Shown one piece after another: positions 1 through 64,000 of a DNA stretch of 64,000 bases. The translations under genes were made by a program, and so were the position numbers. The DNA lies in the NCBI RefSeq assembly GCF_021190955.1, contig NZ_JAIOAO010000006.1, positions 124,001-188,000 of the forward strand. The letters run 5' to 3'. This DNA comes from Parachryseolinea silvisoli (GTDB taxonomy: Bacteria > Bacteroidota > Bacteroidia > Cytophagales > Cyclobacteriaceae). The first letter of the stretch is position 1, and every line of letters begins with the position of its first letter. The notes under the pieces were generated by a model. The model had not been told where the DNA came from and searched no databases. It saw only the letters and a list, made by a program, of their open reading frames with translations.

Positions 1-363
1 TACCATGGTGACTCGTGGTGGAAGAACGCAGACTATGTTTATTACAACGGCGCCACCGGCGCGCTCTCACTGTTGGTAGCCCACGACGCCAAAGGGCTTG
101 GCATGAAGTGGCGCAATTCTAACTACGACATCCACACCGGCAAGATTTACGGCTGGCCCACGCAAGTACTGGCTGTCGTTGTATCGTTAATTTGTGCGTC
201 ACTGCCGATCACGGGCTTTATTATGTACCTGCATCGGCGCAAGAAAGAGAGGAAGCGCATGAACAAGGCGAAAAAGAAGGACGCCGCTTCCGCGACTGTT
301 ACGGCAACCATACCTTATAAGCCGCGCCTGCCTGTAAGACGAAAAGAGGTTAACGCGGATTAA
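1..363 (+). CDS. PepSY-associated membrane protein, C-terminal part
   Basis: The reading frame is open from the first base, so the true start lies outside the window; about 120 residues are visible. The visible part has a short extracytoplasmic piece ending in YDIHTGKIYGWP, one hydrophobic helix (about 20 residues, ending LPITGFIMYLHRRKK) and a very basic cytoplasmic tail. The HTGKIYG...TGFxMYL...RRKK pattern is typical of the last helix of PepSY-associated iron-uptake membrane proteins, often encoded beside TonB-dependent siderophore receptors. Such a receptor lies convergently at 999-3335, which supports a role in siderophore handling or reduction at the inner membrane. Family call fairly firm; substrate not visible. 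Confidence 0.75.
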   Translation, partial: YHGDSWWKNADYVYYNGATGALSLLVAHDAKGLGMKWRNSNYDIHTGKIYGWPTQVLAVVVSLICASLPITGFIMYLHRRKKERKRMNKAKKKDAASATVTATIPYKPRLPVRRKEVNAD

Positions 364-521
364 ACTATGAATAACCACTGTAATTGAAGTGGGAGACAGT
401 CTAATAATCAGACTGGCAACGCCCGTCCTCTCACTATTTCATTGCTCTTGTCTTATACCTTCTTACCCGTCTATGATCGAGCCATAATGCACCGATCTGC
501 CAAAGAAGGTACCTAGCATCG

Positions 522-716
522 TTAAATGTTCCTTAGTAAAATAAGGACCAATGCAATGAACATGAGTAACAATACGGCAGCTAATCTGCCATATTTACTT
601 ATCAAAGGCCCAAACGACTGTTTTTTACCTTTGATCAGCCACAATATATATGTTCCAGCAAAACCCAGAATAATCATGAAACCTGCCTTCACTATTATCC
701 TATAGAACATCTCCAT
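522..716 (-). CDS. small two-helix membrane protein, unknown function
   Basis: A 64-residue ORF with ATG start. Two hydrophobic segments (about residues 9-28 and 44-61) are separated by a basic loop with GKKQSFGPLISKYGR. The hydrophobic/basic alternation looks like a real small integral membrane protein rather than chance reading. It stands alone between convergent genes and I do not recognise the family. Codon use gives no strong signal at this length. Confidence 0.45.
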   Translation of the reverse strand: MEMFYRIIVKAGFMIILGFAGTYILWLIKGKKQSFGPLISKYGRLAAVLLLMFIALVLILLRNI

Positions 717-940
717 TGGTACAATCGGTTAAATTCTCAATCAGTGTACACCCAAGGCCGCATTCACACCCGACATAACGACCCTCCTCGGTCGCTGACG
801 ACATAACGTCACCCAACCATCATTCTCAATCGTTGTGCTTTGCAATTTATATGTCGTACCATCTGCAAATGTAACCTCCGAATTGAGCCCGTAATCGTCA
901 GGATTCGGGCTATGGGCCGATAACCAAACCTTCCAAAAAC

Positions 941-972
941 AAAAAAAGGGCATCTCCCCTTTTGAGACGCCC
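941..972 (-). terminator. rho-independent terminator of the TonB receptor gene
   Basis: Read on the minus strand: GGGCGTCTC, a 7-base loop, GAGATGCCC (one G-U pair), then seven T. It begins 26 bases after the receptor stop codon. Confidence 0.8.
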
Positions 973-998
973 TCTTCTGCCATAACACAGACCGGATC

Positions 999-3335
999 TC
1001 AGAATCTGTATCCGATCGTCACACGGTAATTACGCATAGGCTCGGTCTGCCAGTAGTACATTCCATAGTAGGGAGCGCCCGACTGCAGTTTGGTATCGAA
1101 GATATTATTCACGTTGACCGCCACCGACATTCTTGTAAACTGGTACGATACAGCACCATCGAACCGGGTAATGTCAGGCATGGCCGGATCGTTCGCTCTT
1201 GTCCACTCTCCATACCAGTTTGAGCGTTTCGACGCATGCTGCACACCGGCAGCAATACCCAAGCCACGTACGGGCCCTGCGGGAAAGCGATAGTTCAGCC
1301 ATACGTTGACGATGTGCTTGTCAGTACCGGGCACCTGCCGGTCGACCAGATCGTCGCTGATGTCCTCCGTGATGACGGCATCTGTATAGGCATAGTTGGC
1401 TGTAACGTCCAGACCCTCCAAGAGTTGCCCGCGAATATCAAATTCGACGCCCCGAGTACGGCTTTCACCGACCTGGACGTAACCAAACTGAACGTTATTA
1501 TTTCTAGGATCTGGTACCATGACTTTGTCCTTGAGTATTTCATATACGGACACCGTCGCTGTCCAGCGGCCGCCTAGCCATTCACGCTTTACACCGACTT
1601 CTTTGTTATTGGCTTCAACAGGCTCATACACGTTTCGGTCGATACCCTGACCGGTTTGCGGTATAAAAGACTCGTCGTATACAGCATATACGCTGGTCAA
1701 GCTGTTAATGGAATAGCTCAAACCGATACGCGGAGTAACTTTATCGTCGGCGTCCTGGTCCATATTTTTAGCACTCGTATACCGGGCAGCCAATGTTACG
1801 CGCAGTTTTTCTTCGAGAAACCGAAGCTCGTCCTGAATATACAATGCAGAGTACTGGCTCGTCGACTGTAAACCACGCTTGCGGATGTCCAGACTCCGAT
1901 CGTATACCGGGTACGCTGAAGCCGGCACAAATCCATATTGGGGATCATATACATTAAGCTTGCCAAAGACACCACTCGTCGAATAGTCGTTATACACATC
2001 TTTCGAGCCCATGTCGATACCAGCAAGAATGCGATGTTTAACAGCACCCGTCTGAACGTCGCCATTCAAAAAGAACTGTCCTACCTTTACCATGCCCAGC
2101 ACGTCCCAGATGCCGACGCCGCGTATCAACGTGTCGCCCGCGAAGCCCGTCGGCCACAAGCTTTCACCTTCCTGGCTAAACCGCAGGTATGCGAGCTGGC
2201 TGGTAAATTTCCAGTTCTCGTCAAGGCTGTGCGAAAATGTGAGCATAAGTGAATGGTCGCGGATTGTCGTCGGTGACATGTTGGGCTCCATCGTCGTGAA
2301 ATCATCGGCAACCCGCTCGTCATACACCTTGGTTGGCGACCAGGCGTAGCTTGACCCTAACGGAGACATCTGCGCATACTGCAGGTTATACTCTGCTGTA
2401 AGGGATGTTGTCGGATTAATTTGGAATTTCACAACCGGTGCTACTGAGACGCGGTTGTTGTATTCAAACTTGCGTTGTGTACCTTTCTCCTGCCCCATTA
2501 GGTTCAAGCGATATAGCACTTTGCCATCCTTGCTCAGTTTGCCATCGAAGTCGAGCGTGCCGCGGTATGTGCCGTAGCTGCCGATGGTCATGCCCATTTC
2601 GCCTTTTGTGATCCCGGTAGGCTTCTTTGTCACGACGTTATAAAAACCGCTGGGCTCGCCGGCCGCCAGCATAAAACCAGCAGGCCCCTTTACGAACTCA
2701 ATCCGTTCCACCATGCTCATGTCTTCGGTCATGGGCCCCCACGATGTGGTGACGTCCATGCCATTTCGGAAAGATGCCACGCGCGATCCTCTCATCACGA
2801 TGCGGGCATAATTCTCCCAGTGGTCAGAACGGCTGGCGCCGCTGACGTTACGGGTTACGCCTTCCTGCATGTCGAAGATGGCCTGCTCGCGCAGTACCTG
2901 GCCGGTTACTACCTGGATGTTCTGTGGTGTTTCGATAAGTGGGGTTTTGAGACGTAGCGAGACAGACGGATAATCTGTTACGTGCTGACTGGGATTTGCC
3001 GTTACGACAATTTCCTGGAGCTCTTTGTCGTCTTCGGCCATGGCAATAGCCAGGGGCGTTGACTGGCCACCGGCGACCTCGACTGACTGCGTAATGGTCT
3101 GCAGGCCCACGCTGCTGGCAACAACGGTGTAGGTACCGTCTTTTACGCCGGTTATTTCGAAATTACCCTCGGCATCGGTCAGTACACCCTTGCTCGTACC
3201 TTTCAGGTAAATGCTTACAAACGACACAGGCTGCCCGTCGTTCGATTTCACGGTACCGGTTACTTTCCCGGTCTGCGCATAGAGCGATCCTGCCGTGAGC
3301 AGCAGGAATAAAAACATGTAGCGTATTCGATTCAT
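999..3335 (-). CDS. TonB-dependent siderophore receptor
   Basis: A 778-residue outer-membrane protein: signal peptide (about 1-20, ending SLYAQ), an N-terminal carboxypeptidase-regulatory-like beta-sandwich (about 22-105: TGTVKSNDGQPVSFVSIYLKG), a plug domain (about 125-240; NIQVVTGQVLREQ, IEFVKGPAGFMLAAGEPSG) and a 22-strand-type barrel ending in an aromatic residue (YRVTIGYRF). The plug and barrel wording matches the FhuE/FecA-like siderophore receptor class, importing ferric chelates with TonB-ExbBD energy. It has its own terminator and is convergent with the PepSY gene. A 19-base palindrome resembling a Fur/DtxR box lies 127 bases upstream (3462-3480), suggesting iron repression (inference). 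Chelate unknown. Confidence 0.9.
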   Translation of the reverse strand: MNRIRYMFLFLLLTAGSLYAQTGKVTGTVKSNDGQPVSFVSIYLKGTSKGVLTDAEGNFEITGVKDGTYTVVASSVGLQTITQSVEVAGGQSTPLAIAMAEDDKELQEIVVTANPSQHVTDYPSVSLRLKTPLIETPQNIQVVTGQVLREQAIFDMQEGVTRNVSGASRSDHWENYARIVMRGSRVASFRNGMDVTTSWGPMTEDMSMVERIEFVKGPAGFMLAAGEPSGFYNVVTKKPTGITKGEMGMTIGSYGTYRGTLDFDGKLSKDGKVLYRLNLMGQEKGTQRKFEYNNRVSVAPVVKFQINPTTSLTAEYNLQYAQMSPLGSSYAWSPTKVYDERVADDFTTMEPNMSPTTIRDHSLMLTFSHSLDENWKFTSQLAYLRFSQEGESLWPTGFAGDTLIRGVGIWDVLGMVKVGQFFLNGDVQTGAVKHRILAGIDMGSKDVYNDYSTSGVFGKLNVYDPQYGFVPASAYPVYDRSLDIRKRGLQSTSQYSALYIQDELRFLEEKLRVTLAARYTSAKNMDQDADDKVTPRIGLSYSINSLTSVYAVYDESFIPQTGQGIDRNVYEPVEANNKEVGVKREWLGGRWTATVSVYEILKDKVMVPDPRNNNVQFGYVQVGESRTRGVEFDIRGQLLEGLDVTANYAYTDAVITEDISDDLVDRQVPGTDKHIVNVWLNYRFPAGPVRGLGIAAGVQHASKRSNWYGEWTRANDPAMPDITRFDGAVSYQFTRMSVAVNVNNIFDTKLQSGAPYYGMYYWQTEPMRNYRVTIGYRF

Positions 3336-3461
3336 GGTGTAGAATTGATCTATAGTTCTGAGTTTGAGTTTCTAATCACGCCCCCATAGATTTTCATCAC
3401 CTGGGTACGGTTGGAGAGGGCGCGCAAATATGCGGAGAAGTGTTTTGTCAGACACAAACCT

Positions 3462-3480
3462 ATTTGGAATTATTCTAAAT
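3462..3480 (-). promoter_or_regulatory. candidate iron-regulator box
   Basis: The 19-mer ATTTGGAATTATTCTAAAT is palindromic at 16 of 18 paired positions, the size and A/T-rich form expected for Fur- or DtxR-type boxes. It lies upstream of the siderophore receptor. No regulator gene is in the window; assignment is inference. Confidence 0.45.
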
Positions 3481-3481
3481 A

Positions 3482-3497
3482 TACCCTGTGTAGGGTA
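3482..3497. promoter_or_regulatory. perfect dyad TACCCT-N4-AGGGTA
   Basis: A perfect 6+6 inverted repeat directly beside the iron-box-like palindrome, with a third AGGGTA half-site at 3513-3518. Could bind a second regulator of the siderophore receptor. Function inferred only from position and symmetry. Confidence 0.4.
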
Positions 3498-3770
3498 GAC
3501 AGCACCCAATAAAGGGTAGCCTTAGAAATAGTAAAATCACTACGGTGATTTCACAGATTGATCGACTCACAACCAGAGCAGTGGTTCAGGACCTGATCTT
3601 TAGGTTAACGAGAGGCTATGTATTACCTGTGTCAAAGCCCAGGCATCGTTATCCATCAATTATACCCGACATACAGCATTCCCGAGCGCAGGGATGTTGT
3701 TGTCATGCTTTACATACGCTTTTAGTATGAGATCGGTAGGGAGTTGATACGGGTAAAACCGTTTTGCTCC

Positions 3771-3830
3771 ATAGGACATTATGGGAATAAATGGGACATT
3801 ATAGGACATTATGTACCATTATGATCCATT
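3771..3830. repeat. imperfect 10-base tandem repeat (AT[A/G]GGACATT)
   Basis: Six consecutive 10-base units: ATAGGACATT, ATGGGAATAA, ATGGGACATT, ATAGGACATT, ATGTACCATT, ATGATCCATT, followed by TGGGACACCC. Three units are identical or one base apart and the rest have drifted. It sits 52 bases upstream of the 3883 gene. Confidence 0.7.
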
Positions 3831-3882
3831 TGGGACACCCGGTCTTGTCCATCCATAATCTTTTGCCGTATCTAGCATTGAC

Positions 3883-4872
3883 ATGGCAAAACAAACGGGT
3901 ATTCTCAAGTTCACGGGTAAGCTAGGCAACATGGTATACTACTACCATCGCTACTTCGGCTATTTAGTCCGGAAGATTACATCTGTGGACGCCCACCGTA
4001 TCCGCACCGATCCGGCGTTTGCCCGTGTGCATAAGTATAACGTCGAATTTGGTGTCTGCGCGTATGCCGTCAAATTGTTGCGCGCGGCCTTCCATCCACT
4101 TTTCGCAACGCTTGCGGATACCCGCATGACCAGCCGGCTAACCAGCGCGATGCTCGCGGTGATGCATGCCGACCGCCAGCACGTTCTGGGCCGACGTGTA
4201 TTGACCGCTGAAAATATGTCACAGCTAAAAGGTTTTGAGTTCAATAACGACACCCACTTACACAGCGTGCTTGCGGGCACTCACACCGCCGCTATAGATC
4301 GCAAAACAAAAACCTGCACCGTATCGCTACAAGCATGCCCGACTGGCCAATTCGTGAAGGCGCCGAAGGCCGCCACACATTTTCAACTAACGATGGGGAT
4401 AGCCGCTGTCAACCATCGTACCGGTCAATATGTCCTGCATACTCAAAAAGGGCCGCCGCAAGCCATCAGCACGCGCTCGCATGACTCCATTACGTTGGTC
4501 AACCCGTTACCCGCTATAGAAGGCGGCACGGTGCTGATGACATTGGGAGTAGAATTCTTCCAATACGTCAACGGCATCTTATGTCCCTTGCGCGACCGCC
4601 AGCAGCAAGCGCTGGCGATCGTACTTGTAGCAACCGGCGTGCGCCGGCCCGCAAGGCATGGTCGCGAGCATGCCCTTGATTGCTCACGACGACCGATGTC
4701 ACGCCGCCTTCGGCACAACGCTCGGAAAGTTGTTTCGGATCAACCAACGGCTACCTTCCTGCACCACTACGATATACGAGGTAAACCGCAGCACAGCACT
4801 TTCGAGATGAACTTTGGCAGTGGCCAGATTGCCAAACACTTCCACCGATGCGAAGTCGACCGTACGGGGTGA
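3883..4872 (+). CDS. Bacteroidota 'MAKQTG' hypothetical family protein, stop lost and 3' extended
   Basis: The first about 253 residues match a recurrent Bacteroidota family I know by its start MAKQTGxxKxxGxxG, the DAxRIxxDPAFARV...EFG block, KLLRxAFxPL, DxRMxSRL, and an ending of the type GVEFxQxVNGxxxPLxxxxxxALAIVxVA. Members normally stop just after that block. Here the frame runs on for about 77 residues (nt 4642-4872) of low-complexity, arginine/histidine-rich sequence (RRPARHGREH...), overlapping the gene on the other strand by 174 bases. The extension therefore looks like read-through after loss of the stop, or a sequencing error near 4640. Family function is unknown. Confidence 0.65.
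   Translation: MAKQTGILKFTGKLGNMVYYYHRYFGYLVRKITSVDAHRIRTDPAFARVHKYNVEFGVCAYAVKLLRAAFHPLFATLADTRMTSRLTSAMLAVMHADRQHVLGRRVLTAENMSQLKGFEFNNDTHLHSVLAGTHTAAIDRKTKTCTVSLQACPTGQFVKAPKAATHFQLTMGIAAVNHRTGQYVLHTQKGPPQAISTRSHDSITLVNPLPAIEGGTVLMTLGVEFFQYVNGILCPLRDRQQQALAIVLVATGVRRPARHGREHALDCSRRPMSRRLRHNARKVVSDQPTATFLHHYDIRGKPQHSTFEMNFGSGQIAKHFHRCEVDRTG
4634..4676. terminator. possible hairpins at the old 3' end of the MAKQTG family gene
   Basis: CCGGCG-TG-CGCCGG at 4634-4647, and a second stem around AAGGCATG ... CATGCCCTT at about 4652-4676. They lie where the family protein should end and beyond the end of the opposing lumazine-binding-like gene. There is no clear U-tract, so termination is uncertain. 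Confidence 0.3.
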
Positions 4873-5082
4873 ACCGCCAAAGCGTTTGGTTTCTACGAGG
4901 TGTTTGTATTCTGTTTTGGAGAATGTAAAGATGCCGGGCTCACCAAAGAAGCCGTCTTGTACGTTTTGATAGTCGGCGTGTAGTACTTTTTCGAGGAGCG
5001 CCGGATCGTTTGTGTCGCCACCTTTCAGAAATTCACGGACGGTGTTCTTTACAGCTTCGATTGTTTGTTCTTGCGTATTCAT
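4699..5082 (-). CDS. NTF2-like (putative lumazine-binding/SnoaL-type) protein
   Basis: A 127-residue protein with one alpha+beta cone domain: helix-rich start (QTIEAVKNTVREFLKGGDTNDPALLEKVLHADYQNVQDG) and beta strands (VEVFGNLATAKVHLE, SYIVVVQEGSRWLIRNNFPSVV). The pattern matches the small putative lumazine-binding branch of the NTF2-like superfamily. Many members bind small ligands; no catalytic residues can be assigned here. It starts four bases after the azoreductase stop, so the two form an operon under the ECF-type promoter at 5699-5728. Its 3' part overlaps, antisense, the extension of the MAKQTG gene. Confidence 0.7.
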   Translation of the reverse strand: MNTQEQTIEAVKNTVREFLKGGDTNDPALLEKVLHADYQNVQDGFFGEPGIFTFSKTEYKHLVETKRFGGSPRTVDFASVEVFGNLATAKVHLESAVLRFTSYIVVVQEGSRWLIRNNFPSVVPKAA

Positions 5083-5086
5083 AGTT

Positions 5087-5677
5087 TTAATTGTTTAGCA
5101 GTTGGGTGATGGATTGTTGGTAGGTGGTTTGCCAGTCGTCAGTAAAGCTGCGCATGGCGGTACCACCCACGGTAATAAGGCGTACGTCGTGTATGCCCAT
5201 GAATGCGAGCATGTCTGTGAGGTAATATTCAAAGTTCTCGGTCGTGCGCAGGCCCGGGCGCCCGTCGCCCATGGCAATAATGACGTACCCTGTTTTGTTG
5301 TGTAGCAGTCCTTCGTACTGGTTGCCGTTGCGCCGGAAGGTTTCGTTTGCACGTACCACCAGGTCGAACCACGCCTTCAGCGTCGACGGTATGCCAAAGT
5401 TATACATCGGGCAGGTAATGAGTATCTCGGGTGCTTGTTTGAGCTCATCGCATAGATGGTTGCTGAGCGTGAGTACCTGCATGTCGCGCTTCTCCATATA
5501 AAATGCGTTGGCGACTTCGTCTGATAAATGCGGCAGCGGCTCGTGGCCGATGTCGCGGTGTATAATGTCGCCCTGTGGATAACGATGTTTCCACGCTCTC
5601 ACAAAAGCGTCGCCTAAGGTCCGGCTGAACGACCCTTGCCGGCGTATGCTGGCATCGATGCGCAATAGTGTCTTCAT
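5087..5677 (-). CDS. azoR: FMN-dependent NADH:quinone/azo reductase
   Basis: A 196-residue flavodoxin-fold enzyme: N-terminal RIDASIRRQGSFSRTLGD (phosphate-binding turn for FMN), CPMYNFGIPSTLKAWFDLVVRANETF (the signature of the azoreductase/acyl-carrier phosphodiesterase family) and a C-terminal VGGTAMRSF. The family reduces quinones and azo compounds with NAD(P)H as cytosolic dimers and protects against thiol or quinone stress. It is the first gene of a two-gene unit with the lumazine-binding-like protein. The promoter upstream is a copy of the one upstream of the adjacent ECF sigma gene, which makes it a predicted regulon member. Confidence 0.88.
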   Translation of the reverse strand: MKTLLRIDASIRRQGSFSRTLGDAFVRAWKHRYPQGDIIHRDIGHEPLPHLSDEVANAFYMEKRDMQVLTLSNHLCDELKQAPEILITCPMYNFGIPSTLKAWFDLVVRANETFRRNGNQYEGLLHNKTGYVIIAMGDGRPGLRTTENFEYYLTDMLAFMGIHDVRLITVGGTAMRSFTDDWQTTYQQSITQLLNN

Positions 5678-5698
5678 GTTTGTTGTAATATTTGTGTA

Positions 5699-5728
5699 GA
5701 AGACAACCAGCCGCGACAGAACGTGACA
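5699..5728 (-). promoter_or_regulatory. predicted ECF41-type promoter of azoR
   Basis: On the minus strand: TGTCACGTT, 13 bases, TTGTCTTC, ending 22 bases before the azoR start. Both boxes and the 13-base spacing are identical to the element at 6575-6604 upstream of the sigma gene. TGTCAC upstream and a GTC-containing -10 resemble known ECF41 promoters. Confidence 0.75.
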
Positions 5729-5736
5729 AGAAAATA

Positions 5737-6558
5737 TTACGAAATCGTACGGAGTTTTTCAGGGGCTACAATGGAGAAGATGTTGCCAATCTGGCCGTCG
5801 GCGGTGATCTCTAATACATGGCAATTATACAATGTGCCGTTCTTATAGAAACAGATTGCTGGCTGGTGATTGATTGTCGTAAAGGTATACTCGGTGTCGC
5901 GCAGGAATAACGTGTATACATGTTGCAGCAATCGCGCGGCGGCTTCCCTGCCTACGGCTACATCCTTTACAACCTTCACGCTACGGCCACCATCGGCCAT
6001 CAGTCGGATATCTTCTACGAGCAAATGCTCGAGTGTATCGAGATCCGCATCCAGGATCGATTGAATGTATTTTTCCAATACGCCCTGAGCGGGCATATCG
6101 GCGCGGACTGGCGTTTGATCCAGGGACTTACGGGCCCGGGTGAGTAGTTGCCGCGAGTTCTCCAGGGTGGTGTCCAGCACTTCCGCTATTTCTTCGTGGC
6201 TGTATCCGAAGGCTTCTTTTAAGATAAACACTGCCCGCTCTTTGGCATTGAGCTTTTCCATTAACACCAGCAAGGAATAGCTGGCGGTCTGCTCTTTGAT
6301 CAGGTTGAGGTCGGGGCTTTCAGTAGCCATCGGTTCCGGCAGCCACACGCCGTAGCCTTTTTGTTTTTCGGCACGGTTCTTAAAATTGATGGAGGCGTTT
6401 ATGACAGTCTTGATGAGGTAGTTCACTTCGTGCTCGATGTGTCGCTTGTCGAGTGTGATGTATTTTTCCATTGTGCTCTGTACGAGGTCCTTAGCGTCTT
6501 CGTACGAGCCGACGATGTTGTAGGAATAGGTCAATAGCTTGCGGTACGTGGCGTCCAT
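5737..6558 (-). CDS. ECF41-type RNA polymerase sigma factor with SnoaL-like C-terminal domain
   Basis: Sigma-70 region 2 (about 5-75, YRKLLTYSYNIVGSYEDAKDLVQSTMEKYI) and region 4 (about 110-165, LNAKERAVFILKEAFGYSHEEIAEVL) are followed by an about 110-residue NTF2-like domain. Hallmarks of the ECF41 group are visible: WLPEP between regions 2 and 4, DGGR in the extra domain, and APEKL near the end (usual form NPDKL). In that group the C-terminal domain replaces an anti-sigma factor. An upstream TTG at 6582 keeps the frame open but lies inside the -10 element of the gene's own promoter, so I chose ATG 6558 (273 aa). The gene is predicted to be autoregulated and to control azoR. Confidence 0.85.
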   Translation of the reverse strand: MDATYRKLLTYSYNIVGSYEDAKDLVQSTMEKYITLDKRHIEHEVNYLIKTVINASINFKNRAEKQKGYGVWLPEPMATESPDLNLIKEQTASYSLLVLMEKLNAKERAVFILKEAFGYSHEEIAEVLDTTLENSRQLLTRARKSLDQTPVRADMPAQGVLEKYIQSILDADLDTLEHLLVEDIRLMADGGRSVKVVKDVAVGREAAARLLQHVYTLFLRDTEYTFTTINHQPAICFYKNGTLYNCHVLEITADGQIGNIFSIVAPEKLRTIS

Positions 6559-6574
6559 GGCGTTGCTTTGCGGT

Positions 6575-6604
6575 GAAGACAAAGATAGGCGCGGAAACGT
6601 GACA
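6575..6604 (-). promoter_or_regulatory. predicted autoregulatory ECF41-type promoter
   Basis: TGTCACGTT-N13-TTGTCTTC on the minus strand, the same two boxes and spacing as at 5699-5728. The -10 end is 17 bases from the ATG at 6558, so the leader would be very short. It rules out the longer TTG start at 6582. Confidence 0.75.
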
Positions 6605-6627
6605 GACTTCGAATGTCGCGGTTGAAT

Positions 6628-7145
6628 CTATATAAAAACGAGGGGAGATCGAACCCTCCTAAACTCTTTTAGCGTCGCAGCAAACTTCTCCTCCTCTACC
6701 GGTTCAGCCCATCCAAAGTCTTGACTTTGGAATCCCATCATATCCTGATCCAAAACTATCCCTGTATCAAAAACTATCTCGCCATTATGCACAACAATCA
6801 ATGAACTGGTAACAGTCGCTATATCGCTACCTCTTGGCTTAAGTTCCAGGCATTCTGCATTTGTTTCAAAACAGATCCGGAACTTGCCTTCCATACCTTG
6901 GACGGCTTTAGCTCCGGTGTCAGCTTTTCAAAATCATACTTATCGAGTACTAAATACACGGCCCATTCTCCATCGTCAAGTGGTAGACCCCTAAGCGGAT
7001 TAAACACCGCGCTGTCGTAATGAAGCTGCGCTTCTCTTGTTTTGGACGTTCGAAAAACAATCGGATATCCCTTCCAAAAGAATATTGCTGACAAGAAAAT
7101 CCCGATGAGCACTATCGATAGTATGGCTATTTTCCTTCTGTTCAT
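6628..7145 (-). pseudogene. membrane-anchored hypothetical protein, frameshifted
   Basis: Two overlapping ORFs in different frames look like halves of one gene. The first (7145-6819) has an N-terminal hydrophobic anchor (MNRRKIAILSIVLIGIFL) and runs sensibly to DFEKLTPELKPSKV. The second (6894-6628) continues smoothly from MEGKFRICFETNAECLELKPRGSDIATV to VRSPLVFI. A single-base shift near 6895-6905 would fuse them into about 170 residues. After that point the first frame reads unlikely sequence. Either a real frameshift or a base error. The protein family is not recognised; an extracytoplasmic role is suggested by the anchor. Confidence 0.5.
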
Positions 7146-7177
7146 TGGGCTAGAAATTATTCACTCCCTGCAAGCTA

Positions 7178-7214
7178 TAAAAAAAGAGGCTTTCCGTAAC
7201 CAGCGGAAAGCCTC
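7178..7214 (-). terminator. rho-independent terminator of the susCD unit
   Basis: Minus strand: GAGGCTTTCCG, 7-base loop, CGGAAAGCCTC, followed by seven T. It lies 46 bases after the SusD stop. Confidence 0.85.
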
Positions 7215-7259
7215 CAAACCAAACTAACTCCCTATGAAAGAGTTAAATCTTATATATCC

Positions 7260-8804
7260 TTAGTTCTCTGTATCCCACCATACGCGGCCTGTGAGCAAGT
7301 CACCGCCCCGCACAGCATCGTGCGCTACTTTATAGTTCACCGGGTTGTTGTTCGCTTCGGTAAGCGGATACGGGAATCTGCGAGGAATCGTACCGTTGGT
7401 AGCGTTGCCCGGATAGTTCACGGGGGTGAGCTCAGGGAAACCGCTTCTGCGCCAGTTGATCCAGGCTTCATAGCCATTCAACAGCGTGGCAGCCCAGAAC
7501 TGTGTGTTGATCTGCTTCAGACCGTTGGCAGCATCGTACGGATGAGCTGCTACATAGTCGTCGGCGGCAGCATCAAGATCACCTACACCGGGATATTTCT
7601 CAAAGTAGGTGATGCCAGCTTTTGTACCTGCGTTGTAGTGTTCTTCGGCATTGCCGCCAACACTCCAGCGCTGCGCGGCATCGGCCAGCAACAATTCAGA
7701 CTCCGCATAGGTGAGCACGAACGTCGGGCCGGCCAGGCTTAGCAGGCTTGGGCTAAGGCTTGAGTAACCACCGATAGCGTCGGGCAATGGATTCTGACCA
7801 TCGATATCGAAGCCGTTGGGCAAACCTTTCTGCGAAGCGGGGTTTGCGTTACCGCCCAAGGCAGTACCGTCTTCGGCATACGTGGGGTTGGTGACGGCGA
7901 TCACTGCCAGGCGTGGATCATTGTTGCTCTTCATGAAGTCGACATACGTTTTCGAAAGCTTCACTTGCACATTTTCGGGACCTTTCAGCAACACAACACT
8001 GTTACGGTTTTGTGTAGTCCAGGAACCCGAGGGGTCGTGTACAACCACCGCGTTGTCTGCATTACTTTCAAAGGTTTTGCCAACGGCCTTGGCAACATAT
8101 GCCTTAGCAGTCTCTGGTTCTACTTTTGTTAAACGCATTGCCGTGCGGAGCAACAGGGTATACCCGAATTTACGCCACTGGCCGATCTCGCCACCGTAAA
8201 ACAGATCTCCTTCAATCTTGCCGGCGCTATCATCCAGGGCAACCGTAGCCTCTTCGATCTCTTTCAGGAGGTCACCGTAGACCTTGTCCTGTGTATCGTA
8301 GGCGAGGAAATACTTCTGGGTATAGTATCCCAAGCCGGCATCAAAATACGGCATATCTCCGTACATATCTGTAATCCGGCCCAGGATCATGGCACGCATC
8401 AGGCGTCCTGCCTGATAGAGATTTTTATGCTCTTCCTTGTCCTTTGTCAGCTGGATCAGCTCGATCGCGAATTTCAGCTGTTCGGTATATGCACGCTCCC
8501 AGTACGCACCTGCATAGCCTGTATTCAGCAAGTACTTATCGCCGGCCCAATAACTGGTTACTGCGGCAAGCTGTTGCATCATGGTTGATGCATAGATCAG
8601 ATTACTGCGCCATGTTTCATACGCGTTATCAGGGCTACCGGTATAATTAAGCTGCGCGGTTGTTAGCAAATACGCAGGCTCATAATTACCCGCTCCGTAG
8701 GCCACGGGATCTGTATTGATCTTTGCAAAATCATCGGTACAACCGGTGGTTACAAAGGCGCCGGCAACGGCGAGTGCTATATAGGAAAGATATTTATGTT
8801 TCAT
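7260..8804 (-). CDS. SusD/RagB-type nutrient-binding outer-membrane lipoprotein
   Basis: A 514-residue protein with lipoprotein signal (MKHKYLSYIALAVAGAFVTTGC, Cys22) followed by DDFAKINTDPVAY, then TPR-like helices and a C-terminal segment LNGYEAWINWRRSGFPELTPVN that is characteristic of SusD homologues (the SusD-like 2 branch). SusD proteins form a lid on SusC and capture oligosaccharides or peptides at the cell surface. The frame is open to 8846, but starting there would overlap SusC; ATG 8804 gives a proper lipobox spacing (ATG 8816 is possible). It is co-transcribed after SusC with a 28-base gap. No glycoside hydrolase is adjacent, so the substrate cannot be told. Confidence 0.9.
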   Translation of the reverse strand: MKHKYLSYIALAVAGAFVTTGCTDDFAKINTDPVAYGAGNYEPAYLLTTAQLNYTGSPDNAYETWRSNLIYASTMMQQLAAVTSYWAGDKYLLNTGYAGAYWERAYTEQLKFAIELIQLTKDKEEHKNLYQAGRLMRAMILGRITDMYGDMPYFDAGLGYYTQKYFLAYDTQDKVYGDLLKEIEEATVALDDSAGKIEGDLFYGGEIGQWRKFGYTLLLRTAMRLTKVEPETAKAYVAKAVGKTFESNADNAVVVHDPSGSWTTQNRNSVVLLKGPENVQVKLSKTYVDFMKSNNDPRLAVIAVTNPTYAEDGTALGGNANPASQKGLPNGFDIDGQNPLPDAIGGYSSLSPSLLSLAGPTFVLTYAESELLLADAAQRWSVGGNAEEHYNAGTKAGITYFEKYPGVGDLDAAADDYVAAHPYDAANGLKQINTQFWAATLLNGYEAWINWRRSGFPELTPVNYPGNATNGTIPRRFPYPLTEANNNPVNYKVAHDAVRGGDLLTGRVWWDTEN

Positions 8805-8832
8805 ATTGTTCAGCATTGACGTTCTTATACGA

Positions 8833-11800
8833 TTAGAACTTAACATTTAAATTGAAACCATAGGTACGCGTCGGTGGTACGCCACCTTGCTCCAGACCCG
8901 GTGCAAAGGTCGAGTAGTTCGCCTCGGGGTCTATGTTGTCTGTCTTCTTTGAGATAAAGAAAAGGTTTCTTCCCACAAAACTGAGGGTTGCGCTCTTGAC
9001 AACGTTACCCAACAGCGCGCCCGGCAACGTATAGCCTAACGTTACCTGACGAAGCTTGACGAAGCTTGCATCGTACACGAACAGCTCAGAGACATTGGAA
9101 GCCAGGCCAGAATAGTACGCCTGACCGCTGGTCAGCTTGTCATTTGAACCCGTTACACCAGCGCGAAGCGGTAACGTCTCTTTATGCAGACCGAATTGAT
9201 AGGCGTAGAAGTTCGTACCCGAGAACACCTTACCACCGAATTTGCCGTCGATGAGGAAGCCGAAATTGAATTGTTTGTACGAGAATTCGTTATTCCAACC
9301 AGTAGTCCATTTGGCAATGGCTGAGCCATAGGTTTTCAAGTCGCCTTGTGCAGGCACGCCGTTGTCCTGGTATTCTATGTTACCATCAGCATCACGCTTA
9401 TAGTCGAACGCCATGATCTGGTGCGCAGCATAGCCCACCACATGTTGGGTAAAGCCGTTACCACTTCGCGCCGTATTTACACCCAGGGAGTTTTGACCGG
9501 CGGCCAGTTTCAACACTTCGTTCTGGTTGAACGAACCGTTCAACGTAGTCGTCCAACGAAAATCCGTCTTTTGAACCGGAATAGCGGTGATCAATGCCTC
9601 AACACCTTTATTGCGGAGTTCACCGATATTCAGCATCACGTAGTTGTAACCAGAGGTACCCGATGCTGGAGCACGGATAATCTCATTCGTTGACTTTTTA
9701 TTATACCAGGCCAGGTCAAGACGCAGACGGTTTCCAAGGAATCCCAATTCTGTACCAACCTCGACTTCCGTCGCTTCAGAAGGAACCAGGGCACTGTTCG
9801 GAATCGCATCGTTGATCACGGTACCAATCGGATTGCCGTTAATCAGGCGCGGGTCAATACCATAGTTCAATACTGTTTGGTAAGGGTCGGTTGCACCCCC
9901 CACTTTCGAGAAGCCTGCCCGTAATTTACCGAAGGTTACCGACGGACCCAGGTCCCATATCTCAGAGAACGCGAAGGAACCGTTTACAGACGGATATAAG
10001 ATGTCCAGGTTCGATTTGGAAATATTTTGTCCGGGTACCGCCAGCGTAGAGAACCAATCGTTACGCGCAGTAGCCGTCAAGAACAGGAAGTTCTTATAGG
10101 AGAAATCAACCATACCATAGAACGACTGCACTTCCTGGTTGTAGTTTTTGTAGTCAAGTGATTTATTCCTCGGGTTGGTGACATTATATACAAAGGGTAT
10201 AGCGAAGTTATCACCGTTTTGAACCATTCTTTCTTCCTGTTGCTTACGCAGGTTACCGCCTATACTCGGTGAGATTATCAGGTCTGTTCCGACTTTGAAC
10301 GGTTTGCCCACCAGGAAGTCGGCATTCATCTCATAGAATTTAACCGTCGTCTCGCTGATACTTCCTCCGGGCTTGTAGGCCGTACCCGAAGGTACTACGC
10401 CGGTGATGCGATCGGTATACGAATCACGGCCGACACGACCTTGTACAAAGAAACCGTTGTCAAATGTATACCGTGCAGTCAGCGATCCGATAAAACGCTC
10501 GCGTTTTGTGTCGTTGATAAAATTCCGGGCGGCAAACCAGGGGTTTGTAGCATACGTATTGCTGCTAAAAGGCATTTCCGTTCCGTCGGCCTTCGTACCC
10601 GGTTTCATTGTGTTAATGTCCAGGCTCGTAGGAATGAACATGGCCTGGAAGTTGGCGTTGCCTGCACCGTCCGATAGCATGGGGCGGTTTGTAACATCGT
10701 CCAGCACAAAGTTGGCACGTGCGTCGACCTTCAAGCGCTTCACTGGCTCGAGGTTGATCGCCAGGTTAAAGGCGTTTCGCTTGAGGCCCGAGTACGGCAC
10801 TACCGACTTGTTGTGCAAGTCGCTCGCCGACATCCGAATACCACCGCCGGCAAAACCCTTGCTAAAGGACACCGTGTTAGTGAATGTGCTACCAGTACGG
10901 TAAAATTCTTTCATGTTGTCTTTGTGCGCAACATACGGACGCGCTACGCCATCGAAGTTCACCACATCAGTACCGTCCAACAGGCCGCCCCAGCTATTGC
11001 CACCGGCATCCAACGCAGCCGCCTGTGAAACAGGTTTAATGCCGTTGGCACCCTGGCCATAGGTCTGTTGCCAGTCCGTCAGGTCAATGATGTTTTCCAT
11101 CACAAAGTTGGAATTCCATTCTACCGTGCCTTCACCTTTACCACTTTTCGTGGTGATCAGGATAACACCTGCCTTTGCGCGTGAGCCGTAGAGCGCCGCT
11201 GCAGCACCACCTTTCAGTACTGTCATGGATTCGATGTCGTCCGGGTTGAGGTTCGAAATACCGTCACCTTTGTCCGGCTCATTTACCCACTGATCTTTCA
11301 GCTTGTTGCTTTCGTTGCTCATGGGCACGCCGTTAATAACATACAACGGCTGGTTGGTTTGGGTAAGGCTCGATACCCCGCGAATGAGAACGCTGGTTGA
11401 GGAACCCGGACCACCGTTGATAGAACTAACGTTCACGCCCGCCACTTTCCCTACGAGCGAGTTTGCAACGTTTATCTCGCGCGCTTGTGTGAACTGCTCT
11501 CCTTTTACTTCCGTCACCGAGTATCCCAGTGATTTCCTGTCTCTTTCAATACCTAAGGCCGTAACCACGACCTCATTCAACTCCGTAGCATCTTCCTTTA
11601 ACACAACGTCAATGTTCGTCCGGTCTTGAACCGAGATCTCTTGAGTTGCAAAACCGATAAAAGAGATTACCAGCACATCATTTGCTGCGCTGGGAGCCGT
11701 AAGCGTAAACTTTCCTTCTGTGTCAGTAGAGGTGCCGACCGAAGTTCCTTTGATGATCACCGATACGCCAGGAATGGGCGCACCGTCCGTTGCCGAAGTG

Positions 11801-11883
11801 ACCTTTCCGGTCACAGTCTGGGCGTATGCCGAGACGCTGGCCAATAGCAACAACGTGACCAGCCCGAGTAGACTTTTCTTCAT
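8833..11883 (-). CDS. SusC/RagA-type TonB-linked outer-membrane transporter
   Basis: A 1016-residue protein: signal peptide (about 1-21), carboxypeptidase-like domain (TVTGKVTSATDGAPIPGVSVIIKGT, about 22-105), the SusC-specific TonB box region LNEVVVTALGIERDRKSLGYSV (about 103-124), plug (IRGVSSLTQTNQPLYVINGVPM; DIESMTVLKGGAAAALYGSRA) and a long barrel ending TYGFNLNVKF. It works with the downstream SusD to import a polymer or peptide. It is transcribed divergently from a LacI-family regulator. The shared 216-base region contains a LacI-like operator, so the pair is probably controlled by that regulator. Confidence 0.93.
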   Translation of the reverse strand: MKKSLLGLVTLLLLASVSAYAQTVTGKVTSATDGAPIPGVSVIIKGTSVGTSTDTEGKFTLTAPSAANDVLVISFIGFATQEISVQDRTNIDVVLKEDATELNEVVVTALGIERDRKSLGYSVTEVKGEQFTQAREINVANSLVGKVAGVNVSSINGGPGSSTSVLIRGVSSLTQTNQPLYVINGVPMSNESNKLKDQWVNEPDKGDGISNLNPDDIESMTVLKGGAAAALYGSRAKAGVILITTKSGKGEGTVEWNSNFVMENIIDLTDWQQTYGQGANGIKPVSQAAALDAGGNSWGGLLDGTDVVNFDGVARPYVAHKDNMKEFYRTGSTFTNTVSFSKGFAGGGIRMSASDLHNKSVVPYSGLKRNAFNLAINLEPVKRLKVDARANFVLDDVTNRPMLSDGAGNANFQAMFIPTSLDINTMKPGTKADGTEMPFSSNTYATNPWFAARNFINDTKRERFIGSLTARYTFDNGFFVQGRVGRDSYTDRITGVVPSGTAYKPGGSISETTVKFYEMNADFLVGKPFKVGTDLIISPSIGGNLRKQQEERMVQNGDNFAIPFVYNVTNPRNKSLDYKNYNQEVQSFYGMVDFSYKNFLFLTATARNDWFSTLAVPGQNISKSNLDILYPSVNGSFAFSEIWDLGPSVTFGKLRAGFSKVGGATDPYQTVLNYGIDPRLINGNPIGTVINDAIPNSALVPSEATEVEVGTELGFLGNRLRLDLAWYNKKSTNEIIRAPASGTSGYNYVMLNIGELRNKGVEALITAIPVQKTDFRWTTTLNGSFNQNEVLKLAAGQNSLGVNTARSGNGFTQHVVGYAAHQIMAFDYKRDADGNIEYQDNGVPAQGDLKTYGSAIAKWTTGWNNEFSYKQFNFGFLIDGKFGGKVFSGTNFYAYQFGLHKETLPLRAGVTGSNDKLTSGQAYYSGLASNVSELFVYDASFVKLRQVTLGYTLPGALLGNVVKSATLSFVGRNLFFISKKTDNIDPEANYSTFAPGLEQGGVPPTRTYGFNLNVKF

Positions 11884-12004
11884 TTAGATTGGGTTTGGGT
11901 TAAAATTTTATTCTCTGCGAATTGCCGCCTGCCGAATATTCTAGCGGCAAATCCACGATCGAAAGTAGATTATGAAAGAAATAAAAGCAAGAAAATTTTT
12001 AAAA

Positions 12005-12018
12005 TGTGTACGCACACA
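12005..12018. promoter_or_regulatory. candidate LacI-family operator
   Basis: TGTGTACGCACACA is palindromic except for one internal base pair and has the central CG typical of LacI-family operators. It lies between susC and the LacI-type gene. The right half also forms a perfect CGCACACA-N7-TGTGTGCG inverted repeat at 12011-12033, so two overlapping dyads share it. Confidence 0.55.
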
Positions 12019-12099
12019 TTTACTTTGTGTGCGAGAACATTGAAACTCACCGTTTTGGCAACGTTTTCTTATCACTCACGAAAATTGTTTTTTTGAAGT

Positions 12100-13164
12100 A
12101 TGGTCGAGAAAAACATCAGGATCAAAGACATCGCCCGCCTGGCGGGTGTATCGGTCGGAACCGTGGACCGTGTACTGCACAACCGCGGTCGGGTTTCACC
12201 GGAGGCGCTTCAAAAAGTCACTGCCGTGATGGAGCAGATCGACTACAAGCCTAACCTCCTGGCGCGTACGCTGGGCTCTAATAAAAACTACCGCATTGCC
12301 GCCATCCTGCCCGATCCCAACCAGGACCCCTACTGGGCGCAAGCCAGCCTGGGCATTACGCAGGCCCAACTGGAGTGGGCACAGTACGGCATCCAGGTAG
12401 AGCTGTTTTTGTTCGACCTGCTCGACCGTGACTCGTTCCAAAAGACCGCGCACCGTGTGCACCTCGCACGGCCCGACGGCATTCTGATCGCCCCGACATT
12501 CTACCACGAAGCGCTTCCCATCTTTGAGCTTTTCCGCGAAACCGATATTCCGTTCGTTCTTTTTAACACCAACATCCCCGAAGCCCAGCCGCTCAGCTTT
12601 ATTGGTCAGAACCTGCACCAAAGCGGACGCGTCGGCGCCGAGCTCATGAACCTGGGCCAGCACGAGAAGGGTACGCTCGCCGTGTTGCACATCGACGAAG
12701 ACATTCAGGACTCTGTCCACTTGTTGGAAAAAGAACGTGGCTTCCGCGAATACTTTAAAGAGAAAAGCAAAGTCGCATTTGATATCGTCGACTTTAACAT
12801 GAACCCGAAAGACCCATCGTTTGAAGATCAGTTCAAAACGTTGCTGGACGACAAGAGCCTGCGCGGTTTGTTTGTGAGTACTTCCAAGGGTACAGCGGTG
12901 GCAGCTTCAATCGTAGAGAAATATGGCCGCCAGGACATTCGGCTGGTGGGCTACGATTTGCTGGAAGAAAACCTGCGGTATTTACGGGCGGGTGTCATTG
13001 ACTTCCTGATCAATCAGAACCCGAAGCGGCAGGCCTCGCTGGGCATCAGCCACCTGGTCAACCACCTTATGTTTAAAAAAGGCACGCCGTCCACCGATCT
13101 CTTCCCGCTGGAGGTGATCACGCAGCAGAACGTCGAGTCGTACCTCGGCTCGGGCATTCACTAG
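12100..13164 (+). CDS. LacI-family transcriptional regulator
   Basis: A 354-residue protein: N-terminal helix-turn-helix with hinge (about 5-60: IRIKDIARLAGVSVGTVDRVLHNRGRVSPEALQKV, then YKPNLLARTL) and a periplasmic-binding-protein-like ligand domain (about 65-350: YRIAAILPDPNQDPYWAQ, DGILIAPTFYHEALPIFE). Such regulators bind sugars or related metabolites and repress or activate nearby uptake genes. Its divergent partner is the susCD unit, and a candidate operator lies between. The GTVDRVLHNRG recognition helix differs slightly from the usual TVSRVLN; this VDR form is common in the Bacteroidota sub-branch that binds sugar-like ligands. Confidence 0.9.
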   Translation: MVEKNIRIKDIARLAGVSVGTVDRVLHNRGRVSPEALQKVTAVMEQIDYKPNLLARTLGSNKNYRIAAILPDPNQDPYWAQASLGITQAQLEWAQYGIQVELFLFDLLDRDSFQKTAHRVHLARPDGILIAPTFYHEALPIFELFRETDIPFVLFNTNIPEAQPLSFIGQNLHQSGRVGAELMNLGQHEKGTLAVLHIDEDIQDSVHLLEKERGFREYFKEKSKVAFDIVDFNMNPKDPSFEDQFKTLLDDKSLRGLFVSTSKGTAVAASIVEKYGRQDIRLVGYDLLEENLRYLRAGVIDFLINQNPKRQASLGISHLVNHLMFKKGTPSTDLFPLEVITQQNVESYLGSGIH

Positions 13165-13197
13165 TCCGGCGTATACCGGTTTTCCGGCCGATTATTC

Positions 13198-13205
13198 TAT
13201 TTTTG
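13198..13205 (+). promoter_or_regulatory. -7 element (TATTTTTG) upstream of tgt
   Basis: Matches the Bacteroidota TAnnTTTG consensus. Predicted transcript start near 13211, which leaves room for ATG 13229 and argues against the upstream TTG at 13214. No good -33 box is seen. Confidence 0.5.
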
Positions 13206-13228
13206 CACCGCCATTGGCGATGCCCTGT

Positions 13229-14359
13229 ATGAAATTTGACCTTCTTGCCACGGACCCCGGTTCGTCTGCCCGTGCCGGCCTGTTGCACACCGCCCACGGT
13301 GTGATTGAAACTCCTATTTTTATGCCCGTCGGCACGGCAGGATCGGTTAAAGCCGTGCATCAGCGCGAGCTGGAACAGGACATTCAGGCCCAGATCATCC
13401 TGGGCAATACGTACCACCTCTACCTGCGCCCCGGACTGGGCGTGCTGGAAAAGGCCGGCGGCCTGCATCGCTTCAATGGCTGGAGCAAGCCCATCCTGAC
13501 CGACAGCGGCGGCTACCAGGTGTACTCGTTGGCCGCCAACCGCAAGATCACAGCTGACGGGGCGACCTTCAAGTCGCACATTGACGGCTCGCGCCACCAC
13601 TTCACCCCCGAAAATGTGATGGACATTCAGCGGACCATCGGCGCCGACATCATCATGGCCTTTGACGAGTGCACGCCGTACCCCTGCGAATATGCCTATG
13701 CCAAAAAATCGCTGGATATAACACACCAGTGGCTCAAACGCTGTGTAGACCGCATGCAGACGACGGAACCCAAGTATGGTTACGACCAGGCGTTGTTCCC
13801 GATCGTGCAAGGCAGTGTCTACAAGGACCTGCGTGAGCGCTCTGCGGAGTTTATTGCTGCACAGAACCAACCCGGCAACGCCATCGGTGGTCTGTCTGTA
13901 GGTGAGCCGCATGAAGATATGTATGCCATGACCAGCCTGGTGTGCGCCATTCTGCCGGCCGACAAGCCGCGGTACCTGATGGGCGTCGGCACGCCGGAGA
14001 ACATTCTCGAGTGTATCGCGTTGGGTGTAGACATGTTCGACTGTGTCATGCCTACACGCAATGCCCGCAATGGCATGCTTTTTACAGCCGATGGTATTAT
14101 CAACATCAAGAACGAACGGTGGAAGGAAGACCTCTCGCCGATCGACGCAACGCTGGGCGGCTATGTCAGCAGCTTCTATTCGAAGGCCTATCTGCGACAC
14201 CTGATGATCAACAAAGAAATACTCGGCGCGCAAATTGCTACGATCCATAACCTCACTTTCTACCTGTGGCTGGTGAAAGAAGCCCGCAAAAAGATTCAGG
14301 AGGGCACCTTTGCCGCCTGGAAAAACGACATGGTGAAGCGAGTGCGCGAAAGACGCTAA
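13229..14359 (+). CDS. tgt: queuine tRNA-ribosyltransferase
   Basis: A 376-residue TIM-barrel enzyme that exchanges guanine 34 for preQ1 in GU(N) tRNAs. Family landmarks: start MKFDLLATD..ARAG, VIETPIFMPVGT, LGNTYHLYLRPG, LTDSGGYQVYS, DIIMAFDECTPYP, IVQGSVYKDLRERSAEF, IGGLSVGEP, RYLMGVGTPENI, and MFDCVMPTRNARNG with the nucleophile Asp. The zinc-binding Cys cluster of canonical enzymes is degenerate here, since the C-terminal part reads YVSSFYSKAYLRHLMINKEILGAQIATIHNLTFY. The frame opens at TTG 13214, but MKFDLL at 13229 matches known starts. First gene of a tight three-gene unit. Confidence 0.95.
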   Translation: MKFDLLATDPGSSARAGLLHTAHGVIETPIFMPVGTAGSVKAVHQRELEQDIQAQIILGNTYHLYLRPGLGVLEKAGGLHRFNGWSKPILTDSGGYQVYSLAANRKITADGATFKSHIDGSRHHFTPENVMDIQRTIGADIIMAFDECTPYPCEYAYAKKSLDITHQWLKRCVDRMQTTEPKYGYDQALFPIVQGSVYKDLRERSAEFIAAQNQPGNAIGGLSVGEPHEDMYAMTSLVCAILPADKPRYLMGVGTPENILECIALGVDMFDCVMPTRNARNGMLFTADGIINIKNERWKEDLSPIDATLGGYVSSFYSKAYLRHLMINKEILGAQIATIHNLTFYLWLVKEARKKIQEGTFAAWKNDMVKRVRERR

Positions 14360-14363
14360 GACT

Positions 14364-15476
14364 ATGAAGCTACTGGACAAGTATATTCTGAAAAATTTCC
14401 TCAGCACGTTCTTTTTCGTGGTGCTGATCCTGCTGGCCATCATTACCGTAATCGATATGACGGATAAGATGGATAAGTTTGCGAAGGCCCAGCTAAGCTC
14501 CGGGCAGATTGCGCTCTATTACCTCGACTTTGTTCCCTGGATCGGCAGCCTCGTAGCGCCCATTACCATCTTTATCGCTACCGTATACATCTGCGCACGC
14601 ATGGCGGGGCATACCGAGATCATCGCCATGCTCAGCTCCGGCATGAGCTTCAAGCGTATCGTCGTCCCATTTTTCATCGGTGCGGCAATCGTCGCGGCCC
14701 TCATGTTTGTTCTTAATGGCTGGGTTATTCCTAACTCCAACAAACGGCGCGTAGCCTTTGAAGTACAGTACCTGAAAAACAAATACTACTTCGACAAACA
14801 GAACATTCATATACAGGTGGCGACCAACACATACCTGTACCTGAAGAGTTATAACAACACCAACCAGACAGGCTATCAGTTCAGCATGGAAACATTCCAG
14901 GACAACAAGCTGATGGAAAAGCTGACCGCCAGCCGCATCGAGTGGGACACGGCAAAATTAAAATGGACGCTACGCGACTGGCGCCTGAAGCGGGTGGAAA
15001 AGATCTTCCGCACGGTGGGCACAAATACGGCCGGCGATACCACGCTGGTCACGACCGGTACCGAGCTCGACACCACCCTGGTGATCCATCCGAAAGAATT
15101 TGAAAGCGACTATCGTAAGTACGACGGCATGACCATGAACGAACTGAACGAGCACATTCGTACGTTGCGTTCGCGCGGGTCTACCGGCATCGAGACGTAT
15201 GAGGTAGAGTTATATACACGCTATACGGCCCCCTTTACAATTTTCATTCTTGTGTTTATGGGCGTAATCGTATCGTCGCGCAAAAGCCGCGGGGGTACGG
15301 GCGTACAGATCGCGTTGGGCTTTGCGCTTTCGTTCATCTTTATTTTGTTTTTTACGCTTTTCAGAACGTATGCTGAAAACGGGTCGGAGTCGCTTACACC
15401 GCAGATCTCCGTCTGGATTCCGAACATCATCTTTGGGGCGGTGGCACTCTGGATGTATAAATACGTGCCTCGCTAA
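14364..15476 (+). CDS. LptF/LptG-type lipopolysaccharide export permease
   Basis: A 370-residue YjgP/YjgQ family inner-membrane protein: three N-terminal helices (about 10-120; LKNFLSTFFFVVLILLAIITVIDMTDKMDKF, VPWIGSLVAPITIFIATVYICARMAGHTEIIAMLSSG), a periplasmic beta-jellyroll (about 130-265) and three C-terminal helices (about 275-368). With LptB it moves lipopolysaccharide toward the periplasmic bridge. It starts four bases after tgt and its stop is five bases before the next gene, so it is co-transcribed with both. Whether it is the F or G paralogue cannot be settled by eye. Confidence 0.88.
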   Translation: MKLLDKYILKNFLSTFFFVVLILLAIITVIDMTDKMDKFAKAQLSSGQIALYYLDFVPWIGSLVAPITIFIATVYICARMAGHTEIIAMLSSGMSFKRIVVPFFIGAAIVAALMFVLNGWVIPNSNKRRVAFEVQYLKNKYYFDKQNIHIQVATNTYLYLKSYNNTNQTGYQFSMETFQDNKLMEKLTASRIEWDTAKLKWTLRDWRLKRVEKIFRTVGTNTAGDTTLVTTGTELDTTLVIHPKEFESDYRKYDGMTMNELNEHIRTLRSRGSTGIETYEVELYTRYTAPFTIFILVFMGVIVSSRKSRGGTGVQIALGFALSFIFILFFTLFRTYAENGSESLTPQISVWIPNIIFGAVALWMYKYVPR

Positions 15477-15481
15477 CCATC

Positions 15482-16390
15482 ATGGCTTCTCGCAACGACT
15501 ACGTCAAACTTCATTTCATTGTTTTCCTGTGGGGCTTCTCCGCGATCCTCGGTAAGCTCGTTTCCATTCCCGCCGTGGAGATGATTGTGTGGCGTGCGCT
15601 TTTCTCCTTCGCGGGTATGGGACTCGTCATCCTGGCTACCCGTGGTAGCTTCGTTGTTAGTACACGCGACCTGATCCGGTTGTTGCTGATCGGCGCCGTT
15701 GTCGCCTTTCACTGGATCGCCTTCTTCGGTGCTGCCCGCGTCTCCAACGTATCGGTGAGCCTGATCGGCTTTGCCACCAACTCGCTTTGGGCGGCTGTGC
15801 TCGAACCCTGGTTCAACCGCACCCGCATCAAGAAATTTGAGATCGCCCTGGGCCTGGTGGTAATCTTCGGCCTGTACATTATATTCTCCTTCGACTTTCA
15901 ATATAAGCTCGGTCTGCTCATGGGTATCGCAGCCGGTTTTACCTCGGCCTTGTTCTCGATCTTCAACTCCCGCGCGGTTAAACACCTGCAGCCGTTCACC
16001 ATTACGTTCTATGAAATGATCGGCGTATTTCTGGCTACGCTACTCTTCCTGCCGGTATACCAGTATTTTTGGGCAACTGACCATGTGCTTCGCCTCATCC
16101 CCACCGGCATGGACCTGTTATATATTGCCATCCTCGCCGGCGTGTGCTCTGTTTATGCTTACTCGGTAGCGGTGGAGTTGATGAAACGTATTTCTGTTTT
16201 TGTTATTCAGCTTAGCCTTAATCTGGAGCCGGTCTATGGCATCATCATGGCCACTATCATCTTCGGCTCCGCCGAGAAAATGGGGTGGAACTTTTACGTC
16301 GGTACCTGCATCATCATGCTGGCCGTTGGCGCGTATCCTGTCTTAAAGAAGCGCGTGGCTGCGGCTCGCGAGCGCGCTGGCACCAAGTAA
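15482..16390 (+). CDS. EamA/DMT-superfamily transporter
   Basis: A 302-residue protein with ten predicted helices arranged as two EamA repeats (about 8-140 and 150-285). Visible cues are WGFSAILGKLV, WRALFSFAGMGL and the second-repeat SVYAYSVAVELMKRISVFVIQLSLNLEPVYGII. It is a drug/metabolite exporter or permease with unknown substrate. Third gene of the tgt unit. Confidence 0.85.
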   Translation: MASRNDYVKLHFIVFLWGFSAILGKLVSIPAVEMIVWRALFSFAGMGLVILATRGSFVVSTRDLIRLLLIGAVVAFHWIAFFGAARVSNVSVSLIGFATNSLWAAVLEPWFNRTRIKKFEIALGLVVIFGLYIIFSFDFQYKLGLLMGIAAGFTSALFSIFNSRAVKHLQPFTITFYEMIGVFLATLLFLPVYQYFWATDHVLRLIPTGMDLLYIAILAGVCSVYAYSVAVELMKRISVFVIQLSLNLEPVYGIIMATIIFGSAEKMGWNFYVGTCIIMLAVGAYPVLKKRVAAARERAGTK

Positions 16391-16404
16391 TATAAATACT
16401 CTAC

Positions 16405-16421
16405 GCCAGTCTGAGACTGGC
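16405..16421 (+). terminator. possible terminator hairpin after the eamA-type gene
   Basis: GCCAGTC-TGA-GACTGGC, a perfect 7-base stem 15 bases after the stop; followed only by a short T4 run. A second stem (TGCGCC...GGCGCA) lies near 16475-16492. Confidence 0.4.
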
Positions 16422-16514
16422 TGCAGTTTTAGGCACAAGTACCGCACCTACGCTAACGCTTGGTGCTAATACTTGCGCCAGTTGCGGCGCATTTTGCACC
16501 TCTGCAAAACCATG

Positions 16515-16530
16515 TACGAATTTTTTCGTA
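16515..16530. promoter_or_regulatory. BlaI/MecI-type operator 1
   Basis: TACGAA-TTTT-TTCGTA, a perfect inverted repeat. The same half-sites and spacing recur at 16572-16587, 57 bases away. Confidence 0.7.
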
Positions 16531-16571
16531 AATAGTATTGCATTTATCCCGACCACCGATTAACATTGTAC

Positions 16572-16587
16572 TACGAAAACATTCGTA
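16572..16587. promoter_or_regulatory. BlaI/MecI-type operator 2
   Basis: TACGAA-AACA-TTCGTA, one base before the ATG of the BlaI-type repressor gene. A repressor bound here would block transcription of its own gene. Confidence 0.7.
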
Positions 16588-16588
16588 C

Positions 16589-16978
16589 ATGAGTGACAAG
16601 CCTCTGAAACCCACTGAAAAAGAGCTCGAAATCCTTCAAATTTTGTGGGAAAACGACGCCGTATCCGTCAAAGACGTGCACGAAAGCCTCGGCGGCGAAG
16701 CCATGAACGGCTACACCACCATCTTGAAGCTGATGCAGATCATGACTGAAAAAGGCCTTGTATCGCGGGAGCGCAGTGGTAAGCTCCACCTTTACAAAGC
16801 CGAATTGTCGCAGGAAAGCACCCGGCAGCAGATGGTTGACAAAATGATCGACACCGTCTTTCAGGGCTCCGCCGCGCAGCTGGTGCTGAGCGCGCTGGGG
16901 AACAATCGCTCCTCGAAAGAAGAGCTGCTCGAGATTCGCAAATACCTCGAAAAACTGGAAGGAGGTAGTCATGAGTAG
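16589..16978 (+). CDS. BlaI/MecI/CopY-family repressor
   Basis: A 129-residue winged-helix repressor: KPTEKELEILQILWENDAVSVKDVHESLGGEAMNGYTTILKLMQIMTEKGLVSRERSGKLHLYKAELS is the classic family pattern, with a C-terminal dimerisation helix. The frame is open upstream to 16538, but that extension runs through operator 2, so ATG 16589 (MSDKPLKPTEKE) is preferred. It overlaps the following BlaR1-like gene by 8 bases, showing translational coupling. In this system family the membrane peptidase cleaves the repressor on signal and derepresses the operon. Confidence 0.9.
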   Translation: MSDKPLKPTEKELEILQILWENDAVSVKDVHESLGGEAMNGYTTILKLMQIMTEKGLVSRERSGKLHLYKAELSQESTRQQMVDKMIDTVFQGSAAQLVLSALGNNRSSKEELLEIRKYLEKLEGGSHE

Positions 16979-18899
16979 CCTGTTGACCGAAGCCCTGGGC
17001 TGGACCCTCATTCATTCGCTCTGGCAAGCGCTGCTGGTATACGGCACGGTGACGATCGTGCTGCGTATCATTCCGTCGCATCGCTCGTCGCTGCGGTACG
17101 CCGTCGCATTGAGTAGCCTGGCCGTGGTGCTCGTGGCGAGCACGGCAACGTTCTGGTGGTATAGCCAGGTCCCGGCGCACCCCACGGGTGCAGTAGACGT
17201 GACCTATACCTTCATCGCTTCTGACATTGCTGCGCCGGCGCCGGCCAGTGTGTGGGAGCAGATGCTCACACACGTGGCGGCACACATGAACCTGATCCTG
17301 GCGGTTTGGTTTGCCGGTGCGCTGCTGTTCTCGTTACGTGTGGCCGGTGGGGCGTGGTATGTCACGTCGCTCCGTCGTGCATCGTCACCCGTGGGCCACG
17401 CCTGGCAACAACGGCTGGATGCGCTGGTGCAACAACTGGACATCCACCGGGTTGTAACCCTGGCCACTTCTGTGCGTCTGCAGGCGCCGGTGGTGCTGGG
17501 ATATATCAAGCCGGTCATCCTGGTGCCGGCCGGCATGCTGGCGGGCCTGTCGATGGAGCAGGTAGAAACAATCCTGCTGCACGAGCTCGCCCACATACGC
17601 CGACACGACTACCTGGCCAACCTGGCACAAATGCTGGTCGAAGCGCTATACTTCTTCAATCCGTGCATCTGGGCGCTCTCCGCGCAGGTGCGTACCGAAC
17701 GTGAGCACTGCTGCGACGATGCCGTGGTGTACTATGGCGGTAATGCCCGGGCTTATGCCACGGCCCTGGTACAGTTGGAGGAAGTCCGCTTGCGTCAGAC
17801 CGGTGTGGCGTTGTCACTCGCCGAAAACAAACATCAACTTCTAACGCGTATCAAACGAATTATGGAAAAATCTGTCCAACAAAATACCGGTCGCGAACGG
17901 CTGATACCAGCTTTCTTGTTAGTGATCGGTCTGGTATGCGCCTCCTGGGTCGCCTTCGCGCAAAATACTGCCGAAGCGGAACAGCAGCAGGCTGCCGCGC
18001 AGAAAACGGTAATCCTCAACGCCGATACCATTTTCATACAAGGCCCGAACCCGAAAGAAAACAACCGCGCTTACTACGAACGTCGTACAACGGTTACAGT
18101 AGGCAAAGACGGTAAACCGCACGAGGTCACCTCGGAGGTATACGAAGGCGACGAGGCTATGCGCGCGAGCATCATGGCGGCTGTCTCCAGTCCCGACGTG
18201 CCGGGCTTCCCGACCCCTCCCCGAAACGTCTTCGCCTTTGCGCCGATGGAGCCCCTGGAACCGGTCGAGGTGCTCATTCCCAACGTAGACGTTGTATTCG
18301 AGGCATTCCCACCTTTTCCTCCGCTGGATGTCGTTCTTAGCGACTCACTGCCACGCGCACAGCGATTTGGCTATGCCGCCGACCTCGAAGCCATGCAGGA
18401 AGCCATTCTCGAAAAAATGAAAGAACAGTTCGGCGATTTCTACGGTGAGCACCAGGCAGAGTTAGAAAAGATCATCAAAGAAGCGGAAGCCGAATTGGCT
18501 AGGGCGGAAGTCTCGTTCCGTGCAGCCGATTTCGAAGCACAGCGTGACCTCTTTGAAACACATAGGCGCGTCCGCGACGAAGCGCGCCAGTATATGGCTG
18601 AGCAGCAAAGAGAAATGCAGCGCCACGACGAAGCGCTCCGCAAACAGGAAAAGGTGCTGCAAGAACAAACCGTTGAGCTGCGCAAAAAGGATGAAGAAAT
18701 GCGAAAAGAGCATCAGAAACTCGAGCGCTATCACGCAGCACTCCGGGATCAATTAATCAAGGACGGGTATATCAAAAAAGGTAGCGATATATTCGAGATT
18801 CACGAAACCGATACGGAAATGTCAGTAAATGGCAAGAAGGTAAAAGACAAAGACTTCGCGGCATACCGTAAGCTACGCAAGAACTACGTAAAAGAATAA
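16971..18899 (+). CDS. BlaR1/MecR1-like M56 membrane metallopeptidase with coiled-coil sensor region
   Basis: A 642-residue protein. N-terminal membrane part (helices near 10-35, 42-62, 105-123) with the zinc motif HELAH (His204, Glu205, His208) and downstream HCCDDAVV, as in M56 peptidases; a further helix lies near 308-325 (LIPAFLLVIGLVCASWVAFA). The outer C-terminal half is not a penicillin-binding domain. It has a proline-rich stretch (about 400-455) and then a long charged coiled coil (about 470-620). It is coupled to the upstream BlaI-type repressor. The signal sensed is therefore probably not a beta-lactam (inference). Confidence 0.87.
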   Translation: MSSLLTEALGWTLIHSLWQALLVYGTVTIVLRIIPSHRSSLRYAVALSSLAVVLVASTATFWWYSQVPAHPTGAVDVTYTFIASDIAAPAPASVWEQMLTHVAAHMNLILAVWFAGALLFSLRVAGGAWYVTSLRRASSPVGHAWQQRLDALVQQLDIHRVVTLATSVRLQAPVVLGYIKPVILVPAGMLAGLSMEQVETILLHELAHIRRHDYLANLAQMLVEALYFFNPCIWALSAQVRTEREHCCDDAVVYYGGNARAYATALVQLEEVRLRQTGVALSLAENKHQLLTRIKRIMEKSVQQNTGRERLIPAFLLVIGLVCASWVAFAQNTAEAEQQQAAAQKTVILNADTIFIQGPNPKENNRAYYERRTTVTVGKDGKPHEVTSEVYEGDEAMRASIMAAVSSPDVPGFPTPPRNVFAFAPMEPLEPVEVLIPNVDVVFEAFPPFPPLDVVLSDSLPRAQRFGYAADLEAMQEAILEKMKEQFGDFYGEHQAELEKIIKEAEAELARAEVSFRAADFEAQRDLFETHRRVRDEARQYMAEQQREMQRHDEALRKQEKVLQEQTVELRKKDEEMRKEHQKLERYHAALRDQLIKDGYIKKGSDIFEIHETDTEMSVNGKKVKDKDFAAYRKLRKNYVKE

Positions 18900-18918
18900 C
18901 ACTACCGCGATCGGCATA

Positions 18919-18956
18919 AAAAAGCTCCGGCAGACAAGGTTCTACCGGAGCTTTCT
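18919..18956. terminator. bidirectional terminator
   Basis: AAAGCTCCGG, 14-base loop, CCGGAGCTTT with A- and T-runs on the two sides, between the convergent BlaR1-like and efflux genes. Confidence 0.75.
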
Positions 18957-18969
18957 AGTTAAGATACTT

Positions 18970-20097
18970 TCATTGCACTACCACCGCCTGGCCATTCCGT
19001 AACTCCTCATACGCTTCGGCCACCACCCGTTCACCCGGCTTTAACGCGCCGAACACCTCTACCAGCGAGTCGAGCACATGCCCTTTTTGGACGGGCAGCC
19101 ACTCGGCAATATTCTCTTTCAATCGGATCACAAACATACCCTCCGTGGATTGAATCAAGGCCGTACGCGGCACAAACAGGGTGGACTTATTACGCGCCAC
19201 CGGCAGCTTCACTTCTGCATACATACCGGCCTTGAGCTCCCCCTGGCGGTTATCCATATCAAACTCCGCGATCATCGTCCGGTTGCTTTCTTGTAAGCTC
19301 CCGGCACTCCGCGCAAACTGCGCACTATACTCTTTATTGGGATCGGCTTGTACTGTAAAGGAAACGGCGCCCCTATCCGGTATAGCATTCGACAGGTTTT
19401 CGGGCACTGCAATTGTCAGACGCAGGCGTGCGTGATCTTCCAGCACAAAGAGCGGCTTGGCGTTGCCCTCGGGGCCGACAAGCTCGCCCGGGCTGATGTT
19501 ACGCTCGATGACGGTGCCATCGAACGGTGCAGTCACGGTTAGGTAGCTCACGAGTTGTGATTGCGCCGCCAGCTGCGCCCGTGCCGCCGCGAGGTTGCTG
19601 CCCGCCGCCGTCGCCAGCGCACTATCGGCCAGCATGCGCGCATATGCCATATCAAGCTCGTTGGCAGAGACTGCACCTTTTGTGCGACTCGTCGCCACAA
19701 TACGCCGGTGCGTCAGGCCACTCGCTTTCATCCTGGCTTTTGCTTCGATCAACGAAGCTTCGGCGGAAGCCTCTTGTGCACGTGCATGGTTGAGCGATGC
19801 TACGAGCTCTGGCGCCTCCAGCACTGCGAGTACCTGACCTTTGCGTACGACCGTGCCCCGGTCGGCTTTCACCGATCCTATATATCCTTTCACACGCGGA
19901 AAGATGTTTGTTTTATTCCACGGCTTCAGCTCGCCGGGCAACACCGTTTGCAGCGACGGCTGCAAACTCTGTACAGCCGCGGCATGTACCACGGGGACAC
20001 TACTCGCCGCGGCAGTCTTTTTTTCTTCATGCCCGCAGGCGGTCAGCAACGCCAGGCTCAGGGCCGGCAGTACGATATGGAGACGGAACAAGTTCAT
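18970..20097 (-). CDS. RND efflux periplasmic adaptor (membrane fusion lipoprotein)
   Basis: A 375-residue HlyD/AcrA-type adaptor: lipoprotein signal (LALLTACGHE), barrel-sandwich halves (about 50-95 GELKPWNKTNIFPRVKGYIGSVKADRGTVVRKGQVLAVLEAPEL and 175-205 LTVTAPFDGTVIERNISPGELV) flanking an alpha-hairpin of alanine-rich helices (about 95-170), then beta-barrel and membrane-proximal domains (ESTEGMFVIRLKEN...VEVFGALKPGERVV). A TTG at 20103 also opens the frame, but ATG 20097 is preferred. Last gene of the TolC-RND-adaptor unit; six bases separate it from the pump stop. Confidence 0.9.
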   Translation of the reverse strand: MNLFRLHIVLPALSLALLTACGHEEKKTAAASSVPVVHAAAVQSLQPSLQTVLPGELKPWNKTNIFPRVKGYIGSVKADRGTVVRKGQVLAVLEAPELVASLNHARAQEASAEASLIEAKARMKASGLTHRRIVATSRTKGAVSANELDMAYARMLADSALATAAGSNLAAARAQLAAQSQLVSYLTVTAPFDGTVIERNISPGELVGPEGNAKPLFVLEDHARLRLTIAVPENLSNAIPDRGAVSFTVQADPNKEYSAQFARSAGSLQESNRTMIAEFDMDNRQGELKAGMYAEVKLPVARNKSTLFVPRTALIQSTEGMFVIRLKENIAEWLPVQKGHVLDSLVEVFGALKPGERVVAEAYEELRNGQAVVVQ

Positions 20098-20103
20098 AGA
20101 CAA

Positions 20104-23100
20104 TTATGATTTCGAAGTATAGAATTTACTGTTTTGGTCTTCCGGGTCGAGCGACACCGATTCAAGAGAAGTGTTCCGCTGCATGCGTGCAAACACGGCC
20201 GGCAGGATCAGCAACGACGCGAGCGTCGATGCGATAAGTCCGCCGATCACGGCTTGCCCCAGGGGCGCCACCTGATCGCCGCCTTCGCCGAGACCCGAGG
20301 CCATCGGCACCATGCCAGCAATCATCGCGATGCTCGTCATGAGAATCGGCCGGATCCGGCTACCCGCCGCCAGCAGCCCCGCGCGCCGTGCATCTTTTAC
20401 TTCCAGCCGCAGGTTTTCCGCATTGGTAATCATCAGGATCGCGTTTGCGACCGATACCCCCACGGACATGATCATACCCATATACGATTGCAGGTTGAGC
20501 GTCGCACCAAACAACAATAGCATCAGCAGCGAGCCCGCCAACACCGCCGGTACCGACGAAAGTATTGCCAGCGAAAGTTTGAACGACTGAAAGTTTGCGG
20601 CCAGCAACAGGAAGATGATCACGATTGCGACCACCAGTCCGCCTTGCAAACTGGAGAGCGTCTCGGCGAGCAGCTTTACCTGCCCCTTGAACTCGATCGC
20701 CATACCACGCGGGGCTTCCCCCGCACGTGCTACAGCTTCTTCCACGGCCTTACTGGCAGCACCCAGATCTTTCTGATGCAGGTTTGCCGTAATAGTCACC
20801 AGACGATTGGGACCTGAACGATCGTATTGCCCCGGACCACTTTCTTCTGAGAACGTCGCGACGTCGGTCAGCGTTGGATGCAGGTTACCACTTTGCAAGG
20901 GTATATTGGCAATGTCTTCTACCGCCGTCATTTTATACTCGGGCACTTGTACCTGCACCTGGTACGCCAGGCCTTTGTCATTATCAAGCCACAGGTTTTT
21001 ATCGGTAAAGCGGCTGGACGACGTCGCGGCGACCAGTGACCGCGCCACTTGCGTAGGCGTTATACCCAATTGACCGGCACGCTCGCGGTCCATTTCGATG
21101 CGCAAAATGGGATAGTCCATCGGCTGGGCTATTTGCACATCGCGCAGAAAGGGGATCTCTTGCATATTCGCCATCACCTTGCGGGCAAACTTCTCCGCCT
21201 CCCGAATATTCTTCGCGGCAATGTTTACCTCGATCGGTGTTGCGGCCCCCTGGCTCATGATCTTGTCAACGAGCTCGATGGGTTCGAACGACAGCCGCAA
21301 CCCGGGAACGGCTTTCGTAATGCCGACGCGCAGGCGCTCTTTCAAGGCGTCGATGCGCACGGGATAGTCTTCGTGCAGCGATACCTGTAACACCGCTTCG
21401 TGCGGGCCACTGTTAAACACGAAGATCTGCGAAGTACCGTAGCTGGTGGGCACGTTGCCCACATAGGCTGAAGTAATGGCAATATGCTCCGCACCTACTT
21501 CCTTGCGGATTACATCCAACACCTTTAAGGTGATCTCTTCCGTGCGCTCCACGCGCGTACCATCGGTCGCCCGAAGCCGCAGCTGAAACTGGTGACTGTT
21601 TGCCTTCGGGAGAATATCGGTACCGATCGCCCAAAACGCCACGCCAATCAATATGCAGGAGCCTGTCAGGTATACCGTTGTCCATAGTCCGCCACGATCC
21701 ATGATCTTTTCCAGCCAGCCGGTATAACGAATCTTAAAGCGGTCGAAGGCGGTCTCGCGGTGCGGGTGGCGTCCTTCTTCTACGACTGCGGCCGCCTCAC
21801 GATCGTCCAGGGCCAATGCCGGGACTTCAGGATAGTGCTTATGATCTTTTAACAGCCAGTTGGCTAACACGGGCACGAAGGTTTGTGATAATAAGAAAGA
21901 AGCCGTCATGGCAAATCCCACGGCCAGTGACAACGGGAGAAACATCGAACGGGGTATCCCACTCATGACAAACGCCGGCGCAAACACGGCGAGGATCGAA
22001 AGCAGAATGAGCAGCTCGGGAAAGGCAATCTCCTTACATGCGTCCCAGATCGCCTCCGCCTTGGGCTTATTCATCTCCAAATGCTGGTGTATATTCTCGA
22101 TCGTCACCGTAGCCTGGTCGACGAGAATCCCCACCGCCAGCGCCAACCCACTCAACGTCATAATATTGATCGTCTGCCCAAACAGGTTTAGTAAGATTAC
22201 CGCGCTCAGCACGGACACCGGTATTGTCACCACCACGATGACCACACTGCGCCAGTCGCGCAAAAACAATAACACCATCAACCCCGTCAGCAATGCACCC
22301 AATGCACCTTCGGTCACCAGGCTTTTCAGCGCGTTGGTGACATACGTCGACTGGTCAAACTCATACGAGATCGAAACATCTTCCGGTACGGCGTTCTGCA
22401 ACGTCGGCAATGCCGCACGAATGTTGTTTACAACATCCAGCGTGGAGGCATCGGATTTTTTTACTACCGGTATATATACAGCGCGGCGGCCTTGTACCAG
22501 CGCATAGCCCACGGTAATATCTGCCGCATCTTCTACCGTACCAATGTCGCGCACAAACACCGTCGGTCCGGAGCCTACCCGCAAAGGTATATCCAGAAAG
22601 TCAGCGGGTTTGGCAATCAGTGAATTGACCGGCGTCATCAGCGTACGGTTGCCAATGCGAATGTTACCCGCGGGCGAAGGCTGGTTATTCACACCGATGG
22701 CGCGAATGACTTCTTCCGGCGTGAGCTTGTAGCTCCGCAGACGCTGCGGATCGACCTTGATCACGATGGTACGTTGATTCCCCCCGAGCGGCGGCGGGCT
22801 GGATACACCTTCGATCTTCGAGAACATCGGTCGTATGCGCGACGAGGCATAGTCCTGTATTTCGTTCAACGGCCGCGACGGACTGGAAAACACCAGCTGG
22901 CCCACGGGCACCGAGCTGGCATCAAAACGAATTACCTGCGGCGGCACGGTCCCCTCCGGCATATAGGCCTTCGCCCGTGAAATATTATTGGCCACCTCGG
23001 CTGCCGCCTGCGCCATATCCGTGCCGGGATAAAATTGTAGTTTGATCAACGACATCCCCTGGATGGTCTTCACTTCCACATCGCGGATACCCGAAACATA

Positions 23101-23319
23101 GAGAAAGTGATCCTGGTAACGCGTTGTGATAAAACCATCCATCTGGTCGGGCGCCATACCACCGTAGGGCTGCACGACATAGATCGTCGGCAGATCGAGA
23201 TCGGGAAAGATGTCGACCGGTATGCTGCGCATGGCCAGCACCGAAAAGAACAGGATGGCCAGGATCCCCACCATCACCGAAACAGGCTGCCGCAAAGCAG
23301 CGCGAATAAGTTTATACAT
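20104..23319 (-). CDS. RND-family efflux pump, inner-membrane transporter
   Basis: A 1071-residue AcrB/HAE-type proton antiporter with twelve helices in two repeats and two large periplasmic loops (PN1/PN2, PC1/PC2). Cues: start LIRAALRQPVSVMVGILAILFFSVLAMRSIPVDIFPD, LPTIYVVQPYGGMAPDQ, and second-repeat GMIMSVGVSVANAILMITNAENLR. In the helix-4 proton relay the usual VDDAIVVVEN reads VDQATVTIEN, so the second Asp is Gln. This variant occurs across a sub-branch of Bacteroidota pumps. It functions with the adjacent adaptor and TolC-type channel. The divergent two-component system (24848-26787) probably regulates it. Confidence 0.92.
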   Translation of the reverse strand: MYKLIRAALRQPVSVMVGILAILFFSVLAMRSIPVDIFPDLDLPTIYVVQPYGGMAPDQMDGFITTRYQDHFLYVSGIRDVEVKTIQGMSLIKLQFYPGTDMAQAAAEVANNISRAKAYMPEGTVPPQVIRFDASSVPVGQLVFSSPSRPLNEIQDYASSRIRPMFSKIEGVSSPPPLGGNQRTIVIKVDPQRLRSYKLTPEEVIRAIGVNNQPSPAGNIRIGNRTLMTPVNSLIAKPADFLDIPLRVGSGPTVFVRDIGTVEDAADITVGYALVQGRRAVYIPVVKKSDASTLDVVNNIRAALPTLQNAVPEDVSISYEFDQSTYVTNALKSLVTEGALGALLTGLMVLLFLRDWRSVVIVVVTIPVSVLSAVILLNLFGQTINIMTLSGLALAVGILVDQATVTIENIHQHLEMNKPKAEAIWDACKEIAFPELLILLSILAVFAPAFVMSGIPRSMFLPLSLAVGFAMTASFLLSQTFVPVLANWLLKDHKHYPEVPALALDDREAAAVVEEGRHPHRETAFDRFKIRYTGWLEKIMDRGGLWTTVYLTGSCILIGVAFWAIGTDILPKANSHQFQLRLRATDGTRVERTEEITLKVLDVIRKEVGAEHIAITSAYVGNVPTSYGTSQIFVFNSGPHEAVLQVSLHEDYPVRIDALKERLRVGITKAVPGLRLSFEPIELVDKIMSQGAATPIEVNIAAKNIREAEKFARKVMANMQEIPFLRDVQIAQPMDYPILRIEMDRERAGQLGITPTQVARSLVAATSSSRFTDKNLWLDNDKGLAYQVQVQVPEYKMTAVEDIANIPLQSGNLHPTLTDVATFSEESGPGQYDRSGPNRLVTITANLHQKDLGAASKAVEEAVARAGEAPRGMAIEFKGQVKLLAETLSSLQGGLVVAIVIIFLLLAANFQSFKLSLAILSSVPAVLAGSLLMLLLFGATLNLQSYMGMIMSVGVSVANAILMITNAENLRLEVKDARRAGLLAAGSRIRPILMTSIAMIAGMVPMASGLGEGGDQVAPLGQAVIGGLIASTLASLLILPAVFARMQRNTSLESVSLDPEDQNSKFYTSKS

Positions 23320-23333
23320 ATTATAAAGCCTTT

Positions 23334-24734
23334 TTATGGATTGATAGCATTCAGAAATACCGGCAGGTCGCCTTTAGCCGCCGCCACCATCAGCAGCGAT
23401 CGCCACGCGTTGCTATAAGCAATGGCTACATCGGCCTCCGCCCGGTTGAGTACGACCATGCTTTGCAGCAACGTCGGCAGGTCAGTCAGGCCACTGGCGT
23501 AACGGGCACTGGCCTGTTTATAGGCCTGGGTTGCAGCAGCGAGCTGTACAGGCGCGGTGCGCGCTTGCTCACGCGCTACCTCGTACTGCATCTCTGCTTC
23601 CTTTGCCTGTCGTTGTAATCGCAGCGCCTGCTCGTTATATACTTCGTGGTCGCGGTCGGCGCGATAGCGTTCACTCTTGTAGCGATGCCGTATTTGCGCA
23701 AAGTCGGTAAGGGTCCAACGTGTAGAGATGCCCACCAGGTAATTATACACCTGGTAGCGAGTACCACTGGAAAAGTCGGTGCGGTACTGATCGTCTGTAT
23801 TTGACACGCCGGAGCCACGCGCCCAGGCAGCACCCACCAACGAAATGGAGGGCAGAAAAGAACGGCCAATAGCCTTACTACGCGCCTGCGTTGTTTCCCA
23901 ACGGAGCGCTTGCAGCCGCAACGCGGGATGCCGCTGCCATGCCCGGACGGCAGTATCGACAGGTTGTGGCAATGCCGTATAAAATCGCATGCTGTCGATC
24001 GCAATGGAATCACCCAAGACACCCGTAAGCTCCAGCAGCCGCAGCTGTCGCGCCTGCTCGTTACGGTGACTTTCTAATAGTAACAGGTTCGCTTTAGCAT
24101 ACTCCGCTTCGGCTAACGCACTGTCAACTCCCGGACGCAGCCCCGACTGTACACCCGCGGAGACTACTTGCCGGAAGTTTTCCGCACGATCACGATTGGA
24201 CTGTTGAATATCCTCCAGCTTCTCCCCGATCAGCAAAAGCAAATAAGCATCTGCAACTTGCACACGATGTTGAAACAATTCGTTTTCGTACGCCGCCTGA
24301 CTCGCTGCCAGTGCTGTACGAGCAGTACCCACCGCGGTGGACACTTTTCCAAAGTTGACAATGTTCCACTCGAGCAACGCCGAGGTAAAGCTGCCAAAGG
24401 TGCCGTCATAAATATTATCCGCGCGAATTCCTCCCGACGGCGAAATAACGGTGCCGCCATTGGGATAAAAGGAGCCCGTCACGCTGTTGTTGGTAGAGTA
24501 GGTGTACTGGTGCTGCACCGACAACCGGGGAATATAGTCGCTGGTACTCGTCTTCACATCTTGCTCCGCACTGTGCACCTCGGCCTGACGAGCCTTTAAC
24601 GATGGATAATACTGTACGGCCTGGTCCAGCACCGCAGGCAGGCTCTGCTGTGCGTGGGTGGCATACGTACTGGCCAACAGGACCAGCACGAGCGTTAGCC
24701 TGGTAGTTCGACAATCGATCCGCTTTTGTTTCAT
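23334..24734 (-). CDS. TolC-family outer-membrane efflux channel
   Basis: A 466-residue protein: signal peptide (MKQKRIDCRTTRLTLVLVLLASTYATHAQ) and two outer-membrane efflux repeats rich in long helices (LPAVLDQAVQYYPSLKARQAEVHSAEQDVKTSTSDYIPRLS; AYKQASARYASGLTDLPTLLQSMVVLNRAEADVAIAYSNAWRSLL). The frame is open to 24797, but ATG 24734 starts the signal peptide. It is the first gene of the efflux operon. Direct repeats at 24760-24777 lie just upstream. Confidence 0.9.
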   Translation of the reverse strand: MKQKRIDCRTTRLTLVLVLLASTYATHAQQSLPAVLDQAVQYYPSLKARQAEVHSAEQDVKTSTSDYIPRLSVQHQYTYSTNNSVTGSFYPNGGTVISPSGGIRADNIYDGTFGSFTSALLEWNIVNFGKVSTAVGTARTALAASQAAYENELFQHRVQVADAYLLLLIGEKLEDIQQSNRDRAENFRQVVSAGVQSGLRPGVDSALAEAEYAKANLLLLESHRNEQARQLRLLELTGVLGDSIAIDSMRFYTALPQPVDTAVRAWQRHPALRLQALRWETTQARSKAIGRSFLPSISLVGAAWARGSGVSNTDDQYRTDFSSGTRYQVYNYLVGISTRWTLTDFAQIRHRYKSERYRADRDHEVYNEQALRLQRQAKEAEMQYEVAREQARTAPVQLAAATQAYKQASARYASGLTDLPTLLQSMVVLNRAEADVAIAYSNAWRSLLMVAAAKGDLPVFLNAINP

Positions 24735-24759
24735 GCCCACAATAGTACGGGGTCGATTC

Positions 24760-24777
24760 TGGAAACATTTTGGAAAC
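24760..24777. promoter_or_regulatory. direct repeat, candidate OmpR-type binding site
   Basis: TGGAAAC twice with an 11-base period, in the region between the divergent tolC-type gene and response regulator. OmpR-class regulators bind such direct repeats. An inverted partner (TTTCCAGAA) is near 24806. Confidence 0.5.
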
Positions 24778-24847
24778 GGAACTTCCCGGATTCCCATATT
24801 TTTCCAGAATTGAGGCCGTATATTCGATCACTTTTTCACAACAGGCT

Positions 24848-25525
24848 TTGAAAATACTCATCATTGAAGACGAGCGCGACCTGGCCGAAAGCATTGCGGC
24901 ACACCTGACAAAAGATGGTTTTGTCACCGAAACCGTATTCGATTTTCATTCCGCCGAAGAAAAGATTAACCTCTACACCTACGATTGCGTTGTCGTCGAT
25001 ATCAACCTGCCCGACGGCGTGGGGTTCGATCTCGTAGAGATTCTAAAAAAAATAAAGGCTTCCTCCGGCATCATTATCATCTCGGCGCGCAATGCCCTGG
25101 AAGACAAAATCCGCAGCCTCGAGATAGGCTCCGACGATTATCTCACCAAACCTTTTCACCTCTCGGAACTAACGGCCCGGGTAAAATCCATATTACGTCG
25201 CCGCAATTTCGGTGGCAGCAACGAAATACGCTTCCACGAGCTCCTGGTGAACTACACCGCGCGCAAAGTTTTTGTCAACCAAACGGAAGTACCCTTATCA
25301 AAAAAAGAATACGACCTGTTGTTATACTTCATGTCCAACATCGACGTTGCCCTTACAAAGCCTGCCATGGCTGAGCACCTCTGGGGTGACAGCATCGACA
25401 TGGCCGACTCATTCGACATGTTGTACTCACACATCAAGAACCTGCGCAAGAAACTCACCGACAAAGGGTGTAAAGACTATATACAATCTATCTACGGCAT
25501 CGGCTATAAATTCAGCGACACTTGA
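24848..25525 (+). CDS. OmpR-family response regulator
   Basis: A 225-residue regulator: receiver (acidic pair Glu7-Asp8, phosphoacceptor Asp51 in VVVDINLPDG, Lys101 in DDYLTKPF) and a winged-helix output domain (about 130-225: LLVNYTARKVFVNQTEVPLSKKEYDLLLYF...DMLYSHIKNLRKKL...IQSIYGIGYKF). The frame opens 26 codons upstream at ATG 24770, but that segment does not fit a receiver; TTG 24848 gives LKILIIEDE, the standard start. It overlaps the sensor kinase start by 4 bases (TTGA). Likely target: the divergent efflux operon. Confidence 0.9.
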   Translation: MKILIIEDERDLAESIAAHLTKDGFVTETVFDFHSAEEKINLYTYDCVVVDINLPDGVGFDLVEILKKIKASSGIIIISARNALEDKIRSLEIGSDDYLTKPFHLSELTARVKSILRRRNFGGSNEIRFHELLVNYTARKVFVNQTEVPLSKKEYDLLLYFMSNIDVALTKPAMAEHLWGDSIDMADSFDMLYSHIKNLRKKLTDKGCKDYIQSIYGIGYKFSDT

Positions 25526-26787
25526 AACTGTTCGATAGCACCAACCTCTACTACATTCTATTCGCCATCCTCACGTATATCATCGTTGGATTGGCGTTCT
25601 ACCTGGTTGTCGAACACGTCATCTACCAGGAGGTGGAAGACCGCCTCACGGTCGAACGCCGCGACTTCGAGAACTTTACAAAGACTCACGGCATGTGGGA
25701 CGAAAGCTGCTATTTCGTCGAAAACAAGATCGAGCTCGACACGGCCGGCAACCTGCCCGCGAACCATGCCGTATTCAAAGACACCCTGCTTTATAATCGC
25801 TATAGCAACGAGTACGTACCCTTTCGCGAATACAGCTTTATTACCACCATTGGCGCAACACCATACAAAGTCAGCATTCGCAAGTCACTGATCGAATCCA
25901 TCAAGTTGCTGAAATCCATTACCGGCACCATGCTGATTGTACTCAGCATTGGTCTGTTGCTATTATTTTTATTCCAACGACGTATCGCCCGCACCATCTG
26001 GGAACCCTTCTACGCCACGCTGGCGTCTGCTAAAGCCTTCGACCTGAACGAGGGCCGTGGGCTGGCCTTGCGCGAAGAAAAGATCTTCGAGTTCAACGAG
26101 CTCAACTCGGTCTTACGTAAAATGACGGACAAGATCGCCCGGGACTATACGAGCCTGAAAGAATTTACCGAAAACGCCGCCCACGAAATTCAAACCCCGC
26201 TGGCGCTGATCAACAGCCGCGTCGAAGAGCTCATCCAACAAAGCAACTTCTCCGACGAGCAAATGCGGTGGATCCAAAACATCCACGAATCCTCCATACG
26301 CCTGTCACGCCTGCACCAGGCGTTACTGTTGCTCTCCAAAATCGACAACGGCCAATTCTTCGAGCACACCGCCATCGACTTTCACGCGCGCGTAACCGCC
26401 AAGCTCCAGGAACTGGAAGAATTCATCGCACACAAATCACTAACCGTAACCGTCACCTCCGTGGCATCCTTCGAAGTAGAGATGAACCCCACCCTCGCCG
26501 ACATTCTCATCACCAACCTACTCACCAACGCCATTCGCCACAACGTACCCAACGGCCGCATCAACATCACTATTACGGGCACAACCTTCACGGTCGCCAA
26601 CACCGGTGCCCCCCTCACCATCGACCCTGACCGCCTCTTCGAACGCTTCAAAAAACAACACCAAAGCTCCGCCTCCCTCGGCCTGGGCCTCGCCATCGTC
26701 AAAAAGATCTGCGACAACTATCCCCTCGACATCCGATATCAGTACGACAACACCCTTCACACGCTGACCATCCACCAACGCACATAA
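25522..26787 (+). CDS. sensor histidine kinase
   Basis: A 421-residue membrane kinase: helix 1 (about 9-30), periplasmic sensor (about 31-135), helix 2 (about 137-152), a HAMP-like linker, DHp domain with phospho-His221 (ENAAHEIQTPLALI), N box (ILITNLLTNAIRHN) and G2 box (LGLGLAIVKKI). The D/F box region (VANTGAPLTIDPDRLFERFKKQH) is also present. TTG start overlaps the response regulator stop, so the two are co-translated. The sensor region contains a HGMWDESCYFVENKI segment and no domain I can name. Confidence 0.9.
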   Translation: MKLFDSTNLYYILFAILTYIIVGLAFYLVVEHVIYQEVEDRLTVERRDFENFTKTHGMWDESCYFVENKIELDTAGNLPANHAVFKDTLLYNRYSNEYVPFREYSFITTIGATPYKVSIRKSLIESIKLLKSITGTMLIVLSIGLLLLFLFQRRIARTIWEPFYATLASAKAFDLNEGRGLALREEKIFEFNELNSVLRKMTDKIARDYTSLKEFTENAAHEIQTPLALINSRVEELIQQSNFSDEQMRWIQNIHESSIRLSRLHQALLLLSKIDNGQFFEHTAIDFHARVTAKLQELEEFIAHKSLTVTVTSVASFEVEMNPTLADILITNLLTNAIRHNVPNGRINITITGTTFTVANTGAPLTIDPDRLFERFKKQHQSSASLGLGLAIVKKICDNYPLDIRYQYDNTLHTLTIHQRT

Positions 26788-27086
26788 TACAATTTTAAAG
26801 CACGCTGCCAACGCATCGTAGCGACCTGGCACAGCAACGCACACGCCAGATGTTTAGTATACTATACCTCCAATCGATTGCGTCCATTCTCTACTCAATA
26901 ACTCCTCTACAACAACATTTCCCCAATTTCACAAAACATCGTTCACGCCCGTGACCAAAAAAGCGACACCCGCATCCAACTTGTATACATCCGTATCATT
27001 CCACAAAATATAAATCACCAGTATTGAAACATTAAAAGTATTTCCCTATTTTAAATCATTATTGTCTTTTAATGTAATTGTGTACT

Positions 27087-27728
27087 ATGACCACCATGAA
27101 CCTTCTCATTATAGACGACCATTCTCTTTTTCGGAAAAGTCTCATTAATACCATCAAAAACAATCTTCCGTTTCAAAACATCTACGAAGCCTCGAACAGG
27201 CTACAGGCATTAGAGGTTTGCAAAAGTAAACTGGTGCACATTGTGTTGCTTAACATCAACATGCCGATCCTGGAAGGATTCGAAACGGCCAAAAGCCTGC
27301 TGCAACGCTCCATTGTCAGTCGTCCGTACGTCATTGTCCTGACGCTCTACAGAGAAGCATCCATTATATACCAGCTGCTGGAACTGGGCGTACACGGTTT
27401 CGTGAATAAAGATTGTGATTTGAAAGATCTCCTGGCCACAATCGAGAGCGTTGTGAAAGGAAACCTGTGCTATCCGCAAGAATACAACGACAAGCTCAAG
27501 AAAATGATCCACCAGGGCACACAGCCATCCCTGATGTTGTCCGCGCAGGAACGCAGCCTTATCCAGCTTATCGGACAAGGGAAAACAAACAAAGAGATCG
27601 CACAACTGGAAAACTGCTCTGTCCGCACCATCGAGTCAAAACGCCTCAAGCTTGAACGAAAGCTCCTGGTAAGGAACGCCGCCGAGCTGATCGACTATTC
27701 CTACAGAAACGGCATCCTGAGCCTCTAA
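27087..27728 (+). CDS. NarL/FixJ-type response regulator lacking the phosphoacceptor Asp
   Basis: A 213-residue protein with receiver (MNLLIIDDHSLFRKSL; Thr in VIVLTLYRE and Lys in GFVNKDCDLK are kept) and LuxR-type helix-turn-helix (about 145-210: LSAQERSLIQLIGQGKTNKEIAQLENCSVRTIESKRLKLERKL). The canonical phosphoacceptor position reads VLLNINMP instead of VLLDINMP (codon AAC), so Asp is Asn at residue 56. Phosphorylation in the usual way is unlikely. The TTG at 27078 also opens the frame; ATG 27087 or 27096 are the likely starts. No kinase is adjacent. It is convergent with the peptide-modification operon and its stop touches that operon's last gene. It may regulate it (inference). Confidence 0.85.
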   Translation: MTTMNLLIIDDHSLFRKSLINTIKNNLPFQNIYEASNRLQALEVCKSKLVHIVLLNINMPILEGFETAKSLLQRSIVSRPYVIVLTLYREASIIYQLLELGVHGFVNKDCDLKDLLATIESVVKGNLCYPQEYNDKLKKMIHQGTQPSLMLSAQERSLIQLIGQGKTNKEIAQLENCSVRTIESKRLKLERKLLVRNAAELIDYSYRNGILSL

Positions 27729-28643
27729 CTATTTCAGGCACCAGGCCTTTTCTTCAAGCTTCACCAGCTTCGTTAATAATTTACCCGGATGCCCACCAAA
27801 GAACGGTTGGTCCAATTGCCGCTGTGCCGCCCGTGTCAGGACATCAATATTGTTATCCTCGTAAAACATGATAATAGCCGTCAGCCAATCTTGTAATCGT
27901 TGCTCATCACTGGTGACCACAATAAAGTCGCGCAGGTATATGGCCAACGTATTAAAAAATGAAATACGCGCCGAACGCTGCGTTGCGTTATCTTCCTCGC
28001 CTACATAGGAACGCACTGTATCAAAGATCAACTGGCATAAGAGCGAAAATCGCATGTCCAGATAATCTTTGTTGTAGCTTCGGATGCCGGGCGCCTGCAC
28101 CGTGTCAAACAACGGCGACGCACCGGTCATCAGAAAACAGATATTGTCGAGCACAACCTTCATCCCTTCCTCCGGACGACTCATAGAAAAATATACCCGT
28201 GCCAGATTGTGATACTGCGACACGCGATCAAACACCAGGAAATCAAAACCCCGGGCTTCCAGCCGTTGGTTGTTCACGACCGTAGCCTGGATCAGGGCGA
28301 TGGCCGTATCCGTCTCTCCCCTTCGGTAATGAAATAACGACTTCGATCGGTTATAGACATTGTTTAGGAACGCCATCAACAACGGATGATCCGCACGGTT
28401 GATTGCCGCCATCAGGCGCTCGCCCTTACTGAAAAGGTGATTTGCCAGCAGATACCGCCCACGCGTCACTTCCGCGGCGGCGTCTGTAAAAAACTTTGAC
28501 AGGAGGTAAAGTGTCTGGCGCTCGGGGGTCGCGAGCACCTTGTTCAAGGCCCCGAGGTACATCTTCACGTAGGTATTGTTCTCCACTACTTCGCTTTTGC
28601 TCCAGCGAAAGCGCTCGTTCACTTTCTTGGCAGCTCGTCTCAT
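27729..28643 (-). CDS. helical repeat-like protein at the end of the peptide operon, unknown function
   Basis: A 304-residue cytosolic protein, predicted almost entirely alpha-helical. Segments such as ERQTLYLLSKFFTDAAAEVTRGRYLLANHLFSKGERLMAAI and DRVSQYHNLARVYFSMSRPEEGMKVVLDNICFL resemble TPR-like helical pairs, with AYF/YHNLARVYF spacing, but no clean repeat can be counted. I do not recognise the family. The frame opens further upstream, but ATG 28643 overlaps the stop of the previous gene by four bases (ATGA), giving a coupled start. As last gene of the operon it may be a scaffold, immunity or regulatory protein; nothing in the sequence decides this. Confidence 0.65.
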   Translation of the reverse strand: MRRAAKKVNERFRWSKSEVVENNTYVKMYLGALNKVLATPERQTLYLLSKFFTDAAAEVTRGRYLLANHLFSKGERLMAAINRADHPLLMAFLNNVYNRSKSLFHYRRGETDTAIALIQATVVNNQRLEARGFDFLVFDRVSQYHNLARVYFSMSRPEEGMKVVLDNICFLMTGASPLFDTVQAPGIRSYNKDYLDMRFSLLCQLIFDTVRSYVGEEDNATQRSARISFFNTLAIYLRDFIVVTSDEQRLQDWLTAIIMFYEDNNIDVLTRAAQRQLDQPFFGGHPGKLLTKLVKLEEKAWCLK

Positions 28644-29803
28644 AGTCGTCCTGGGGCTAATGCGTATTTGAGTCTTACCTTCTCGCCAAAGTTGTGCACA
28701 AACGCCGGGCACGAATCGTCGCCCGGGCCTTTATCAACCTGTCCACCACACATCGGTAAATAGGTGCAGGTAGAGCAGGCGATGGTATGCGCACGGAGCT
28801 GCTCCACAATTGTATTGTCGTACAAGCGTCGGTCCATGGTATTCGAGGGACCAGACAACAAATTTTCGACCGTATATTTCTGAATATGCGAAACTATACC
28901 GGCATCACTTTGTTTCGAGTACGTACACGAAGTGCCGGGCAGGAGATTGAGGTGCAGCTCCAACCTACGCAAGTATTGCAGCAACGTGTCCTCGCCGCCC
29001 GCGCCATAATCGTCCACCGCAGGATATATCCGCACGTTGCTATACGTGGCCAGTGCTTTTAACGGAGCAGCCAAATCTCGTAAGACCGACGCATCGTCCG
29101 TCCAGGGTATCCGAACGTCTGTCAATATCGTTTGCCATCCGGACTGCCCTACTAACGCTTGTGCTTGGGTTAAGGCATGTATTGTTTCGTTCATGTCTTC
29201 TCTCTGATCGAATGCAAAAACAATGCGCGCCACCTGCGGCAAGATCGTATCATACAGTTGAGCCTCCTGTATGTCCAGGATATCGTCAAACACCAGGCAG
29301 TATTGGACATCTATCGTATCGCCCGGGCTATGAGCGTCGACGAGATCCTCGACAAATTGCGCCACGCGCAGTGCATTGCCACGGCCCGCATCGGGCACGG
29401 TCACTTTTAACGTCTTACGAAAAGCCTGATCACTTGTATCGATCAGTCCCTGCAACAATCCTTTGAACGTATCGGCAAATGCGGGGTCGGTAGTCAACGT
29501 CAAATCGATGCACACTTCGGCCTCCTGGTTGCGGGTGTCGCCCGCCATGCACACTTTCCGCGCGATAATTTCCTCCAGCTCATCTTCGTCGGCGGGTATG
29601 ATCATCTCGTGAAACATGAGAATGTTAAAAAGATGATCGGGCAGTATCTCAAAGTTTCCTGCCTCCACCATAGTCCACACATAGTTGGTCAACGTTATAC
29701 CCATGCCCTTGCGCGTAGAAAATATCATCCGAAGGCTCTTGGGTGTATCCTCCTGATCTAACGGTTCGGATACCGTCATATATTTTGATAGTTTAAAGCT
29801 CAT
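28640..29803 (-). CDS. radical-SAM-like protein without the SAM iron-sulfur motif (pseudo-rSAM), SPASM-like tail
   Basis: A 387-residue protein whose first 85 residues align by eye with the maturase at 33446-34855 (MSFKLSKYMTVSEP / MKSLKLSYYTIASGP; LRMIFSTRKGMGITLTN / WLMLSTRSGRMVLVND; DEDELEEII / EENELESIV). At the place of CxxxCxxC it has only scattered Cys (85, 98), so it cannot hold the SAM-binding [4Fe-4S] cluster. The C-terminus keeps a SPASM-like Cys set (Cys343, 346, 352, 365; CSTCTYLPMCGG). Pseudo-rSAM proteins are known in some Bacteroidota peptide-maturation systems. It probably binds the precursor or partners the active maturase. Four-base overlaps on both sides couple it to P450 and the helical protein. 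Confidence 0.8.
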   Translation of the reverse strand: MSFKLSKYMTVSEPLDQEDTPKSLRMIFSTRKGMGITLTNYVWTMVEAGNFEILPDHLFNILMFHEMIIPADEDELEEIIARKVCMAGDTRNQEAEVCIDLTLTTDPAFADTFKGLLQGLIDTSDQAFRKTLKVTVPDAGRGNALRVAQFVEDLVDAHSPGDTIDVQYCLVFDDILDIQEAQLYDTILPQVARIVFAFDQREDMNETIHALTQAQALVGQSGWQTILTDVRIPWTDDASVLRDLAAPLKALATYSNVRIYPAVDDYGAGGEDTLLQYLRRLELHLNLLPGTSCTYSKQSDAGIVSHIQKYTVENLLSGPSNTMDRRLYDNTIVEQLRAHTIACSTCTYLPMCGGQVDKGPGDDSCPAFVHNFGEKVRLKYALAPGRL

Positions 29804-31020
29804 GCGGGTTGGAAGTCATGGTTCCACGCCATCGTCATGGGAAACGCCGACGGCCCGCGCAGCATATAGGGAATGCTTTTCCACTGGATCTTATTTCGCT
29901 CAATATTATACGCCTTTGTCGCGCTGATAAACTTGCCCAGGCCAACACCGGCTTGCAATTGCGCCAACCCGGCGCCAATACACCGGTATGGCCCTGCGCC
30001 AAAGCTGAGGTGCGCCGGCCGGCGTTGCAAGTCGATCTGGTCGGGATTCGAAAATATTTTAGGATCACGGTTAGCCGCCCCGACACACACCAGCAGCATG
30101 CTGCCCGAGGGGATTTTTGCTTCACCTACCTGCACACGCTCCTTGGCAAACATCAGCAGGAACTGCACCGGGCTGTCATACCGCAGCAGCTCATCCACAC
30201 CACTGCTGGCAAGACGCGGGTCTTTACGCAACGTATCTTGTACCGCTTCGTGCGATTGCAGGGCAATCACGGCGTTGCCCAGAAACTTCATCATGTTTTC
30301 ATGACCGGCATAAAACAGAAAGACAACCAGTGACAGAATAAACGATTCATCCTCGCCGTCAGTACAGGCTTCAATCAACGCGCTGCACAGGTCGTTATCG
30401 GGCCGTGCTCTTTTCTCCGCGACCAGCGCGCGCAGGAAGTTGATGAACGCCGATCCGTCACCTGACTCCGGGTGGTAGGTTATGTATTGGGAATAGCCGC
30501 CGCTTTGCAATAAGGCGCCGACGATATCCGAAAGCGCTTCGACCTTTTCTTTCGGCACACCGATGATCCGGCTAATGGTATCAAACGTAAAGGGATGTGC
30601 AAAGTCCGCCATAAACTCGATCTGATCCCTGCCCCGCAGCCGCTCCACCACCCGGCTGGCTTGCTGGTGCATGGCCTCTACTTCGATCTTCATATTCTTC
30701 GCGGCCAACGCATGCAGCACCTTCTTGCGATACGGGGTGTTGCTGTCCGGCGCATAGGCATAGAGCGTCTTCGACATCTGCCCCTGCTCGGAAAACATCA
30801 TCGACTGCGTCTGGGGGTCTTGTCCCCAATGCGAGATGTCCGGATGCTTGAGAATGGCCACGGCATCTTCATACTGCGTGATGATCCACTGCATGGGCGA
30901 GATGCGATACACCGGCGTACGCTCCCGTAACTGTTGATACGCCGGGTAGGGGTTGTCTACCGGAAACGCCATCGGTGGCGACTGTAACAAGGCCAGAATG
31001 TCGTCTTTATTCTTCGTCAT
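29800..31020 (-). CDS. cytochrome P450
   Basis: A 406-residue soluble bacterial P450. The heme-thiolate motif is LSFGAGPYRCIGAG (Cys347), the ExxR pair is in VDELLRYDSP, and the oxygen-binding I-helix reads FYAGHENMMKFLG (AGHEN in place of AGxxT, so the usual Thr is Asn). The substrate-recognition part contains TLYAYAPDSNTPYRKKVLHALAAKNM, the helix C region. Its redox partners are not encoded here. The stop overlaps the start of the pseudo-rSAM gene by four bases, and it follows the FtsX-type permease by 50 bases. In this setting the substrate is likely the modified peptide or its terpenoid part (inference). Confidence 0.93.
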   Translation of the reverse strand: MTKNKDDILALLQSPPMAFPVDNPYPAYQQLRERTPVYRISPMQWIITQYEDAVAILKHPDISHWGQDPQTQSMMFSEQGQMSKTLYAYAPDSNTPYRKKVLHALAAKNMKIEVEAMHQQASRVVERLRGRDQIEFMADFAHPFTFDTISRIIGVPKEKVEALSDIVGALLQSGGYSQYITYHPESGDGSAFINFLRALVAEKRARPDNDLCSALIEACTDGEDESFILSLVVFLFYAGHENMMKFLGNAVIALQSHEAVQDTLRKDPRLASSGVDELLRYDSPVQFLLMFAKERVQVGEAKIPSGSMLLVCVGAANRDPKIFSNPDQIDLQRRPAHLSFGAGPYRCIGAGLAQLQAGVGLGKFISATKAYNIERNKIQWKSIPYMLRGPSAFPMTMAWNHDFQPA

Positions 31021-31070
31021 AGGTGAACGGGTAGAAGGTTAGGGGTCGGGTGGCAAAATCGAGACGGAGC

Positions 31071-33431
31071 TTACTCGCTGCGCAGGGAGTGCACCGGGTT
31101 TTGTTTGGCCAGCTTGACAATCAGGAACGATACCGTGCCCAGGCAAATGAGCAGCATCAGTACGACCGCCACGAACGGGTATACTAACGTGATCGGTATA
31201 TGATCGCCATACACAACATCAAACAGCATCTTCGTCGAGAAAAGGCTGAGCGGAAAACTTATCGCCAGCGCAATGACTAATATCCAGATAAAAATACGTA
31301 CCACTTTCCTGACCAGCCGGCCCGTGCCCATGCCGAGCACCTTCATGATACTGTAATCTTTCAACCGGCTCATGACGTTAAAATATACCAGGCCAAAGAG
31401 TCCGAAGCACGCCAGTGTTACGGCCAGGAAGGCCGAGAAGAGAATCACTTTGCCATGCCCGGAGATCAATGCAAAGTATCCCTGAAAAGCCTCGTCCTGA
31501 TGATATCCACCGAAGGGAACCTCCGGCGATACTTCGTGCCACAGTGACCTGACATGAGTCAACACTTTTGCCGACGCGCCTTGCGCCACCCGGACTACCA
31601 CATAATGATAATACCGGTCCTCCAGCGCCAGCCGCAGCACCGTGGGCTCCACCCGCGTCTGAAAGTTGCCGGTATGAAAATCAGCCACGACGCCGGTAAC
31701 GTAATACGTCTCGTCCTCCATCTTGAGGGTATGATTTAAGGGATCGGGCCAATTCATCTTCCGCGCGAACGCTTCATTGATGATAACATTACGATGGCCC
31801 GCTTCCTGGTTCACGGCAAAAGAGCTGCCTTTCACTACGCGGACCCCCATCGTTTCCAGGTAGGTACTATCGACGTCAAGCAATAAAGACTTGACAGCAT
31901 CTCCTTCTACCTGCACACTCACATCCTGCACGTTATAGCCAATATGTTCCTGCGCGCTCGACAAACGCATCACATCCGGATGCTGCGGCAACGCCTTTAC
32001 AAAATGTTGATACGCACGCTCGTCGGCAGGTGCAACCACCAGCAGATCGCGGTGGTCATAGCCCCAGTCCTTGCTCTTTTGAAAGCGTTCGTTGGCTACA
32101 AAAATGATAGCCGCCACGATATAGAGGAATGATAGTTTAAATTGAAAGAACAATAAGAGCTTCGAGAAAAAGCTCTTCGTCCCCAGGCTCTGCCGGCCGG
32201 ACAAGATGGTGACCGGTTTGAAATGCGATATATAAAAAGCTGGATAGGCACCTGACAGCAGCGATGTAACGGCCAATAAGCCCAGGAAGAACAGCCACAA
32301 CGAGCCGTCGCCGATTTCAAACTCCAGCCCGATCTGAAATAAACTGTCAAATCCCGGCAGCAGTAAGAATCGCGCCAGAAAAATACCGACGATCAAGGCA
32401 AAGCAGTTCAATACAATATTCTCTACCATAAACTGCAGCATGATGCTGGTGCGCCGGCTGCCAATGACTTTGCGGATGCCAATTTCCTTGAGGCGGGTAG
32501 CAGCCGTGGCCGTGGCCGAGTTGATATAATTCAGACATGATAAGGTAATCAGCAATAGCCCCATTATACTCAAGGCGACTTTGCCGGATGGCGGCCCGTA
32601 ACCCTTGGCGATGTCGCCGCGAATGCGATAGCTCTCACGTGCCAGGGTGCTCAGTGCTTGAAAGCCATAGCGCTGAATGGGTGCATCGACATGCACGGCG
32701 TTGTAGGCCGTCACAGCCTCTTTTAATCCATCCGATAGCGTGAGAGCACTTGTACGAGCTTTTATAAACGTAGCATCGCACAAAGTCTTCCAGTCGTCGG
32801 GTGCGCCGCCGACCTTGTCCCAGGTGCTGTTGTTGATCAGCATGCTAAAGTCAAAGCTCCGCTTCTTTGGGAACGCATCGGCTACACCACCCACCACGGC
32901 CGACGCCTCATAGCCATTGTCAAACCGGAGCTTCACCACCTGGCCAATGGGGTTATCCTGACCAAAATACTTCTGCGACGTCTCTTCACTCAAAATAACC
33001 TGTGCAGGATCCTTTAGCGACAACGCACTCCCCCATTTCATGGAAAAGGTAAAGACATTAAAAAACGATGCGTCGGCGAAGGTCACCTGCTCGTACAGCG
33101 GCTCTTTGGACTCCACCTGTACGACAGCATTTCGTTGGTTCAGACGCACCATCTCTTCGACCTGCGAGAATTGATCTTTCAACGCCTTCCCTACCGGGAA
33201 CGACACGCGGCCATAGACATCGACGGACTGTTTACTTTCTTCCGTCTGTGTGACCAGGAAAATGCGGTCTGCATCGGTATGGAAATGATCGACGTTATAT
33301 TCGAAGTTGATAAAAATAAAAATAACAATGGCGCAGCCGATGGAAAGTGACAAGCCGAAAATACTAAAGACTGACAAGATCTTATTCTTGCGAATATTCC
33401 TCAACCCGAGTAGAATGAAGCTTCTGATCAT
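31071..33431 (-). CDS. FtsX/MacB-like ABC transporter permease
   Basis: A 786-residue inner-membrane protein: first helix (about 21-45 in ILSVFSIFGLSLSIGCAIVIFIFINFEYNVDHFH), a large periplasmic MacB core-like domain (about 46-270), three helices with FtsX signature (about 285-400; TAATRLKEIGIRKVIGSRRTSIMLQFMVENIVLN), a second periplasmic domain (about 430-660) and a final FtsX block (FFGLVYFNVMSRLKDYSIMKVLGMGTGRLVRKV). This double layout is the Bacteroidota-type permease common in export clusters. No ATPase partner is present in the operon, so one must come from elsewhere. Likely role: export of the product. Confidence 0.88.
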   Translation of the reverse strand: MIRSFILLGLRNIRKNKILSVFSIFGLSLSIGCAIVIFIFINFEYNVDHFHTDADRIFLVTQTEESKQSVDVYGRVSFPVGKALKDQFSQVEEMVRLNQRNAVVQVESKEPLYEQVTFADASFFNVFTFSMKWGSALSLKDPAQVILSEETSQKYFGQDNPIGQVVKLRFDNGYEASAVVGGVADAFPKKRSFDFSMLINNSTWDKVGGAPDDWKTLCDATFIKARTSALTLSDGLKEAVTAYNAVHVDAPIQRYGFQALSTLARESYRIRGDIAKGYGPPSGKVALSIMGLLLITLSCLNYINSATATAATRLKEIGIRKVIGSRRTSIMLQFMVENIVLNCFALIVGIFLARFLLLPGFDSLFQIGLEFEIGDGSLWLFFLGLLAVTSLLSGAYPAFYISHFKPVTILSGRQSLGTKSFFSKLLLFFQFKLSFLYIVAAIIFVANERFQKSKDWGYDHRDLLVVAPADERAYQHFVKALPQHPDVMRLSSAQEHIGYNVQDVSVQVEGDAVKSLLLDVDSTYLETMGVRVVKGSSFAVNQEAGHRNVIINEAFARKMNWPDPLNHTLKMEDETYYVTGVVADFHTGNFQTRVEPTVLRLALEDRYYHYVVVRVAQGASAKVLTHVRSLWHEVSPEVPFGGYHQDEAFQGYFALISGHGKVILFSAFLAVTLACFGLFGLVYFNVMSRLKDYSIMKVLGMGTGRLVRKVVRIFIWILVIALAISFPLSLFSTKMLFDVVYGDHIPITLVYPFVAVVLMLLICLGTVSFLIVKLAKQNPVHSLRSE

Positions 33432-33445
33432 AACCGTGACAATAT

Positions 33446-34855
33446 TTATTTATACCTAAAAAAGTCTTCTTCTTTCAATACAGCATCAAAGTTGCTCAAC
33501 GTGCTGGCCAATTGTTCGCCTGGCGTTGTCCGCAGCAAGTACCGGAACTGCATGTCTTTTAAAATACTATACTTCAACGGCGGGCAGGCCACATTATCCT
33601 CCACCCATGACTTGGGACACCCACCCCCGCACACCGGCAGCAGCCGGCAGGTGTGACACGGGTATTTATCCGTGTCGCGTACACTGGTGTACCAGTCATT
33701 GAAAGGCTTCTCTCCCGTTTTGGGCGTTGCCTCTCCTAATTTCCCCAATTTGTAACCTTTGTCGTTGTAATAATCCGCATAGGGTATCTCCGTGCAGTTG
33801 TAAATATTTCCATAGGCGTCGTATACTTCGCTTTCGCCGCCTGTCGCAATACAGACCATTTTGGTTCTGCCATATGCTCCGGAGTCAAACGGATACCCCA
33901 GCTTGATCTTGGCGATCTCCCACTTCATCCGCTTCATGGCAAACTGCTCTTTGGTCAACGAGGTCTTATGCGCCTCATTCCCGCCCCACGAATAAATCCC
34001 CACGAAGTATAAATTGGCAATCCGCGTGTGTAGTCCGTCTGATGCTATTTGCTGTATCAGTGGCTCTACTCCGGCTACGTTGTCATAGCTCACGTTACAC
34101 CGTATCGTTACCTTGCACGCAGCCCTGTCAAAGTCTGGTCGTAGCAAAATCCTCTTCAGGTTTTTGTAGATCACTTCAAACGATCCACCGCCGGCCTTCA
34201 GGTATCGCTGGCGGTTGTGGTGCTCCTCTATTCCATCCAACGTAACTTCCACACGGGTTACACCAAAATCTCTGACCAGCTCGTCAAAGATGTCGTCCTT
34301 TAAGCTCAGTCCATTCGTGACAACTTTGCCCGTTACCAGCACGCCCTCTGGCAGCACCTGGCGCAGCTTTTTATTAATGGCCCGCATTTGCGGCAAGCCC
34401 ATCAATGGCTCGGCGCCAAACCACCCGATGTGCAGGGTTTTATAACCACCCCGCATAAACTTATCATGTATCCTGTCGACCAGCGTGTCAATGAGCGGAT
34501 CGGCGATGTTATTCTTCGTATGCTGCTGACCACAATAGTGACACCCCAGCTGGCAATTTGCTGATGCCTGGATAACCTCGTACAACTGGCTTCGCTCATG
34601 ATCAATATAATCATTATTTTCCTGAACGATAGACTCCAGCTCATTTTCTTCCGCATCCACCAGGATATTGTTGGCTACCAGCTTCTCACGAATGGGTTCC
34701 GGAATATTATCGACCAGGTCGTTTTTTAGGAACTCCACACAAATATCATTCACCAGCACCATGCGCCCCGACCGTGTCGAAAGCATCAACCATTGGCCCG
34801 CCTCGTTCACTGGTCCCGAGGCAATTGTATAATACGACAGTTTAAGGCTTTTCAT
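33446..34855 (-). CDS. radical SAM/SPASM peptide maturase
   Basis: A 469-residue enzyme: N-terminal peptide-binding region (about 1-85), radical SAM core with Cys101-x3-Cys105-x2-Cys108 (ANCQLGCHYCGQQ), GWFGAEPLMG (the GGEP-type SAM motif) and VTLDGIEEHHNRQR; then a SPASM domain with auxiliary cluster Cys including CHTCRLLPVCGGGC (Cys400, 403, 409, 413) and Cys424. SPASM maturases cut a C-H bond of a ribosomal peptide to make thioether, C-C or other links. Its start overlaps the M50 gene end by 14 bases. A precursor peptide lies at the head of the operon. The bond formed cannot be read from sequence. Confidence 0.92.
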   Translation of the reverse strand: MKSLKLSYYTIASGPVNEAGQWLMLSTRSGRMVLVNDICVEFLKNDLVDNIPEPIREKLVANNILVDAEENELESIVQENNDYIDHERSQLYEVIQASANCQLGCHYCGQQHTKNNIADPLIDTLVDRIHDKFMRGGYKTLHIGWFGAEPLMGLPQMRAINKKLRQVLPEGVLVTGKVVTNGLSLKDDIFDELVRDFGVTRVEVTLDGIEEHHNRQRYLKAGGGSFEVIYKNLKRILLRPDFDRAACKVTIRCNVSYDNVAGVEPLIQQIASDGLHTRIANLYFVGIYSWGGNEAHKTSLTKEQFAMKRMKWEIAKIKLGYPFDSGAYGRTKMVCIATGGESEVYDAYGNIYNCTEIPYADYYNDKGYKLGKLGEATPKTGEKPFNDWYTSVRDTDKYPCHTCRLLPVCGGGCPKSWVEDNVACPPLKYSILKDMQFRYLLRTTPGEQLASTLSNFDAVLKEEDFFRYK

Positions 34856-36074
34856 GACGAGGAAAGTATTTAAGGAAGACCTTTTTGTAAACAGACTTGA
34901 TCAACAGATAATAAAACAATCCCGGTATGGCTAAGCTTACCACCGAATCTTTGAACCACGAAAAGTTTACAACGTCGGACCAGGTAATCAAATCCCGCAG
35001 GAAGAGATACAGGTTGTAGGGAAAATAGATCACGGATTTATAGTTGAACAGCACCATGTAAATCAGAAACAACACCAGGAAGCCAACACTCAACAAGCCA
35101 TATACTGCCAGGAAAATGGTATGACGTGTCGGCCGCCACCTGTTCTGCATCCCTGCAATACGTCCCAACATCAGCCGGGCCGACTCAATCGACCGCGACC
35201 GTAGATTGGCCACGGCCAGTGAATCGCTCAGGGCCCAGTAGCCATCGTAGCGTAAAAACGGATTGAGGTTGATCAGGACCGAAAGGGCAATGAGGTACGA
35301 GAGTGTAACAAACATCAACTGCGACGTAATCAAAAAGACAACGGCCAGGCAGGCGCAAATCAACACCTGGATATAAATACCCCCGAGGTCGACTATAATC
35401 CGCTCGTCTTTACGCAAGCGCCAGGCATCGGTCACGTCTGAATAAAATACCGGTGTAAATACATAAAACCCAAAACCGATCGCTCCACTTCGCGCGCCAA
35501 AGCGGTCGCACGCCGCCGCGTGCCCGAACTCGTGCAACAACAACCCGGAATAGTGTATCACCATAAACATCACCAGAAAGTTGGGATCAATGCTATGGTA
35601 TACTTCTTTCGGGTCGATCGACACCATAAATACACCAGTCAGTAGCGCTAGCGACAAGGCAAACGCTGTATAAAACACTTCTTTGTGGAACAATGCCAGG
35701 AAGAGCGGCGTGATTCTCCGAACCACGAAGAAAGGGATCAGCGTGATCTTAAACTTAATATAGCCATCGGTAACACGCAATCGTTCCTGCGAGTCGTCCC
35801 TCAAAATACCATAGCCGGAAAGTTGTTTCGTAAAGATGGTGATCGTATCCGTCACCGACAGCTTCACATCGCTTTTCTGGTTAAACGCAGCCGTGAGCTG
35901 TTCGATGTTTTTGATGCCGTCGATCTCGTCCAGTAACTCTTTGACAAAATGATTGACATTGAGCTTAATGGGCTTCTGTAAATCATCAATGCACAGTGTG
36001 TACGTATGCTGGTTAAACCGAACATACGAACAGTTCGGCACAAGCTGCGGAACGTAATACTCATCCACTCCCAT
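34842..36074 (-). CDS. PqqD-like RRE domain fused to M50 site-2-type membrane protease
   Basis: A 410-residue protein. Residues about 10-100 (SYVRFNQHTYTLCIDDLQKPIKLNVNHFVKELLDEIDGIKNIEQLTAAF...VTDTITIFTKQLSGYGIL) resemble the PqqD-like RiPP recognition element, which binds leader peptides. The rest has about six helices with the metalloprotease motif HEFGH (about 181-185) and a second zinc-ligand-like NPFLRYDGYWALSD. M50 proteases cleave within membranes and also occur in peptide-modification clusters. The start ATG 36074 overlaps the cyclase stop in TGATG (a GTG at 36077 also opens the frame). Leader cleavage or coupling of modification to export is likely (inference). Confidence 0.85.
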   Translation of the reverse strand: MGVDEYYVPQLVPNCSYVRFNQHTYTLCIDDLQKPIKLNVNHFVKELLDEIDGIKNIEQLTAAFNQKSDVKLSVTDTITIFTKQLSGYGILRDDSQERLRVTDGYIKFKITLIPFFVVRRITPLFLALFHKEVFYTAFALSLALLTGVFMVSIDPKEVYHSIDPNFLVMFMVIHYSGLLLHEFGHAAACDRFGARSGAIGFGFYVFTPVFYSDVTDAWRLRKDERIIVDLGGIYIQVLICACLAVVFLITSQLMFVTLSYLIALSVLINLNPFLRYDGYWALSDSLAVANLRSRSIESARLMLGRIAGMQNRWRPTRHTIFLAVYGLLSVGFLVLFLIYMVLFNYKSVIYFPYNLYLFLRDLITWSDVVNFSWFKDSVVSLAIPGLFYYLLIKSVYKKVFLKYFPRHEKP

Positions 36075-38074
36075 CACGCAGCGCTTAAGGAACTGTACCG
36101 GCTCAAGGCCTGCTGCGAAACAGCGGTCGTAAATAAGTGCGCAAACTCACCCGTGACAGTGTTGCCACCACCCTGCCGGTTGACTTTGAACGAGGTATTA
36201 TTTGTCGTCCACCGCACCACATCCGGATTGGGAATCGCCAGGAAAGTCGAGCCCTCGAATGCGCCGTTCGTATATTGATTTTGCAACATCCAATTCTTCA
36301 TGCTCTCCACCGGCTTGCGATAACGGTTGTAAAGCTCCTGCGAAGCACAACATGCGTCCAACACCAAAGCAGTATAAAACACGCTTTTCTGTTTCAACAC
36401 ATCGCATGAAAAACTTCCATCGCTATTCTGCTTTTTCAATAAGAAATCCAGCGATTGCAGGATCGCAGGATCGAGCTCGCCCTGCTCGGACACCATTCCC
36501 TGTACAATGTACGATGTCGGGTAAATACTGGATGTCCACCAGTACGGCTGCCAGGCACCATTCCGGGCACGCGTCTTCGTAAGATATTCTTTCAACGCCG
36601 TAAGCTCGGAGGCATACTCCTGCCGGTTGGGCAACTTGCTGAGAAAATAATACGCCAGCGCACTGACGCACACATGCGCGTGGATCCATCCTTTGACTTG
36701 ATTTTTTCCTTTTAAGCCGAGGTTGCTTACCAGCGAGTAGTGTTCTGAAGAATAGGTGCCAAAACCCCCTTCGCGCGTCTGGCCCTTCAGCCATTCTTTT
36801 AAATCGGCATCGATCGAATGCCCTGCCTGGCTTAGCGCCAACAGGGCGCAGGTCGATGAATCGTAATCGAACGTCCACTCTGTATTGTACCCCCACAAGT
36901 TTCGGTCTTGCTTGTTCTGTGCCAGGAAGCCCGCAGCTTTTATAAAATTATCAGAACGATTGTCGAGGTGTGCGGCGATAAAGCCGGTCGCCCACACGTT
37001 GCTCATGCCCTGCATGTTGGTCACTTCAAACCAGGAGCCGTCAGCATTCTGCATATTTGCAATGTACTCGCGTGCCACCCGAATGGAATCCTCCAATCCA
37101 AAAGAGGACAGTGTATAGGCGCTATTGACCCGATCTACATATTTATGAATACGATAGGCCTGTATATTTACCTTGAAATAATTGATGCGATTCCGTAGTG
37201 TTTCGATAATGCCGATGTATGGCTGCAGGTGGACATGATAGTCCTGTAAGACATCGATCGCAAGTTGATAATACTTTTTGGAAAGCACCAGCATCGCTTC
37301 TGCCGTCTCGGACGTAAACAGGTATTTCTCCAACATCTCCGGCGTGTGATCCTCCAGGCGCAGCTGGTGTTCCTTCATCCACTTATGCAGATACATATGA
37401 CAGATGTTATTCTTGCGGTGAACGAGGTCCTTTTTAAAGTCCTCGAGGTCGTCATGAATACAGCGGGCGATCGAGAAGTATTCGATGGACTGGATCAACA
37501 ACGCATGCAGCGCGGGGTTTTCTTTCCGGGCCTGATAGGCATCGGCGGCCACTTTTGAAAAAGCACACTTACCGATGGCCAGCTTGCAATAGCCGTCAAA
37601 CTCCATGTCGAGGTTATAATGCTTGTCCATCAGGATGCTGCCCAGGAACTCTTTGTTCCGGCGATCCCACAGCTCCCAAAACAATGGCTTCTTTCCAAAA
37701 TGGCGGGAGAGGATCTTCAAGGCCTCCTCATGATAAATGTGAGTTTTTAGGTGGACCATGCTGGCATCCGCCCCTTGCGGATTCTCGTCGTCCTTATCAA
37801 TAAGCCTGTCGACGCAGAGCAGATACTGGAAATATAAAAATCCCGAGAAGCAAAGCTCGTCCGCAAAAGCTTCGCTACGTTCGCCAAATACCTTTCGGAA
37901 TAACGAGGGATACAGAAGGTAAAACTCCGAATCAAAAAAATCCGGAGGAAAAACAAAGATCTTTAACCCGCCCGGCAACTGAATGTGATCGTCCAGGTAA
38001 TTATTAAAGGATTGCTTCAGCCGGTCGATGGTACCGGCGGAGTTCTTCAACCCTATCTTGCTTAAGCCGAGCAT
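36074..38074 (-). CDS. two-domain terpene-synthase-like/class II cyclase-like protein
   Basis: A 666-residue protein. The first about 310 residues form an all-helical polyprenyl-synthase-like domain with two acidic regions: DRLIDKDDE (from residue 89) and HDDLEDFKKDLVHRKNN (Asp208, Asp209), placed like the two Asp-rich motifs of class I enzymes. The second half is an alpha-toroid with squalene-hopene-cyclase-type repeats (MQNADGSWF, LWGYNTEW, KQNSDGSFS, NGAWQPYWWTSSIYPT). At the usual DxDDTA catalytic site it reads DYDSST (403-408): the middle Asp acid is kept, the next is Ser. The frame opens at 38188, but that would overlap the peptide gene; ATG 38074 fits the family start better. Active chemistry is not proven. 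Confidence 0.75.
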   Translation of the reverse strand: MLGLSKIGLKNSAGTIDRLKQSFNNYLDDHIQLPGGLKIFVFPPDFFDSEFYLLYPSLFRKVFGERSEAFADELCFSGFLYFQYLLCVDRLIDKDDENPQGADASMVHLKTHIYHEEALKILSRHFGKKPLFWELWDRRNKEFLGSILMDKHYNLDMEFDGYCKLAIGKCAFSKVAADAYQARKENPALHALLIQSIEYFSIARCIHDDLEDFKKDLVHRKNNICHMYLHKWMKEHQLRLEDHTPEMLEKYLFTSETAEAMLVLSKKYYQLAIDVLQDYHVHLQPYIGIIETLRNRINYFKVNIQAYRIHKYVDRVNSAYTLSSFGLEDSIRVAREYIANMQNADGSWFEVTNMQGMSNVWATGFIAAHLDNRSDNFIKAAGFLAQNKQDRNLWGYNTEWTFDYDSSTCALLALSQAGHSIDADLKEWLKGQTREGGFGTYSSEHYSLVSNLGLKGKNQVKGWIHAHVCVSALAYYFLSKLPNRQEYASELTALKEYLTKTRARNGAWQPYWWTSSIYPTSYIVQGMVSEQGELDPAILQSLDFLLKKQNSDGSFSCDVLKQKSVFYTALVLDACCASQELYNRYRKPVESMKNWMLQNQYTNGAFEGSTFLAIPNPDVVRWTTNNTSFKVNRQGGGNTVTGEFAHLFTTAVSQQALSRYSSLSAA

Positions 38075-38111
38075 AGGTGTATATGGGTTTAGGTGAATGA
38101 TGTCGTTTGGG

Positions 38112-38137
38112 AAAGGACTCTCTTGCGAGAGCCCTTT
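38112..38137 (-). terminator. stem-loop between precursor peptide and cyclase genes
   Basis: AAAGG, A-C mismatch, CTCTC, loop TTGC, GAGAG, CCTTT. No U-tract follows on the minus strand, so it more likely protects the peptide mRNA or partly attenuates, allowing more peptide than enzyme (inference). Confidence 0.5.
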
Positions 38138-38151
38138 CTGAAATGGTAGAA

Positions 38152-38337
38152 TTACTTCGTGCTGCAACCAGCGTCGCCAACCCAGCAAACGCCGTTGCTG
38201 CCGGCAGCAGCGTCGATGCTGTCTGTCAGCGCAGTCATTTCGAGACGATCTTCAAGTTCTTCAACTTTGAAGAGTTCCAGTTTTTCGGCCTCAGAAAGAT
38301 CCTCGATCTTTTTGAGAAGCGGTTTTTGATTCTCCAT
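38152..38337 (-). CDS. candidate RiPP precursor peptide
   Basis: A 61-residue peptide at the head of the operon. It has a charged helical leader (MENQKPLLKKIEDLSEAEKL, ELFKVEELEDRLEMTALTD) and a small-residue C-terminal part (IDAAAGSNGVCWVGDAGCST) with Cys51 and Cys58, Trp52, and a Lys end. No signal peptide or membrane segment. The leader-core shape, position before a SPASM maturase, PqqD-like protease and permease, and a strong hairpin just after the gene support the precursor role. An AAAG stretch (43-46) could be a cleavage region. ATG 38337 follows a 15-base AT-rich gap without an obvious Shine-Dalgarno. Confidence 0.7.
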   Translation of the reverse strand: MENQKPLLKKIEDLSEAEKLELFKVEELEDRLEMTALTDSIDAAAGSNGVCWVGDAGCSTK

Positions 38338-38424
38338 TATTAATTAGGGGTTTATCTCAACAATTTTTGCATTAAACAGTACATACGTAAACACCCTAAC
38401 GATCTAATCATACATCTATCCCAC

Positions 38425-38440
38425 ATCGTACAACTACGAT
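38425..38440. promoter_or_regulatory. operator-like dyad A (ATCGTA-N4-TACGAT)
   Basis: ATCGTA-CAAC-TACGAT, a perfect inverted repeat 88 bases upstream of the precursor start; the same half-sites and spacing recur 116 bases further up. Confidence 0.6.
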
Positions 38441-38540
38441 CAAACCCGACTTCACCACTCGGATTATCAAAAAACCTCTCTCAATTTAGTAATTGCTCTA
38501 AAGAAACCTACATAACCTCCGTAAAAATCGCTCCCAAACA

Positions 38541-38556
38541 ATCGTAGTTTTACGAT
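38541..38556. promoter_or_regulatory. operator-like dyad B (ATCGTA-N4-TACGAT)
   Basis: ATCGTA-GTTT-TACGAT, perfect inverted repeat. Centres of A and B are 116 bases apart, about eleven helical turns, compatible with looping by one dimeric regulator. Confidence 0.6.
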
Positions 38557-38587
38557 ATACCTAGCAGTATATACTACGATCTACCGG

Positions 38588-38615
38588 AAATATAAGGTAC
38601 CTTAAATATAAGGTA
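38588..38615. repeat. tandem AAATATAAGGTA repeat containing a palindrome
   Basis: AAATATAAGGTA occurs twice with a 16-base period (38588-38599, 38604-38615). The junction TAAGGTACCTTA (38593-38604) is a perfect 12-base palindrome. Confidence 0.65.
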
Positions 38616-38631
38616 TATATCCACTAAAAAC

Positions 38632-38667
38632 AAAAAAAAGGCCGCCTGGACTAATATCCAAGCGGCC
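38632..38667 (-). terminator. rho-independent terminator of dgcA
   Basis: Minus strand: GGCCGC-TTGGA ... TCCA-GGCGGCC stem followed by eight T, 29 bases after the gene. Confidence 0.85.
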
Positions 38668-38695
38668 CGGCACCGGCCTTCAGACCGGTAAATCA

Positions 38696-39766
38696 CTATA
38701 CTCGTTCCACGCCCAACCCCGGCTTCTCCGAACAATACATATACCCATCTTTCAAAATAAACCCACCCTTCACCACATCACGCGCCAAATCCAGGCTTCC
38801 ATCCAGATCAATATACTTCGTATTCGAACAAGCATAGGCCGTGTGCAACGCCGCCGTAATACTTACAATGCTTTCATCATTACATCCCCAGAACAAATCA
38901 ACATCTTCATGCAGCGCGATATCGGCAATCTTCAACGCCTGGCTGATCCCGCCACACTTCATTAACTTGATATTAAAGATTGCCGCCGCCTTCGGAGGCT
39001 TGATCAGCTCCAACGCGTCCGCCGGTGTAATCAACGACTCATCTGCCGCAATCACATTCCGCACTTCCTTTGGCAGGCCTTTCATTTCATTGATATCGTG
39101 TGCTGGCAGCGGTTGCTCGATCAGCTCGATATTCAAATCATATGCCCGCCCATAAAATTCAATCGTCTGCGCCACCGTATAGCCCTGGTTCGCATCGATA
39201 CGAATAACAATACTCGCCCCAAACTTCTCCCGCAGCTTCATCACCCGCTCGACATCTTCATCGAGGTCCTTGCCCAGCTTTACCTTCAGTACTTTAAAGC
39301 CACGCTGGATATAATCTTCTGCCTCTTTTAGAGTCTCCTCCACATTCTTAATCCCAATCGTATTGGACGTCTGCAGCTTCTTGATCTTCTGCCCCAGGAA
39401 CTTCACCAGGGGAATATCCAGGTGTTTCGTAAAGGTATCGTACAACGCGATGTCGAGTGCCGCGCGCGCAGAAGGGTTGGCCGGAAATTTCTTCCAAATC
39501 TCAAAAGTCAGTTGGTTGATCTCGCGAATGTCGCGGCCGATCAGAAACTCCAGGTTCTTTTCTTCCAACGCTTCCAGGCACTGGTCGAGGGTCTCACCTA
39601 CCACGTACTCGCTGGGGTTTCCTGCGCCGATGCCCGTAACACCGTTGTCGAGCGTGATCTCTACAAAAGCATTGCGCACCTCATCAACAGTTTTAAACGC
39701 GATGGTGTAGGGCTTGGTGTTGCCCAGGTCCACGCTCCATACGCGGATGTCTTTTATTTTGGCCAT
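38696..39766 (-). CDS. dgcA: enolase-superfamily dipeptide epimerase / N-acetyl-D-Glu racemase-like
   Basis: A 356-residue muconate-lactonizing-type enolase: N-terminal capping domain (about 1-120), then a TIM barrel with the base KVKLGKD (KxK, about 160), metal ligands in RIDANQGY, EQPLP and ADES, and the second Lys in FNIKLMKCGG. These enzymes epimerise L-Ala-D/L-Glu dipeptides. The close neighbour is a DUF1611 protein, the pair described as dgcA-dgcN in D-glutamate catabolism, where dgcA acts on N-acetyl-D-Glu. Gap to that gene is 41 bases. Whether dipeptide or N-acetyl-Glu is the substrate cannot be told here. Confidence 0.75.
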   Translation of the reverse strand: MAKIKDIRVWSVDLGNTKPYTIAFKTVDEVRNAFVEITLDNGVTGIGAGNPSEYVVGETLDQCLEALEEKNLEFLIGRDIREINQLTFEIWKKFPANPSARAALDIALYDTFTKHLDIPLVKFLGQKIKKLQTSNTIGIKNVEETLKEAEDYIQRGFKVLKVKLGKDLDEDVERVMKLREKFGASIVIRIDANQGYTVAQTIEFYGRAYDLNIELIEQPLPAHDINEMKGLPKEVRNVIAADESLITPADALELIKPPKAAAIFNIKLMKCGGISQALKIADIALHEDVDLFWGCNDESIVSITAALHTAYACSNTKYIDLDGSLDLARDVVKGGFILKDGYMYCSEKPGLGVERV

Positions 39767-39807
39767 GTATATAAAATAGGATAGTTAGATTCTTTAAAAT
39801 CACGACG

Positions 39808-40884
39808 CTATACCTGCGCCACACTGTTTTTGATCATCGTCTCAAATAGCGGCACCAGGGTGTCGACACCGTCTTCCAACGGCAGCACCACCGGTATATT
39901 CAGCTTGCGATTATACTGCTCCGCATAAACCCGTGCTTCGGGTTCGCTCATCTTGGCGGTATTGATCGTCAGCGCCACGGTCGGGGCACCGTACAATTTA
40001 ATCAGGGCAATCTCATCGGCGGGGTCGGCAATATAGGCGGGATAATACTCCATATCCTTGTATTGCTTCCGCGCCGGGTTATGTTGCAACACCACACCGT
40101 CGGCTGCGGCCGATACGATCCACTCCGCACCGGCGGGACCACTGGGGTTGCGCAGCGACGACTGCCCTTCAATAAAAATGATATCGGGCTTCGCCTCGTG
40201 GTAACAGGTCACCACAGCATGTTCCATTTCACCCGAGATAAAATCGTTCAGCGTCGAGTCGAATACAAAACCATACCGGGCACCCTGCATCCAACCGGTT
40301 TGCCCCGTATAGATCATCTCGGCTTTGTAGCCGGCCTTGCGCATAGCCTCCACCAGGAACCGGGTAGTGGTGCGCTTGCCCAGCGCACAGTCAGTGCCCA
40401 GCACGGCAATCTTCGGGCATTTCACCTCCACGATCTTTCCCGTCCAGAAATGCAGGTCCTTGAATTTCTTGGGCTTGCGTACGTCGATGATCTCCAACCC
40501 CTTGTCCTGTGCCAGCGCAGCCAGCTCAGGAATGTCGGCCACGTACTCGTGCAACCCGTTCACCAGGTTGTAGCCGTGCTCGAGTGCCTCGCGCAGCAAA
40601 GCCCGCAGCGTATCGGGTATGACGCCACCCTTCGTGGCGACGCCCACAACGCAGTATGTTGCCGCCACCGGCGACGTCTTCTGAAAGTCGTCCAGGGTGG
40701 CATACACCGGGATGTCGCGCTTGCGACCGTCGAGCACTTCGCCGGCATCAGCCCCCGGGTACTTCTGATCGATGACACCTACAATGTTAAACCGGTCCGT
40801 GCCACGGATCAATCCATGCGCAGTTTTCGCGCTACCGGTGTCCAGGAAGCCTCCGGTCAGTACAATCGCATTACTTTTAACCAT
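39808..40884 (-). CDS. dgcN: DUF1611 P-loop protein, DgcN-like N-acetyltransferase
   Basis: A 358-residue protein: an N-terminal Rossmann-like domain (about 5-145; AIVLTGGFLDTGSAKTAHGLIRGTDRFNIVGVID) and a P-loop domain starting at about 155 with CPKIAVLGTDCALGKRTTT (Walker A), followed by MIYTGQTGWMQGARYG and IFIEGQSSLRNPSGPAGAEW. This is the DUF1611 family, one member of which (DgcN) acetylates D-glutamate. It lies just upstream of the enolase-type gene and is probably co-transcribed. In peptidoglycan recycling it would use D-Glu released from wall peptides. Functional call moderate; family call strong. Confidence 0.75.
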   Translation of the reverse strand: MVKSNAIVLTGGFLDTGSAKTAHGLIRGTDRFNIVGVIDQKYPGADAGEVLDGRKRDIPVYATLDDFQKTSPVAATYCVVGVATKGGVIPDTLRALLREALEHGYNLVNGLHEYVADIPELAALAQDKGLEIIDVRKPKKFKDLHFWTGKIVEVKCPKIAVLGTDCALGKRTTTRFLVEAMRKAGYKAEMIYTGQTGWMQGARYGFVFDSTLNDFISGEMEHAVVTCYHEAKPDIIFIEGQSSLRNPSGPAGAEWIVSAAADGVVLQHNPARKQYKDMEYYPAYIADPADEIALIKLYGAPTVALTINTAKMSEPEARVYAEQYNRKLNIPVVLPLEDGVDTLVPLFETMIKNSVAQV

Positions 40885-40959
40885 AATATGTGCTATCTGA
40901 GGGGTGGGAAGTTCGTTTAATAAAGCGATTTTTCAAAAAAGGGTTGGCGACCAGGCTAC

Positions 40960-42222
40960 TCATTTGTCTTTATCGTCATAATAAAATCTGAGCCCCGAAA
41001 ACTCGGGCATCACATCCTTCTTCCGTTCCTCGCTTTCATACCGGTAAAGGATCTCACCCAACCGCTTCAGAAAGGGGAAACCTAACGTTTCGTAGTCATA
41101 CTTGCCGTCGTTATAAATGCCGTCGGTATTCGTGTTGATCACCGCGCTCACCATAAATTCCACGCCGGTATCGAAGTTTACAATGTAGGCGTTGTCGATA
41201 AGATAGCCGTAGGCATCGCCCACCTTATTAAAGATCCGAAGGCCGCGCGGTATCGGGCCACGTCCGCCACCAAACATCAAAAACTTGCAGTAGGCATCGT
41301 AGTACGTCGTATCCGTTGCATAGGGTGGGGCGTATGTCTCCGTCGGCAACTGCGACATATACTCCAGCACGCGTGCGCGGTCCTCGTCTGAAATCGCAAA
41401 CCTCCGCGCAAGCGGTACCGTCTCCGGGAAAAGAATAGCCCGCAACATGGCGTGCTGTTCCGTTAAAGGGAAAAAGTTCTTATAGGTAAAATCAAAGGGC
41501 TGCTGAATGAGTGAGTCGTTGCGTATAAATCCGGTTCCGCGAAACACTTTTTCCGGCACCTCGATCAACGGCGCGTTCACCAACATGGGCTGCCGGTATA
41601 CCACCCGTCCCTGCTTTTCAAACCGCACCGCCTCCGTGTGTGCATTCTCATCACGGCTCAACGGTCGCTCCAGCCGATGTAAAATACGCACCTGCCGGTA
41701 CCACAATTCATGCAGCCGTTCGTTCATCGCCTTTTGGCCCACGAACTCATACAACCGGTTGTACGCGTCGTTGTCACTGACAACCAGGATCTTCTTCATA
41801 TAGTGTTCCACCGACGGCAGGCCACTGCGCGCCGTGCTGTCGCGAACAACGGACACCTGCCCGGCGTAAACGCTATCGTGAAACATGGGGGTATACACAT
41901 CCAGGCTGTCGATGTTCAGCGCACGCAACTTTTCCAAGGCCAGCATAACGGCCGGCAGCTTGACGGTAGACGCCGGATAGAAATAATGCGTGGAATCTAC
42001 GTTGTAATAAAATGTGCGGAAGGTAGGGTTGTTCGCCGTATCACGGTCGATCATGGTATAGATGATCTGCACCTCCAACGAATCGGCACGCGCGAGCACC
42101 GCTGCCAGGGCAGGATCACGGGCCAGGAGATTTTTCAGAAAGTCAGCATCTTCCCGCAAGGGCTGCTGGCGGCAAGCCCAAAAAACAACCAGCAAGACAA
42201 GAGCCATAGGCAGTTTTTTCAT
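40960..42222 (-). CDS. class A beta-lactamase-like serine hydrolase lipoprotein
   Basis: A 420-residue protein with lipobox (ALVLLVVFWACRQQ, Cys17). Active-site features: SxxK at Ser85-Lys88 (YPASTVKLP), SDN (VVSDNDAYN), and a KxG-like FNKVGDAYG. The order matches the beta-lactamase2/penicillin-binding fold, but length exceeds class A enzymes by about 120 residues, so a beta-lactam role is not implied. The frame opens at 42264; ATG 42222 places the signal peptide correctly. It lies 75 bases upstream of dgcN and might act on wall peptides (inference). Confidence 0.75.
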   Translation of the reverse strand: MKKLPMALVLLVVFWACRQQPLREDADFLKNLLARDPALAAVLARADSLEVQIIYTMIDRDTANNPTFRTFYYNVDSTHYFYPASTVKLPAVMLALEKLRALNIDSLDVYTPMFHDSVYAGQVSVVRDSTARSGLPSVEHYMKKILVVSDNDAYNRLYEFVGQKAMNERLHELWYRQVRILHRLERPLSRDENAHTEAVRFEKQGRVVYRQPMLVNAPLIEVPEKVFRGTGFIRNDSLIQQPFDFTYKNFFPLTEQHAMLRAILFPETVPLARRFAISDEDRARVLEYMSQLPTETYAPPYATDTTYYDAYCKFLMFGGGRGPIPRGLRIFNKVGDAYGYLIDNAYIVNFDTGVEFMVSAVINTNTDGIYNDGKYDYETLGFPFLKRLGEILYRYESEERKKDVMPEFSGLRFYYDDKDK

Positions 42223-42286
42223 AACAACCGGGTACTGATCCCCTAAAATACCGTTTGCAGGCAACTTGGCTGGCCTGAAATTTGAC

Positions 42287-42294
42287 TAAATTTG
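42287..42294 (+). promoter_or_regulatory. -7 element upstream of the lipocalin-like gene
   Basis: TAAATTTG, matching the Bacteroidota TAnnTTTG box, with TTG 18 bases upstream. It implies a leader of about 100 bases. Confidence 0.45.
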
Positions 42295-42401
42295 GTTACA
42301 CCTCCTGTAACGGTACAAACGGCCCGTATACGCTTTATCCGGCCACCGGACTATGGGGGGTTGCCCAATTTCCCATGGACGCTAAAACCAACATTCGCCC
42401 T

Positions 42402-42848
42402 ATGAAGCTCGTGATCGTATTTTGCCTTGCCTGCCTGTGTGGCCTGACCGCCACCGTTCCCGCCCAGGCCCAGTCCCTGATCGGCAAATGGCAACTGGTA
42501 AAACAAACCAGCTGCCTGGACGATGACGACGCCCTCGCCGTAGACGAGCTGGGCATGCAGGAAGTCGTCGACGACATGAAAAGCCGCGCCGGCTCCTCCG
42601 CCCAGGTACTGCAACTCAAAGACAACAATTCCGGCGAAGAAAACACCCGCATCATCAGCCGCAAAAAGACCTATAACTCGCGCTCATTCCTGTACAAATA
42701 CGACGGCACCTCCCTGCACTTCCTCGACAAAAAATCCCGCACCATCATCGAAAGCTTCACCGTCGAAAAGCTCGAAGGCGACTCGCTGATTATTTCAAAC
42801 GTTTCAAGGGCATGTGAAACCAAAGTTTTTGTAAGGATAAAACCGTAA
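42402..42848 (+). CDS. lipocalin-like secreted protein
   Basis: A 148-residue protein with signal peptide (MKLVIVFCLACLCGLTATVPAQAQ) then SLIGKWQLVKQTSCLDD, the G-x-W start of lipocalin-like domains. Strands follow (GEENTRIISRKKTYNSRSFLYKYDGTSLHFLDKKSRTIIESFTVEKLEGDSLIIS). The protein is likely periplasmic. The frame opens at 42282, but a signal peptide at ATG 42402 is convincing. Ligand unknown. A decayed copy of its last about 40 codons lies downstream. Confidence 0.6.
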   Translation: MKLVIVFCLACLCGLTATVPAQAQSLIGKWQLVKQTSCLDDDDALAVDELGMQEVVDDMKSRAGSSAQVLQLKDNNSGEENTRIISRKKTYNSRSFLYKYDGTSLHFLDKKSRTIIESFTVEKLEGDSLIISNVSRACETKVFVRIKP

Positions 42849-42861
42849 TCAGCGATTTATC

Positions 42862-42885
42862 AATTCGGCAATAAATTGCCGAATT
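42862..42885 (+). terminator. hairpin after the lipocalin-like gene
   Basis: AATTCGGCAA-TAAA-TTGCCGAATT, perfect 10-base stem followed by TTGACTTTT. Probable terminator, U-tract interrupted. Confidence 0.65.
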
Positions 42886-42926
42886 TTGACTTTTCACCCC
42901 CTAAATACACAGAAGAATAATCAAAC

Positions 42927-42963
42927 CGGCACTATAATGCCGATTCGGAACTATAATGTCGAT
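42927..42963. repeat. two 18-base direct repeats, each nearly palindromic
   Basis: CGGCACTATAATGCCGAT and CGGAACTATAATGTCGAT, 16 of 18 identical, 19-base period. The first is an inverted repeat CGGCA-N6-TGCCG. They lie upstream of the toxin-antitoxin genes and could be an operator (inference). Confidence 0.5.
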
Positions 42964-43052
42964 AAGTTGGTGGACGCCTCTTTTTTTAAGAGAAGCTTTT
43001 CAAACGCTTCAAGAGCCTGCGACCAAAGTTTTTATAAGGATAAAGCCATAAA
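42956..43052 (+). pseudogene. degenerate copy of the lipocalin-like gene 3' end
   Basis: From TCAAACGCTTCAAGAGCCTG (42997 on) the sequence follows the real gene's last codons (TCAAACGTTTCAAGGGCATG, 42796 on) and both go on through AAAGTTTTT and AAGGATAAA; the preceding GTCGATAAG matches GTCGAAAAG. A lost base breaks the frame in the copy. Confidence 0.5.
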
Positions 43053-43105
43053 CCGCATATTATTTTGGTTTTTCAATTCTAACAGGATCTAGTTATCTTT
43101 AAGCT

Positions 43106-43327
43106 ATGGGAACAATGGAAATGAAGCGGGAGATCCATAAATGGATAGAAGACCAGAATGATCCTGATCTTATCAAAAAGATATATGATCAGTTGGGGAG
43201 GGAAGACGCTATTCGTGAAGATATGATAGCATCCGCTTTACGTGCAGAGGAAGATATTAAAGCAGGAAGAGTTTATACCTCAGAAGAATTCTGGGCACAT
43301 ATAAAAGATTATGTAAAAAAGCGTTAG
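43106..43327 (+). CDS. antitoxin of a RelE/ParE-type toxin-antitoxin pair
   Basis: A 73-residue acidic protein with helical, amphipathic sequence (MKREIHKWIEDQNDPDLIKKIYDQLG) and a C-terminal tail AEEDIKAGRVYTSEEFWAHIKDYVKKR typical of small antitoxins that wrap their toxin (AxRAxxDIxAGRVYTxEE). The stop codon TAG overlaps the GTG of the next gene, giving tight coupling and the antitoxin-first order usual for type II modules. ATG 43106 is used; 43115 or 43121 are alternatives. DNA-binding part not obvious. Confidence 0.75.
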   Translation: MGTMEMKREIHKWIEDQNDPDLIKKIYDQLGREDAIREDMIASALRAEEDIKAGRVYTSEEFWAHIKDYVKKR

Positions 43328-43629
43328 TGGAAATAATTTACACGTTAGAGGCCAGAGTAAGATTTAACCAGTCGATAGATTTTCTAAGATTTCAAGGAGT
43401 TCTAGAGACCAAAATATTCGAAATCATTGACGCTGTAAAGGAGAGGATGGAATCGCTCCGGCAAATGGGACGTCGTGTCCAAACTGAACGTTTTATGGAC
43501 CACCTCGGTCGCGAACACCGCAGAATTATTTGTGGCCATTACAAAATCGTCTATTATGTTCAAGACGACCGTATTTTTGTCACGGATATTTTTGATTCCC
43601 GACAAGATCCTTCAAAAATGAGAGGGTAA
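43327..43629 (+). CDS. RelE/ParE-family toxin
   Basis: A 100-residue basic protein: IIYTLEARVRFNQSIDFLRFQG (start of the ParE/RelE fold), KERMESLRQMGRRVQTERFMD, HRRIICGHYKIVYYVQDDRIFVTDIFDSRQDP. The YKIVYYVQDDRIFVTDIFDSRQ block with its Tyr and Arg is the family's C-terminal core. ParE-type members poison gyrase and RelE-type members cleave mRNA; the sequence does not separate them. GTG start at 43327 shares bases with the antitoxin stop. Confidence 0.85.
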   Translation: MEIIYTLEARVRFNQSIDFLRFQGVLETKIFEIIDAVKERMESLRQMGRRVQTERFMDHLGREHRRIICGHYKIVYYVQDDRIFVTDIFDSRQDPSKMRG

Positions 43630-43689
43630 CGACAGCGCAAATCCATTTTAGTTCCGATTTTCCCGCTCGTATCTCTCGAAATTACGCCT

Positions 43690-43697
43690 TACCTTTG
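43690..43697 (+). promoter_or_regulatory. -7 element of rlmN (TACCTTTG)
   Basis: Exact TAnnTTTG match ending four bases before ATG 43702, implying a nearly leaderless transcript or a slightly later true start. Confidence 0.5.
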
Positions 43698-43701
43698 CAA
43701 A

Positions 43702-44748
43702 ATGGTTGAAACAGAGTCCCGGCGCGACATTCGAAAACTGAAGGCAGAGGAGCTGAAGGAATTCTTTGTGCAGCACGGTGAAAAGGCTTTCCGTGCCCAG
43801 CAAGTCTATGAATGGCTGTGGAACAAGTCTGCCAAAAGCTTCGACCAGATGACCAACCTGTCCGTCAGCCTGCGCGACATGCTTAAAACGCACTTCGTGA
43901 TCAACCACATCAAGGTAGACCACATGCAGCGCAGCAGCGACGGCACCATTAAAAACGCCGTCACCCTGCACGACGGCATGGTGGTAGAGTCTGTGCTCAT
44001 CCCCGCCGAAAAGCGCATCACCGCCTGCGTCTCCTCGCAGGTAGGCTGCAGCCTGGCCTGTAAATTCTGCGCCACGGCGCGCCTCAAGCGCCAGCGCAAC
44101 CTCAGCCCCGACGAGATCTACGACCAGGTGGTGGCCATCAAAGAACAATCCGAATTGTTCTACAACCGCCCCCTGACCAACATCGTGTTTATGGGCATGG
44201 GCGAACCCCTGCTCAACTACGCCAACGTCATGTCCGCCATTGAAAAGATCACCTCGCAAAAGGGACTTAACATGGCATCCAAACGTATTACGGTCTCTAC
44301 CGTAGGCCTGGCAAAAATGATTATCAAAATGGCCGACGATGGCGTGAAGTTCAACCTGGCCGTATCGTTACACGCCGCCCTGGACAAAACCCGCTCGTCC
44401 ATCATGCCCATCAACGACACCAACTCGCTCGCCGAGCTGGGCGAGTCACTGAAATATTGGTATCACAAAACCAAACGGAAGGTGACCTACGAATACGTGG
44501 TGTGGAAAGGCATAAACGATAACGAAGAGCACGCCCGCGCACTGCTCAAGTTTGCACAGATCATTCCGTCGAAAGTAAACCTGATCGAATACAACCCCAT
44601 CGACGACGGCGAATTCCAACAAGCGTCGGAAGAGTCCATTCGCATGTACATGGACCTGCTTGAGCGCCACGGCATAACCACGCGCGTACGCAAAAGCCGC
44701 GGCAAAGACATCGACGCTGCCTGTGGCCAGCTGGCCAATAAAAGCTAA
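43702..44748 (+). CDS. rlmN: 23S rRNA (adenine-2503-C2)-methyltransferase RlmN
   Basis: A 348-residue radical SAM enzyme that methylates A2503 of 23S rRNA and A37 of some tRNAs. It carries an N-terminal RNA-binding domain (about 1-95), Cys116-x3-Cys120-x2-Cys123 (GCSLACKFCATA), GMGEPLLN, SLHAA and the C-terminal methyl-carrying Cys341 in DIDAACGQL. Full length for the family. It stands alone between a toxin-antitoxin pair and convergent rhomboid genes. Confidence 0.95.
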   Translation: MVETESRRDIRKLKAEELKEFFVQHGEKAFRAQQVYEWLWNKSAKSFDQMTNLSVSLRDMLKTHFVINHIKVDHMQRSSDGTIKNAVTLHDGMVVESVLIPAEKRITACVSSQVGCSLACKFCATARLKRQRNLSPDEIYDQVVAIKEQSELFYNRPLTNIVFMGMGEPLLNYANVMSAIEKITSQKGLNMASKRITVSTVGLAKMIIKMADDGVKFNLAVSLHAALDKTRSSIMPINDTNSLAELGESLKYWYHKTKRKVTYEYVVWKGINDNEEHARALLKFAQIIPSKVNLIEYNPIDDGEFQQASEESIRMYMDLLERHGITTRVRKSRGKDIDAACGQLANKS

Positions 44749-44758
44749 AGGGTATAGA

Positions 44759-45652
44759 TTATTTCTTGCTGGCGTTGAAGAGCTTCTCTTTCTCGTCCTT
44801 GGTCAGGCTTTCGTACCCGCCCGCGGAGATCTTGTCGAGAATAGCATCCAGCTCGGCTTGCGACAACGAAGATGAGGGCTGCGGCGCCGTACGTCCCCGC
44901 GCCTCCGACCGGTTCCGCTCGTTGCGATAGCTTACCTTCACCCGCGTGCGCGGCTTAAAGAGGCCCTTGATCCAATCGAGTGTCGCCGTGATCCAGAAGC
45001 CCCAGTTAGAACCGGCCTGCAACTGCTTCATATATATAAAACCCATCGCCGCGCCGCCTAAGTGCGCAATGTTACCCCCCGCATTGTCACCGGTAACGCT
45101 CAGGAATGAAAGCAGTACTGTAATCGCGGCGATATACTTGATCCGCACCGGACCGATCAGGAACAAAAAGAAAGTATAGTTTGGCAGCTGCGTAGCCGTG
45201 GCCACAATGATCGCATCGACCGCCGCCGACGCCCCTACCATGGTGACATTATTACGCTCGGCAAAGAACGGTACCGTGTTATAGACCAGCAGGTATAACG
45301 CGCCCCCGGCAATGGCACCCAATACATAAACAGCAATAAGCTTATCGCTGCCCAGGTACTCCGAAAAGAGGCGGCCAAAATAATACAGCGCCAGCATGTT
45401 GAAAAAGATGTGCCCGAGGCCGCCGTGCATGAAGGCATACGTCAGGATGGTCCAGGGGCGGTGAATAAATTCCTGGATCGGCGACGGAATAGTAAACTGC
45501 AGGTGTACCCAGCTCAAGGCGCTGGAGAGCCCGGAAATATCACCCACCACCGACAAAATACCCAGCACAACAAAGACGATCACGTTGATGATGATCAGCT
45601 GGATCGTCGCATTGTTATACCGGCTGAATGCATTCTTAAATTCTTCGAGCAT
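44759..45652 (-). CDS. rhomboid-family intramembrane serine protease (long form)
   Basis: A 297-residue protein with six core helices: HGGLGHIFFNMLALYYFGRLF (the HxxxxHxxxN block), serine motif GASAAVDAI (about 140-148) and catalytic His in NIAHLGGAAMGF. After the core there is a charged cytosolic tail (about 230-297, RTRVKVSYRNERNRSEARGRTAPQPSS...ILDKISAGGYESLTKDEKEKLFNASKK). Rhomboids cleave single-helix membrane substrates. It follows a second rhomboid gene by nine bases; the two are transcribed together. Confidence 0.9.
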   Translation of the reverse strand: MLEEFKNAFSRYNNATIQLIIINVIVFVVLGILSVVGDISGLSSALSWVHLQFTIPSPIQEFIHRPWTILTYAFMHGGLGHIFFNMLALYYFGRLFSEYLGSDKLIAVYVLGAIAGGALYLLVYNTVPFFAERNNVTMVGASAAVDAIIVATATQLPNYTFFLFLIGPVRIKYIAAITVLLSFLSVTGDNAGGNIAHLGGAAMGFIYMKQLQAGSNWGFWITATLDWIKGLFKPRTRVKVSYRNERNRSEARGRTAPQPSSSLSQAELDAILDKISAGGYESLTKDEKEKLFNASKK

Positions 45653-45661
45653 AGGTCAATA

Positions 45662-46243
45662 TCAAAAGTAGCTACCGCCCTGGCTCCGCCAGATGCGCAG
45701 CAGTATAAATGCAAAGATAATTCCACCCAGGTGGGCAAAGTGTGCTACGCCGGCACCGCTAAGTAAAAAGGTCATGCCACCCAACACCCATACCAGGTAC
45801 TTGGCTTTGATCGGAATGGGCGGAAACAACAGCATCATCTCCATATTGGGAAACATCATACCAAAGGCCATCAGTACACCGTAGCCTGCACCCGAGGCAC
45901 CCAGCATCTGCGACCCGGGGCCGTGCAGCACGAATGCTTCCATCAGCAAGTGAAATACCCCCGCACCAATACCCGTCACCAGGTAAAAGATAAGGAACTT
46001 TTTCTGGCCCCAGAAATTCTCCAGGATCGGTCCGGTGGTGGCCAGCACCAGCATATTAAAGAATATATGCATAAACCCGCCGTGGGCGAACATGTACGTA
46101 AACAGCTGGTAAGGCTTGAAATAGGGTGTCTGCACGCCGTACAAGGACAATAGCTCGGTAAGCCCGTGTACAAAGTTCTGCAGCACAAAAACGATCACGT
46201 TGATTATAACAAGATTACGTACAACCGGTGTCAATCTAAACAT
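45662..46243 (-). CDS. rhomboid-family intramembrane serine protease (short form)
   Basis: A 193-residue rhomboid core: HGGFMHIFFNMLVL, the serine motif LGASGAGYGVL (Ser near 117) and catalytic His in FAHLGGIIFAF. It lacks the long C-terminal tail of the downstream paralogue. The two differ considerably in sequence, so the duplication is old. Substrates unknown. Likely promoter in the 30-base gap to mutL or upstream in it. Confidence 0.9.
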   Translation of the reverse strand: MFRLTPVVRNLVIINVIVFVLQNFVHGLTELLSLYGVQTPYFKPYQLFTYMFAHGGFMHIFFNMLVLATTGPILENFWGQKKFLIFYLVTGIGAGVFHLLMEAFVLHGPGSQMLGASGAGYGVLMAFGMMFPNMEMMLLFPPIPIKAKYLVWVLGGMTFLLSGAGVAHFAHLGGIIFAFILLRIWRSQGGSYF

Positions 46244-46273
46244 ATGGTGTCTTTTAGTCCTTACCTGTTAAGT

Positions 46274-48091
46274 CTATCGAAAGTAACTTTCTATTTTATT
46301 GAGTTCCAAAATAAAAAACGTCGGCCGGCCATCCGGCGCATAATTGGGTGTGGTACAGGCAAACAAGTTTTCGGTCAGCGACCGCATTTCGGCCTGTTCC
46401 AGCGTCTGTCCTGACCGGATCGCCGCCCGCCTGGCCAGTGACCGCATCAGATTCTCTTGTAAAGGCAGTACCAGCTCGTCCTGATTGATCTTAAACTGCT
46501 CGATCAATCCCTCAAACAGCTCCCTTTCATTGCCGGGTTTTACACCAGCCGGGATGCCGTTTACCACCATTGTATTTTTCCCAAAAACCTCCACGCGGAA
46601 GCCAAACGCCATCAGCTCCTGGTGGATCTCCAGCACCAGGGCAAAATCGGACGGCGAAAACGTAATGGCCTGGGGAAACAAGCTCTGTTGGCTTTGGGCT
46701 GTCTTGTTCTTGACCTGCGACACGAATTTTTCGAACAACACCCGCTCGTGAGCAGCCTGTTGATCAATAATCATCATGCCCGATTTCACCTGTTTAACGA
46801 TGTAACGCCCGTGAAGTTGGAATAAAGGCTTATCTTCTACCACCGACGTTGTGCTTGCCTGGTTCATGGCACTCTCAAACCGCAACGTATGCACCGGCGG
46901 CGTATCCTCTACCGGCCGCGACGGCGTTGGCGTACGCTCCAGGCCTTCAAAAAGCTTTTCCCAATTGTCGGTATTGTTGGGATGCTTGTGCAACGCCGTG
47001 CTGAATCGCTCGTCAAAGTAGGCCTCGCGCGTTTCGCCGGCAGCGTTGTTTAGTTTGGCAATCAGGTTCACGTCTGCATCAAAGTCGATGGCCGGCGTCA
47101 GGTTATGCGAGCCAATGGCCTGACGCACCGCCGCGCGTACCACCGCATATACGGCCCGCTCATCTATAAATTTGATCTCGGTTTTGGTGGGGTGCACGTT
47201 CACGTCGATGTGGCGTGGATCGATCTCGATAAACAGCACATAAAACGGAAAGCTGCCGTCCGGCAGCAGTCCTTCAAAGGCGCTCATCACCGCATGGTGC
47301 AAATAGTTGCTGCGAATAAAACGGCGGTTCACAAAGAGGAACTGCTCACCCCGCGTTTTGCGGGCAAAGTCGGGCTTGCCCACATACCCCGAAACTTTCA
47401 GTTGATCGGTTTCTTCCTGGCATGTAGCCAGCTGCGCCTGGTAGGTCTTGCCAAACAGGTTAACAATACGCTGTCCAATCTTGGCGGCCGCCAGGTCATA
47501 CACCAGCTCATCGGCTTGCTGCAGCATAAATCCAATGTCGGGGTTTGCCAATGCCAGCCGTTGAAATTCGTCTATGATATGGCGCATTTCTACCGCATTG
47601 GACTTGAGGAAATTGCGGCGGGCGGGAATGTTAAAGAAAAGATTTTTAACGCAGATGCTCGTACCCTTCTCGCAGGCAACCGGTTCCTGTCGCTTGACCT
47701 CCGACCCCTCCACCACCAGTAAGGTGCCCAGCTCCTGGTCGCCCATGCGGGTCTTCATTTCCATTTGGGCCACGGCGGCAATGGACGCCAGTGCCTCGCC
47801 GCGAAACCCCATGGTATGAAGTGTAAAAAGATCTTCCGCGCGGCGAATCTTGGACGTGGCGTGGCGCTCGAGACTCATGCGCGCATCGGTCTCGGTCATG
47901 CCCATACCGTCGTCTATAACTTGTAGTAACGTCTTGCCTGCATCTTTGACAATCAGCCGGATGTTCCGCGCCCCTGCATCGATGGCGTTTTCCATCAGCT
48001 CTTTGATCGCCGATGCCGGCCGCTGCACGACCTCGCCGGCAGCGATCTGATTGGCGATGGCATCAGGCAGAAGCTGGATAATATCAGGCAT
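46274..48091 (-). CDS. mutL: DNA mismatch repair protein MutL
   Basis: A 605-residue MutL: GHKL ATPase (ELMENAIDAGA, VIDDGMGM, TMGFRGEALASIAAV), S5-like domain (RGEQFLFVNRRFIRS, DVNVHPTKTEIKF), linker and C-terminal dimerisation domain. The C-terminal region carries DQQAAHERVLFE, the DQHA(X)2E(X)4E endonuclease motif with Gln for His, so MutL nicking activity is plausible. The frame opens at 48184; ATG 48091 gives the standard MPDIIQLLPDAIANQIAAGEVV start. Confidence 0.95.
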   Translation of the reverse strand: MPDIIQLLPDAIANQIAAGEVVQRPASAIKELMENAIDAGARNIRLIVKDAGKTLLQVIDDGMGMTETDARMSLERHATSKIRRAEDLFTLHTMGFRGEALASIAAVAQMEMKTRMGDQELGTLLVVEGSEVKRQEPVACEKGTSICVKNLFFNIPARRNFLKSNAVEMRHIIDEFQRLALANPDIGFMLQQADELVYDLAAAKIGQRIVNLFGKTYQAQLATCQEETDQLKVSGYVGKPDFARKTRGEQFLFVNRRFIRSNYLHHAVMSAFEGLLPDGSFPFYVLFIEIDPRHIDVNVHPTKTEIKFIDERAVYAVVRAAVRQAIGSHNLTPAIDFDADVNLIAKLNNAAGETREAYFDERFSTALHKHPNNTDNWEKLFEGLERTPTPSRPVEDTPPVHTLRFESAMNQASTTSVVEDKPLFQLHGRYIVKQVKSGMMIIDQQAAHERVLFEKFVSQVKNKTAQSQQSLFPQAITFSPSDFALVLEIHQELMAFGFRVEVFGKNTMVVNGIPAGVKPGNERELFEGLIEQFKINQDELVLPLQENLMRSLARRAAIRSGQTLEQAEMRSLTENLFACTTPNYAPDGRPTFFILELNKIESYFR

Positions 48092-48265
48092 GAAACAAGA
48101 AGCTAATGTATGACGATGCAAATGTGCACATTTTACCGCACGATTGGAGATGTTTTTGGCTCGGCTGGCCGAATTGCCAGCCATCCTGTTTTATCCGGTA
48201 TGGTTTTAACCATTAACTTAGCCGTAAAGTTGGCGGTCTCCCTATTTTTTAAACGCAATAACCGG

Positions 48266-51184
48266 ATGACAAAAAAGATCTTCTTCTGCCTGCTGGCAGT
48301 ACTAATGGTATTTTCGTCCACGCAGGCTCAAACGAAACGTACGCGCGAAGCTTGGGTCGACAGCGTTTTTAACGCCCTCAACACCGGCAAACGCATTGGC
48401 CAGTTGTTCCTCCTGCCCGTATCAGCCACCATGAACGAATCGCAGCTGCGCGATGTAGAAACGAAAGTAAAAAACGACCAGGTCGGCGGCCTGCTCTTTG
48501 CCGGCACCACCACGCCCGTGCTGCAGGCCCGACTCATCCGTCGCATGCAGCACGAAGCCGACATTCCCCTGCTCATCGCGCAGGACGCCCCCGCCGGTCT
48601 CGGCTCGACACCCGACAGCCTCCTGGCGTTCCCTTCACCCATGATGCTCGGCGCCATTCGTCCCGACTCCCTCCTATACCAGCTGGGCCGCGAAGTAGGC
48701 CGGCAGTTAAAACTGTTGGGCGTTCAGTTGTACTTCGCATCGCTGGGCGACACCGCCCGCAACCCCACACCCCTGCGCATGAGCCCGCTCTCGCTCGGCG
48801 AGAACCCACAACGTGTCGGGGCAAAATCGGTGGCATTTCTCCAAGGCCTGCAAAGCCAGCAGGTGCTTTTATGCGCCACGCACTTTCCACTCCAGGGCAT
48901 TACCGTGACCGATGTACAAAAAGGTCATCCCTTCATACAACCCTCGCTCGACTCGGGCCATGTATACCCCTATAAAAAACTTTTCAGCGCTGGGTTAACT
49001 GCTGTGATGCCCACCTCGGGCAGCTTCCCTTTGTTCTATGCCAACAGCAACCAGGCGCGCAAAAATGTATTTAACTCGGCCATGCTCGCATCCCTCTATA
49101 CCGGCCCGTGGCTGAAGCAGCAGAGCGGCTACCGCGGCATGAGCTTTGGCGACATCCGCGTCGCCACCGCCCAGGCCAAAGACCAGCGCGCCGGCGAAGC
49201 CGAGCTTAACGCCTTCCTGGCGGGCAACGACATGCTGGTCTATCCGATCGATATCAGCGACGCCATCCGGCGCATACGCCGGGCCATACGCCGCGATGAG
49301 GCCCTGGAAGCCCAATTCAACGCAACCGTCAAAAAGATCCTCGCCGCCAAATACGATGCCGGCCTGAACAAGCCACAACCACCGCCCGTCGATAACGTAC
49401 CGGCTATGCTGCATCCCGCGAAAACACGCATGCTGGCCGAGCGACTGGAGCAAGCGGCCATCACCGTGGTGCGCAACCAGGCCGGCACACTGCCCGTCAA
49501 AGTACTCGACAATAAATACTTCACCTACTTTGCCACCGACACGACCCAAGTCAACAGCGCGTTCTACGAATACCTGACCCGCTACGCGCAGACTGCGCAG
49601 TATACCATCGACGAAAACACCGGCACCGAAGTATTTGCCCGCGCCACCGAACGTCCCGGCACGATCATCATTGGCATCTTCCCGCAAACCTCCCCGGAGA
49701 CGATCGGGCGCATCAGCGGCATGCTCCCGCGCATGCTCAACTCCAACGAAGTCATACTCTGCGACTTTGGCAACGAACATTTTTTACGAACAGCCTCGCG
49801 CTTTCCCACGGTTATTACCACCTACAAACATTCGCCCGAGCTGTTGCGCAGCGTAGCCGAAGTCATCTTCGGCAGCTTGCCGGCCGACGGGCAACTACCC
49901 CTGGCCGCCTCCGCGCTTCTACCGGCAGGCCTCGGTGCCGCCACACCGGCACTCGACCGGTTGGGCTACGCGGTGCCCGAAGCCGTCGGCATGGACAGCC
50001 GCGTCCTGGCCCGCATCGACGACATCGCCAACGAAGCCATCAGCACCCAGGCCACCCCCGGCTGCCAGGTGCTGGTGGCCCGCCACGGCAAAATAGTATA
50101 CGACAAGACCTTCGGCTACCAGACCTATGATCGCAAGACACCCGTCGACGAGCAAACCATTTATGATCTGGCCTCACTCACCAAAGTGTCGGCCACGTTG
50201 CAGGCCGTCATGTTTATGCATGAAAAAGGATTGATCGAGCTGCACCGCAAGGTGTCACGCTACCTGCCCGAGCTGCGGCGGTCGAATAAAAGAGACATTA
50301 CCGTCCTAGAGCTGCTCACGCACCAGGCAGGATTGCAACCCTTCATTCCGCTGTGGCCACAAACGGTAAAAGACACTACCTATCTGCCGCAGTATTACAG
50401 CCGTACACGCAGTGCAGCCTTTCCGTTGCAGGTGTCGCCGCACCTGTATACCAACAAGGTCATGCGCGACTCCATCTGGTCGTGGATCATCCAGTCCAAG
50501 CTGACGGAGAAGCCGCCACGCACACCCTATCCGTACAAATACAGCGACCTGAGCTTTATGATCTTGCAGCACCTGGCAGAAAAAGTACTCAACCAACCGC
50601 TGGACGATTTCCTGGCCCAAAACTTTTACGAGCCGCTCGGCGCCTACACCACGGGCTTCAACCCGCTGGACCGCTTCCCCATGCAACACATTGCCCCGAC
50701 CGAATACGACAAGATCTACCGGCGCGAGCCCGTAGCCGGTACGGTACACGACGAGCGCGCCGCCATGATGGGCGGTGTAAGCGGCCACGCCGGCCTGTTC
50801 AGTACCGCCAACGACCTGGCCAAGCTCGGGCAAATGCTTTTACAGGAAGGAAACTACGGCGGCTACCGCTACTATAAACCCGAGACCGTACGGCTCTTTT
50901 CCGACCGCATGTATAAAGGACGTCGTGGACTGGGCTGGGACAAACCCGTGCAGAGCGACTGGAACAGCCCCACGTCCCTGCTGGCATCGCCTCGCACCTA
51001 TGGACACACCGGTTTTACGGGTACATGCCTTTGGGTAGACCCAGAATTCGACGTAGTCTATATATTTCTATCCAACCGGGTCTATCCCGACCGCAGCGGC
51101 CGCTTGAACTCGGCTAATATCCGCCCGCGTATTCAGGACGTCATTTATCAGGCAATCTTTCAATATTGCGCGAATTCGCAATAA
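48266..51184 (+). CDS. GH3-like N-terminal domain fused to beta-lactamase-type serine hydrolase
   Basis: A 972-residue secreted protein: signal peptide (MTKKIFFCLLAVLMVFSSTQAQ), a GH3/NagZ-like TIM barrel (about 40-370) and a C-terminal class C beta-lactamase/esterase domain (about 595-970). The hydrolase shows SLTK (Ser637-Lys640), YSD as the Tyr motif and HTGFTG as the KTG-like motif. In the GH3 part the usual KHFPGHG reads ATHFPLQG and the nucleophile block reads SFGDIRV; catalysis there is doubtful. The frame opens at 48110, but ATG 48266 begins the signal peptide. Role in wall sugar/peptide recycling likely (inference). Confidence 0.85.
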   Translation: MTKKIFFCLLAVLMVFSSTQAQTKRTREAWVDSVFNALNTGKRIGQLFLLPVSATMNESQLRDVETKVKNDQVGGLLFAGTTTPVLQARLIRRMQHEADIPLLIAQDAPAGLGSTPDSLLAFPSPMMLGAIRPDSLLYQLGREVGRQLKLLGVQLYFASLGDTARNPTPLRMSPLSLGENPQRVGAKSVAFLQGLQSQQVLLCATHFPLQGITVTDVQKGHPFIQPSLDSGHVYPYKKLFSAGLTAVMPTSGSFPLFYANSNQARKNVFNSAMLASLYTGPWLKQQSGYRGMSFGDIRVATAQAKDQRAGEAELNAFLAGNDMLVYPIDISDAIRRIRRAIRRDEALEAQFNATVKKILAAKYDAGLNKPQPPPVDNVPAMLHPAKTRMLAERLEQAAITVVRNQAGTLPVKVLDNKYFTYFATDTTQVNSAFYEYLTRYAQTAQYTIDENTGTEVFARATERPGTIIIGIFPQTSPETIGRISGMLPRMLNSNEVILCDFGNEHFLRTASRFPTVITTYKHSPELLRSVAEVIFGSLPADGQLPLAASALLPAGLGAATPALDRLGYAVPEAVGMDSRVLARIDDIANEAISTQATPGCQVLVARHGKIVYDKTFGYQTYDRKTPVDEQTIYDLASLTKVSATLQAVMFMHEKGLIELHRKVSRYLPELRRSNKRDITVLELLTHQAGLQPFIPLWPQTVKDTTYLPQYYSRTRSAAFPLQVSPHLYTNKVMRDSIWSWIIQSKLTEKPPRTPYPYKYSDLSFMILQHLAEKVLNQPLDDFLAQNFYEPLGAYTTGFNPLDRFPMQHIAPTEYDKIYRREPVAGTVHDERAAMMGGVSGHAGLFSTANDLAKLGQMLLQEGNYGGYRYYKPETVRLFSDRMYKGRRGLGWDKPVQSDWNSPTSLLASPRTYGHTGFTGTCLWVDPEFDVVYIFLSNRVYPDRSGRLNSANIRPRIQDVIYQAIFQYCANSQ

Positions 51185-51250
51185 ATTAACATTTGCACGG
51201 AAACTTACGTGCGCTTAAAAGGGTTACGCTTCCATAAATCCTACCACCAC

Positions 51251-52402
51251 GTGCAACAGATAAAGATCGGCATCGTATGCTACCCTACCTTTGGCGGTAG
51301 CGGCGTCGTGGCCACTGAACTCGGCAAAGCCCTGGCCCAAGAGGGTCACAAAGTACATTTCATCACCTACTCGCAACCTCCGCGGTTAGACCTCTTCAAC
51401 GAAAACCTGTTCTACCACGAGGTGGACTTCCGCAGCTACCCCCTGTTTGAATTCCCGCCCTACGAGCTGGCACTGGCCAGTAAAATGGTCAGCGTCGTGA
51501 AGAACGAACGCCTTGATCTGCTGCATGTGCACTATGCCATACCGCACGCCTCGGCCGCATACATGGCCAAGCAGATCTTGCAATCACAAGGCATCATCAT
51601 ACCCGTCGTCACAACGTTGCACGGTACCGACATCACCCTGGTGGGAAAAGACCCTTCCTACGAGCCCGTCGTAACCTTCAGCATCAACCAGTCGGACGGC
51701 GTAACGGCGGTGTCAGCAGACCTGAAAAAAGAGACCTACGAATACTTCCCCATCGTGAATGACATCGAAGTCATTCCCAACTTCATCGACCTGGAGAAAT
51801 TTAAGAAGCAAAAGAAAGATCACTTCAAAAAAGCTATCTGTCCCCACGGCGAGATGCTGGTGGTACACACTTCGAACTTCCGCAAGGTGAAGCGCATACC
51901 CGATGTGATCCACGTCTTCGCCAACATCCGCAAAGAGATACCGGCCAAGCTGCTGATGATCGGCGACGGTCCTGAGCGCAGCCATGCCGAGAAGATGTGC
52001 CGCGAGCTCGGCATCTATGACGACGTTCGTTTCCTCGGAAAGCTCGATGCCGTAGAAGAAGTACTGTCGGTAGCCGATCTTTTTCTCATGCCTTCCGAAA
52101 AAGAAAGCTTTGGTTTGGCCGCGCTCGAAGCGATGGCCTGCGAGGTACCGGTCATCTCCAGCAACACCGGCGGGTTGCCCGAACTGAACATTGACGGTCA
52201 GACTGGCTTTATGAGTCCCGTGGGAGATGTGGAAGATATGACCCAAAAAGCGTTATTGATCCTCGACAAAAACAACCTTCCGCGCTTTAAAGAAAACGCG
52301 CTTAAGCGGGCACAGGAATTTGACATAACACGCATATTACCCTTATACGAAAATTATTATCAGCGAATTCTGGAAAAAACTGCAGCTAAAACCATTGTTT
52401 AG
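51251..52402 (+). CDS. bshA: N-acetyl-alpha-D-glucosaminyl L-malate synthase (bacillithiol synthesis)
   Basis: A 383-residue GT-B glycosyltransferase (family GT4) making the first intermediate of bacillithiol from UDP-GlcNAc and L-malate. Cues: KIGIVCYPTFGGSGVVATELG, HVHYAIPHASAAYMA, VTTLHGTDITLVG, FSINQSDGVTAVS, NFRKVKRIPDVI, and ESFGLAALEAMACEVPVISSNTGG. The frame opens at GTG 51209; GTG 51251 gives VQQIKIGIVCYP, close to known starts. Bacillithiol is the main low-molecular thiol of many Bacteroidota. The partner genes bshB and bshC are not in the window. Confidence 0.92.
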   Translation: MQQIKIGIVCYPTFGGSGVVATELGKALAQEGHKVHFITYSQPPRLDLFNENLFYHEVDFRSYPLFEFPPYELALASKMVSVVKNERLDLLHVHYAIPHASAAYMAKQILQSQGIIIPVVTTLHGTDITLVGKDPSYEPVVTFSINQSDGVTAVSADLKKETYEYFPIVNDIEVIPNFIDLEKFKKQKKDHFKKAICPHGEMLVVHTSNFRKVKRIPDVIHVFANIRKEIPAKLLMIGDGPERSHAEKMCRELGIYDDVRFLGKLDAVEEVLSVADLFLMPSEKESFGLAALEAMACEVPVISSNTGGLPELNIDGQTGFMSPVGDVEDMTQKALLILDKNNLPRFKENALKRAQEFDITRILPLYENYYQRILEKTAAKTIV

Positions 52403-52456
52403 ACGTTATTTTAGCCAGAGCCAGAACCTAATATGTGATTTTCACAAAAGTCTAGT

Positions 52457-53086
52457 ATGTGTATGGAGGCAACAGTATCACCCAAAAACAAAGGAACCAA
52501 ACAACTTTTTGACAACCCAATCCTGGAGAAACTGTCCAGAACTCATATTTCGGTTCCTTTGATCGTGTTTTTTGTGTACTCAGGAGGATTGCTCTATTGG
52601 AGCATCACGCACACAACCCTTGACCCCTGGCAAACCATAGGCCTGTTTGCCACAGGGCTAATTACGTTTACATGGGTGGAATATAATGTGCACCGTCACG
52701 TGTTCCACATGCCCACGTACAGTAAGGTCCGGGAAAAACTGCAATACACGCTGCATGGTATCCACCATGAGTTTCCGAAAGACAAAGACCGGCTGGCCAT
52801 GCCGCCGCTGCTGAGCATCACCATCTCTACGGTGCTGCTCCTGCTGCTGCGCGTCATCATGGGCGACCTGGTATTCGCGTTCCTGCCGGGCTTCCTGGTG
52901 GGCTACGCCGCATACCTGGCCGTACACTACATGGTACACGCTTACCAGCCCCCAAAAAATGTCTTCAAAAAGCTTTGGGTAAACCACAGCGTACACCATT
53001 ACAAAGACGGCGAAGTGATCTTCGGCGTATCGTCACCGCTGTGGGACTACATTTATGGTACCATGCGCGACAAGAAAGCGGCCTAG
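52457..53086 (+). CDS. fatty acid hydroxylase/sterol desaturase-family membrane protein
   Basis: A 209-residue four-helix membrane protein with the di-iron His clusters of the family: HRHVFH, HGIHHEFPKD, HYMVH and HSVHHY. Such proteins hydroxylate fatty acids or lipids in the membrane. Two ATG starts (52457, 52463) are close together. It is followed by a good terminator. The presence beside bshA is not obviously functional. Confidence 0.85.
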   Translation: MCMEATVSPKNKGTKQLFDNPILEKLSRTHISVPLIVFFVYSGGLLYWSITHTTLDPWQTIGLFATGLITFTWVEYNVHRHVFHMPTYSKVREKLQYTLHGIHHEFPKDKDRLAMPPLLSITISTVLLLLLRVIMGDLVFAFLPGFLVGYAAYLAVHYMVHAYQPPKNVFKKLWVNHSVHHYKDGEVIFGVSSPLWDYIYGTMRDKKAA

Positions 53087-53109
53087 CGCATTTGTAACAG
53101 CTTTTCAGA

Positions 53110-53151
53110 AAAGCCATCGGGCCGTGTGCCGGATGGCTTTCCTGTTTTTTT
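53110..53151 (+). terminator. rho-independent terminator
   Basis: AAAGCCATC(CGG)...(CCG)GATGGCTTT stem, then CCTG and eight T. Confidence 0.85.
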
Positions 53152-53156
53152 AAGCC

Positions 53157-53288
53157 TTAGATACGTGCACCTTTGACAGGCGCAGTCTTTTCAACGGGCT
53201 TCCTGGCATACGTCGGACACGTGTGCGCAAAACCGCACGAAGAAAGAATCACTGCCACAAGGACCAAGAGTAAAAGAGAAGATTTCAT
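53157..53288 (-). CDS. tiny lipoprotein with CPTY motif
   Basis: A 43-residue ORF with ATG 53288. Residues 1-18 form a lipoprotein signal (MKSSLLLLVLVAVILSSC, Cys18 lipobox LSSC), followed by GFAHTCPTYARKPVEKTAPV. Small Bacteroidota lipoproteins with a second Cys in CPTY recur in this phylum as uncharacterised proteins. It ends inside the opposing terminator and has no operon partner. Real-gene support comes from the clean lipobox. Confidence 0.55.
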   Translation of the reverse strand: MKSSLLLLVLVAVILSSCGFAHTCPTYARKPVEKTAPVKGARI

Positions 53289-53448
53289 AGCGACCCGGTT
53301 AAACTGTAAAACAAAGATATTAACGACCGTTTATCGCCATTTTCTGTTTCCCAAAGAATTCTTACATATGCCTCTAAAGTTTTAAGAAATTAAACTTTGA
53401 CGCTGAACCAGAATAGCGTAATTATTGGTTACAGTTTGAAAGAACAGC

Positions 53449-54546
53449 ATGCTCGGACACCGCTTCACTAAATATACGCCACCGGAAGAAAATGGGAAAA
53501 GTGATTTTGACAAATTACTTAACATCTTCATGCAACTGGTGCTCATGACTTCTGGAAACGTAGCAGAGGCACTTCAATGGCTTACGGAGGTAGACCGCCA
53601 ACATGGCCTGACGAATGGCACGTATGGTATTGGTGATTTTATTGAAGATCTCAAAAAGAATGGGTACGTCACCGACGAAGGCCCACGGGGTGAGTTCAAA
53701 CTAAAGCCCAAAAGCGAACAAAGCTTGCGGCAATCCGCGCTCGAAGAAATCTTCGGCAAGCTCAAACGCACCAAATCAGGTGAACACAACACCTCTCACA
53801 GCGGACGCGGCGATGAGCAAACGACCGAACGGCGTGACTACGAGTTCGGCGACACACTGGAGCAAATCGCGGTAACGGACTCGCTGCGTAACGCGCAGAT
53901 CAACCACGGCCTCGAGAGCTTCTTCATGACGGAAGAAGACCTGGAAGTGATGGAGAGCGAATATAAAACGCAAACCTCCACCGTGTTGATGATCGACATC
54001 TCGCACTCGATGATCCTCTATGGCGAAGACCGTATCACACCCGCGAAAAAAGTAGCCATGGCCTTAGCCGAGCTCATCACTAAGAAATATCCCAAAGACA
54101 CCCTGGACATACTCGTCTTCGGCGACGACGCCTGGCAGATCGCCATCAAAGACCTGCCCTACCTGCACGTAGGCCCGTACCATACCAACACCGTCGCGGG
54201 CCTCGAATTGGCGATGGACATTCTGCGGCGGCGCAAGAACGCCAACAAGCAAATCTTTATGATCACCGACGGCAAGCCTACCTGCATTAAGCAAGGCATA
54301 AAATATTACAAGAACGCCTTTGGCCTCGACCAGAAAATACTCGGGGCTACGCTCAACCTGGCTTCGCAGCTGCGCAAGCTGAAGGTACCGGTCACGACCT
54401 TTATGATCGCCACCGACCCTTACCTGAAAGCTTTTGTGCGCGAGTTTACCAAAGCCAACAACGGCAATGCGTACTACAGCAGCCTGGAAGGATTGGGCAA
54501 CCTCGTCTTCGAAGATTTTAAACGGAACCGTACAAAAAACCTGTAA
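53449..54546 (+). CDS. VWA-domain protein, partner of the AAA+ ATPase
   Basis: A 365-residue protein. The first about 170 residues form a charged helical region with no domain I recognise. Residues about 180-355 form a von Willebrand A domain with a metal-ion-dependent adhesion site: DISHSM (DxSxS), a Thr in YHTNTVAG, and ITDGKPT. The gene is directly followed by an AAA+ ATPase (72-base gap); VWA-AAA+ pairs act in chelatase or protein-remodelling complexes (RavA-ViaA, chelatase I/D). No metal-binding cofactor can be predicted. Confidence 0.8.
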   Translation: MLGHRFTKYTPPEENGKSDFDKLLNIFMQLVLMTSGNVAEALQWLTEVDRQHGLTNGTYGIGDFIEDLKKNGYVTDEGPRGEFKLKPKSEQSLRQSALEEIFGKLKRTKSGEHNTSHSGRGDEQTTERRDYEFGDTLEQIAVTDSLRNAQINHGLESFFMTEEDLEVMESEYKTQTSTVLMIDISHSMILYGEDRITPAKKVAMALAELITKKYPKDTLDILVFGDDAWQIAIKDLPYLHVGPYHTNTVAGLELAMDILRRRKNANKQIFMITDGKPTCIKQGIKYYKNAFGLDQKILGATLNLASQLRKLKVPVTTFMIATDPYLKAFVREFTKANNGNAYYSSLEGLGNLVFEDFKRNRTKNL

Positions 54547-54618
54547 CGGAAACCACGGGTTGTTCCGTCGTTCCTTCCATCTATATACTCAATCATACAT
54601 CTGATTTTCACACACCGT

Positions 54619-56145
54619 ATGCAGCATACATCCATCAAAAACGTAGGAGATTTAAAAAAGTCAGGCTACACGCCGCGTTCCATTCGCGAAGAGCTTCGCC
54701 AGAACCTTATTCAAAAGCTTCAAAAAAAGGAATCGGTGTTTGCCGGCATCTGGGGGTATGAAGAAACTGTTATTCCCGACCTCGAGCGCGCCATCCTGGC
54801 CGGCCACGACATAAATTTATTAGGTCTGCGGGGTCAGGCCAAAACGCGTCTGGCCCGCCTCATGGTCAACCTGCTCGATGAATATATACCCGTCATTGAA
54901 GGCTCTGAGCTGAACGACGACCCGCTCGCGCCCATCTCCCGCTTTGGCAAAGACATCGTGGCCGAGCGCGGCGACAATACGCCCGTAGTCTGGCTGCACC
55001 GCGACGAGCGCTATACCGAAAAGCTGGCCACCCCCGACGTTTCCATCGCCGACCTCATCGGCGACGTAGACCCCATTAAGGCTGCCAGCCTCAAGCTACC
55101 CTACTCCGACGAGCGTGTTATTCACTTCGGCCTCATACCCCGCTCGCATCGCTGCATCTTCGTCATCAACGAATTGCCCGACTTACAGGCGCGTATCCAA
55201 GTGGCCCTGTTCAACATCTTACAAGAAGGCGACATCCAGATCCGCGGCTTTAAAATCCGCATGCCGCTGGAGATCCAGTTTGTCTTTACCGCCAACCCGG
55301 AAGACTATACCAACCGGGGCAGCATCGTCACGCCACTGAAAGACCGTATCGACAGCCAGATCATTACGCACTATCCGCGCACGCTCGACATCGGTCGCCG
55401 CATCACCCAACAGGAAGCGCGTCTCAAAGACGAGCAACGCACACGCGTATCAGCCCACGACATCACCAAGGACCTCATTGAACAGATCGCCTTCGAAGCA
55501 CGCAAGAGCGAGTATGTAGACGCCAAAAGTGGTGTATCGGCACGTCTCACGATCTCGGCATACGAAAACCTGGTTGCCGCCGCGGAACGCCGCGCCATTA
55601 TCAACCAGGAAAAAACAACCAACGTCCGCATTGCAGATTTCATTGGCGTGGTACCGGCCATTACCGGCAAGGTCGAGCTGGTATACGAAGGTGAGCAAGA
55701 GGGCCCGGGCATTGTCGCCCAGAACCTGATTGGCAAAGCCCTGCGCACGCAGTTCGCCAACTACTTTCCTGACCCCGACAAATTCCGTAAACAGAAAGAG
55801 AAGAGCCCCTATAAAAAAATTGCCGACTGGTTTAACGATGGCAATGCGGTAGATGTGCTGCACAACATGCCCCAGGCCGACTTCGAGAAAGTACTGAAGG
55901 CCGTACCCGGTCTTGCCGAGCTGGTGCAAGAGCTGCACCCCAACCAGGATGTCGCTTCGCGCCTGCTGCTGATGGAGTTTGCGTTACACGGACTGGCCGA
56001 GCACAGCCTCATCAGCAAACACAACCTCACGGCCGGCCTGCAGTTTAAGGACTTGCTCAGCGGCATGCTCTCCATGCCTTCCGGTAAACGGGACGACGAA
56101 GACGAAGACAACGACGACGAGCTCTCGAGCGGACGATTCCGGTAA
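54619..56145 (+). CDS. chelatase/MoxR-like AAA+ ATPase
   Basis: A 508-residue AAA+ protein: Walker A GLRGQAKTRLA (about 68-78), insert with GDVDPIKAA and pore/helix-2 insert IPRSHRCIFVINELPDLQARIQVALFNILQEGDIQIRG, then sensor FVFTANPEDYTNRGSIVTPLKDR. In the Walker B the acidic pair reads NE rather than DE; ELPDL is retained. The C-terminal half is helical, ending with an acidic, low-complexity tail. It forms a pair with the upstream VWA protein and precedes an AlbA_2-domain gene by 11 bases. Cellular target unknown. Confidence 0.85.
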   Translation: MQHTSIKNVGDLKKSGYTPRSIREELRQNLIQKLQKKESVFAGIWGYEETVIPDLERAILAGHDINLLGLRGQAKTRLARLMVNLLDEYIPVIEGSELNDDPLAPISRFGKDIVAERGDNTPVVWLHRDERYTEKLATPDVSIADLIGDVDPIKAASLKLPYSDERVIHFGLIPRSHRCIFVINELPDLQARIQVALFNILQEGDIQIRGFKIRMPLEIQFVFTANPEDYTNRGSIVTPLKDRIDSQIITHYPRTLDIGRRITQQEARLKDEQRTRVSAHDITKDLIEQIAFEARKSEYVDAKSGVSARLTISAYENLVAAAERRAIINQEKTTNVRIADFIGVVPAITGKVELVYEGEQEGPGIVAQNLIGKALRTQFANYFPDPDKFRKQKEKSPYKKIADWFNDGNAVDVLHNMPQADFEKVLKAVPGLAELVQELHPNQDVASRLLLMEFALHGLAEHSLISKHNLTAGLQFKDLLSGMLSMPSGKRDDEDEDNDDELSSGRFR

Positions 56146-56156
56146 ACGCCGGTATA

Positions 56157-56864
56157 ATGCCGGGCTCCATGAAGTTACACGACTCGTATACCTTCCAGGT
56201 GCAGCAATATCAACAGCTTAAGAACCTGGTGGCCCAGGGCGAAGGCCTGACGCTGGAGTTCAAACGCAAAGCTGCGTTTCCCGACAAGATCGTTCGGGAG
56301 ATGATCGCTTTTGCCAATACCAAAGGTGGTATACTGCTCGTAGGAATCGGCGACGACCTAAGCATACCGGGGCTTAAATATCCCGAAGACGAATCGTATG
56401 TCATACGCCAGGCCTTGCAGAAATGCACGCCGCCGCTGTCGTATACCGAAACGTTTATACCCATTGGCAATGCGCGCACCGTATTGCAATACGTGGTGTC
56501 CGAAAGCACGGTGAAGCCCCATGGATTACTGGTGGGGGCAGAACGCAAAGAGTCGTTTGTTCGCGTCGAAGACAAAAGTATCAAGGCGAGCCGTGAAGTG
56601 CGCGAGATTGTGCGTCGTCTAAGTCAGAAGCGGGATATACACTTCAACTATGGTGACTACGAACAGTTGCTGATGCAATACCTTGACAAACATCCATCCA
56701 TTACGTTGCAGACTTTCGTAACGATCAGTGGACTGAAAAAATCGATGGCTGCGCGCAAACTGATATTGCTAACCTTAGGAGGAGTGCTGAAGGTAACGCC
56801 GCACGAGCGGGGCGATCTGTATTCACTGGTACTACGGCCAGGCAGCCGTTCAACGGGGACGTAA
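56157..56864 (+). CDS. AlbA_2 (divergent AAA-4) domain DNA-binding protein
   Basis: A 235-residue protein: AlbA_2-like domain (about 25-140; GLTLEFKRKAAFPDKIVREMIAFANTKGGILLVGIGDD, ERKESFVRVEDKSIKAS), which often binds nucleic acid, and a C-terminal winged-helix-like stretch (about 165-235; VTISGLKKSMAARKLILLTLGGVLKV). It lies 11 bases after the AAA+ ATPase and is probably in its operon. ATG 56157 is used, ATG 56169 is equally possible. May be a regulator of the group. Confidence 0.75.
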   Translation: MPGSMKLHDSYTFQVQQYQQLKNLVAQGEGLTLEFKRKAAFPDKIVREMIAFANTKGGILLVGIGDDLSIPGLKYPEDESYVIRQALQKCTPPLSYTETFIPIGNARTVLQYVVSESTVKPHGLLVGAERKESFVRVEDKSIKASREVREIVRRLSQKRDIHFNYGDYEQLLMQYLDKHPSITLQTFVTISGLKKSMAARKLILLTLGGVLKVTPHERGDLYSLVLRPGSRSTGT

Positions 56865-56961
56865 AGGTATAAAAAAACTTCATTTTATTCCCACTATCGA
56901 AATCTTAACCATTTCTTTACATTTCGTCCATCGCGTTCCAATCAAACGCAGATCGTGAAGC

Positions 56962-58299
56962 ATGGCTAAAGCAAAGAAGGAGAAAAAAGTTTTCGTTCTC
57001 GACACCTCGGTTATCATCTATGAACACAACTCCATCCTGAATTTTGACGAGCATGACGTGGGTATCCCGATCACCGTGCTGGAGGAGCTGGACAACTTCA
57101 AAAAAGGAAACGACACCAAGAATTTCGAAGCCCGGGAGTTTATCCGGCTCATCGACAAGCTCGCCAAAGACCGCAGCTTGCAAGACTGGAACCCCATCAA
57201 CGGCAAGGGTAAGGGCAACTTCAAGGTGCTGATGGACACCCACAGCGCCATTGACGCCAACAAAATCTTCAACGAAGTAAAAGCCGACCACCGCATTCTC
57301 AACGCGGCGCTGCAGCTACAGAAAGATGAGAAGACCAAGCGGGTCATTCTCGTCTCCAAAGACGTGAACCTGCGGCTCAAGGCCAAGTCGCTCGGCCTGC
57401 AGGCAGAAGACTACACCACGGGCAAGGTGCAGAACATCTCTTCGCTCTATAGCGGCCGCACCGTGATCGACAACATCGATTCCAACCTCATCAACCTGCT
57501 CTACGAAAAAGGCTACTGCCCACCGGAAGAGCTGCTCGGCAAGCTCGCCCCCGTCAAGAACCACTACTATATACTGAAGAGCGGCAAAAAGTCGGCGCTG
57601 GCCTACTTCAACCCTTTCAACAATATGATCGAGCACGTCGAGAAACGTGCCGTGTACGGCGTCAAGCCGCGCAACGCCGAGCAAACCTTTGCCATACACG
57701 CGGCGCTCAAGCCCGAGATCAGACTGGTGTCCATCCAGGGCGTGGCCGGTACGGGCAAAACGTTGCTGGCGCTGGCCGCCGCCCTCGAGCAGAAACGCGA
57801 ATACAAACAGATATACCTGGCGCGGCCCATCGTGCCCCTCAGCAACAAAGACATCGGCTACCTGCCCGGCGACATCAAGTCAAAGGTGAACCCCTACATG
57901 GAGCCGCTGTGGGACAACCTCAAGTTCATTCAAAACCAGTACAACGAGACCGACAAGGAATACGCCAAGATCACCGAGATGATCAACCAGGAAAAGCTGG
58001 TCATTACACCACTGGCCTATATCCGCGGACGCAGTCTATCCAACATTTGTTTCATCGTAGACGAAGCACAGAACCTCACGCCGCACGAAGTGAAGACCAT
58101 CATCACCCGCGCCGGCGAGAACACCAAGATCATCTTCACCGGCGACATCTACCAGATCGATACCCCCTACCTCGACTCACAGTCCAACGGGTTATCAACG
58201 CTCATCGACCGTCTGCAAGACCACGAACTGTATGCCCACGTGACCCTCGAGAAAGGCGAACGCTCCGAGCTGGCCAACCTGGCGAATGAGCTACTGTAA
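56962..58299 (+). CDS. PIN-PhoH ATPase
   Basis: A 445-residue protein: N-terminal PIN domain (about 8-150; VFVLDTSVIIYEHNSI, acidic residues of a PIN nuclease), then a PhoH ATPase (about 245-445) with Walker A GVAGTGKT, Walker B ICFIVDEAQNLTPHE, and GVKPRNAEQTFAIHAAL. The PIN-PhoH fusion is sometimes called PhoH2 and has been linked to RNA unwinding and cleavage. It ends in a long hairpin. Confidence 0.9.
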   Translation: MAKAKKEKKVFVLDTSVIIYEHNSILNFDEHDVGIPITVLEELDNFKKGNDTKNFEAREFIRLIDKLAKDRSLQDWNPINGKGKGNFKVLMDTHSAIDANKIFNEVKADHRILNAALQLQKDEKTKRVILVSKDVNLRLKAKSLGLQAEDYTTGKVQNISSLYSGRTVIDNIDSNLINLLYEKGYCPPEELLGKLAPVKNHYYILKSGKKSALAYFNPFNNMIEHVEKRAVYGVKPRNAEQTFAIHAALKPEIRLVSIQGVAGTGKTLLALAAALEQKREYKQIYLARPIVPLSNKDIGYLPGDIKSKVNPYMEPLWDNLKFIQNQYNETDKEYAKITEMINQEKLVITPLAYIRGRSLSNICFIVDEAQNLTPHEVKTIITRAGENTKIIFTGDIYQIDTPYLDSQSNGLSTLIDRLQDHELYAHVTLEKGERSELANLANELL

Positions 58300-58349
58300 A
58301 TCAGTGTAAGCGTGAAGTGGCACTCTCACACTTCACGCTCACACTGATT
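58299..58349. repeat. long hairpin after PhoH
   Basis: An arm of 21 bases (AATCAGTGT-A-AGCGTGAAGTG) and its complement (CACTTCACGCT-C-ACACTGATT) with one mismatch and a 9-base loop; the A of the PhoH stop codon is the first base. No U-tract follows, so it may stabilise or process mRNA. Confidence 0.7.
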
Positions 58350-58520
58350 CATGTTGCTACAGTTATTCCTTTTTTCGGACGTTACATTACATCAAATTCC
58401 CACAACAGGATTGAGGATTAAGGAAAGCTATTGAAATCGAAGAGAAAACACTGTTTTTCCCTTTGGCTCAGAATTGGTTGCTTACTGGGCAACCCGACAA
58501 AGCCAAAACGAAAAATCGTT

Positions 58521-58778
58521 ATGATACTGAGTTTTCTTTTTAAGAAAATGCCATTGCGCAAGCAAGTAAGCTATCTCCAGAAAAACGGAATTATGCTAGG
58601 CTCCCGCCTCAAGAATGGCCGCACAATCTATATCTACATGCTCCGAAATCTCTTTGTAGAAGTATACTTCAAAGACGACAATACAGAAAAAACCCCGGAG
58701 AAGCTTAACATCCTCCAGGGTCTCCACAATCTGAACGAATACTTAGAGAAGGAATTTAAGACAACGACAACCTTCTGA
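58521..58778 (+). CDS. small protein of unknown function
   Basis: An 85-residue basic protein (MILSFLFKKMPLRKQVSYLQKNGIMLGSRLKNGRTIYIYMLRNLFVEVYFKDDN...) with mixed alpha/beta propensity and a helical C-terminus (KLNILQGLHNLNEYLEKEFK). A longer frame opens at TTG 58431, but a typical start at ATG 58521 is more likely. Not recognised. It is convergent with sucD, with 12 bases between stops. G+C is lower here than in flanking genes. Confidence 0.55.
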   Translation: MILSFLFKKMPLRKQVSYLQKNGIMLGSRLKNGRTIYIYMLRNLFVEVYFKDDNTEKTPEKLNILQGLHNLNEYLEKEFKTTTTF

Positions 58779-58790
58779 TCGTATTCTGTA

Positions 58791-59669
58791 TTATTTCTTC
58801 AGAACTTTCAGCATGGTCTCGCCGATCTCAGCGGGCGATTCCACTACATGAAGGCCACACTCACGCATGATCTTCATTTTGGCCTCGGCGGTATCATCTG
58901 CACCACCGATGATCGCACCGGCGTGGCCCATTCTACGGCCTGCAGGGGCCGTCTGACCCGCGATGAAACCTACGACAGGTTTCTTGTTACCATTTTCTTT
59001 AATCCAGCGGGCAGCCAATGGCTCGTAGTTACCACCGATCTCACCGATCATCACGATCGCGTCAGTCTCAGGGTCGTTCATTAACATCTCCACAGCGTCT
59101 TTCGTCGGTGTGCCGATGATCGGGTCGCCACCAATGCCAATCGCCGTAGAAATGCCCATGCCGGCTTTCACAATCTGGTCAGCCGCTTCATACGTCAGCG
59201 TACCGGACTTCGACACAATGCCTATACGGCCTTTCTTAAATACGAAGCCCGGCATGATGCCTACCTTCGCTTCACCCGGCGTGATTACGCCCGGGCAGTT
59301 GGGGCCGATCAGGACTACGTCTTTTTTATCTTTTACATATTTTTTTGCGGCCATCATGTCCTTCACCGGAATACCTTCGGTGATGGTGATGATCACTTTA
59401 ATGCCGGCGTCAGTAGCTTCCAGAATGGCGTCAGCGGCAAAAGCCGGGGGTACGAAAATGATCGATACGTCAGCGCCGGTTTTGTCAACCGCATCTTTTA
59501 CGGTGTTGAATACTGGTCTTCCAAGGTGCTCCGTCCCTCCTTTTCCAGGCGTTACACCGCCTACCACATTTGTTCCGTATTCAATCATTTGACCAGCGTG
59601 GAAAGTACCTTCCGAACCGGTAAAACCCTGAACGATTACCCTTGAATTTTTATTGACCAGTACACTCAT
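58791..59669 (-). CDS. sucD: succinyl-CoA synthetase alpha subunit
   Basis: A 292-residue subunit of the TCA-cycle enzyme that interconverts succinyl-CoA and succinate with ADP/GDP. CoA-binding N-terminal domain ([38 protein letters not shown]), ligase domain ([23 protein letters not shown]) and active-site phospho-His249 in RMGHAGAI. The beta subunit sucC is not adjacent, so it must be elsewhere. A consensus promoter lies at 59693-59723. Confidence 0.96.
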
Positions 59670-59692
59670 GGATGTTTAATTTTTAGGAAGCA

Positions 59693-59723
59693 CAAAAATA
59701 GGATAATAAAACTTCCAACCAAA
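59693..59723 (-). promoter_or_regulatory. Bacteroidota primary-sigma promoter of sucD
   Basis: Minus strand: TTTG (-33), exactly 19 bases, TATTTTTG (-7, TAnnTTTG), ending 23 bases before the start codon. Consensus and spacing match primary Bacteroidota promoters. Confidence 0.75.
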
Positions 59724-59937
59724 CGTCCTACATTACGCCAGGAAACGTGTTTTTAGCACGAAAATCCGACTTTTTCGCGTGCCTCCGCCACATCGCCGCC
59801 GTGCGCTGCCACGACGCCTGCACCATGATCCGTCCATCCCCGCGGGGTGCCCTTCCAATAGAAATTCAATGCTTTTGCTGTGCCTTTCAGGCTCGTTTTA
59901 GTCCCAGACCAGGGGATCAAAAGTCTGTTAAAAACCA

Positions 59938-60026
59938 GGATATCCAATAGATAACCAATATATAAGCAAGAGTTTATCAATAGATAACCAATACTTATAT
60001 AGGTATTGGTTATCTATTGGATATCC
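59938..60026. repeat. three-copy inverted/direct repeat with alternative hairpins
   Basis: A 23-base arm (59938-59960, GGATATCCAATAG...) has its perfect reverse complement at 60004-60026. A 15-base part of the first arm (AATAGATAACCAATA) recurs at 59979-59993. So the right arm can pair with either left copy: a 23-base stem with 43-base loop, or a 15-base stem with 10-base loop. Confidence 0.75.
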
Positions 60027-60105
60027 CTACTTCATATCTATGTTATTTTTTGGTATGACAGGCTATTGATATGCATTTGACAGTCCCAATTGTCGCCGTA
60101 AACGC

Positions 60106-60141
60106 AAAAAGGCCGCCCCGGAGCTCCGGGACGGCCTTTTT
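60106..60141. terminator. bidirectional terminator
   Basis: GGCCG-C-CCCGGAG / CTCCGGG-A-CGGCC stem flanked by A5 and T5; serves the minus-strand gene ending at 60164. Confidence 0.8.
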
Positions 60142-60163
60142 ATTGAATCACGTTGTGAGCGGA

Positions 60164-61075
60164 CTATTTAATTTTCTTTTGCCCCTTGGGCTCCTCTTTC
60201 AACTTCTTCATGTTGTTGCCTTCCAGGAACTGGTTGTAACGCTCTTTAAAGTCGGGTACAGTCGGTTCCAGCTTGATGGCATCCTGGTAAGCGGTACCAG
60301 CGTCGATTATCAGGCCATTCGTCTCGTAGAAGGCCGCCAACATCAGCTTGGCAGCGGCCGTCTGCTCCTGACTGAAATCCGCCAGCTCGGTCTTGATCCG
60401 TTCCTTATCGGCTTTCGACAGGCGCTTCAGCGTATAGGGCAAGGATTTTTTATTGGGATCCGTCTTTGAGCTCACGAATACGATGATGTTGTCTTCATTC
60501 GCAAACCTGGCATCGCTCAGGTTGATGGTCACACTGGAATCCGACGTTTCGATGTTGGCCAGCACGTCATCAAACATGCTGTTAAACTTCACAACGTAAG
60601 GTGATGGCAACTTGTTATCCCAGGCAATTGTGATCACGTCATTATAGACCACGGGATTCTTCGTCGGCAGCGGCAGGTATACCTGGAACTCCTCGCCGCG
60701 TGTTACAGCCCCCGTAGCCGCCAGGTTGTTTTGGCGCTGTTTGTTTGCGCTAAGCACAAAATCAGTGTATTTGTTTAACACACTGGTATTACCGCTGACA
60801 CGGGCGGCCAGGTCTGCAACTTTGTATTTGCCCGGTTGTTTGAGCTCGAGTGTTTTGCCGCTCACGTGCGCCAAACCGATGTAGGCGTTTTCCGAAACCT
60901 TTACTTCGTCCTTCGACCCCAGGCTGGAGCCGACCTTAATTGCCTGCCAGTTCTCGCCGGCTTTTACTTCATTCTTTCCTTTATTGACCAGTACCCGAAA
61001 CGCATAATCCTGGGCACTTCCTTCCAATGATACGACCGCCAACAGGCCGATTAAAACCAACTTCAAAATTTTCAT
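60164..61075 (-). CDS. FecR-like domain secreted protein (paralogue 2)
   Basis: A 303-residue protein: signal peptide (about 1-21, ending GSAQ), then a FecR-type beta domain (VLVNKGKNEVKAGENWQAIKVGSSLGSKDEVKVSENAYIGLAHVSGKTLELKQPGKYKV, about 28-90), a central beta region, and a helical C-terminal part (about 205-300; ELADFSQEQTAAAKLMLAAFYETNGLIIDAGTAYQDAIKL) with a TPR-like pair. The sister gene at 61188-62084 has the same layout with about 40% identity by eye. Both precede a CHASE2 membrane protein in the same direction. Role unknown, envelope sensing plausible. Confidence 0.65.
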   Translation of the reverse strand: MKILKLVLIGLLAVVSLEGSAQDYAFRVLVNKGKNEVKAGENWQAIKVGSSLGSKDEVKVSENAYIGLAHVSGKTLELKQPGKYKVADLAARVSGNTSVLNKYTDFVLSANKQRQNNLAATGAVTRGEEFQVYLPLPTKNPVVYNDVITIAWDNKLPSPYVVKFNSMFDDVLANIETSDSSVTINLSDARFANEDNIIVFVSSKTDPNKKSLPYTLKRLSKADKERIKTELADFSQEQTAAAKLMLAAFYETNGLIIDAGTAYQDAIKLEPTVPDFKERYNQFLEGNNMKKLKEEPKGQKKIK

Positions 61076-61141
61076 AGGGTGTTTGTTTTGGGGGTTCTTT
61101 TTTTACAAAAGTAGAACAATAGGGTTATTGCTCCTAAACGC

Positions 61142-61165
61142 AAAAGCCACCGCTTGGGTGGCCTT
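61142..61165 (-). terminator. probable terminator between the two FecR-like genes
   Basis: Minus strand: GCCACC, loop CAAGC, GGTGGC followed by TTTTG. Confidence 0.6.
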
Positions 61166-61187
61166 CAACGGAAAATTTTTTATTTTC

Positions 61188-62084
61188 TTAACGTTTAATA
61201 CCTGCACGGATCAGATAATCTTCATACATGTCTTTATATTCTTGCACTTCCGGCGCCAGCTTGATAGCCGCTTCGTAAGCAGCGATCGCATCAATGGGCA
61301 ATTTCTTTTCTTCATACAGTTGCGCCAGGATGATCTTGTTGATAGCCGTCTCTTCGGTGATGTCCTTCGCAACCTCGTCGATAGATGTTTTCAGCGCCAC
61401 ACGCTCTGCCGGCGTCAGCTTTTTGATCATCTTCTCAGCTGATTTTTTTGTAGGATCTGTTTTGGAGTATACCTCCAGCACCACCGCGTTCTGGCCGGCG
61501 AATTTCGCGTCGTCCAGGTCAATTTGTATGGCGGACTCGTTGGTTTCAAGCTTTGCCAGTTGTTCACCAAACATGTCGTTGATGACCACGATATAGGGGC
61601 CTTCTACTTTGTTTGCCTCCCAGGTAATCACGGTCTTGGCACTGTTGTATACGGAGGGGTTTTCCGGCAATTTGATGGTGATCGCGGTCGCTTCGCCCCG
61701 ATGTACCGCTCCCGTGGCGCTGAGACGGTTCTTCTTGGCTTCGGCCGAATTGTTGCTCATGATAAAATCGGTGTATTTGCCCAGTACCGTAGAGCTTCCG
61801 CCTACTTTGGCGGCCAGGTCGGCTACTTTGTAGCTGCCGGGTTGCTTCAGCTCGACTGGTTTGCCGTTGGCATGCACCAGCCCGATATAGGAGTTATCTG
61901 AAAGCTTCAGCTCGTCATCGCTTTTCAGCGTGGCACCGGTGCGGATAGGCTGCCAGGCTTCGGTGCCTGATTTAACCTCGTTTGCGCCCTTATTGGCCAA
62001 TACTTTAAAAGCATAGCTCTGGGCGCCTGCCAGGGTGGCAGACAGTAAAAAAATCGAAAAAAAGCTCAACTTGACGGTTTTCAT
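61188..62084 (-). CDS. FecR-like domain secreted protein (paralogue 1)
   Basis: A 298-residue protein: signal peptide (LLSATLAGAQ), the FecR-like domain with the same motif set as the sister gene (YAFKVLANKGANEVKSGTEAWQPIRTGATLKSDDELKLSDNSYIGLVHANGKPVELKQPGSYKVADLAAKVG), then a helical C-terminus with TPR-like pair (IILAQLYEEKKLPIDAIAAYEAAIKLAPEVQEY). It lies 26 bases after the CHASE2 gene and is co-transcribed with it. Confidence 0.65.
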   Translation of the reverse strand: MKTVKLSFFSIFLLSATLAGAQSYAFKVLANKGANEVKSGTEAWQPIRTGATLKSDDELKLSDNSYIGLVHANGKPVELKQPGSYKVADLAAKVGGSSTVLGKYTDFIMSNNSAEAKKNRLSATGAVHRGEATAITIKLPENPSVYNSAKTVITWEANKVEGPYIVVINDMFGEQLAKLETNESAIQIDLDDAKFAGQNAVVLEVYSKTDPTKKSAEKMIKKLTPAERVALKTSIDEVAKDITEETAINKIILAQLYEEKKLPIDAIAAYEAAIKLAPEVQEYKDMYEDYLIRAGIKR

Positions 62085-62110
62085 GGGTTCTTCGTGTCCT
62101 AATGTAATGT

Positions 62111-63436
62111 TTATACCTCTTCCTTCTTAATGGTAAACCATCTGCGGGTTTTTATCGCAGAAAGACCCGCGCGCACCACACTGTGGTATAATTCAAAGCA
62201 TGTTCCCACGACCGCGAGTGCCGCCAACGTATACGTCAGATTAAGCTTGAAATTGAACCAATAGAGGGCATAGATCATTAAAAAGGTGCACACCAAAAAC
62301 TGCGCCAGCTGTGCGAGAATGCTCAACGCATCAAACCAAACCGGAATTTTCCTGTTTATATAGGTGAACAGCACGACGTTTAGAAAACACACCAGAATCG
62401 CAATGGCATATTCCTGCCAGGCCTCCAATTCGTCTATGTAGGCTTCGTCCAGAATCATGGAGATAACATTGGCGTGTACGACCACGCCGTACATATCAGG
62501 GCGGGTTTTGCCGGCAAACTGTTTATTGAGCGGAGTAATAAATTTATCGTCCCACGAGGTGTCGAGCATGTCATTGCCCATAAAACCGAAGAGTACGATG
62601 CGGTCGGTAATGATCGAGGGTAAAAACGATGTGGTATCAAACGGCTGGTACCAATCGAGATAGGTGTAGCGGCTCGAGAACTCGGGCGCGGAAGCTTTAT
62701 AGGGATCGGGCACGTTACCCCGGTAGTTAATTACTTCTGAATGGTTCTCGCGCTCCAGGAAACGTTGAGTCTTTGCCGAGTCGTATAACATGGCGATGCG
62801 TGTGGCAAACGCCAGCTCCACGTTGCCGTCCTCCATGTTCATGGAGGGATTCAGGCGGCGGCAGGTCTTCAGGTCTTCCTGATGCTCGGCGTCGGTCTCC
62901 AGGTTGGCGTAGCCTTCAAAGGCATTGCGGCGTATGAAGGCATCGGTATGTTGCAGCGAGTCATAGCGGTCTACATCGCCGTATTGCGTCGTGATTTTCT
63001 GTGACTGTAACAGTTTTGTCACCAGCACAACGTTGCCAGCTTCGGCAATAGCATCGGCCAGTAAAAGGTTGTTAAGTGTGTCGTATGCCAGGGGGCAACA
63101 TACGGAGTCTATCTTGCCATCGAAGCAGGCACCGCAACCAAAGAATGCATCGATGCCGATCACCTTGGGCTTGAAACGGCTGATGGCCCGTATTTGCTGG
63201 GCAATCTCGCCACGTGTCAGGTTGCCAATGTTGACGATAGTGACATTCTCGTCGGGCGGCGGCACCTCTACACGCAGGTTGGAGAAAGTGATGTCGGTAA
63301 GCTCCATGTCGCCGAGCGCTTTTCCGAGCGGATCGAACACGTTGAAGATGTTGAATTGCGACACTTCCCGAACGGCAAACAATACCAGGAAAACGAAAAT
63401 TGTCGCAATGAGCGAGTCTGACCAGAATTTACGCAT
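62111..63436 (-). CDS. CHASE2-domain membrane protein
   Basis: A 441-residue protein: N-terminal helix (about 11-28), a large CHASE2 sensory domain (about 65-360; NVTIVNIGNLTRGEIAQQIRAISRFKPKVIGIDAFF, DRIVLFGFMGNDMLD, VVVHANVISMILDEAY) and three helices at the C-terminus (about 370-430). In other proteins CHASE2 is the input of cyclases, kinases or proteases; here no output domain follows, so it may pass its signal through the FecR-like partners. The frame opens at 63505; ATG 63436 starts a signal-anchor. An inverted repeat lies upstream at 63456-63475. Confidence 0.8.
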   Translation of the reverse strand: MRKFWSDSLIATIFVFLVLFAVREVSQFNIFNVFDPLGKALGDMELTDITFSNLRVEVPPPDENVTIVNIGNLTRGEIAQQIRAISRFKPKVIGIDAFFGCGACFDGKIDSVCCPLAYDTLNNLLLADAIAEAGNVVLVTKLLQSQKITTQYGDVDRYDSLQHTDAFIRRNAFEGYANLETDAEHQEDLKTCRRLNPSMNMEDGNVELAFATRIAMLYDSAKTQRFLERENHSEVINYRGNVPDPYKASAPEFSSRYTYLDWYQPFDTTSFLPSIITDRIVLFGFMGNDMLDTSWDDKFITPLNKQFAGKTRPDMYGVVVHANVISMILDEAYIDELEAWQEYAIAILVCFLNVVLFTYINRKIPVWFDALSILAQLAQFLVCTFLMIYALYWFNFKLNLTYTLAALAVVGTCFELYHSVVRAGLSAIKTRRWFTIKKEEV

Positions 63437-63455
63437 GGCGGTAGGCGATGTATCA

Positions 63456-63475
63456 GGTAAATTTAGAAATTTACC
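63456..63475. promoter_or_regulatory. perfect dyad between divergent CHASE2 and meaB genes
   Basis: GGTAAATTT-AG-AAATTTACC, a perfect 9-base inverted repeat, 19 bases from the CHASE2 start and 23 from the meaB start. Candidate operator or paired -7 elements. Confidence 0.5.
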
Positions 63476-63498
63476 GGTGCTTTTCGAAAGCACACTGC

Positions 63499-64000
63499 AT
63501 GACACCCCGTAAAGCGCGCCCTACACCTGATCAATTTGCTGCCGGTATCCGAGAGGGTAACCGCGTTTTGCTGGGACAAGCCATTACTTTGGTGGAGAGC
63601 ACCCTGCCTGCTGATCAGGAGCTTGCGCACGCCTTGCTGGAGCGGCTGCTGCCCTATACCGGCAACGCCATCCGTATGGGCATTACCGGAGTGCCCGGTG
63701 TCGGCAAGAGCACATTTATAGAGACACTGGGCAAGCACATTACGAACCAGGGTAAAACGCTGGCTGTCCTTACCATCGATCCCAGCAGCCGGCTGACCGG
63801 CGGCAGCATTCTCGGTGACAAAACCCGCATGGAGGAACTGTCACGCAACCCGCATGCCTTTATACGACCTACTGCGGCCGGCGATGCCCTCGGCGGTGTT
63901 GCTCACCGCACGCGCGAAGCGATGTTGCTCTGCGAGGCTGCCGGCTATGATGTGATCATCGTCGAGACCGTGGGCGTGGGGCAGTCGGAAATTTCTGTGC
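63499..64000 (+). CDS. meaB: methylmalonyl-CoA mutase-associated GTPase MeaB, N-terminal part
   Basis: Open to the end of the window (167 codons visible). G3E-type GTPase chaperone that protects and loads adenosylcobalamin-dependent methylmalonyl-CoA mutase. Walker [61 protein letters not shown] and the switch [10 protein letters not shown] are visible. ATG 63499 begins [17 protein letters not shown]. The C-terminal third is outside the window. Confidence 0.94.

Follow-up and report, generated by a model that had tools for sequence, protein, structure and literature searches.

We conclude that the minus-strand operon described here probably makes a ribosomal peptide that carries a cyclised isoprenoid, is modified by radical and P450 chemistry and is cut by an M50 protease. 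In the best reading, two RiPP chemistries have come together on one short core, and the product would be a peptide with radical modification and P450 oxidation that bears a polycyclic isoprenoid. The case is built on sequence: catalytic motifs, a recurring unit of peptide, prenyltransferase-cyclase fusion (B) and M50 protease (C), conservation of the radical SAM enzyme (D) and the P450 (F) in a second lineage, and co-varying motifs; what we infer is which residue accepts the chain and how long that chain is, in what order the steps run, the radical and P450 reactions, when the protease acts and any bioactivity. The window is the whole stretch of 64,000 nucleotides analysed, and L036 is a related locus from a distantly related bacterium of another order.

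38152..38337, minus strand: A, precursor peptide of 61 aa with leader motif FKVEELEDRLEM and core ...AAAGSNGVCWVGDAGCSTK (ORF, leader family, L036 homologue)
38236..38271, minus strand: leader motif of A, F23-M34 (26 of 29 related loci gave a parsed peptide that has it)
38182..38196, minus strand: core motif NxxCW of A, N48-W52 (also in L036, as NKICW)
38111..38138, minus strand: hairpin between A and B, 12-bp stem and 4-nt loop (folding energies)
36074..38188, minus strand: B, two-domain maturase, start TTG 38188 or ATG 38074; putative trans-prenyl-synthase-like peptide prenyltransferase (N domain) and putative MstE-like class II terpene cyclase (C domain) (domain, profile and fold matches)
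37796..37810, minus strand: first Asp-rich motif of B, D127-x3-D131 (shared by the window with all 30 related rows)
37427..37462, minus strand: second Asp-rich motif of B, D246-D247-x2-D250-x3-D254, with C243 before it (row alignment)
36860..36868, minus strand: class II acid motif of B, D441-x-D443 (D443 aligned to MstE D109)
34842..36077, minus strand: C, M50 intramembrane metalloprotease with a conserved N-terminal region (RiPP M50 models, HExxH)
33446..34855, minus strand: D, peptide maturase of the radical SAM/SPASM type, CX3CX2C present (domain matches; 41% identity in L036)
31071..33431, minus strand: E, MacB/FtsX-type permease, ADOP/DarB-like (domain matches above cut-off)
29800..31020, minus strand: F, cytochrome P450 (domain match; 45% identity in L036)
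28640..29803, minus strand: G, putative pseudo-rSAM: resembles radical SAM proteins but lacks CX3CX2C, and has a SPASM-like C terminus (weak matches)
27729..28712, minus strand: H, helical protein (relatives beside D-type radical SAM genes in L036, L068 and L069)

Consistent with the original prediction, A to H are all present as eight consecutive minus-strand ORFs from 38337 to 27729, and the start/stop overlaps claimed for most of them hold for B/C, C/D, F/G and G/H, with short gaps at D/E and E/F. Whether A and B overlap depends on the start of B: they do with the upstream TTG at 38188 and do not with the ATG at 38074, in which case the strong hairpin at 38111-38138 falls between them. Its minimum free energy is -22.6 and -21.0 kcal/mol in two stretches (z -3.6 and -4.8), and the L036 precursor is also followed by a hairpin and a U run (-19.4, z -3.65); the A-B hairpin is probably a terminator or attenuator that would raise A over the enzymes. 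The epimerase-like and DUF1611 genes upstream are judged to be separate from the operon. Pfam cut-offs were exceeded by the squalene-hopene-cyclase-type C domain of B, the radical SAM domain of D, the MacB/FtsX domain of E and the P450 domain of F, and a PADLOC search for defence systems returned only a weak viperin match, for D.

The absence of a conserved short peptide at the head of the operon had been named as grounds for giving up the prediction; we found instead that such a peptide recurs beside B and the M50 protease. Across 29 related loci (30 rows of B, mostly from Bacteroidota, with at least one contig labelled Blastocatellia), the core unit is a leader-motif short peptide, B and the protease. 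The leader, FxVEELExRLE[MF], was parsed in 26 of these loci (no match in L013 or L050, none parsable in L060), and a Trp follows it in 39 of the 40 peptides of the family, 13 of which formed the training set of the motif. On a looser scoring scale, a few unparsed and chance-like matches appeared in L021, L022, L054 and L071, and one version of the leader model misregistered the leader block of L046; in 176 kb of sequence outside the surroundings of B and C, the best match reached only E 1.8. The leader is conserved, the cores are variable and the precursor gene lies beside maturases, as expected of a RiPP cluster, and A and ten relatives, scanned with Pfam and NCBIfam, scored below the cut-off of every model. 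The M50 gene is present in 28 of the 29 loci, always on the strand of B (28/28) and overlapping it or within 10 nt in 23 of 28. These counts leave out the loci with a cyclase domain alone (L038, L051, L052, L055 and L057), L047 and L048, the fragment L059, L044/L045 (repeats of L018/L017) and the radical SAM locus L074. A scan of genome contigs gave six loci, two on contigs identical in length and ORFs to those of L018 and L017; no relative of B was confirmed on viral contigs, and none was found on plasmids. The recurrence of the short peptide beside B and M50 is more than chance.

Both halves of B bear out its description as a two-domain terpene-synthase/class II cyclase-like protein, with domain matches and catalytic motifs in each, although no Pfam or NCBIfam model spans the fusion as a whole. 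The C domain matches MstE at E 4e-14 as a single sequence and 2e-49 by profile, and by fold in Foldseek (E 1.3e-9, TM 0.71 on the target) with a model of B of moderate quality (pLDDT 70.9, pTM 0.54). D443 is the aligned catalytic Asp, standing opposite the Asn of MstE D109N in the 6sbe alignment, and the D441-x-D443 acid motif, the DxD(D) of MstE-like class II cyclases, is invariant across 10 aligned rows. For the N domain, Pfam polyprenyl_synt matches five of eight members (best E 0.0011), a 23-row profile finds polyprenyl synthetase in the PDB at E 4.3e-5, and Foldseek matches it to polyprenyl synthases, with TM as high as 0.74, and to Ord1, a prenyltransferase (TM 0.64-0.70); both Asp-rich motifs are kept in 31/31 rows, the window counted. 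B is thus a fusion of a trans-IDS-like P domain with an MstE-like C domain.

For C, described earlier as PqqD-like plus M50, the protease stands, and the PqqD domain had no Pfam match at E 0.1. HEFGH lies at 182-186 and NPFLRYDGYW at 272-281, and H182, E183, H186 and D278, the HExxH and C-terminal Asp of the family, are invariant in 8/8. The RiPP M50 models NF041824 (daptide protease; E 6.5e-45, 153.9 bits against a curated cut-off of 300) and NF058609 (E 9.5e-18) match C below both their curated cut-offs, and Pfam PF02163 gives 14.4 bits (E 0.025; cut-off 27.2). The reading of D as a radical SAM/SPASM enzyme is borne out by CX3CX2C (CQLGCHYC) and by PF04055 (40.9 bits, cut-off 29.5) and SPASM TIGR04085 (44 bits, cut-off 27); its nearest NCBIfam model, TIGR04463, gives 145.3 bits, far under the equivalog cut-off of 525. 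E matches MacB/FtsX above the Pfam cut-off, as predicted for an FtsX permease, and no ATPase gene accompanies it within the operon. The P450 assignment of F also holds (60.5 bits, cut-off 22.8); FGAGPYRCIG, which shares YRCIG with the P450 of L036, is the heme-ligand Cys motif. G, the putative pseudo-rSAM, lacks CX3CX2C, and its NCBIfam matches are only weak (E 0.003-0.04). H, called helical, does give a largely helical model, of low confidence (pLDDT 40.4, modelled alone), and has no family in the Pfam or NCBIfam libraries.

The proposed search for the same gene set in the same order was answered in large part by L036, which keeps A-B-C-D-F-G-H in the order of the window. No counterpart of FtsX was found in that stretch of L036, and conservation of G and H there is partial: the G match by tblastn spans only residues 1-75 (the L036 G is short), and H matches two overlapping frames. 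A and its L036 homologue share 45% identity (tblastn, E 8e-13), in an alignment that continues beyond the stop codon at which the shorter peptide of L036 ends, and in a tree of B without three short rows the two B proteins are sisters at 100/100. D occurs together with F in only these two loci. A P450 profile over 241 order genomes found only the window's own at E 1e-70; in 336 genomes of L036's order, eight match the profile of D at E 1e-50, and in the seven besides G350, B and F are absent from the stretches examined. Finding most of these genes again in another lineage, with their order kept, is more than chance. A peptide carrying a cyclised isoprenoid, as the original prediction proposed, is thus well supported by the recurring peptide, the M50 gene in 28/29 loci, the motifs in both domains of B and the order in L036.

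The pathway that we favour is one in which A, produced in excess through the hairpin behind it, recruits the enzymes with its FxVEELExRLEM leader. The N domain of B would take a prenyl chain, of C10-C20 if it behaves like ChrPC, from the diphosphate and attach it to the Trp in NxxCW, and the C domain would protonate and cyclise the attached chain, with D443 as the acid. D would act on the N-x-x-C part, most likely linking the Cys sulphur to a neighbouring residue, F may oxidise the peptide or the terpene, and the probable role of G and H is to hold the substrate in place. The lipid-anchored product would then be cleaved by C, the intramembrane protease, much as membrane proteases cleave prenylated proteins. 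We tentatively go further, to an idea that we hold as somewhat less than an even bet: NxxCW would receive three chemistries, namely a radical SAM cross-link at Asn/Cys, isoprenoid transfer and polycyclisation at the adjacent Trp (or, with the Trp-recognising Gln now Cys in B, at some other residue or one that is already modified) and oxidation by the P450. Two RiPP systems would thereby have merged into a class of triply modified RiPP-meroterpenoid, whose lipid-anchored product an intramembrane protease sets free.

The alternative that survives best, although we consider it rather unlikely, is that the acceptor is not plain Trp, and that B with Cys243 prenylates Cys51 or a radical-modified residue of NxxCW. 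According to the review PMC13290415, a Gln before the second Asp-rich motif is proposed to recognise Trp. That residue is Gln in 29 of 30 related rows and Cys in L036 and the window (C243), which raises the possibility of an acceptor other than plain Trp; these are also the only two loci that combine the Cys with an NxxCW core and the radical SAM and P450 set, and their Trp lies 18-19 residues after the leader, as compared with 2-6 in 37 of 39 related Trp peptides. However, both cores retain the Trp, and the characterised trans-IDS-like prenyltransferases all target Trp in that same account.

Transfer to Trp remains the preferred reading, and a different question concerns what D does there. 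A carbon-carbon cyclophane at Trp, in place of a sulphur link at Cys, has perhaps one chance in five: cyclophane-forming rSAM/SPASM models are among the weaker matches of D, and CW occurs in 5 of 9 loci with a D-type radical SAM gene and in 0 of 15 B loci lacking one. However, the best NCBIfam matches of D are TIGR04463, geopeptide and Cys-every-fifth maturases (the PapB ranthipeptide maturase is lower), and N-x(1,2)-C occurs in all 9 D-type loci, against 3 of 10 B loci (3 of 17 peptides) without radical SAM, or 2 of 8 (2 of 15 peptides) without L042 and L060, two loci in which B has no cyclase domain, and 1 of 5 with another radical SAM type. This pattern was spotted on the same peptides before it was counted, many of them near-copies; shuffle controls take no account of their kinship, and the precursors and core boundaries of L068, L069 and L071-L073 were picked by eye.

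These last five loci (radical SAM proteins at phmmer E 5e-80 to 3e-108 to D) carry a D-type gene without B, with a relative of H in L068 and L069 and none detectable in L071-L073. They are what favours two independent RiPP pathways that merely adjoin, one made of A/B/C and the other a D/F/G/H cassette with a peptide of its own that has been lost or has escaped detection; we regard this as improbable, because A bears both NxxCW and the leader typical of the B/M50 loci, several operon genes overlap, B, C, D and F of L036 are contiguous with one peptide detected, and L064 combines B, M50 and a D-type radical SAM gene. Least likely is that B yields a free terpene or diphosphate beside a merely co-located peptide: the five cyclase-domain-only loci have no M50 gene (0/5) and no leader match beyond a weak and unlikely one (L038, E 0.19; none in the other four), but B with its N domain keeps leader-motif peptides and M50 nearly throughout, and by fold MstE, which binds prenylated dihydroxybenzoates (PDB titles), outranks the diphosphate-forming cyclases.

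The TIGR04463-like maturases of those five loci, which share D's subfamily and N-x(1,2)-C cores, come with leaders that look double-Gly-like by eye and with an ABC exporter of the peptidase type (its family checked in L068), and with no B, M50 or P450 in the stretches examined. The daptide (NF041824) and YydH/LiaK (NF058609) proteases are the best family matches of C, which scores below both curated cut-offs. MstE resembles the C domain of B in fold, acid motif and aligned GW and YWW residues, but is free-standing, with geranylgeranyl dihydroxybenzoate (PDB titles) and not a peptide as substrate. ComQ/ComX and PalQ, systems of Bacillus/Paenibacillus hosts that prenylate Trp in peptides, resemble the window in pairing a trans-IDS-like enzyme with a small Trp precursor, and section 2.4 of PMC13290415 describes no fused cyclase domain for ComQ or PalQ.

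Closest are ChrPC and NctPC, prenyltransferase and MstE-like cyclase fusions that act on peptide Trp (PMC13290415, citing Hubrich et al. 2024); maturases of the ChrPC type prenylate the Trp and then cyclise the chain. The peptide-B-M50 unit matches these published maturases, so the combination of RiPP and terpene cyclase has been known since 2024, and the claim that such a cyclase beside RiPP enzymes was undescribed falls; our literature searches found no description of this combination with radical SAM, P450 and pseudo-rSAM. As in ChrPC, known to us by description and not by sequence, a P domain (trans-IDS-like) is joined to an MstE-like C domain that would serve the Trp of a ribosomal precursor; the window differs in having Cys for Gln in B, an NxxCW whose Trp is distant from the leader, and partner genes for radical SAM, P450 and pseudo-rSAM. 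To the core unit of peptide, B and M50 it adds these three, the helical protein and FtsX. The Gln-to-Cys change is a single residue whose influence on acceptor choice is directly testable, and the leader, fused prenyltransferase-cyclase and M50 protease form a signature by which more such loci could be found, in Bacteroidota and on at least one Blastocatellia-labelled contig. The window would thus widen a class of products known from the 2024 work, in which ribosomal peptides bear polycyclic isoprenoids, by a form that is combined with genes for radical SAM and P450 enzymes.

We found that all eight minus-strand ORFs of the operon (genes A to H, 27729-38340) are present where the original prediction placed them, in a genome of 7.95 Mb, and Pfam family matches agree with its reading of D as a radical SAM enzyme (rSAM), E as a MacB/FtsX permease and F as a P450. 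The description of C as a PqqD-like protein joined to an M50 protease stands in its second part, as C contains HExxH and resembles RiPP proteases of the M50 type (153.9 bits against the daptide model and 64.7 bits against that of YydH/LiaK, neither reaching the cut-off, and the Pfam M50 score also falling under its own), and fails in its first, PqqD giving no match. G indeed lacks CX3CX2C, and its resemblance to rSAM/SPASM proteins is weak only. Scans of Pfam/NCBIfam-type libraries returned no family for A, the 61-aa precursor peptide, and none for the helical protein H beyond one match at chance level. A strong hairpin occupies the interval between A and B.

The C-terminal domain of B is of the squalene-hopene-cyclase type, exceeding the Pfam cut-off, and its nearest relative both by sequence (E 4e-14 alone, E 2e-49 by profile) and by fold (Foldseek E 1.3e-9, TM 0.71 on target) is the class II terpene cyclase MstE. 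Because D443 of the window protein aligns exactly with the Asn of the MstE D109N chain (6sbe), the general acid is present. The polyprenyl-synthase likeness of the N-terminal domain is visible only through some relatives, by profile or by fold: Pfam polyprenyl_synt matches it in five of eight members (best E 0.0011) and not in the window's own B, a 23-row profile reaches a PDB polyprenyl synthetase at E 4.3e-5, and a model of B (pLDDT 70.9) retrieves with Foldseek polyprenyl synthases at TM up to 0.74 and Ord1 at TM 0.64-0.70 (E 6e-4 to 4e-3). Ord1 is a prenyltransferase of free tryptophan, according to the review PMC13290415. Residues D127, D131, D246, D247, D250 and D254 are conserved in 31 of 31 aligned rows, the window included.

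Searches with B, or with a profile built from it, gave matches in 8 of 295 genomes in the family (the window's own counted in), 11 of 395 in the phylum and 5 of 395 in the class, as well as 9 of 199 in the family and 6 of 121 in the genus of G350, a genome of another order, these draws overlapping and part of the matches being to the cyclase domain alone; within the window's own genus only its own genome, of seven, carries B. Where the N domain occurs, it is accompanied by an M50 gene in 28 of the 29 loci analysed (30 rows), on the same strand as B and, in 23 of the 28, overlapping it or separated by no more than 10 nt. The sole exception, L034, has a stop within B and a contig end about 1.5 kb away. 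None of the five cyclase-only loci (L038, L051, L052, L055, L057) has an M50 gene.

The third element of this unit is a peptide: short ORFs in the vicinity of B and C encode F-x-V-E-E-L-E-x-R-L-E-[MF]. A model of this leader motif, trained on 14 peptides picked beside B by eye or pattern, picked up extra peptides in loci outside the training set, and its best match in 176 kb distant from the genes was only E 1.8. We parsed 40 such peptides (13 of them training peptides) from 26 of the 29 loci; L013 and L050, both short contigs, yielded none. Trp follows the leader in 39 of the 40, at a distance of 2-6 residues in 37, 10 in L049 (on a contig titled Blastocatellia) and 19 in L036. The peptide without Trp is that of L042, whose N domain has no cyclase, and in L060, also without a cyclase domain, a weak precursor candidate has a core lacking Trp. 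These N-domain-only relatives (L042, 3271-4221; L060, 7456-8274), each with an M50 gene, have Tyr, Phe or Cys in their candidate cores and are possibly prenyltransferases using another acceptor.

Several loci vary the unit. Arrays of six (L039, 7318-8363) and four (L062, 8499-9147) short precursors share a common leader, differ in their cores and each adjoin a B gene. L037, L040, L041, L043 and L049 hold remoter B relatives with an M50 gene and another rSAM (cores e.g. KPWICG, APWICV); a DxDD acid motif is found in the first four of these, in L039, L056 and L058, and in one gene of L062. A protein of ~390-405 aa recurs near B and the M50 gene in L017, L018, L020, L021, L022, L035 and L046, its carboxypeptidase-regulatory-like N-terminal domain being assigned by Pfam in L017, L020, L035 and L046 and by eye elsewhere; the window operon has no such protein.

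The conserved gene order that the original prediction looked to as support for one pathway is borne out in part by L036 of G350, which belongs to the same class as the window and a different order. There A, B, C, D and F follow in identical order at 40-45% identity (tblastn), F being succeeded by G residues 1-75 only and then by fragments of H spread over two frames that overlap, and tblastn found no match to the FtsX permease. The two B proteins are sisters (support 100/100) and share a Cys located three positions ahead of the second Asp-rich motif, where the other 29 rows have Gln; the review PMC13290415 describes that Gln as a residue which Ord1 and the trans-IDS-like Trp prenyltransferases have in common and which is proposed to contact the indole. 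Both cores contain N-x-x-C-W, with Trp 18 (window) and 19 (L036) residues past the leader. A profile of F at E 1e-70 matched, among 241 genomes of the order, only the window's own.

D-type rSAM genes also occur apart from B. A search with the D profile through 336 genomes from the order of the other lineage gave eight matches at E 1e-50, and the stretches fetched from the seven besides G350 contain neither B nor F. Relatives of H are present in L068 and L069 and were not detected in L071-L073; a peptidase/ABC exporter is recognised by family in L068, with lookalike ORFs seen by eye in the others. L064 combines B, which keeps Gln, with an M50 gene and a D-type rSAM and lacks a P450, and L070 (5574-9728), which has no B, holds an M50 gene, a D-type rSAM and three leader-motif peptides that score weakly and contain no Trp, so the leader motif may accompany M50 even without a cyclase. 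The L070 peptides have NYCC cores.

All 9 of the 9 D-type loci have peptides with N-x(1,2)-C (17 of 21 peptides; 1 of 3 in L064), a level that 0 of 1000 shuffles attain. For comparison, the pattern is seen in 3 of 10 B loci that lack an rSAM (3 of 17 peptides with Cys) and in 1 of 5 B loci whose rSAM is a different one. CW is present in 5 of 9 D-type versus 0 of 15 comparison loci. These numbers are suggestive because the pattern was noticed before counting, near-copy peptides occur within and between some loci, and L074 was excluded. They fit, suggestively, a merger in which a prenyl-cyclase/M50 system and a D-type rSAM system came to share a single core. Short genes with double-Gly-like leaders and N-x-C-W-type cores (L072, 10177-11466, and L073, 7352-8655, both tandem; L071, 8746-9024) lie alongside a D-type rSAM gene and an ORF resembling an exporter, and apparently form a separate RiPP family.

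We consider it fairly probable that B would transfer a prenyl chain to the Trp of NxxCW and then cyclise it, with D modifying the Asn/Cys portion, F performing an oxidation, G and H in a helper role and C cleaving the membrane-anchored product, reactions that we infer from the observed motifs, gene linkage and joint variation. The M50 protease can be likened to proteases acting on prenylated proteins, and a supply of prenyl donor is plausible given two polyprenyl-synthase genes in the genome. Export may proceed through E or through pumps encoded elsewhere. Beside the operon lie:

18970-24797, minus strand: RND efflux set (HlyD, AcrB-type, outer membrane efflux protein)
24770-26787, plus strand: two-component pair, divergent to the RND set
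27078-27728, plus strand: LuxR-type response regulator, adjoining the 3' end of the operon

The RND set and neighbouring regulators may serve in export or regulation.

The combination of a RiPP with a terpene cyclase, originally thought undescribed, is not new, as polycyclic-isoprenoid RiPPs date from Hubrich et al. 2024, cited in PMC13290415 and PMC12715784. A prenyl-cyclase fusion combined with radical SAM and P450 was not found in a literature search that most subscription papers lay beyond. Some of these partner genes may already be present in the cluster of the published peptide prenyltransferase-cyclase fusion ChrPC, known here by description rather than by sequence.
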